From IMG/VR virus record IMGVR_UViG_3300043427_001452, positions 1 to 27,076 of that record: a stretch of 27,076 bases of DNA. One strand, 5' to 3'. Positions 1 through 27,076 of the stretch are shown here, piece by piece. The number at the start of each line of letters is the position of its first letter. The stretch's first letter is position 1. The translations under genes and the position numbers were made by a program. The stretch comes from a virus. The notes under the pieces were generated by a model. The model was not told the origin of the DNA, did not search any database, and worked only from the letters and a program-made list of their open reading frames with translations.

Positions 1-6
1 TTTTAA

Positions 7-231
7 ATGGCTAATACCGTAATACAGATTTTAAGGTCATATTCAAACGTTGCGCCAACAACTTTGGCGGATGGTGAATTGGCATATTCTTTTCTCGCAA
101 ACGCACTGTATATTGGTTCAAATACCGGACAAGTTATATTGATTGGTGGTTCAAGTTTTGCACAAAACGTTACTGTTGCAGTCGCAAATACGTCAATTGA
201 AACTTTAAATGCTGACGGTGGCGAATTTTAA
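7..231 (+). CDS. Mini-fibre protein: Mtd-N-like head module with C-terminal DGGEF
   Basis: The protein has 74 residues. Residues 1 to about 38 (MANTVIQILRS, then LADGELAYSFLANALYIGS) match the heads of the fibres starting at 281 and 2897. This type of head resembles the N-terminal domain of phage tropism and fibre proteins (Mtd-N-like), which usually docks a fibre to the baseplate or a partner protein. After a short beta-rich segment the protein ends in DGGEF, as two downstream genes do. It therefore looks like a fibre whose shaft and tip are missing, and could be a small adaptor or cap. The ATG directly follows TTTTAA at the window start, perhaps the end of a preceding gene that also ended in Phe. 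No strong Shine-Dalgarno sequence is visible, so coupling to the upstream gene is likely. The structural role is inferred; the head similarity is seen directly. Confidence 0.75.
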   Translation: MANTVIQILRSYSNVAPTTLADGELAYSFLANALYIGSNTGQVILIGGSSFAQNVTVAVANTSIETLNADGGEF

Positions 232-237
232 TAAATA
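230..237 (+). promoter_or_regulatory. Putative T4-type late promoter AATAAATA
   Basis: AATAAATA differs from the T4 late promoter consensus TATAAATA at one base. It overlaps the TAA stop of the 74-residue gene (229-231) and lies 43 bases upstream of the ATG at 281. In T4 such -10 elements are used by host RNA polymerase with gp55 and gp33. Similar elements recur at other gene boundaries in this window. Confidence 0.55.
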
Positions 238-267
238 GACCGTAGGTTTGTTACAAAAAACAACAAA

Positions 268-272
268 AAGGA
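268..272 (+). promoter_or_regulatory. Ribosome binding site AAGGA deciding the start at 281
   Basis: AAGGA lies 8 bases before the ATG at 281. The reading frame is open further upstream from a TTG at 248, but only the ATG at 281 has this site, and it also gives the MANTSI start shared with the sister fibre genes. Confidence 0.7.
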
Positions 273-280
273 CAATAATA

Positions 281-2182
281 ATGGCAAACACCTCGATTAG
301 AATTAAACGCTCAACCACAACAGGAACACCAGGGAGTTTGGCCTCAGGTGAATTAGCGTACTCATACCTATCAAATACGATTTTTATCGGTTCGCCAGCA
401 GGCACCGGTGTAGTCAATGTTGGTGGTCAATTTTACACCTCACAAATTGATTCTGCAACCAATATAAACACTGGTGGAGCAATTGTTCGCCGTGATTCAA
501 ACGGTAACGCAGCGTTCGGTACCATTACCGCAACATCGATCAATGCAACAATTAATGGTAATGCGAACTCCGCAACAAGATTGGAGACAGCAAGAGACTT
601 CAGTATCAGTGGCGGTGATGTTTCTGCTACAGCAGTTTCTTTTGATGGTACACAGAACGTAACATTAAATGCGTCACTTTCAACAATCTCTGGTTTATCT
701 GCCGGTACATATGGTGGTACCACAACAGTACCTATTGTCACTGTTGCTGCAAACGGCCGTGTTATGGCCATTGCAAACTCCGCAACCATCGCAACATCTT
801 TAAATATTCAAGGTGATACTGGTACAGATACAGTTAATCTTGCAACAGACACACTAGATTTTGAAGGTGGTTCTGGTGTAATAACAGCCGTTTCGAACAA
901 TAAAGTTACAATCGCGGTCGATAATGGAACGGTACTGAGAACAAACACTGCGATTCAACATCAAACCATTGATGGTAATGTTGAAATTAGTGGTAACCTG
1001 ATTGTTCTTGGTACAGAAACAGTCATTAATGTTGAAACACTAAACATTGCTGACCCGTTAATTTTCTTGGCGGCTAACAACAACATATCGGATACCGTAG
1101 ATATTGGTTTTTCTGGTAACTATAGTGATGGAACCATAAGACACGCTGGTGTGTTCAGACATGCGGGCACAAAAGATTTCTATGTTTTCGATAATTACAC
1201 TGGAGGTCATGCTAATAACGTTCTTGATATTGGTGATTCTAGTTTCCGCGTTGCAAACTTACGTGCAAACTTAATTTCTCAATATGCAAACGTTGAGACA
1301 TTACAAGCCAGCACACTGGTTGTTGGTAGCCTATCACTGACAACCGACCTGACTGTTCCTAACGGCGGTACAGGTGCAAGTTCCTTCACCAACGGTGCAA
1401 TCCTGATTGGTGCAGGTACAGGTGCATTGACAACATTAGCAAATAGCACATACACCGCAACAGGTTCAGGTGGAGCCAATAAAACTCTGTCTTCATTGAC
1501 AGTTGATGCATACGGCAGAACCACGGCATCAACATTTGAAGACATTTCTGGTCTGACTGTCGCACAAGGTGGTACTGGTGCAAGTTCTTTCACAGCTGGT
1601 CAAATTGTTGTTGGTGACGGCACCAATGGTCTGAAACAAATTGCTAACGTAACATACACTCAAACAGGTACGTTAACAACCGCAAATACAGTTTCTGCAA
1701 TTACTGTAGATGCTTATGGTCGTGTTAGTGCATTAACATCTTCAGCAATTGCTCTAGGTGCGGATCAGATTACTAGCGGAACATTAGGTGTTTCAAGAGG
1801 CGGTACTGGTGCATCGTCATTCACAAGTGGTGCTCTGCTTGTTGGTAACGGATCCGGTGCAATCAGTGAACTGGCCAACTCAACATATACAGCAACAGGT
1901 TCTGCTGGTGCAGCAAAGACAGTCACTTCACTGACAGTCGATGCATATGGCCGTGTAACTGCTGCAACATTCGCAGACATTTCCGGTCTGACTGTTTCAC
2001 AAGGCGGTACAGGTGCATCCACATTCACCACAAGCGGTATCGTATACGGCAATGGAACTGGTGCATTACAAGTCACTGCGGCTGCTGGTTCATCAGATCA
2101 AACATGGTCTAACCAAATACTCACAACAACCAATGCTGGTGTTCCAGTTTGGTCTTCTGCACTAGACGGAGGTCAATTCTAA
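281..2182 (+). CDS. Tail fibre protein with GGTGA repeats
   Basis: This is a 633-residue fibre. The start at 281 is chosen because AAGGA lies 8 bases upstream and the MANTSIRIKRS start matches sister genes. Residues 1-38 form the Mtd-N-like head. Residues about 70-140 (NGNANSATRLETARDFSISG) are of a type common in phage fibres. Residues about 245-310 contain ETLNIADPLIFLAANN, a domain also common in T4-like fibres. Residues 361-600 hold four repeats of GGTGASSF followed by a G(N/D/A)GTG-like turn, starting at residues 361, 429, 506 and 574. Three TVDAYGR motifs fall between them. The protein ends in DGGQF. It is presumably a trimeric adsorption fibre on the baseplate or tail. The head and tail tags are shared with neighbours. 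The receptor is unknown. Confidence 0.85.
   Translation: MANTSIRIKRSTTTGTPGSLASGELAYSYLSNTIFIGSPAGTGVVNVGGQFYTSQIDSATNINTGGAIVRRDSNGNAAFGTITATSINATINGNANSATRLETARDFSISGGDVSATAVSFDGTQNVTLNASLSTISGLSAGTYGGTTTVPIVTVAANGRVMAIANSATIATSLNIQGDTGTDTVNLATDTLDFEGGSGVITAVSNNKVTIAVDNGTVLRTNTAIQHQTIDGNVEISGNLIVLGTETVINVETLNIADPLIFLAANNNISDTVDIGFSGNYSDGTIRHAGVFRHAGTKDFYVFDNYTGGHANNVLDIGDSSFRVANLRANLISQYANVETLQASTLVVGSLSLTTDLTVPNGGTGASSFTNGAILIGAGTGALTTLANSTYTATGSGGANKTLSSLTVDAYGRTTASTFEDISGLTVAQGGTGASSFTAGQIVVGDGTNGLKQIANVTYTQTGTLTTANTVSAITVDAYGRVSALTSSAIALGADQITSGTLGVSRGGTGASSFTSGALLVGNGSGAISELANSTYTATGSAGAAKTVTSLTVDAYGRVTAATFADISGLTVSQGGTGASTFTTSGIVYGNGTGALQVTAAAGSSDQTWSNQILTTTNAGVPVWSSALDGGQF
1361..2080 (+). 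repeat. Four coding GGTGASSF repeats in the fibre shaft
   Basis: Repeat units begin near 1361, 1565, 1796 and 2000, so spacing is 204, 231 and 204 bases. Each encodes (N/Q/R)GGTGAS(S/T)FT followed by a short hydrophobic strand and a Gly-rich turn. The third interval is longer because of an extra ALGADQITSGTLG segment. Such repeats usually build a trimeric beta shaft. Confidence 0.8.
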
Positions 2183-2223
2183 CTGACTATATAATGTATG
2201 TTTCTTTATGATAGGAGATTGAA

Positions 2224-2892
2224 ATGGGAAATGAAAAGTATTTAAATTATTACATTGAGACATTGACAAGCACAATGACAGATTGTGTTATTCGAAATGT
2301 CTCAATGCAAGCAAACGCAAAAGTTACTGATGAGGTTATCAAAGAACAAAGTGAAAAGATTGATGCACTAACAAGGTCGAATTTGGATTTGCAAAAATCT
2401 GTTCAAGATTTGAAAAATATTAATACGTCAAATGAAAGTGCTTTGGTTCAAGATTTAAAAAACAAATTGGCTGAAAGTGAAAAACAGACAACCAAATTGG
2501 CAAATGATCTAAATGAACTGACAACAAAGTACCGTGATTATGATAGTATTAAAAATCAATCGACTCATGTTGAAACTTTTAAATCAGAATTGATTAAGGC
2601 TAGAGAAGAAACTAATAGAGTTCGTGCTGAACTGGAAACAAAAGTCAACTCTTTAGTATCGGAAAATGCGGGAAAAATTTCTGCACTGACTGAACAACAC
2701 GATAAAGATATTGCGCGTTTGAATGAAAAGCATGATAAACAAGTTAAAGAGTTAACTGATAAAATTGACTATTTACAATTACCTCCTGCCAAAAGAAAAA
2801 AAATTGATGAGCTAAATAAACAGATAGAGCCAGAAATCGTAACGGATCCTGGTGAATTAAGTAGCCCAATCAAAGATGGCGGATCGTTTTAA
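2224..2892 (+). CDS. Coiled-coil protein of the fibre cluster, C-terminal DGGSF
   Basis: This 222-residue hydrophilic protein has AGGAG at 2213-2217 ahead of its ATG. Residues 1-35 (MGNEKYLNYYIETLTSTM) look globular or helical. Residues about 36-190 are rich in Lys, Glu, Gln and Leu with heptad-like spacing, consistent with a long coiled coil. A short LQLPPAKRKKIDEL segment follows at about 180-195. The protein ends in IKDGGSF. It lacks the Mtd-N-like head but carries the same DGGxF end as the two genes before it. I recall similar coiled-coil proteins beside fibre genes in marine T4-like phages but know no assigned function. It could be a fibre chaperone, a connector or a structural rod; the sequence does not decide. 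Confidence 0.7.
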   Translation: MGNEKYLNYYIETLTSTMTDCVIRNVSMQANAKVTDEVIKEQSEKIDALTRSNLDLQKSVQDLKNINTSNESALVQDLKNKLAESEKQTTKLANDLNELTTKYRDYDSIKNQSTHVETFKSELIKAREETNRVRAELETKVNSLVSENAGKISALTEQHDKDIARLNEKHDKQVKELTDKIDYLQLPPAKRKKIDELNKQIEPEIVTDPGELSSPIKDGGSF

Positions 2893-2896
2893 GTAA

Positions 2897-5800
2897 ATGT
2901 CAAATACATCAATACAGTTAAAAAAATCAGGCGCAACAGGTAACACACCAACAGGCTTAGCCTTTGGTGAGGTTGCAATTAACTACGCCGATGGTAAACT
3001 GTATTACAAGAATGCACTGGGTGGAACATCTTACATTTCCAACCAGTTTTCATTCGACACCATCAATGCAAACAACTCACTGATACTTGCTACTGGTGTT
3101 TCAGATACTCTCTCTTTTGTTGCTGGTAATAATATAACGATCAGTACAAATACCACAACAAAAACAATCACAATTAATTCTACATCATCTGGTGCAACAG
3201 ACCAGTTTGCAAGAGATACATCCAATGCAGCATTTTTACAAGCCAATGCTGCTTATGCGAGTCAGAATACCACAGGAACATATGCAAACTCTGCATTCAC
3301 AAAAGCCAATAATGCACTCGCAAATACTAACGGTGCAACTTTTGGTGGTGATTTAAATGTTACCGGAAAACTTAGTGTAGTTGCATCATCTGGTGATGAA
3401 GGTGGTGAAATATTTTTAGCACAAGCACAAAGTAATACCACATTGTCTGGTGGTATCACCATCGATTCGTATCAAAATAAAATAAGATTTTTCGAACAAG
3501 GTGGATCGGCTCGAGGTGCTTACATAGATTTAACTGAATGTGTTGGTGGTGCAGGAACAAACATTTTAAATCCTGGAGCCACACCAGATAGTACGGCTAG
3601 AGCTACTGCTAATGCGGCATTCCTACAAGCCAATGCTGCCTATGGTTCACAAAATACCACCGGCACATATGCAAACTCAGCATATACACAAGCAAATACC
3701 GCAACTAATAATGCGGCTGGCGCTTCTTTATATGCTAACGCTGCTTTTATACAGGCTAATGCCGCTTTTGATAAAGCAAATTCTTCATCATTGGGTGGAT
3801 TTAGAGCCAACACTTTAGTTGTTGCAAACAGTACTGGTTTTCTTTCTAACTCTAACGCTGAGTTTAGTTTAGCAAACAATACTTTGTATGTCATTAATGC
3901 AACAGCAACAAATACATTCTTTGCAAACTCAGTTACTTTCAATGACGGCACAAAATTAATAAGTGCAAGTGGTCTTATTGCAAGTAATGCTGCAACTGCG
4001 AACGTTGCTATAAATGCTAGAATCACAAACGTAACAACAGGAACTTATTTCCCAATTGTTACCGACACAACAATTACAGGTGCCGACACATTCCATTATT
4101 CGAGCAATGACTTCTTAATGTATGCTGCGAATAATACATTTAGAGCTTCTGGTAATGTTTGGGCTGGGCAATTCCTTGCTGTTGGCACAAATATACCTGT
4201 TGTCAATTCTACTGGTCATTGGGTTGGTCAAACTGTAAATGGTGTCGATTCTTCGGCCAGATCAACAGCAAATTCTGCCGCACTTTACGCCAATGGTGCT
4301 TTCATACAGGCAAATGCAGCATTTTTAAGAGCCAATACACCAGATGCACAATACATTAGAAGTGGCACCAGTAATGTTTTCTTCTCAGGTGTAAATGGAA
4401 ATATAATAGCCAACGTTAGTGGAAACACAATTGTCACCATAACAGCCAATGGATTCTCAACATCTGGTGCAAATGGTGATATTAGTGGCGCAAATAACAT
4501 TTTCGGAAGCGTCATTAATGTAACAACGGCATCTATTGTTTCTGGTATCAATGTGGTGCCATACATTCAAAGTGCATTCAACAGAGCAAACAATTCATTG
4601 AATGCAAATACTGGTGGTAGAGTTACTGGAAATACCGTTATAAGCAACGTTGATATGGCTAACGCCATTTATAGTAACGTATCATTCTCTGTCGCAACAC
4701 AAGAAGATGCACCTTCAGCCATGTCTATTAGTGCTGATGGTAAGAAAATGTTTGTGATGGGTACGACAGGCGATGATGTAAACGAATACGACTTAACTAC
4801 TCCATGGTTGGTTTCTTCAGCAACATTTGTCAGAGTATTTTCTGTTGCTTCACAAGAAAATTTCCCAACAGGTTTATTTTTCCGTCCAGATGGTCTTAAA
4901 TTCTATGTTGTTGGCCAAACCAACGATACAGTTTACCAATATGCACTAACAACACCTTGGGATTTATCGACAGCTTCTTACGAAAGTAAATCGTTCTCCG
5001 TTTCTAGTCAAGATAATAATCCAACAGGTATATTCTTTAGACCTAATGGTTTGTCAATGTATGTGACAGGATCTTCAACAGACTCTGTTCATCAGTATAC
5101 TTTATCAACAGCTTGGGATGTTTCAACAGCCACATTCCTGCAATCTTTTAGTGTTGCCTCTGAAGAAACAGTACCACAAGATTTGTCTTTTGCTAACGAT
5201 GGTTCCCGAATGTTTGTTATGGGCAACATCGGTGATGATGTTAACATATACAATCTATCAACTTCGTGGAATGTTAGTACCGCCGTATTCTCAACAACAT
5301 TCAGTGTTGCTGCACAAGATGATGCACCAATAGGTATGTTCATTGAAGTGGACGGAAGTAGATTTTACATGCTTGGTTCAAGCAATGATACCGTCTATCA
5401 GTACAGACTTCCGATGGCGACAATTGAATTCACCGGAAACACATTTATAAATGGTGACATTAATATTTTACAGAATTTAAATGTTGATGGATCAGCCACA
5501 TTCCGCAATGAAATTATTTCGAATAATGTAATATCAAGCAACATTTATGTTTCTGGATATAATGTATTTACCTATATTACGAATGCTTACATACAAGCCA
5601 ATGCTGCATTTGCTGCAGCTAATGCTGGTGGAGCCGGCACAGACCAATTTGCTAGAAACACAGCTAATGCAGCCTTCATACAAGCTAACGCCGCTTTTGC
5701 AGTGGCCAATACTGGCGGTGGCGGCGGTCCAGGAACAGATAACGTAGCTAGACAAACTGCTAATGCAGCCTTCATACAAGCTAATGCAGCTTTCAATAAA

Positions 5801-6415
5801 GCCAATGTTGGTGGTGGAGGTTCAGATTTATTAGTTTATACCAATTTGTTCACCGCGAATGGTAATACAACAACCTTTGGTTTAAGCACAATACCACAAA
5901 ATAAAGATTATACAATAGTAAATATTAATGGTGTTGTTCAATTAAAAAATACTTATTCATTAAGTGGAAACACGCTTGTATTATCGGAAGTTGTTCCAGT
6001 AAACACAACTATTGAGATAACTGTTTTTGGTGGTGGAAGTGTTTCAGAATATTTTAATCGTTCATATACTGGCGATAATACAACCACTACTTTTGCTGTA
6101 ACAGGTGGCGTAACAAGTAACAGCATAATTGTTACCGAAAACGGTATTATACAACAACCTGGTGTTGACTACTATGTCAGTGGTTCAAATGTTATTTTCA
6201 CAACAGCACCAAGTTCCACAATAAGTATTGGTATACGCGAGCTTTCACGCGGAGTTTCAAATGGATCAAGTACATTCGTTACTCAAAATAAAACTGTTAT
6301 AGATAGTAATGTAACAATAGGTGCTGGTTATAGTGGAATAAGTGTTGGTCCATTAACCATAGCAAACAATGTAGTTATAAACATAGCTGCTGGACAAAAA
6401 TGGGTTATACTTTAA
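2897..6415 (+). CDS. Large tail fibre protein with five-repeat beta-propeller-like section
   Basis: This is an 1172-residue fibre, 4 bases after the coiled-coil gene. Residues 1-45 form the head (MSNTSIQLKKS and a GEVAINYADGKLYY motif). ANAAFxQANAAF heptads occur near residues 109-120, 238-249, 280-294, 457-480, 896-909, 922-938 and 952-970, and separate the domains as likely trimeric helical linkers. Residues 597-838 contain five repeats of about 51 residues, each starting FSVxxQ and containing a (F/M)YVxG-like strand, a DTVYQY-like strand and an STxWDVSTA-like strand, suggesting a beta-propeller. Residues about 978-1046 and 1050-1117 are two related beta domains (NGVVQ and NGIIQQPGVDYYVSG). 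The end, AAGQKWVIL, is typical of phage fibre tips. This gene does not end in DGGxF. Receptor binding is likely but inferred. Confidence 0.85.
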   Translation: MSNTSIQLKKSGATGNTPTGLAFGEVAINYADGKLYYKNALGGTSYISNQFSFDTINANNSLILATGVSDTLSFVAGNNITISTNTTTKTITINSTSSGATDQFARDTSNAAFLQANAAYASQNTTGTYANSAFTKANNALANTNGATFGGDLNVTGKLSVVASSGDEGGEIFLAQAQSNTTLSGGITIDSYQNKIRFFEQGGSARGAYIDLTECVGGAGTNILNPGATPDSTARATANAAFLQANAAYGSQNTTGTYANSAYTQANTATNNAAGASLYANAAFIQANAAFDKANSSSLGGFRANTLVVANSTGFLSNSNAEFSLANNTLYVINATATNTFFANSVTFNDGTKLISASGLIASNAATANVAINARITNVTTGTYFPIVTDTTITGADTFHYSSNDFLMYAANNTFRASGNVWAGQFLAVGTNIPVVNSTGHWVGQTVNGVDSSARSTANSAALYANGAFIQANAAFLRANTPDAQYIRSGTSNVFFSGVNGNIIANVSGNTIVTITANGFSTSGANGDISGANNIFGSVINVTTASIVSGINVVPYIQSAFNRANNSLNANTGGRVTGNTVISNVDMANAIYSNVSFSVATQEDAPSAMSISADGKKMFVMGTTGDDVNEYDLTTPWLVSSATFVRVFSVASQENFPTGLFFRPDGLKFYVVGQTNDTVYQYALTTPWDLSTASYESKSFSVSSQDNNPTGIFFRPNGLSMYVTGSSTDSVHQYTLSTAWDVSTATFLQSFSVASEETVPQDLSFANDGSRMFVMGNIGDDVNIYNLSTSWNVSTAVFSTTFSVAAQDDAPIGMFIEVDGSRFYMLGSSNDTVYQYRLPMATIEFTGNTFINGDINILQNLNVDGSATFRNEIISNNVISSNIYVSGYNVFTYITNAYIQANAAFAAANAGGAGTDQFARNTANAAFIQANAAFAVANTGGGGGPGTDNVARQTANAAFIQANAAFNKANVGGGGSDLLVYTNLFTANGNTTTFGLSTIPQNKDYTIVNINGVVQLKNTYSLSGNTLVLSEVVPVNTTIEITVFGGGSVSEYFNRSYTGDNTTTTFAVTGGVTSNSIIVTENGIIQQPGVDYYVSGSNVIFTTAPSSTISIGIRELSRGVSNGSSTFVTQNKTVIDSNVTIGAGYSGISVGPLTIANNVVINIAAGQKWVIL
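4685..5410 (+). repeat. Five tandem ~153-base coding repeats (propeller-like blades)
   Basis: The repeats begin at residues 597, 648, 700, 751 and 802 of the large fibre, with 51-52 residue spacing. The consensus is FSVxSQ-(D/E)xxP-GxxFxxDGxxMYVxG-xxDxVYQY-xLST-WDVSTA. The regular period and four strand-like segments per unit are what a propeller blade would give. Whether flanking sequence adds further blades is not clear. Confidence 0.8.
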
Positions 6416-6434
6416 TGTTTGGAAAGTGCGTCTA

Positions 6435-6440
6435 AGAGGA
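6435..6440 (+). promoter_or_regulatory. Ribosome binding site AGAGGA deciding the start at 6450
   Basis: AGAGGA ends 9 bases before the ATG at 6450. An in-frame ATT at 6426 overlaps this region but has no site of its own, so the ATG at 6450 (MRIYYYNGVYF) is preferred. Confidence 0.65.
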
Positions 6441-6449
6441 ATCACAATT

Positions 6450-6818
6450 ATGAGAATATATTATTATAACGGAGTCTATTTTAGAGATGATACGAACTCA
6501 AACAACGCACTAGAAGGTGAAGTTTATTTTGATCATATTCCTACGGAAGAAGAACTTCAACAGGTATTTCCCTTATTGAGTGAAACAAGAAGGTCAGTGG
6601 AACGCGATCAAATTTCATATTCGCGCAAACAAGCATACATACAAGAATCTGATCATTTATTCTTTATGTCACAGAGAGGTGAATGTGATTTTTCAGAGTG
6701 GTTAAGTAAAATTGCAGAAATAAAATCTAGATATCCGTACACAGATTCTGGTAGCGAAACTGAATTCGTTTCTGATACCGTACCTATTAATGATGAAAAC
6801 AATTCTACTGAAGAATGA
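6450..6818 (+). CDS. Putative tail fibre assembly or chaperone-like protein
   Basis: The protein has 122 residues from the ATG at 6450. It begins MRIYYYNGVYFRDD, has an acidic N-terminal half, and contains the block AYIQESDHLFFMSQRGE followed by WLSKIAEIKSRYPY. I recall the latter pattern (ESDxLFFxxQRGE...WLxKxxEIKxRYPY) from small proteins beside phage fibre genes that are often annotated as tail fibre assembly proteins. The position directly after the large fibre and before the tip-type genes fits a chaperone. The Asp, Glu and Ser-rich tail (residues about 100-122) looks disordered. The function is inferred from type and position only; it could also be a minor structural protein. Confidence 0.6.
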   Translation: MRIYYYNGVYFRDDTNSNNALEGEVYFDHIPTEEELQQVFPLLSETRRSVERDQISYSRKQAYIQESDHLFFMSQRGECDFSEWLSKIAEIKSRYPYTDSGSETEFVSDTVPINDENNSTEE

Positions 6819-6824
6819 AAAACT

Positions 6825-7583
6825 ATGCCAAGCATTATTAACGCATCGATATCATCAACAGGTCTTTTGCAATCAGCAGATGCCAGTGGCATTCTACAAT
6901 TACAGAGCAATGGTGTAACAGGATTAACTGTTGGTTCCGGAGGATTGTTAACCGCAGCCAACGGCATATTAATGTCTTCAATGACATTAGGTTCAGCCGT
7001 TACTGGAGAATTTGAATATGACGGAGGAGAATTATATTTTACACCATTGGACACTCAGCGTGGTTTGATACCAAACATGCAATATTATAGGTTAAATAGT
7101 GCATATGTAGGATCTAATGTCAATACTGTACAAAGTTTGTTTGGAGTGGGAGTAACATTAAGTTCGAATACCGTATATGCATTCGAAAGTGTTTTTGCCA
7201 TAAGTAAAACCGCTGGCACAACTTCGCATACAACAGGTTTAGGATTTGGTGGAACAGCAACCATAAACAATATTGGATATCATTTACACAATCAATTCGA
7301 TGCAACCGCATTTACAACTGTTCCATATAGTGGAACAGTTCTAAATCAATGGATAAGTTCGGCAACAAACACCACTATCAGCGGTGGATCAGTCTCGGCA
7401 GGAGCATATCGTGTTCTAAATATGCGAGGAACGGTATCAATAAATGCAGGCGGAACCTTTATTCCTCAATACACACTATCAGCGGCACCAGGAGGAGCAT
7501 ACACAACACAAATCGGAAGTTACTTTTTAATTTATCCAATTGGTGCCGCCGGCAGCAACACCAATATAGGAACTTGGGCTTAA
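6825..7583 (+). CDS. Putative tail fibre tip or appendage protein (252 residues)
   Basis: Residues 1-45 (MPSIINASISSTGLLQSADA, then a short repeat-like NGVTGLTVG) form a beta-rich head. Residues about 60-100 contain GEFEYDGGELYFTP, then RGLIPNMQYYRLNS. Residues about 105-140 contain VYAFESVFAISKTAG and TTSHTTGLGFGG. The remainder is beta-rich and Gly, Ser and Thr-rich, ending NTNIGTWA. I recall this EFxYDG...YFTP...RGLxP layout from putative tail fibre or appendage proteins of marine phages. It has no transmembrane segment or signal peptide. It starts 6 bases after the preceding stop with no clear Shine-Dalgarno sequence, suggesting coupling. It probably belongs to the distal fibre or a decoration; the exact placement is unknown. 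Confidence 0.65.
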   Translation: MPSIINASISSTGLLQSADASGILQLQSNGVTGLTVGSGGLLTAANGILMSSMTLGSAVTGEFEYDGGELYFTPLDTQRGLIPNMQYYRLNSAYVGSNVNTVQSLFGVGVTLSSNTVYAFESVFAISKTAGTTSHTTGLGFGGTATINNIGYHLHNQFDATAFTTVPYSGTVLNQWISSATNTTISGGSVSAGAYRVLNMRGTVSINAGGTFIPQYTLSAAPGGAYTTQIGSYFLIYPIGAAGSNTNIGTWA

Positions 7584-7595
7584 TAGGGATTAAAC

Positions 7596-8183
7596 ATGCC
7601 ATACGGAACATTAGCGCTAGACACAATAGAGAGTTCAGGTAATTTATCAGTTACTGGTAATTTTACTACTACGGGTACAATTACTAGTTCTACAGGTACA
7701 ACATATCCCTTAGTATTAGGAACAGCACAAGCTACGACCAGTGGCACTAGTATAGATTTCACTGATATTCCAAGTTGGGTAAAAAGAATTACAATTATGT
7801 ATAGCGGCGTTAGCACTAGCGGTACTAGTAATTGGTTAATACAGCTCGGAGATTCAGGTGGAGTTGAAAATACTGGATATTTGGGAGTTGGAACTTTTCT
7901 TGGAGCTACAACTAGTGGTACAAACTACACGGCTGGATTTGGATTACCAATAGGAGGAGCCACGCATGTATTGCACGGAACTGTTGTTCTTACTTTGCTC
8001 TCTGGTTCAACAAACACTTGGACTGCTATGGGTAACTTAGGTGGAACTGGAGGTGCTGCTGGTTACATATATTCTACTGGTGGAGCAAAATCTCTAAGTG
8101 GAACTTTAGATAGAGTTAGACTAACCACAGTAAACGGTACAGATACTTTCGACGCTGGCTCAGTTAATATTTTGTATGAGTAA
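7596..8183 (+). CDS. Fibre tip or appendage protein, tandem paralogue A
   Basis: The protein has 195 residues. Residues 1-40 (MPYGTLALDTIESSGNLSVT) resemble short fibre heads. From about residue 41 it contains GTAQATTSGTSIDFTDIP, WVKRITIM, several Gly-rich strands, and TLDRVRLT before the final NGTDTFDAGSVNILYE. The next gene repeats the same layout, so the two are a tandem duplication whose middle sections have diverged. In phages this beta-sandwich-like family is found at fibre or appendage positions. The duplication suggests two alternative or co-assembled surface tips. A function in host or surface binding is inferred. Confidence 0.7.
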   Translation: MPYGTLALDTIESSGNLSVTGNFTTTGTITSSTGTTYPLVLGTAQATTSGTSIDFTDIPSWVKRITIMYSGVSTSGTSNWLIQLGDSGGVENTGYLGVGTFLGATTSGTNYTAGFGLPIGGATHVLHGTVVLTLLSGSTNTWTAMGNLGGTGGAAGYIYSTGGAKSLSGTLDRVRLTTVNGTDTFDAGSVNILYE

Positions 8184-8192
8184 ACAATTATG
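8154..8192 (+). repeat. 39-base exact direct repeat, copy 1
   Basis: Starting GCTGGCTCAGTT and ending with the next gene's ATG, this 39-base stretch covers the last codons of paralogue A, its stop, the spacer and the start codon of paralogue B. An identical copy occurs at 8709-8747, 555 bases later. It marks the junction of the tandem duplication. Confidence 0.9.
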
Positions 8193-8738
8193 GCAATAAC
8201 ATTAGACGGAACTTTAGGATTAACTTTACCCGGTGCCGCAACAGGAGTACAAGTTGGATCATTAACTTCAGGAACAGCACAAGCTACGACCAGTGGTACT
8301 AGTATAGATTTCACTGATATTCCAGATTGGGTGAAAAGAATTACTGTCATGTTTAATGGTGTAAGTGGAAGTGGTACTGGCGCACTTGTGTGCCGAGTTG
8401 GAACTTCTAGTGGAGTCATATCTACTGGATATTTTAGCGTTTATGAGGGAATAGGAACAGGCGGAACAACTAGTAGTTTAGCATCAAATACAACATTTTT
8501 TGGTTTAATGGGCGGCCTAGCTGCTACCGACTTGTCATATGGTAGTATCATGCTTACTACAGTAGGAAGTAACATTTGGGTAATATCAGGAACAGTGTGC
8601 CGAGATGCTGCAACTGATGCTGTTTATATGACTTCTGGTGCAGTAACACTAAGTGGTACTTTAGATAGAGTAAGACTAACATGGTCCAACGGCACCGACA
8701 CCTTTGATGCTGGCTCAGTTAATATTTTGTATGAGTAA
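8190..8738 (+). CDS. Fibre tip or appendage protein, tandem paralogue B
   Basis: The protein has 182 residues and is the paralogue of the preceding gene. The head is different (MAITLDGTLGLTLPGAATG), a type common at phage fibre N-termini. The shared body starts GTAQATTSGTSIDFTDIP and WVKRITVM, and both proteins end NGTDTFDAGSVNILYE. At DNA level the segment near 8271-8343 is almost identical to 7719-7792, while the centre has diverged, as expected for a surface-exposed binding face. It starts 6 bases after the previous stop with no clear Shine-Dalgarno sequence. The function is inferred as for paralogue A. Confidence 0.7.
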   Translation: MAITLDGTLGLTLPGAATGVQVGSLTSGTAQATTSGTSIDFTDIPDWVKRITVMFNGVSGSGTGALVCRVGTSSGVISTGYFSVYEGIGTGGTTSSLASNTTFFGLMGGLAATDLSYGSIMLTTVGSNIWVISGTVCRDAATDAVYMTSGAVTLSGTLDRVRLTWSNGTDTFDAGSVNILYE

Positions 8739-8747
8739 ACAATTATG
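8709..8747 (+). repeat. 39-base exact direct repeat, copy 2
   Basis: This is identical to 8154-8192. It covers the end of paralogue B, its stop codon, the spacer and the ATG of the 29-codon ORF at 8745. The presence of the same junction before a third ORF suggests that tip genes are swapped or lost at this site. Confidence 0.9.
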
Positions 8748-8834
8748 CCATTAAAATTTGGCGCAGGAATGGGATCAGGTTCTACAACAGAAAACACCGC
8801 AGCAACAAGTCTATTTGTATTGATAAACAGTTAA
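8745..8834 (+). CDS. 29-residue ORF, possible fibre-gene remnant
   Basis: The ATG at 8745 opens a 29-codon frame encoding MPLKFGAGMGSGSTT and ending LFVLINS. It begins right at the 39-base repeat that precedes paralogue B, in the place where a third tip gene would start. It is too short for any known fibre fold. It may be the head of a lost gene or simply a short peptide. No ribosome binding site is evident beyond what the repeat provides. Whether it is translated is unknown. Confidence 0.35.
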   Translation: MPLKFGAGMGSGSTTENTAATSLFVLINS

Positions 8835-8855
8835 TATAAATCAAAGAAAAATAAA

Positions 8856-9644
8856 ATGGGAATTAATATAGGCCGAGGAATTAATGTTGGTGGTGGATTA
8901 ACATTTGGTTATTCTCCGTCACCCATTTCAGTTGAATATTTAATTGTTGCTGGTGCCGGTGGCGGCGGCGGCCGTGGAGTTAATGTAGGAGGCGGTGGCG
9001 GCGGAGCCGGTGGTTTATTAACTGGTATGGATTTTTTTAATTTCGATCAATCTTACGCAATTATTGTTGGTGCTGGCGGCGCCGGTGCGGCGTTCAACAC
9101 TAACGGAACTTCTGGGCAAAACTCATCATTTAACACAGTATCGGCAATTGGTGGTGGATTTGGTGCAATATTTGGACCCGCAGGAAACGGCGGAAGTGGA
9201 GGTGGTGTTACTGCTGCAAATCAAACCGCTGGTTCAGGCACCGCTGGCCAAGGAAATAACGGTTCTATAGGAACAGGCACAATTTTTGTAACACCCTGTA
9301 CCGGCGGTGGAGGAGGAGGTGCGGGTTCTGCGGCTAGCGGCCGCATTGGAGGTACAGGTTTAACAAATAGTATATCTGGATCTTCAGTAACATATGCAGT
9401 CGGCGGCGATGGTGGTAACACAGGAGGAGCAGGTAATACTTCAGGAGCTTCCAATACAGGCAATGCTGGTCGTGGATCGGACGGCGATGCATCTTTATCG
9501 GGTAGCGGTGGATCCGGCATCGTAATTATAAGATATTCTGATACATTGCCAGCAGCTAAGAGCACAACCGGTAGCCCCACAATTTCTGTGTCGGGTGGAT
9601 ATAGAATATATAGTTTTACTGGTTCTGGCTCAATTACATTTTAA
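8856..9644 (+). CDS. Glycine-rich adhesin-like fibre protein
   Basis: The protein has 262 residues. Residues 1-25 (MGINIGRGINVGGGLTFGYS) form a head, followed by VEYLIVAGAGGGGG near residue 28. Dense Gly-rich runs separated by less repetitive strands cover residues 30-225. The protein ends with RIYSFTGSGSITF. The glycine pattern resembles the distal adhesin gp38 of T-even-like phages (T2, S16), where parallel polyglycine II helices carry variable receptor-binding loops, and the similar Gly-rich tip proteins of marine phages. Variable-looking inserts such as TSGQNSSFNTVSA and NQTAGSGTAGQG could be such loops. A receptor-binding role is inferred. One cysteine is visible (near residue 149). Confidence 0.65.
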   Translation: MGINIGRGINVGGGLTFGYSPSPISVEYLIVAGAGGGGGRGVNVGGGGGGAGGLLTGMDFFNFDQSYAIIVGAGGAGAAFNTNGTSGQNSSFNTVSAIGGGFGAIFGPAGNGGSGGGVTAANQTAGSGTAGQGNNGSIGTGTIFVTPCTGGGGGGAGSAASGRIGGTGLTNSISGSSVTYAVGGDGGNTGGAGNTSGASNTGNAGRGSDGDASLSGSGGSGIVIIRYSDTLPAAKSTTGSPTISVSGGYRIYSFTGSGSITF

Positions 9645-9655
9645 GAGGTTAAAAA

Positions 9656-10024
9656 ATGGCACATTTTGCACAATTGGAAAATAATATTGTCACACAAGTA
9701 ATCGTAGTAAACAACCAAGAATTATTGGATGAAAACAATGTCGAGCAAGAAGAAAAAGGTATTGCTTTTTGCCAATCACTTTTGGGTGGCAATTGGAAGC
9801 AAACTAGTTATAACGGAAATATCAGAAAGAATTATGCAGGTGCAGGTTACACGTATGATGCTGAAAGAGATGCTTTCATTCCACCAAAACCATATGCATC
9901 TTGGATTTTGAATGAAGATACATGCAGATGGGAAGCACCAGTTGCTTTTCCAGACGATGAAAAGGCCTACACATGGAACGAAGAAACTGTTTCTTGGCAA
10001 GAGGTGATCCTAGATTTTGAATAA
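9656..10024 (+). CDS. Conserved phage protein of unknown function beside fibres
   Basis: The protein has 122 residues, starting MAHFAQLENNIVTQVIVVNN. The core contains FCQSLLGGNWKQTSYNG, NIRKNYAGAGYTYD, and DAFIPPKPYASWIL. Two tryptophan-containing repeats follow (EDTCRWEAPVAFPDD and EETVSWQEV). I recall very similar small proteins in many marine T4-like and other phages, usually near fibre genes and without an assigned function. The start follows AAGAGGTTAAAAA, with AGAGG as a plausible ribosome binding site. It lacks a signal peptide or membrane segment. A small structural or fibre-associated role is inferred from position. Confidence 0.7.
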   Translation: MAHFAQLENNIVTQVIVVNNQELLDENNVEQEEKGIAFCQSLLGGNWKQTSYNGNIRKNYAGAGYTYDAERDAFIPPKPYASWILNEDTCRWEAPVAFPDDEKAYTWNEETVSWQEVILDFE

Positions 10025-10027
10025 ATA
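10020..10027 (+). promoter_or_regulatory. Putative T4-type late promoter AATAAATA
   Basis: AATAAATA contains the stop codon of the 122-residue gene (TAA at 10022-10024) and lies 24 bases before the ATG of the LamG-array gene at 10052. It has the same form as the elements at 14691 and 22089. Confidence 0.55.
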
Positions 10028-10051
10028 CTTTATTTAAAAGACATTTAAAAC

Positions 10052-13000
10052 ATGCCACTAACTAGAATTCAACCGCAAGGTTTAGATAGCACTGGAACTT
10101 ATACATTCAATGGTATTATAGCAAACACTGCTATTGTTGCTGGTAATGATATCTCTTCTGGTGGCGGACCTAAAATAACAAATATACAGGTAACCAATAG
10201 TTCATACAATGTATTGGATGATACATCTGTAAGTACATCTGGTGGTTACATTAAAATTACAGGCACAGGCTTTGCATCTGGTTGTCAAGTATTAATTAAT
10301 AATACTCCAGTAACATCAGTAACTTTTGTAAGTGCAACTGAAGTTAGGGCACAAGTTCCTGCAACCTCGGCCGGAACATATGTTGTTTATTTGGTAAACG
10401 GTGACGGTGGTGTAGCAATACGAGTTAATGGTATTACATTTAGTGGCACACCTAATTGGGTAACATCAAGCACACTTCCAACTAGTGATCCGTTAGTATC
10501 CATTCAATTGAGTGCAACAAGTGATAGTGCAGTTGTATATTCATTGGCCGCAGGCAGCACTTTACCTACTGGTATAACACTTTCAAGTGGTGGTTTGTTG
10601 AGTGGAACTGTAACTGGATCAGGAGCAGATCAAACAACTTATAATTTTACTATAAATGCCATAGACGTAGAGTTGCAAGATAGCCCAAGAACATTTAGCA
10701 TAACGATAACTTTTAGTGATTTAAACTTTACTTATGTAACTACTTTGATTAGTGCAAACACTGCAACTTTGCCATACGACAGTGATGCCAGTAATAATAG
10801 TTTTGCAATAACACCAAATGGTGATGTTAGACCGAACGGCTTTAATCCATATACACCAGGTTATTACAGTAACTTTTTTGATGGTAGCGGTGACAATACA
10901 TCCGTGGCCACTAATGCAGCGTTCACTTTAGGAACAAACGATTTTTCTTTTGAAGCTTGGATATACCCAGTAAGCATTACTAATACATCAGCAGTTATTG
11001 CCAGTCAATGGGGTCTGAATGGCGATGAAGGAATCTGGCAACTAGCATTAACTTCGAACAATTTTCTTTTTCAATACGATACTGATGGTGCAGTTCCGGG
11101 GGGCACAGTATCTATCAGTACAACTGGTGGCATCACATTTAATCAATGGCAGCATGTTTTGGTTACCAGAGTGGCCAGCGGCGGCAACAGTATTACCAGA
11201 TTGTTTATCAATGGTGTGTTAAAAGCATATGATAGCAGGACTACTTATTCAATTACGTCTTCGGCATCACCTTTACGACTGGGTATGCAAGGATTCACTG
11301 GTTACAGAAACGGCGAGCCGTTTAACGGTTACATTTCAAACTTTAGGTTTGTTAATGGCTCAGTACCCACATCATATCTTACTAGTGCAACAACAGTAGA
11401 CACAGTGGTGTTTACACCGTCTACTGTTCCATTGACTACTACCTCGCAAGGTGCAACCGAATCTCAAGTTGAGTTGTTGTTGGCTCAAAGTAACCGATTC
11501 ATAGATAACAGCACAAATAACTTTACTGTTACTCGCAACGGCGACACGAGAATTGATGCGTTTGATCCATTTGTACCTGACACTAATTACAGTGCTTATG
11601 GTAGCGGATATTTTGATGGTACTGGTGATTACCTGACAGTTCCGGCAAACGCAGGATTTCAATTTGGAACAGGTGATTTTACAATTGAGTGTTGGATTTA
11701 CAAATCTTCGGCTGCAAATGGCCCAATTGTTGACGCTCGAGGTTCGTCTGTTGCAGCCGCGTATGCGGCCTATATAGACGGAAGCAACTTCCCTTACTTT
11801 TATGATGGCACATCGTATACATCCTCAGTAGCCATTACTAATGGTCAATGGAACCATGTAGCATTTGTGAGAACATCGGGAACATTAAAGATGTTTGTCA
11901 ACGGTGTACAAGGATACAGCGCAACACTTTCTTCTACTTTAAGCCCATCACAAACAGTATTCATTGGAGGACATAATTTTGCTACTCCAGCATATACAAC
12001 AGGTTATATATCTAACTTAAGAATAGTTAATGGAACCGCAGTATACACCTCAGCGTTTACCCCACCCACCACACCATTAACTGCTGTTGCCAACACCAGC
12101 TTACTAACACTACAAACCAATCAACCCGATAATAACAATATATTATTAGATTCCAGCACCAACAACTTCTTAATTACAAGAAACGGTAATACCACACAAG
12201 GCACATTTAGCCCATATGGTCCATTATGGAGTAATTATTTTGATGGCACTGGAGATTATTTAAGTATGCCAAGCAATTCTGCATTTGCGTTTGGTACAGG
12301 ATCATATACAGTTGAAGCCTGGGTATATTTCACCGCATGGGATGGAAATGAATCAAATGTATTTGGATCTGCCAGTGCTAGTGGAGGATTTTCTTTATCT
12401 GTATATCCCACCGGAAGACTAAGTGTTTCAAAATATGGAACTGGTAATATATTACAAACAAACACTGGTTTAATAAATTTAAATACCTGGTATCATATTG
12501 CGGCATCTAGAACCAGCACATCATCAAATAGCACTTATCTTTTCATCAACGGAACACTTGTAACAACTGGTACAGACGCAGAAAATTGGTCGGTTTCTTC
12601 TAGCCCTATAATAGGTGGATGGTCTAACTTAACCACATATGATGTTACCGGATATATTTCAAATCTTAGAGTGGTGAAAGGTACCGCACTTTATACCGCA
12701 AACTTTACACCATCCACTTCACCACTAACTGCTGTTGCAAATACAAGTTTGTTAACATGTAATGAAAATAGATTTATTGATGATAGTCCAAATAATTTTA
12801 CTATCACAAGGAACGGTGATGTTAATGTACAAAGATTTAGTCCTTTTGGTCTGCAAACCTTAAACACTTTTTACAGTGGTTATTTTGATGGTACTGGGGA
12901 TTATTTGAGTCTTGCTAGCAATACAGCATTTGCAGCACCCGGAGATTTCACAGTTGAGTTTTGGGTAAATACACCAACAACCGCTAGTAGTCAAGTATTC

Positions 13001-14695
13001 TATCTAGTAAACGCAACCAACGGATTGATTGTATATGTAACATCTAACAAGGTTGTTATTAGAAGTTATGGTATTGCTAATCTACTGACTTCTTCTATTG
13101 ATATGCCACTAAATCAATGGGTGCATATTGCAGCAGCAAGAAGTGGAACTACATTATCATTATGGATTAATGGTTCTCGCTCAAACGGAGGCACCGTAAC
13201 CAATTCAACAAGTTTTGCCCAAGGCGAACTTCGTATAGGAAACAACGAAGATGTTACCCTAGGTACAATAGGTTATATATCAAATGTGAGGTTCGTTAAA
13301 GGCACTGCTGTTTATGATCCCGCTCAGTCGTCTATAACAGTACCAACATCACCACTAACTGCGATAGCCAACACCAGCTTACTAACCTGTCAGAGTGCAA
13401 CATTTGTTGACAATTCAACTAACAACTTTACCATCACCGTTAATGGTAATTCTAGACCGACCACAGTTGCACCATTTACACCCACATCGACTACAGGAGT
13501 CAGTTACTCTCCAAGCGTATATGGTGGCAGTATGTATTTTGATGGTAGTGGAGACTATTTAACTGTTCCGCCCAGCACAACAACATATTTGTCTAATAGA
13601 GCATTCACCATTGAAGCATGGGTTTATCTTAATGCGAACGATGTAATATTAGTATCTCGCCGAGCAGCAGTTTCAGCTCGTGGTTTTTTCTTCTCATATG
13701 GAAACGTTACAAATAACAAATTCAGTTTTAATGCTGGTGATACTGATGTTAATGCTTGGAATGTGCAGTTGACTTCAACAGATACTTTTTCTTTGAGACA
13801 ATGGCACCATGTTGCAATAACTAGAAATTCCAGTAATGTATTCACTCTATGGGTCAATGGGATATCTCAAGCAACTGGTACTGCTTCATTTACTATAGCA
13901 GATGACACAAGCAACTTGTTAATTGGTACCGTAGACAGCGGAAGTGGTCCAATGAATGGATATATTTCCAATCTACGAATTATAACAGGTCAAGCACTTT
14001 ACACCAGCAATTTTGCACCACCCGTTAGTCCATTAACAGCAATTCAAAACAGTGTTTTATTGTTAAACGGTACCAGTGCAGGCGTTTATGACAGTTCTAT
14101 GATGAACGATTATGAAACCGTGGGCAATAGTAGTTTGGTAACAAGCATTAAAAAATACGGCAATAGTAGTTTATATTTTGATGGTTCTGGTGATTATCTA
14201 ACTTCTCTTTATATTCAATCTCAAGAACCGGGTTCAAGTAATTTAACTTGGGAAATGTGGATCAAAACAACCAGTTCATTACAATATGCAACATTGTATA
14301 GTCGCCAGCCTGGAACATTTACTTCAGGCATGTATTCATTGCTGATAAACTCAGCATCATCCACTGCTGGAGATGTTGCTCTATGGGTTGCTGATTTTAG
14401 CGCAGGAGGCCCTTTGTTGCAGACCACAGGAGTAAATGTTCGTGATGATAATTGGCACCATATAGCTGTGGTTAGAAATGGCAGTTCTTGGGTATTATAT
14501 GTAGACGGAACATCTAGATCCACAGGAACTTGGAGCGGAGCTATAGCTGCACTATCTACACCTACGCGCATTGGAGCAGACCAAAATTATGGTCGTGCAT
14601 ACACAGGATACATGGGTGATTTACGAATCACCCGAGGTATAGCTCGTTACACCGCAAACTTCACTCCAACCACTCTTCCATTTATAACCAAATAA
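10052..14695 (+). CDS. Giant LamG-array adhesin with IPT/TIG-like domain
   Basis: The protein has 1547 residues. Residues 1-35 form a short head (MPLTRIQPQGLDSTGTYTFN). Residues about 40-130 resemble an IPT/TIG immunoglobulin-like domain (GGYIKITGTGFASGCQVLIN, then ATEVRAQVPA). Residues about 130-222 resemble a putative Ig (He_PIG-type) domain (LPTGITLSSGGLLSGTV). Six LamG/concanavalin-like modules then start near residues 272, 519, 726, 941, 1157 and 1371. Each has YFDG(T/S)GDYL near its start, an (E/C)xW(I/V) strand, a W-H-(V/I) segment and GYISNLR(I/V)xxGxAxY at its end. The linkers carry PLTAVANTSLLT and NNFTITRNGD. LamG folds often bind glycans, so this is a candidate multivalent surface-binding protein. 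There is no signal peptide. The ligand is unknown. Confidence 0.8.
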   Translation: MPLTRIQPQGLDSTGTYTFNGIIANTAIVAGNDISSGGGPKITNIQVTNSSYNVLDDTSVSTSGGYIKITGTGFASGCQVLINNTPVTSVTFVSATEVRAQVPATSAGTYVVYLVNGDGGVAIRVNGITFSGTPNWVTSSTLPTSDPLVSIQLSATSDSAVVYSLAAGSTLPTGITLSSGGLLSGTVTGSGADQTTYNFTINAIDVELQDSPRTFSITITFSDLNFTYVTTLISANTATLPYDSDASNNSFAITPNGDVRPNGFNPYTPGYYSNFFDGSGDNTSVATNAAFTLGTNDFSFEAWIYPVSITNTSAVIASQWGLNGDEGIWQLALTSNNFLFQYDTDGAVPGGTVSISTTGGITFNQWQHVLVTRVASGGNSITRLFINGVLKAYDSRTTYSITSSASPLRLGMQGFTGYRNGEPFNGYISNFRFVNGSVPTSYLTSATTVDTVVFTPSTVPLTTTSQGATESQVELLLAQSNRFIDNSTNNFTVTRNGDTRIDAFDPFVPDTNYSAYGSGYFDGTGDYLTVPANAGFQFGTGDFTIECWIYKSSAANGPIVDARGSSVAAAYAAYIDGSNFPYFYDGTSYTSSVAITNGQWNHVAFVRTSGTLKMFVNGVQGYSATLSSTLSPSQTVFIGGHNFATPAYTTGYISNLRIVNGTAVYTSAFTPPTTPLTAVANTSLLTLQTNQPDNNNILLDSSTNNFLITRNGNTTQGTFSPYGPLWSNYFDGTGDYLSMPSNSAFAFGTGSYTVEAWVYFTAWDGNESNVFGSASASGGFSLSVYPTGRLSVSKYGTGNILQTNTGLINLNTWYHIAASRTSTSSNSTYLFINGTLVTTGTDAENWSVSSSPIIGGWSNLTTYDVTGYISNLRVVKGTALYTANFTPSTSPLTAVANTSLLTCNENRFIDDSPNNFTITRNGDVNVQRFSPFGLQTLNTFYSGYFDGTGDYLSLASNTAFAAPGDFTVEFWVNTPTTASSQVFYLVNATNGLIVYVTSNKVVIRSYGIANLLTSSIDMPLNQWVHIAAARSGTTLSLWINGSRSNGGTVTNSTSFAQGELRIGNNEDVTLGTIGYISNVRFVKGTAVYDPAQSSITVPTSPLTAIANTSLLTCQSATFVDNSTNNFTITVNGNSRPTTVAPFTPTSTTGVSYSPSVYGGSMYFDGSGDYLTVPPSTTTYLSNRAFTIEAWVYLNANDVILVSRRAAVSARGFFFSYGNVTNNKFSFNAGDTDVNAWNVQLTSTDTFSLRQWHHVAITRNSSNVFTLWVNGISQATGTASFTIADDTSNLLIGTVDSGSGPMNGYISNLRIITGQALYTSNFAPPVSPLTAIQNSVLLLNGTSAGVYDSSMMNDYETVGNSSLVTSIKKYGNSSLYFDGSGDYLTSLYIQSQEPGSSNLTWEMWIKTTSSLQYATLYSRQPGTFTSGMYSLLINSASSTAGDVALWVADFSAGGPLLQTTGVNVRDDNWHHIAVVRNGSSWVLYVDGTSRSTGTWSGAIAALSTPTRIGADQNYGRAYTGYMGDLRITRGIARYTANFTPTTLPFITK
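10865..14690 (+). repeat. Six LamG-like modules with ~645-base period
   Basis: Modules begin near 10865, 11605, 12228, 12874, 13522 and 14163. From the second on, spacing is 620-650 bases; the first unit is longer. Conserved landmarks per unit are YFDGxGDYL, the W-H-(V/I)-A segment and GYISNLR, and the inter-module linker PLTAxxNTSLL repeats between units 2 to 5. Confidence 0.8.
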
Positions 14696-14698
14696 ATA
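14691..14698 (+). promoter_or_regulatory. Putative T4-type late promoter AATAAATA before gp13
   Basis: AATAAATA contains the TAA stop (14693-14695) of the LamG gene and lies 20 bases upstream of the gp13 ATG at 14718. AAAGGA at 14705-14710 follows as the ribosome binding site. Confidence 0.55.
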
Positions 14699-14717
14699 GT
14701 CCATAAAGGACAAAAAA

Positions 14718-15491
14718 ATGGCCACAATAACAACAAGAACAGCTTTCAAAGAATATTGCCTAAGAAGACTAGGTTTTCCTGTCATCGAAATCAATATTGA
14801 TGATGACCAGGTGGAAGATCGTATCGATGATGCATTACAGTATTGGCAAGACTATCATTTTGACGGTCTGCAAAAATTATACTTCATCAAACGAATCGAT
14901 CAAACCGATATTGACAATCATTATTTGGATCTTAGTCAAGCCAGAGACACCGCAAACAACGTTTCGGAAATTACTGGTGTGACCAGAATATTTCCAATGT
15001 ATGATTCTCAAGCATCGATTAACATGTTCGACTTGAGATATCAGTTGCGTCTAAACGAATTGTATGACTTTACTTCCGCATCATACATTAACTACACAAT
15101 GACGATGCAACATCTACGTATGTTGGAACAATTGTTTGTTGGTGAAGTTCCCATCCGTTATCAAAGACATATGCAAAAGTTGTTTATTGATTGGGCATGG
15201 GGTTCTCGACAGGCACCGGTTGGAACAATAGTTGTTGTTGAGTGTTATGGTTTAATTGATCCTGGTGCGTATGGTAGAGTCTGGAATGATCGTTGGTTAA
15301 AAGAATATGCAACTGCACTCATCAAGAGAAGTTGGGGCAATAATCTGAAGAAGTTTGCCGGTGTTCAATTACCAGGCGGCGTAACTTTGAACGGAGATAA
15401 AATATACACCGAAGCTGTAGATGAAATAAAGATGCTGGAAGCCGACATGGAAAAGAATTATGGTGGTATTTTGGAATTCTATTTGAACTAA
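14718..15491 (+). CDS. 13: Neck protein gp13
   Basis: The protein has 257 residues; T4 gp13 has about 309. It starts FKEYCLRRLGFPVIEINIDD, with DDQVEDRIDDALQYWQDYHF close behind, the hallmark N-terminus of T4-like gp13. The middle holds RHMQKLFIDWAWGS and GYGLID-like ECYGLIDPGAYGRVW. The C-terminal RSWGNNLKKFAGVQLPGGV is also typical. In T4, gp13 and gp14 form the neck that seals the filled head and receives the tail. AAAGGA at 14705-14710 is a good ribosome binding site. The gp13-gp14-gp15 order supports the call. gp14 follows after 1 base. Confidence 0.93.
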   Translation: MATITTRTAFKEYCLRRLGFPVIEINIDDDQVEDRIDDALQYWQDYHFDGLQKLYFIKRIDQTDIDNHYLDLSQARDTANNVSEITGVTRIFPMYDSQASINMFDLRYQLRLNELYDFTSASYINYTMTMQHLRMLEQLFVGEVPIRYQRHMQKLFIDWAWGSRQAPVGTIVVVECYGLIDPGAYGRVWNDRWLKEYATALIKRSWGNNLKKFAGVQLPGGVTLNGDKIYTEAVDEIKMLEADMEKNYGGILEFYLN

Positions 15492-15492
15492 T

Positions 15493-16377
15493 ATGGCAAC
15501 CTCAGTATATTTCAATAACTACAACTCGATTGCGGAACAAAGAGTTGTTGAGGACTTAATAGTCGAATCCATTAAGATTATGGGTTTCGATGCATATTAT
15601 TGCCCAATCTTCAATGAAGAAGATAGAGATATACTGTATGGTGAAGATCCAGTTAAAAAATTCAAGTCTGCTTTCCCTGTCGAATTCTATCTTTCGAATG
15701 CTTTGGAGTATATGGGAGACAAAGAGTTCTTTACCAAGTTTGGTTTAGAAATTCGAAACAACGCAAACGTTATCATATCAAAGCGTTCTTTCTCTCAACG
15801 TGTTCCACAGAACGTATTTACAAGACCACGTGAAGGTGATCTGATTTATGTGCCGTTCTTAAATGGTACTGGTGAATTATTTGAGATCAAGTTTGTGAAT
15901 CAAACAAAAGACTTCTTCACACTTGGTCGCAAGATTCCATTCTTTTATGAATTGGAACTTGAGAAGTTTAAGTATTCTCAAGAAGTTATCGATACCGGTA
16001 TTGCTGATATTGATGATGTTGTGACACAATCTAGTTACACAATCGATCTAACAGTTCGTAACGGAAATGCAATAAACTATTCACAAAAAGAAATTGTGTA
16101 TCAGTCTAGTGATCAAACACTGGCAAATGCATCTTCTAGTGCAACTGTACAAAATTGGGATGCATCATCAAATACCATAAGTGTTACAAACATTTATGGA
16201 GAATTTACAGACAACGTTACAATTATTGGTGCAACAAGTAATGCTCGATATATGTTAACAACTTACAATCCTTTGAGAGATAGTACGCCAAATGAAAACT
16301 ATGACAATATGTACATAGAAGATCAGGCAAATAATATTATTGATTTCACGGAAATTAATCCGTTTGGAAAAATTTAA
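15493..16377 (+). CDS. 14: Neck protein gp14 with extra C-terminal domain
   Basis: The protein has 294 residues; T4 gp14 has about 256. Residues 1-185 match the gp14 type (YFNNYNSIAEQRVVEDLIVE, then FDAYYCPIFNEEDRDILYGE). Residues about 189-263 form an extra beta-rich domain (EIVYQSS, ATVQNWDASSNTISVTNIYG, IIGATSNARYMLTTYNP) that also occurs at the C-terminal side of gp15. The gp14 stop and the gp15 ATG share one base (TAATG), so translation is likely coupled. With gp13 it builds the neck. The role of the extra domain is unknown; it may be surface-exposed at the collar. Confidence 0.92.
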   Translation: MATSVYFNNYNSIAEQRVVEDLIVESIKIMGFDAYYCPIFNEEDRDILYGEDPVKKFKSAFPVEFYLSNALEYMGDKEFFTKFGLEIRNNANVIISKRSFSQRVPQNVFTRPREGDLIYVPFLNGTGELFEIKFVNQTKDFFTLGRKIPFFYELELEKFKYSQEVIDTGIADIDDVVTQSSYTIDLTVRNGNAINYSQKEIVYQSSDQTLANASSSATVQNWDASSNTISVTNIYGEFTDNVTIIGATSNARYMLTTYNPLRDSTPNENYDNMYIEDQANNIIDFTEINPFGKI

Positions 16378-17402
16378 TGGCAGCAATTCAATACAATCGC
16401 ATCATACGAAAAATTGTTGTTGGGTTTGGTGACCTATTCAATAATATTACACTGGTGCGTTACGACTCAAATCAAATCGAAAAGGAAAGATTCTTAATAC
16501 CTATTGCATACGCTTCCAAAGAACGTTATGTGATGCGTTTAGAGGATGATCCAAATCTGGACAAAAAAGTACAGATCGCTTTACCTCGTCTGTCTTTTGA
16601 AATGACTGGGCTTTCTTATGATAGTTCCAGAAAGCAAAACACAAACGTCAAGAATTTTGCTTCTGGTGCAACTGGTACACTATCACAATACAATCCAGTA
16701 CCATACAATTTCGACTTCAATCTATATTTGTATGTGCGTAATATTGAAGACGCAACTCAAGTCATTGAACATATCGTACCATATTTCACACCAGATTATA
16801 CAGTAAAATTAAATCTGATTCCTGAAATGGGTATCGTAAAAGAAATACCTGTGATTTTAAATTCCACAGATCACGAAATAGTTTATGAAGGTGATAGAGA
16901 ACAAGCCACAAGAATGATCATTTGGACTTTAAAGTTCACTGTCAAAGGTTTCATATTTGGTAAACACACGGAAACAAATCTCATCAGGCATTCAATTTCT
17001 TCAATATACAGTTTAAATTCCACAAATGATGTTGTATCATTTACAATGAATCCAGCCACAGGAAATGGATATTATGGAATAGGAGATGTTGTTTACCAAG
17101 GGTATTCTTTTGGTACAGCCACAGCCACTGCAAAAGTTACACAGTGGATACCTTCTCTAAATATTTTGAGACTGACAGATATAAAAGGTAATTTCAATTC
17201 ATTGTCTCCAATTATTTCTGCCCAAACAAATGCAAGTTATACATACACATCGTACTCACCATTCGAAGGCAAGTATGCACAAATTAATACTGCAACTGCA
17301 ACATTCGATTTGAATACATATACCATGGACAGCACTGCTGGTGATATTACGATGGACCTGGATTCAGGTAAATATCCATCATCAATAAGGGAATACAATT
17401 AA
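16377..17402 (+). CDS. 15: Tail terminator (sheath stabiliser) gp15 with extra C-terminal domain
   Basis: The protein has 341 residues; T4 gp15 has about 272. Residues 1-200 match gp15 (NRIIRKIVVGFGDLFNNITL, PRLSFEMTGLSYDSSRKQN, then ATRMIIWTLKFTVKGFIFG). In T4, gp15 forms a hexameric ring at the top of the tail that stops sheath and tube growth and binds the neck. Residues about 222-297 form an added domain (DVVYQGYSFGTATATAKVTQ, LRLTDIKGNF, YTSYSPFEG) homologous in pattern to the gp14 extension. The final stretch (residues 300-341) is Thr, Asp and Tyr-rich. Only 1 base separates it from the next gene. Confidence 0.93.
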   Translation: MAAIQYNRIIRKIVVGFGDLFNNITLVRYDSNQIEKERFLIPIAYASKERYVMRLEDDPNLDKKVQIALPRLSFEMTGLSYDSSRKQNTNVKNFASGATGTLSQYNPVPYNFDFNLYLYVRNIEDATQVIEHIVPYFTPDYTVKLNLIPEMGIVKEIPVILNSTDHEIVYEGDREQATRMIIWTLKFTVKGFIFGKHTETNLIRHSISSIYSLNSTNDVVSFTMNPATGNGYYGIGDVVYQGYSFGTATATAKVTQWIPSLNILRLTDIKGNFNSLSPIISAQTNASYTYTSYSPFEGKYAQINTATATFDLNTYTMDSTAGDITMDLDSGKYPSSIREYN

Positions 17403-17403
17403 A

Positions 17404-18240
17404 ATGGCTCAAGAAGTAATAAACACAGGAACATTACCAAATGATGGTAAGGGCGATACTTTAAGAGTAGCCGGCCAAAAAATAAACAATAACTTTTTTG
17501 AATTATTCAATGTCGGTGCCGTAACAGATAACACAGCCAGACAAAGAGCTAACGCAGCTTTCGATACAGCAAACACAAAAATTACAAAAACTGGTGATGT
17601 TGTTACTGGTTCATTGATTTTTAGAACGAATGCAAACAACACTTATTGTAATACCAGAATTGGTAACATTCAAGAAGCCAACTCTATTGATATCTACGCA
17701 GAAAATGAATATGAATGGGCACAGTTAAACTGGGCAAACACAAATTTCGTGTTCGTTGACTATGAAGGTGTCATTGCATCAACTCAAAATACATCCATTG
17801 AATTGAAGAATTCTGGTGAAAAAATCACACTTGTTGCAAACACAAACAGTTGGGCATTTGGTGCAAACGGAAGAATAACTATTTTCGACAGTGCAACAGC
17901 AGAACAAACAACTCTGGCCCCAGGTTTCAGAAATGTAGTAAGAATATCCTCAAACACATTCAACGCATCAAACACAAGTGATGTTATCTTCTGTGATCCA
18001 AATGCAGCTGGTGCAAATATAACGGTTAATTTTTCCGCTAATGTGAGTCCAGGCAAAACTTATACAGTGAAGAACATAAATTCTGGCAGTTTTAATATTA
18101 AAGTGAATGGAACAGAAAGAGCTTATCCTTACATAGAAAACCCAGATAACCATTCTTTTGTTACCAGTTTCACACTACCAAATACTGGTGCTGTTTATAC
18201 ATGGGTTTTTGAAAATGGAGTGTATAGATACATTGCTTAA
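17404..18240 (+). CDS. Fibre-like structural protein inserted between gp15 and gp16
   Basis: The protein has 278 residues. Residues 1-40 (MAQEVINTGTLPNDGKGDTL followed by a NNNFFELFN segment) are a head type that I recall from structural proteins of marine T4-like phages. Residues 43-57 carry the ARQRANAAFDTAN heptad also found in the large fibre at 2897. The body is beta-rich, with a C-terminal domain of about 100 residues (PGKTYTVKNINSGSFNIKVN and VYTWVFENGVYRYIA). In T4, gp15 is followed directly by gp16, so this is an accessory gene within the conserved block. It may be a whisker or collar fibre, or another decoration of the neck or tail. Placement and function are inferred. Confidence 0.7.
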   Translation: MAQEVINTGTLPNDGKGDTLRVAGQKINNNFFELFNVGAVTDNTARQRANAAFDTANTKITKTGDVVTGSLIFRTNANNTYCNTRIGNIQEANSIDIYAENEYEWAQLNWANTNFVFVDYEGVIASTQNTSIELKNSGEKITLVANTNSWAFGANGRITIFDSATAEQTTLAPGFRNVVRISSNTFNASNTSDVIFCDPNAAGANITVNFSANVSPGKTYTVKNINSGSFNIKVNGTERAYPYIENPDNHSFVTSFTLPNTGAVYTWVFENGVYRYIA

Positions 18241-18242
18241 AA

Positions 18243-18662
18243 ATGAATACATTTGATAAAAATATGGAAAAAATATTTGATGTTACTCCGGTTGAAGTAC
18301 CGGAGAAACAATCATTGGTACCAATGAAAAACAATTCTTCAGAATTGGATTTGAAACAAGACCTTACGGATGCTTACGAACAATCGAAAAGTAATCTTCA
18401 AGACATAATTGATCAGGGTAAAGATGCGATGGATGAAATACTACAGATTGCCAAAGCAGGTCAACATCCAAGAGCATTTGAAGTCTATGGCACTTTACTA
18501 AAGAATATGGTAGAAGCTAATGACCGTCTTCTAAAGATGCAAAAAGAAATGCGTGAGATGGACGGAAAGAAAAAAGATAATGGTGATACCAAAATTGACA
18601 AGGCTATTTTTGTTGGTTCGACTGCCGAACTATCAAAAATTCTAAAGAATAATGGACAATAA
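18243..18662 (+). CDS. 16: Small terminase subunit gp16
   Basis: The protein has 139 residues; T4 gp16 has 164. The central region (residues about 40-105) is helical, with KAGQHPRAFEVYGTLLKNMV followed by a charged segment EANDRLLKMQKEMREMDGKK, the usual gp16 pattern. The C-terminal STAELSKILKNNGQ is likewise typical. The small terminase recognises or regulates DNA for packaging and stimulates the gp17 ATPase. The gene starts 2 bases after the preceding stop and overlaps gp17 by 11 bases, giving translational coupling of the two terminase subunits. No strong ribosome binding site is seen upstream. Confidence 0.9.
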   Translation: MNTFDKNMEKIFDVTPVEVPEKQSLVPMKNNSSELDLKQDLTDAYEQSKSNLQDIIDQGKDAMDEILQIAKAGQHPRAFEVYGTLLKNMVEANDRLLKMQKEMREMDGKKKDNGDTKIDKAIFVGSTAELSKILKNNGQ

Positions 18663-20328
18663 AGATTCTTACCGCGACAATCCGTTATTAAAGAGAGCTG
18701 GTGTACAATTACAATATACTCAGGAACAAATCGATGAGTATATAAAGTGTGCAAAAGATCCAATTTATTTCGCAAAAAATTACGTAAAGATTGTTAACGT
18801 TGATGAGGGTATCATCAACTTCAGAATGTGGCCTTTTCAGGAGAAAATGTTAAACCTGTTTAAGGACAATCGTTTCGTAATCACAAAATGTCCTCGCCAG
18901 GTCGGTAAAACCACAACAACAGTTGCGTACCTATTACATGCAACACTGTTTCAAGATTCACAAAACGTTGCCGTTCTGGCCAACAAAGGTTCTTTGGCTA
19001 GAGATATTCTTGCAAAGTACCAACTTGCGTATGAAAACCTACCAATGTGGTTACAACAAGGTGTCATCACATGGAACAAAGGTAACGTAGAACTGGAAAA
19101 CGGTTCAAAGATTATTGCTGCGTCCACATCATCAAGTGCTATCCGAGGTGGTGCATTCAACATCGTATTCTTGGACGAATTTGCGTTCGTTCCACAAAAC
19201 ATTGCTACAGAATTCTTCAACTCTGTTTATCCCGTTATCTCGTCTGGTAAGAAAACAAAGATCATTATCGTTTCGACACCAAATGGTATGAATCTGTTCT
19301 ACAAACTGTGGATGGATTCAATCAACAAGAAGAATGATTATGTTTCATTTGAGATTCACTGGTCGAACGTACCAGGAAGAGATGAAAAGTGGAAAGAAGA
19401 AACAATTCGCAACACTTCATTGCGTCAGTTTCAACAGGAGTTTGAAACAGAATTTTTGGGTTCTTCAAATACACTGGTTTCTGGTTACAAACTTCAGCAA
19501 TTGGTGTACATAGATCCAATCGCTGACCATGACATGTTGAAAATCTATGAACATCCGATCAAAGAAATCAACGGGCATCCAAAAGACAATCTGTATGCAA
19601 TTGTTGTTGATGTGTCGGAAGGTAAAAACTTAGACAGTTCCGCGTTCTCTGTGATTGATATATCTCAGACACCATATAAACAGGTTGCAACATACAAGAG
19701 TTCATCGATTTCACCGATATTGTTCCCGACAGTCATCTATAACGCAGCAAAGTACTATAACGATGCATACGTTTTGGTGGAAATCAATAACAATCCACAA
19801 GTTGCAGACTCACTACATGCAGATTTTGAGTATGAAAACCTATGGAAAGTATTCACGGGTAATAAGAAACCACAACAACTATCTGCCGGTTTCGCAAGAG
19901 GTGTGCAGATGGGTATTAAAATGTCACCACAGGTCAAAGCAATTGGTTGTTCAAACCTAAAAACTCTGATTGAAGGTGACAAACTATTAATTAATGACTT
20001 TGATACCTATTCCGAACTGACAACTTTTGTTCAACAGAACAATTCATTTAAAGCGGAAGAAGGTGCAAACGATGACTTAGTTATGGGTTTAGTTATTTTT
20101 GGATGGTTAACAACACAAAAATACTTTAAAGAAATCGTCAACCACGATGTGAGAAAACAAATTCAGTTGGAAAGCATGAATCAGGTAGATGAAGAAACTT
20201 TACCTGCACCAATTATCGAAAATGGTTTAGACCACGAATTTGAAATAATGGGTGGAGATATCTGGGAAGTTGCAAATGGAGGAGAAACATATGCAAACTT
20301 CGTGAGAAAGACATTAAGTGGTTTATAA
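18652..20328 (+). CDS. 17: Large terminase subunit gp17 (packaging ATPase and nuclease)
   Basis: The protein has 558 residues; T4 gp17 has 610. The N-terminal ATPase has Walker A CPRQVGKTT at residues 80-88, Walker B IVFLDE at 171-176 with the catalytic Glu at 176, and the coupling motif STPNG at 208-212. The C-terminal RNase H-like nuclease has the expected acidic residues at Asp320 (AIVVDVSEG), Glu377 (VLVEINNNPQ) and Asp474 or Asp475 (GANDDLVMGL). It docks to the portal gp20, pumps DNA into the prohead and cuts the concatemer. All key residues are present, so it should be active. The start overlaps gp16. This is the most certain call in the window. Confidence 0.97.
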   Translation: MDNKDSYRDNPLLKRAGVQLQYTQEQIDEYIKCAKDPIYFAKNYVKIVNVDEGIINFRMWPFQEKMLNLFKDNRFVITKCPRQVGKTTTTVAYLLHATLFQDSQNVAVLANKGSLARDILAKYQLAYENLPMWLQQGVITWNKGNVELENGSKIIAASTSSSAIRGGAFNIVFLDEFAFVPQNIATEFFNSVYPVISSGKKTKIIIVSTPNGMNLFYKLWMDSINKKNDYVSFEIHWSNVPGRDEKWKEETIRNTSLRQFQQEFETEFLGSSNTLVSGYKLQQLVYIDPIADHDMLKIYEHPIKEINGHPKDNLYAIVVDVSEGKNLDSSAFSVIDISQTPYKQVATYKSSSISPILFPTVIYNAAKYYNDAYVLVEINNNPQVADSLHADFEYENLWKVFTGNKKPQQLSAGFARGVQMGIKMSPQVKAIGCSNLKTLIEGDKLLINDFDTYSELTTFVQQNNSFKAEEGANDDLVMGLVIFGWLTTQKYFKEIVNHDVRKQIQLESMNQVDEETLPAPIIENGLDHEFEIMGGDIWEVANGGETYANFVRKTLSGL

Positions 20329-20339
20329 AAACAATGTTT

Positions 20340-20347
20340 CATAAATA
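20340..20347 (+). promoter_or_regulatory. Putative T4-type late promoter CATAAATA before gp18
   Basis: CATAAATA lies 12 bases after the gp17 stop and 55 bases before the gp18 ATG, with one mismatch to TATAAATA. A separate promoter here fits the high amount of sheath protein needed. The AGGAG ribosome binding site of gp18 lies at 20391-20395. Confidence 0.6.
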
Positions 20348-20401
20348 ACCATTATGGTATTCAACTGCCAAAAGAACAAATATTAATTCAAGGAGAATAA
20401 A

Positions 20402-22090
20402 ATGGCATTTCAAATCTCTCCAGGCGTAAATGTTTCAGAAGTAGACTTAACAACAGTAGTCCCTTCTGTACTTACAACCGCCGGTGCTTTTGTTGGAACT
20501 TTCGATTGGGGTCCAGCACAAGAAATTAAGTTGATTGACAGTGAAATCACTTTACTCAAAACTTTTGGTCAACCAAGTTCAAACTCTGCTGTATCTTTCT
20601 TTTCAGCAGCAAACTTTTTGGCATATGGAAATAACTTAAGTGTTGTCCGTGCTGTTGGCACAAATAGCAAAAATGCGACAGTTACGTCAGGTGAAGCTGT
20701 TAAGGTTGATAATGAAGATGTGTTCCAAGAATCTTATCTAAGCGCAAATACAAACACTTATGGTTCTTTCATGGCCAGATTCCCTGGCGTATTAGGCAAT
20801 TCTCTAAACGTTTCTGTTTGTTCAAGCAGCACACAATTCAGTACATGGGAACACAAAGCACTTTTCACATCAGCACCAGGCACATCTGATTACACAACTT
20901 CTTTAGGTGGTTCAAATGATGAACTGCACGTTGTTGTTGTCGATGAAGATGGTCTGTTTACTGGTGTCAAAGGCACCGTGTTAGAAACATTCCCATTTGT
21001 TTCAAAAGCATCAGACGCAAAGATTAATGGTCAATCAAACTACTACAAACAAGTAATTTTTGATACATCAAGTTATGTGTATTCAGTTGCACCTGTAGAT
21101 TTCTCAAATACTGTGACAACATGGGGCACAACAGCTGCAGGTAAAACATTCGCAAATGCGTTAAATACATACCAATCTTTGGGTGGCGGAAACGATGAAT
21201 TGCCATCTACCGCCAATCAGCAAACCGGTTGGGACATGTTTGGTAACAAAGACACAGTTGATATCTCTCTAGTTGTAACTGGTGATGCAACCACAACAGT
21301 TCAACAATACGTTATCGACAACGTTGTTAATGCACGTAAAGACTGCGTTGCATTCATTTCACCTGCTCAAGGTGATGTTGTTAATGAAACAGATGCAACT
21401 GCAACAACAAATATTACCACATGGTTGTCAACACTGTCACGTTCCTCATCATACGTTGTTGCTGACTCTGGTTGGAAATACCAGTTCGACAAATACAATA
21501 ACGTATATCGTTGGATTCCACTGAACGGTGATATTGCTGGTCTATGTGTATACACCGACAACGTAACAGATCCTTGGTTCTCTCCAGCAGGTTACAACCG
21601 TGGCGCTATCAAGAACGTTATCAAACTGGCTTGGAACCCACCAAAAACATATCGTGACACACTATATGCAGCAGGTGTAAACCCAGTTGTTTCCTTCCCA
21701 GGTCAAGGAACCATACTGTTTGGTGACAAGACACTGTTGAACAAACCTTCAGCATTTGATCGTATCAATGTGCGTAGACTGTTTATTGTTCTGGAAAAGG
21801 CAATCTCTGAGGCATCTAAGTTCTCACTGTTCGAATTGAATGATGAATTCACAAGATCACAATTCGTATCTCTGATTACTCCATTCCTACGTGACATTCA
21901 AGGTCGCCGTGGTATCGTTGACTTTAAAGTTGTTTGCGATGCAACAAATAATACACCACAAGTTATTGACAACAATCAATTTGTTGGTGATATTTACATT
22001 AAGCCGGCTCGTTCAATTAACTACATTCAATTGAATTTTGTTGCTGTTGCTACGGGTGTTGAGTTTAACACAGTTGTTGGTGCAGCTTAA
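20402..22090 (+). CDS. 18: Contractile tail sheath protein gp18
   Basis: The protein has 562 residues; T4 gp18 has 659, and shorter forms are usual in marine T4-like phages. The N-terminus MAFQISPGVNVSEVDLTTVV and the AGAFVGTFDWGPAQE motif are characteristic. The C-terminal half holds the conserved sheath core (GDIAGLCVYTDNVTDPWFSP, GAIKNVIKLAWNP, RRLFIVLEKAIS, FKVVCDATNNTP). This core forms the contractile helical mesh, while the middle region would be the exposed insertion. It polymerises around the gp19 tube. An AGGAG site 6 bases before the ATG and an upstream late promoter-like element suggest strong expression. gp19 follows. Confidence 0.95.
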   Translation: MAFQISPGVNVSEVDLTTVVPSVLTTAGAFVGTFDWGPAQEIKLIDSEITLLKTFGQPSSNSAVSFFSAANFLAYGNNLSVVRAVGTNSKNATVTSGEAVKVDNEDVFQESYLSANTNTYGSFMARFPGVLGNSLNVSVCSSSTQFSTWEHKALFTSAPGTSDYTTSLGGSNDELHVVVVDEDGLFTGVKGTVLETFPFVSKASDAKINGQSNYYKQVIFDTSSYVYSVAPVDFSNTVTTWGTTAAGKTFANALNTYQSLGGGNDELPSTANQQTGWDMFGNKDTVDISLVVTGDATTTVQQYVIDNVVNARKDCVAFISPAQGDVVNETDATATTNITTWLSTLSRSSSYVVADSGWKYQFDKYNNVYRWIPLNGDIAGLCVYTDNVTDPWFSPAGYNRGAIKNVIKLAWNPPKTYRDTLYAAGVNPVVSFPGQGTILFGDKTLLNKPSAFDRINVRRLFIVLEKAISEASKFSLFELNDEFTRSQFVSLITPFLRDIQGRRGIVDFKVVCDATNNTPQVIDNNQFVGDIYIKPARSINYIQLNFVAVATGVEFNTVVGAA

Positions 22091-22096
22091 TAAATA
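22089..22096 (+). promoter_or_regulatory. Putative T4-type late promoter AATAAATA before gp19
   Basis: AATAAATA overlaps the gp18 stop codon (22088-22090) and lies 20 bases before the gp19 ATG at 22117. The ribosome binding site CGGGAG is at about 22105-22110. This fits separate strong expression of the tube protein. Confidence 0.55.
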
Positions 22097-22116
22097 AACA
22101 ATAACGGGAGAAAAAA

Positions 22117-22698
22117 ATGGCATTTAATGTAGCAGAATTCAGATCAAACATGATTGGTGACGGCGCACGTGCCAATCTGTTTTCTGTAGACATGATTCTA
22201 CCAAGCTATGCACTATCTGCACAAGCTGCAACAAACAAAGTCAGATTCATGGCCAAGTCGGCACAGTTACCTGGTTCCACAATCGGAACAGTACCTATGT
22301 TCTACTTTGGTCGTGAAATGAAATTTGCTGGTAACAGATCATTCGCAGATTGGACAATTACGATTGTTAACGATGAAGACTTCCTGATCAGAAATGCAAT
22401 GGAAAGTTGGATGAATGCAATCAACAATCACAGATCAAACACAAGAGCTGGAGTTGCACTAAGAAATGGTTCTGGTCCAGCAACAACCGTTGGTGGTTAT
22501 ACAACTGACGCAAATGTTGTGCAATATGGCAAAACAGGAAATACCTTAAAGAATTATAACTTTGTTGGTATCTTCCCAATCGACATATCTGCAATCGACT
22601 TAGACTGGGGTTCAAACGATGCTATCGAAGAATTCACAGTAACATTTGCTTATCAGTATTGGGAAACCAATTCCACTCCTCCTGGCGCAGTAGGTTAA
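22117..22698 (+). CDS. 19: Tail tube protein gp19
   Basis: The protein has 193 residues; T4 gp19 has 163. It contains NMIGDGARANLFSVDMILP, RFMAKSAQLPGSTIGTVPMF, GNRSFADWTITIVNDEDFLI, MESWMNAINNH and a C-terminal EEFTVTFAYQYWE strand, all standard for T4-like tube proteins. It forms stacked hexameric rings that make the DNA channel inside the sheath. The added length relative to T4 lies mainly in the region about residues 105-150 (NGSGPATTVGGYTTDAN). A stable hairpin follows at 22722-22743. Confidence 0.94.
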   Translation: MAFNVAEFRSNMIGDGARANLFSVDMILPSYALSAQAATNKVRFMAKSAQLPGSTIGTVPMFYFGREMKFAGNRSFADWTITIVNDEDFLIRNAMESWMNAINNHRSNTRAGVALRNGSGPATTVGGYTTDANVVQYGKTGNTLKNYNFVGIFPIDISAIDLDWGSNDAIEEFTVTFAYQYWETNSTPPGAVG

Positions 22699-22702
22699 AG
22701 TG

Positions 22703-22710
22703 GTTAAATA
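22703..22710 (+). promoter_or_regulatory. Weak late-promoter-like element GTTAAATA
   Basis: GTTAAATA, 5 bases after the gp19 stop, has two mismatches to TATAAATA. It lies just upstream of the hairpin at 22722-22743, so a transcript from here would begin with that hairpin, which makes promoter use less likely. Recorded as weak. Confidence 0.25.
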
Positions 22711-22721
22711 TTGATTTAAAC

Positions 22722-22743
22722 GGAAGAGCTGCAAAGCTCTTCC
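22722..22743 (+). terminator. Perfect 9-bp hairpin with GCAA tetraloop after gp19
   Basis: GGAAGAGCT (22722-22730) pairs perfectly with AGCTCTTCC (22735-22743) around a GCAA loop, which is of the stable GNRA class. T-rich sequence follows only after a gap (TTTTATTATTAATTTTT from about 22759), so this is not a textbook intrinsic terminator. It may be a partial terminator or an mRNA end-stabilising hairpin separating the abundant tube message from the portal gene. Confidence 0.65.
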
Positions 22744-22783
22744 ACTTATGATTAGTTGATTTTATTATTAATTTTTAAAAAAC

Positions 22784-24526
22784 ATGGCCGATACAAATAA
22801 ATTTTCACTTTTTGGTTTTACAATCTCGCGTGATAAGAGGGAACAGGAAGATGTTCTCCAGCAATCCTTTGCGCCTCCGGCAGCAGATGATGGCGCATTA
22901 ACTATTTCATCAGCCGCTTATTATGGTACATATGTTGACTTAGACGGTACCGCAAAGAACGAAGTCGAATTGATTTCTAGATACCGCGAAATGTCTATGC
23001 AACCAGAAATCGAATCTGCAATCGATGACATAGTTAATGAAGCTATTTGCCAAGACGATGATGGCAAAATTATCAATATCGTTTTAGACAACCTAAAACA
23101 ACCCGACAGAATCAAAAAAGCCTTAAAAGAAGAGTTCAACATCATTCTTAAATTGTTGAACTACAATAATATGGCTCACGATATCTTTCGTAGATATTAT
23201 GTTGATGGTAGAATGTATTACCACATCATCATCGACAAAGAAAATCCTGCTGAAGGTATTAAAGAATTGAGATATATTGATCCACGTAAACTACGCAAGG
23301 TTCGTGAGATCAAAAAACAAAAAGATGAAAGAACTGGTGCAGAGATAATGGCAACAGTCAATGAGTATTATCTGTATAATGACAAGGTTGTCACTGGAAG
23401 TTCTTCCAACTATGGACCTGTTGGTGTTCGTATCACGACAGACTCTATTATCTCCGTAGTCTCAGGACTCATGGATTCGCGCCGTGCAGTTGTTTTAAGT
23501 TATCTACACAAGGCAATCAAACCACTGAACCAGTTGCGTATGATTGAAGACGCAACGGTTATCTACCGTATCTCTAGAGCGCCAGAACGCCGTATCTTCT
23601 ATATTGACGTAGGCAATTTACCAAAGTTAAAAGCAGAACAATACCTGCGTGACATTATGGTCAAATACAAAAACAAACTTGTATATGACGCAAACACCGG
23701 TGAAATCCGTGACGACAGAAAGTTCTTATCCATGATGGAAGACTTCTGGTTACCACGTAGAGAAGGTGGTAAGGGCACAGAAATCACCACACTACCAGGC
23801 GGTCAAAACCTGGGTGAACTGGAAGACGTTAAATATTTCCAGAAAAAACTATATGGTGCATTGAATGTCCCAGTTTCTAGACTGGAAACAAATCAAAGTT
23901 TTTCTCTAGGCCGTTCATCAGAAATTACACGTGATGAAATTAAGTTCTCTAAGTTTGTTGCACGTATGCGTAACAAATTTGCGGATGTTTTTGACCAAGC
24001 AATGCGCGTTCAGTGCGTATTAAAAGGTATTTGTACCGCTGAAGAGTGGGATACCTTCAAAGAAAACATCTATTTCGATTTCATTCAAGACAATAACTTC
24101 ACAGAACTCAAAGATGCAGAGTTAATGAGAGAAAGACTTTCATTATTGGAGTCTGTTGATCCTTATACAGGTCGTTACTTCTCACAGAAGTGGATTCAAC
24201 AAAACGTGTTGCGTCTAACAGACGATGAAATTAAAGACATGCAAGATCAAATCGATCTGGAAAAAGAACAAGGTCTAGGTTTACCAGTTGAGGTAACAAA
24301 CTCAGTTGCACAACAGCAAATGGCAGGTGACATTCAAACACAACAACAGTTGCAGATGGCACAAGGTCAAGCTGAGATACAACAAGATATGCAACCGCAA
24401 GAACAAACGCCTGCAGCCAGTTCACCTGCAGCAAAAAATTCAGGCGACAAAAAGAAACCAACAAATTCTAGAGCCGACTTGAGTTTAGAAGATACTACAT
24501 TCACTAAATTGAAACGTATATTATAA
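22784..24526 (+). CDS. 20: Portal protein gp20
   Basis: The protein has 580 residues; T4 gp20 has 524. It contains ELISRYREMSMQPEIESAID, the DIVNEAI motif, RRYYVDGRMYYHIIID, KELRYIDPRKLRKVREIKK, AIKPLNQLRMIEDATVIYRI, RAPERRIFYIDVGNLPK and NVPVSRLETNQSFSLGRSSE, all hallmarks of T4-like portals. It forms the dodecameric ring at the unique vertex, initiates head assembly, and docks terminase and then the neck. The last about 75 residues (from residue 505) are Gln-rich, then Lys, Ser and Pro-rich, and look disordered. Upstream there is no clear Shine-Dalgarno sequence, only an A-rich stretch, so initiation may be weak, as fits a protein needed in 12 copies. Confidence 0.95.
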   Translation: MADTNKFSLFGFTISRDKREQEDVLQQSFAPPAADDGALTISSAAYYGTYVDLDGTAKNEVELISRYREMSMQPEIESAIDDIVNEAICQDDDGKIINIVLDNLKQPDRIKKALKEEFNIILKLLNYNNMAHDIFRRYYVDGRMYYHIIIDKENPAEGIKELRYIDPRKLRKVREIKKQKDERTGAEIMATVNEYYLYNDKVVTGSSSNYGPVGVRITTDSIISVVSGLMDSRRAVVLSYLHKAIKPLNQLRMIEDATVIYRISRAPERRIFYIDVGNLPKLKAEQYLRDIMVKYKNKLVYDANTGEIRDDRKFLSMMEDFWLPRREGGKGTEITTLPGGQNLGELEDVKYFQKKLYGALNVPVSRLETNQSFSLGRSSEITRDEIKFSKFVARMRNKFADVFDQAMRVQCVLKGICTAEEWDTFKENIYFDFIQDNNFTELKDAELMRERLSLLESVDPYTGRYFSQKWIQQNVLRLTDDEIKDMQDQIDLEKEQGLGLPVEVTNSVAQQQMAGDIQTQQQLQMAQGQAEIQQDMQPQEQTPAASSPAAKNSGDKKKPTNSRADLSLEDTTFTKLKRIL

Positions 24527-24530
24527 GGAG
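24525..24530 (+). promoter_or_regulatory. Ribosome binding site AAGGAG overlapping the gp20 stop
   Basis: The gp20 stop TAA (24524-24526) runs into AAGGAG, 6 bases before the ATG at 24537. It is the strongest Shine-Dalgarno sequence in this area and supports high expression of the small core protein relative to the portal. Confidence 0.75.
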
Positions 24531-24536
24531 ATAGAG

Positions 24537-24728
24537 ATGAGCGAAGTAACAAGAAACATAATTGATTTGGCAGATGAAGGTGATGCAAAGAATATGCGTG
24601 ATGCATTGTATGCAGCCATTCAAGACAGAGTAATGGCACATATAGATTCTCACAAACAGAGTATTGCAAAAACATTAATTGCACCAGAAGAGTCGGAAGA
24701 TTCAACTGATGCGGTTGAAAACGCTTAA
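24537..24728 (+). CDS. 67: Prohead core protein gp67-like
   Basis: The protein has 63 residues; T4 gp67 has 80. It has a helical N-terminal part (NIIDLADEGDAKNMRDALYA, then DRVMAHIDSHKQSIAKTLI) and a short acidic tail (EESEDSTDAVENA). This is the layout of gp67: a helix pair ending near an IA+xLI motif, then an acidic tail. Its place between portal gp20 and protease gp21 is that of T4 gp67. In T4 it is a component of the internal scaffold core and is cleaved by gp21 during head maturation. Homology is inferred from layout and position because the sequence is short. gp68 is the alternative. Confidence 0.75.
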   Translation: MSEVTRNIIDLADEGDAKNMRDALYAAIQDRVMAHIDSHKQSIAKTLIAPEESEDSTDAVENA

Positions 24729-24731
24729 ATA
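24724..24731 (+). promoter_or_regulatory. Weak late-promoter-like element CTTAAATA
   Basis: CTTAAATA overlaps the gp67-like stop codon (24726-24728) and lies 26 bases before the ATG at 24757. It has two mismatches to TATAAATA but occupies the same stop-overlapping position as stronger elements elsewhere in the window. Confidence 0.3.
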
Positions 24732-24756
24732 CCTCAAATAATACTAGGAATAAAAA

Positions 24757-25302
24757 ATGGCCAACAAATATACTTATCAAGTACTAAAGGACGACACACA
24801 ATTTGCAGTCATTAAACTGACAGCAGATTTTGACGGTACTGGCCAAGAGAACAATACAGCAAGAATTGCCGCAAACACTCTTTATGGTGCTTTGGCAACA
24901 AACGGTTTCTTAGTTGCAAATTCTCAAGGCGGCGCAGCAAACACAACACTATCATATTACGGTTTAAATGTGAATCGTATTTGGTATGATACAGATGGAG
25001 CAACAGGTGATGTTCAATTGTATTGGTCAAACACCGCAAGTGCATTAGCTAATGCAGGTGTACCAATCATGTTCTTACAGGGTAATGGTGAATACGATGC
25101 CGGTGGAAACTGGATCACTATTAGAAATCCCAATAGAACATCATTTAACAATGGAGACATTGGCATAGTTACAAGAGGTCAAGTTGCAAATTCAAGTTAC
25201 ACAATTATTCTAGAATTGCGTAAAGAAAACGAATACTACCAGCGTGGTCAGTTCAACGATCCTGCTGCATTCAACTACGGCGAATATTCGATCCGTCCAT
25301 AA
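24757..25302 (+). CDS. Structural-type protein inserted between gp67 and gp21
   Basis: The protein has 181 residues and starts MANKYTYQVLKDDTQFAVIK. It is beta-rich throughout: FDGTGQENNTARI, ISKVFYD-like LNVNRIWYDTDGATGDVQLY, and SYTIILELRKENEY near the C-terminus. I recall similar proteins, without assigned function, from head and structural regions of marine T4-like phages. Classical T4 has gp68, a core protein, in this slot, and this protein does not look like gp68, which is small and helical. It could be a head decoration or another capsid-associated protein. No membrane segment or signal is present. The role is inferred from position only. Confidence 0.65.
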   Translation: MANKYTYQVLKDDTQFAVIKLTADFDGTGQENNTARIAANTLYGALATNGFLVANSQGGAANTTLSYYGLNVNRIWYDTDGATGDVQLYWSNTASALANAGVPIMFLQGNGEYDAGGNWITIRNPNRTSFNNGDIGIVTRGQVANSSYTIILELRKENEYYQRGQFNDPAAFNYGEYSIRP

Positions 25303-25314
25303 CAAGGTAATAAA

Positions 25315-25959
25315 ATGAAATTAATTAAAGAAATTACCGAGTCCGTAAATTATTTAACGGAAGAAAAAGATGGAAAGAAAACCCTTTTCATTGAGGGTCC
25401 TTTCCTTGTTTCCGAAAAAACAAATAAAAATGGACGTATGTATAAAGAAGAAACTATGCGTAAAGAAGTTTCTCGTTATACAGAAGAATACATCAATAAA
25501 AATCGTGCCTTCGGTGAACTGGGACATCCAGATACACCTTCAATCAATCTCGACCGTGTATCTCACTTAATTGTGGGTCTACGTCAAGAAGGAAATGATT
25601 GGATAGGCAAAGCTAAAATTCTTGAAACACCAATGGGTAATATTGCAAAGAACCTAATTGAGGGTGGCGCACAACTAGGTGTGTCTTCTCGCGGTATGGG
25701 TTCTCTGAAAGCAGTCAATGGTGTTAACATAGTTCAAGATGACTTTCATCTGGCCACAGCGGCAGATATCGTAGCAGATCCTTCTGCGCCTGGAGCTTTT
25801 GTTCAAGGCATTATGGAAGGTAAAGAATGGGTGTTTGTTAACGGAATTTGGACTGAACAACATATCGAAGAGTCTAAAAAACTAATTCAAAAAGTTTCTC
25901 GTAAAGATGTTGAAAAAGTAAGTCTACAAATTTTCGAAAACTTCATCAAAAAACTTTAA
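25315..25959 (+). CDS. 21: Prohead maturation protease gp21
   Basis: The protein has 214 residues, close to T4 gp21 (212). The His site is in AFGELGHPDTPSINLDRVSH (His71), and the Ser site in LGVSSRGMGSL (Ser124 or Ser125). A conserved acidic region follows (TAADIVADPSAPGA, Asp151 and Asp155). This His, Ser and Asp arrangement is that of the HK97-like prohead serine proteases of the T4 type. It cleaves core and capsid proteins at (I/L)-x-E sites and then destroys itself. The gene lies directly before the scaffold gene, as in T4. The catalytic pair is assigned by motif, not by structure. Confidence 0.95.
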   Translation: MKLIKEITESVNYLTEEKDGKKTLFIEGPFLVSEKTNKNGRMYKEETMRKEVSRYTEEYINKNRAFGELGHPDTPSINLDRVSHLIVGLRQEGNDWIGKAKILETPMGNIAKNLIEGGAQLGVSSRGMGSLKAVNGVNIVQDDFHLATAADIVADPSAPGAFVQGIMEGKEWVFVNGIWTEQHIEESKKLIQKVSRKDVEKVSLQIFENFIKKL

Positions 25960-25960
25960 T

Positions 25961-25968
25961 TATAAATA
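25961..25968 (+). promoter_or_regulatory. T4 late promoter consensus TATAAATA before gp22
   Basis: TATAAATA matches the T4 late consensus at all 8 positions. It begins 2 bases after the gp21 stop and lies 30 bases upstream of the gp22 ATG. A strong promoter here fits the abundant scaffold protein and perhaps the capsid gene expected downstream. AAGGAG at 25983-25988 is the ribosome binding site. Confidence 0.75.
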
Positions 25969-25997
25969 TCCAATATAAAATCAAGGAGATTCTCAAA

Positions 25998-27076
25998 ATG
26001 GGAAAATTTAATCTGACAGAAGCCGCTAAAGACATTTTGCAAGGCAACGTATCTGCAAAACACGGTGGCCAAGATGCACCACAAAAACTAAGTGGCGCCG
26101 TTGCTTATGGCACAAAAGAAGCTGGCGAAGTTGCTGGTGTCGTTGACAAACAAGATGACGATAAGCCAGATTATACAAAAGGCACACCAAGTGCTACACC
26201 TCCTGGTGCAACACCACCTGTCGGTGCTCAACCTGGTGGCAAATTGTCTGGTCCAGCAGAAACAGAAGGTCGTAAAGATTTGGCACAAACTGTTCAAGCA
26301 GATGCCACAGAATACGCTTCAATTCGTGACCGCGTAAAAGCTCGTCTGGCTACACAAACAATGCAGTCAAATCCTGGCGCAGTTTTCCATGCCGTTCCAG
26401 AAGAAACAGAAGTTGATTCTGAAGTCATTGCAGAAGCCGAAAAAGAAGGCCATGAGGACGAAGCTCAAGACAAAGCAATGATCAAGAAGATGATGAAGAA
26501 ACAAAAAATGAAAGAAGACATGGATGCTGACGTTGATGCACTTCTTTCTGGCGAAAATCTCTCTGAAGAATTCAAAGAGAAAGCACAAACAATTTTTGAA
26601 GCTGCCGTTATTGCACGTTCACATGCAATCGTTGAAGAAGTTGAAGAAGCTCTGTACGAAGAGTTCGAACTGGCTGTTGAAGAAGTCAAAGACGAACTGG
26701 CAACAAAGCTTGATGACTACATCAACTATATGGCAGAAGAGTGGGTCAAAGAGAACCAACTGGCAATCGAAAAAGGTCTGCGTTCTGAAATCGTTGAAGA
26801 TTTCATCCGTGGATTACACGACCTGTTCAAAGAACACTATATCGATATTCCAGAAGAAAAAGTGGATGTTGTCGAAGAACTGACAAACAAAGTTGAAGAA
26901 CTTGAAGCCACAATCAGCGAACAGATCGAATCTGCTGTTCAGTTGAAGAAGGAATTAAACGAACACAAAAAGAATGAGGCTATACATGCAGTATGTGAGG
27001 GCCTAACGCAGACTCAAGTGGAAAAAATGAAATCACTCGCAGAGAGTGTTGACTTTACCACTGACGAAGATTTCGC
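25998..27076 (+). CDS. 22: Prohead scaffold protein gp22 (partial, runs off the window)
   Basis: The ATG at 25998 follows AAGGAG (25983-25988) by 9 bases, and the frame stays open to the window end, giving 359 complete codons. The N-terminal part is Pro and Gly-rich (residues about 50-95, with TPSATPPGATPPVGAQPGG). The rest is a highly charged helical protein with Glu and Lys-rich segments. Characteristic gp22 landmarks are MAEEWVKENQLAIEKGLRSE, GLHDLFKEHYIDIPEEK and VVEELTNKVEELE. It forms the inner scaffold on which the capsid assembles and is degraded by gp21. Possible gp21 sites of the (I/L)-x-E type are VIAE|A and IFE|A. The major capsid gene (gp23) should follow outside the window. Confidence 0.93.
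   Translation, partial: MGKFNLTEAAKDILQGNVSAKHGGQDAPQKLSGAVAYGTKEAGEVAGVVDKQDDDKPDYTKGTPSATPPGATPPVGAQPGGKLSGPAETEGRKDLAQTVQADATEYASIRDRVKARLATQTMQSNPGAVFHAVPEETEVDSEVIAEAEKEGHEDEAQDKAMIKKMMKKQKMKEDMDADVDALLSGENLSEEFKEKAQTIFEAAVIARSHAIVEEVEEALYEEFELAVEEVKDELATKLDDYINYMAEEWVKENQLAIEKGLRSEIVEDFIRGLHDLFKEHYIDIPEEKVDVVEELTNKVEELEATISEQIESAVQLKKELNEHKKNEAIHAVCEGLTQTQVEKMKSLAESVDFTTDEDF

Follow-up and report, generated by a model that had tools for sequence, protein, structure and literature searches.

Tail-fibre mosaicism, the modular pairing of adaptors with heads and recombination between conserved motifs are already known in phages. Recombination between the conserved motifs of T-even adhesins is said to swap specificity, a result attributed to the 1998 work of Tetart et al. 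The T-even gp38 adhesins themselves are described as having variable receptor-binding stretches flanked by conserved motifs (PMC12892980). In pelagimyophages and cyanomyophages, a hypervariable tail-fibre island, the host recognition cluster, lies between VrlC and the neck gene gp14 (PMC7029224). The Ackermannviridae possess a branched tailspike complex encoded by several receptor-binding genes, which are conserved in the N-terminal domain and variable in the C-terminal head; in this family, a receptor-binding domain was transferred by recombination between tsp4 and tsp5, and under other selection tsp3 was deleted and tsp4 truncated (PMC11414711). The receptor-binding proteins (RBPs) of Klebsiella phages combine an N-terminal anchor with an exchangeable C-terminal specificity module, and laboratory chimeras of these proteins work (PMC8262889).

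The locus described here, from a T4-like marine myovirus, is a row of tail-fibre genes that lies a short way before the neck genes. In the window (the whole stretch of viral DNA analysed, 27,076 nt), positions 14718-25956 have PHROG matches to connector/neck, sheath stabiliser, large terminase, sheath, tube, portal and head protease proteins, and the terminase has about 55% identity to its counterparts in Synechococcus phages and in Pelagibacter phage Mosig. As the neck and structural genes lie directly downstream, the row sits where the host recognition cluster is described (PMC7029224): a variable fibre row adjoins the neck genes in the structural region, and the row differs between relatives. 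The relatives compared are viral contigs from metagenome assemblies, designated L002, L003 and so on. A nucleotide search with positions 6825-9644 in 50,697 phage records gave zero matches, and a protein search with one of the tip genes, paralogue B, found 27 records, all below 60% identity. The features of the row are as follows, P1 to P5 being the slots in which the tip genes stand.

6426..6818, + strand: accessory protein of 130 aa before the P1 gene (PHROG matches without a function, best E 2.6e-8)
6825..7583, + strand: P1-slot tip gene, 252 aa, with a head type of its own and the adaptor MPSIINAS..LQLQSNG
7596..8183, + strand: paralogue A, P2-slot tip gene, 195 aa, DFT-type head (PHROG 29482 match)
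7596..7718, + strand: P2 adaptor of A, residues 1-41
7718..7772, + strand: 5' head-flank block in A, 54/55 identical to the block in B
8154..8192, + strand: 39-nt repeat, copy 1 (A tail, stop, spacer, ATG of B)
8190..8738, + strand: paralogue B, P3-slot tip gene, 182 aa (PHROG 29482 match; head 75% identical to the P1-slot head of L003)
8231..8848, + strand: stretch replaced in close relatives (in L025 by 6636-7611, the remainder of a P3-slot gene whose head is glycine-rich)
8270..8324, + strand: 5' head-flank block in B, 54/55 identical to the block in A
8709..8747, + strand: 39-nt repeat, copy 2 (B tail, stop, spacer, ATG of a 29-codon open reading frame)
8745..8834, + strand: 29-codon open reading frame (ORF), probable scar of a headless P4-slot glycine-rich tip gene
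8856..9644, + strand: P5-slot tip gene, glycine-rich head (PF21722), 97-98% identical in L025, L026, L187 and L006

Slots were assigned by reading the N-termini, at which a small set of adaptors recurs: MPSIINAS.. in P1 (6825), MPYG.. in P2 (A), M[AP][IL]TLDGT.. and its kin in P3 (B), MPLxFGAG in P4 (8745) and MGINIGRGI in P5 (8856). P1, P2 and P3 are found together in nine distinct arrays, those of the window, L025 (with two further contigs carrying the same array), L006, L003, L005, L004, L107, L194 and L201; contig 3300047564_003786 (L002), which shares 11,127 nt with the window at 100% identity, was counted with it. The order P1-P2-P3 is kept in seven of the nine, the exceptions being L005 and L004. 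The heads, whose types in these arrays were assigned by reading and by Pfam scans, vary behind each adaptor. At P1, the 252-aa type of the window occurs in three of the nine arrays and the DFT type (as in A and B) in six. P2 bears DFT heads in four, glycine-rich heads in L107 and L004, and another kind in L003, L194 and L201, while P3 bears DFT heads in four and glycine-rich PF21722 heads in five. Adaptors related to that of the window's P1 gene carry other heads in L025, L006, L003, L107, L004 and L201, and P1-related adaptors front other heads in 13 more loci, some of which are near-copies of one another. Each gene thus reads as a slot-specific N-terminal adaptor followed by an interchangeable head.

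Several further observations concern the row and its surroundings. In L200 and L202-L213, P1-related adaptors precede quite different heads, and the neighbouring genes are unlike those of the T4-like row. L013 (5779-7915) and L018 (3863-5996) each have three genes in tandem that carry the C-terminal tail motif seen here behind N-termini that differ; such rows are, therefore, not confined to the window's lineage. Accessory proteins occur at positions in the row that vary by phage: 130 aa before P1 in the window, 97 aa after P2 in L003 (7237-7530) and 86 aa after P3 in L005 (6553-6813). That of the window has Pfam matches only below the cut-off (E 0.012), and is absent from the corresponding place in L025, L006 and L003. 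Upstream of the row, positions 2897-6415 encode a 1172-aa fibre protein with ANAAFIQANAAF-type repeats, which is mosaic, with 59% identity to its L025 counterpart at residues 1-143 and 84% at residues 479-1043. Directly after the row, positions 10052-14695 encode a 1547-aa protein with six LamG/ConA-like (PF13385) stretches; its residues 1-74 are 99% identical in L186, the whole protein is only 62% identical in L106, and it may also be exchanged internally.

The heads of A and B match the profile of PHROG 29482 (E 1.1e-10 and 9.1e-11, respectively), a family with no stated function. B has one weaker match to a tail-fibre family (E 1.1e-4), and neither protein has a Pfam match at E 0.1. A confident structural model of B (mean pLDDT 86.9, pTM 0.81) is all-beta. 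A fold search with this model gave no PDB match at E 0.001, the best being an MIC1-GLD entry at 0.013. A second comparison gave a best Z of 7.6, to a GH32 beta-sandwich and lectin-type domains, a likeness that, according to the warning issued with the tool, may be only a common arrangement. There were 98 matches at E 0.001 in a library of viral structures, and five of the best 50 of these have descriptive names (two Stf side tail fibre-repeat, tail fiber, collagen repeat and fibronectin). Heads of the A/B type might bind receptors, as presumed from their position and family, and the fold leads are only weakly lectin-like.

The initial annotation had drawn attention to an exact 39-base repeat running across a gene end, stop, spacer and next start codon, and leading once into B and once into a 29-codon ORF; both statements hold. 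The repeat is direct (39/39 nt, 8154-8192 and 8709-8747), the flanking bases extend the match on neither side, and it is the longest exact repeat of the window, the next measuring 27, 27, 26 and 20 nt. Its 23-nt core has just two sites in the window with up to three mismatches allowed, and none in 100 shuffles. It consists of the last nine codons (AGSVNILYE), TAA, the spacer ACAATT and ATG, after which copy 1 continues into B at 8190 and copy 2 into the ORF at 8745-8834. The paralogues were also said to share their ends and an N-proximal core. Their C-terminal 16 residues are indeed common to both and a 55-nt block further upstream differs at a single position, but the shared core is the start of the head domain: the stretches ahead of the block (A residues 1-41 and B residues 1-27) have 39% identity over aligned positions and are different N-terminal adaptors. 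Where A and B have the same residue, their codons are identical in 9/9 cases in the tail and 3/11 just upstream. Among 24 within-contig pairs, A and B are the only one with 9/9 tail codons; nine identical tail codons are also found in 6 of the 1343 between-contig pairs having at least eight matching residues, and the exact identity of the two tails is only moderately unusual. In a permutation of codon runs, the terminal run had p 0.016 and the longest run p 0.46. Little, therefore, rests on the exactness of the repeat alone.

The head of B, behind a P3 adaptor, is 75% identical to the P1 head of L003, 57% to the head of A and 41% to the P3 head of L003. The P3 head of L005 is 71-74% identical to the P1 heads of L025 and L006, and the P1 head of L201 is 70% identical to the P3 head of L003. 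Three heads that stand behind P3 in one phage thus appear to have their closest relatives behind P1 in another. The head of A is 83-88% identical to P2 heads of other contigs, and P2 heads lie on one side of a branch both in a 13-row tree (support 90/89) and in a 74-row tree (99). Approximately unbiased (AU) tests reject a single clade of P1 heads (p 8e-37 with 13 rows, 3e-6 with 10 rows) and a single clade of P3 heads (p 3e-71 and 2e-7). They do so again with L201 added, for P1 (p 1e-35 with 14 rows, 4e-9 with 11 rows) and for P3 (p 1e-71 and 1e-4), although L201 was chosen after its likeness to the P3 head of L003 had been seen, which makes the 14- and 11-row tests dependent on that likeness. 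In the 13- and 14-row trees long branches (L107, L004) meet, against which the tool cautions. In a 74-row tree from a quick search, a single clade is not rejected by the AU test for P1 heads (p 0.43) or P3 heads (p 0.46), and the starred branches force at least three changes each for P1 and P3 heads. Movement of heads between slots is, thus, backed by the smaller trees and not confirmed by the 74-row test.

Replacement of heads can also be read from the closest relatives. The nearest conserved flanks of L025, L026 and L187 are 96% identical to the window (4393-5793 and 8849-10893), as is 15488-17546 in the two that cover that region; other stretches of this group are less similar, with 84% at 3666-4233, for example. 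In the L025 group, A is 87% identical over 7596-8230, and the replacement then begins, 8231-8848 spanning most of B and the 29-codon ORF. The same replacement, with the same kind of P3 gene, is found in L006 and L188 (about 95% in the same flanks). The replaced stretch starts about 41 nt into the P3 gene and stops 7 nt short of the P5 start codon. The first 21 nt of the window's B are those of L025 and the next 24 nt those of L003, so the lineage switches within the first codons of B. L002, over the 11,127 nt in which it is identical to the window, shows no variation.

These comparisons bear on the proposal, in the initial annotation, that the repeat marks a cassette site at which tip genes are added or removed by homologous recombination while start signals are kept, with gain, loss or exchange to be looked for between repeat copies in relatives. 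Gene order is not fixed among the relatives, in which heads of one kind occupy different slots; the B region is replaced in four contigs, and heads seem to be exchanged between blocks with start codons intact. The unit, however, would be the head and not the whole gene between repeats. The product of a crossover from repeat to repeat (the tail of A leading into the start of the 29-codon ORF) is absent from the eight junctions in seven contigs found in two scans of the collection (these include the six junctions in five contigs of the first scan), and one of the eight (L215) looks like a chance match, with its stop 19 codons before the end of the tail motif.

The junction block (tail, stop and spacer) has an ancestry of its own, apart from that of the head. 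The P1 genes of L003 and L006 have heads that are 51% identical, with tails matching at 27/27 nt and leaders at 11/12; those of L006 and L025 have heads that are 91-92% identical, with tails matching at 23/27 nt and leaders that also differ. The L006 and L025 genes do not differ in the adaptor (0/180), but they do so at 12/54 positions of the 5' block, 20/375 of the head interior and 8/42 of the junction block; differences are denser than in the interior both in the 5' block (p 1.5e-4) and in the junction (p 0.004). The tail of the window's B matches that of A at 27/27 nt and that of its nearest head relative, the P1 gene of L003, at 23/27. The tail 14-mer GCTGGCTCAGTTAA is present in 7/8 distinct tails of close kin (in slots P1, P2 and P3) and 0/85 other tails, and, when only AGSVN tails are considered, in 7/8 of the close kin vs 0/7 of the others. 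A scan of informative sites along B gave slot-like shares (resembling the L003 gene of the same slot) of 37/41 in the adaptor, 32/170 in the head and 4/5 at the end; the sites in the head that are not slot-like match the donor, the P1 gene of L003. The gain of this slot/donor/slot mosaic was reached in 0/500 shuffles. Six further mosaic comparisons also beat all 500 shuffles, with right ends of 5/5, 2/3, 11/25, 4/8, 4/6 and 5/5; the right-hand breakpoints have few informative sites, two of the seven lacking a slot-like majority, and the left-hand breakpoint is partly trivial because the adaptors of different slots hardly align.

The 5' block carries a signal that is read more cautiously. At 11/11 of its sites where A differs between the window and L025, the window's A matches B, as compared with 18/46 in the middle of the gene (Fisher p 3e-4). 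The family consensus suggests that the A genes of L025 and L006 are derived in this block; the likeness between A and B is, therefore, not counted as proof of conversion within the genome, and may simply be ancestral.

The 29-codon ORF is better read as a deletion scar than as an incoming tip gene. L003 has, in P4, a 307-codon glycine-rich gene with a PF12810 match. The ORF agrees with this gene at 21/23 of its first nucleotides and at 53/66 of the last 66 nt of the gene (32 at best in 200 shuffles), and the window and L003 have nearly the same spacer ahead of P5. The L003 gene holds exactly two copies of the heptamer GCAGGAA, one at offset 18 and one at 852 and each in frame, and loss of the 834 nt between the copies leaves 307 - 278 = 29 codons. 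It is strongly suggested that the ORF is the scar of a P4 gene with its head deleted in frame; we infer the deletion and its endpoints, because L003 is not the ancestor of the window. The scar is otherwise recorded only in L002, a contig with the same sequence as the window that may not count as an independent case.

The explanation that we consider quite probable is that heads are replaced by homologous recombination between short blocks in a row of slots, one of which is now headless. Each slot would keep its own short N-terminal adaptor, and the C-terminal head, presumed to face the receptor, would be replaceable. Heads of the A/B type would be bounded by the 5' block GTAQATTSGTSIDFTDIP and by the conserved 3' tail, which runs into the stop, the spacer and the next ATG. 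Whether two phages infect one cell or two slots of a single genome are involved, homologous recombination at these short blocks would put in a new head and leave adaptors, reading frames and translation starts intact. The 39-nt repeat would then represent two slots with the same version of the 3' block, and the 29-codon ORF a third slot, with its head lost by in-frame deletion between two GCAGGAA copies. The modular anatomy, the presence of one kind of head across slots, the separate ancestry of tails and heads, and the replacement in close relatives are apparent from the aligned contigs, exchange itself being read from the comparison of metagenome assemblies rather than from directly observed events. 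The agent would presumably be recombination encoded by the phage: T4-like phages carry a RecA-family protein, UvsX, and a RecA-family gene is present in a 156-kb relative. The heads would bind receptors, and host range would change.

The initial annotation took A and B for a tandem duplication; in a recent one, the shared ends would be unchanged remains and the centres would have diverged by selection. The two genes do have heads of the same family, are adjacent on the same strand, and share the exact 39 nt and the 54/55-nt block, but the head of B groups with the P1 head of another phage, at 75% identity as against 57% to A, and that of A with P2 heads elsewhere. Their adaptors also differ, and L025 and L006 have A with a different gene in the B slot. 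A simple tandem duplication was rejected on the grouping of the B head, and we regard it as very improbable.

It is also unlikely, to a lesser degree, that the 39-nt identity reflects conservation of a constrained C-terminus and of a spacer used for translation coupling, rather than exchange. Among the fetched loci, 92 distinct proteins carry the C-terminal motif of A and B (the motif served to select them, so that the count indicates spread and not invariance), a near-identical spacer, AGAATT, follows the P3 gene of L003, and even between contigs 53% of the same-residue codons in the nine final positions agree. Conservation of this kind sits poorly, however, with the fall in codon identity just upstream of the A and B tails, with their being the sole within-contig pair of full tail identity, with the restriction of the 14-mer to the kin group, and with the different tails behind the nearly identical L006 and L025 heads. 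A dedicated site-specific switch might use an exact direct repeat placed at gene boundaries, but recombination between direct repeats would cause deletion and not inversion, the block differs from slot to slot and from lineage to lineage, and the eight junctions of the two scans include no repeat-to-repeat product; we give this explanation scarcely any credence.

The choice of cells that a phage infects is presumed to lie with its tail-fibre tips. In this locus, the fixed parts (the adaptor and often the junction) can be separated from the moving head at the nucleotide level, and natural variants have been caught both ways, with heads moved to another slot and with a gene that has no head. It could thus be tested which tip combinations occur in one population and whether the similarity of the flanking blocks is maintained for exchange. 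A more elaborate version, which we put forward as a tentative and rather doubtful possibility, resembles a plug-board: slot-keyed adaptors would fix positions in the virion, and the 5' and junction blocks would be kept similar by selection as recombination sites. If so, one double crossover would move a head to another slot with translation unbroken, and emptied slots, with scars like the 29-codon ORF, would be refillable.

The fibre row of the window resembles the host recognition cluster in lying directly upstream of neck and structural genes; the report, in the text available, treats that island as a whole and not its slot adaptors, any moves of heads from slot to slot or any scars (PMC7029224). 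The tsp events described in the Ackermannviridae are much like the head moves and the headless gene seen here, but the tailspikes are joined by XD domains, whereas the window has heads of about 150 residues on short adaptors (PMC11414711). These heads are all-beta (as modelled for B) or glycine-rich, and Pfam and PHROG scans of the row, which were general and not aimed at such a domain, named no XD/gp10-like domain. The gp38 system, as described, involves one adhesin gene with variable loops inside one poly-glycine II domain, whereas whole heads stand behind different adaptors in several genes of the window; the glycine-rich neighbours of A and B match PF21722 or PF12810, as known from profiles rather than from a fold comparison with gp38. 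As in the Klebsiella RBPs, the tip genes pair an N-terminal module with an exchangeable C-terminal one, but those RBPs, as described, bear depolymerases and number one or two per phage, whereas the window has a row of several small tip genes (PMC8262889). Slot-keyed head exchange in T4-like marine phages was not found among the titles and abstract openings of the literature listed, and what is apparently new in this locus is the combination of a slot-adaptor row of tip genes, one kind of head across slots, junctions with their own ancestry and a headless slot.
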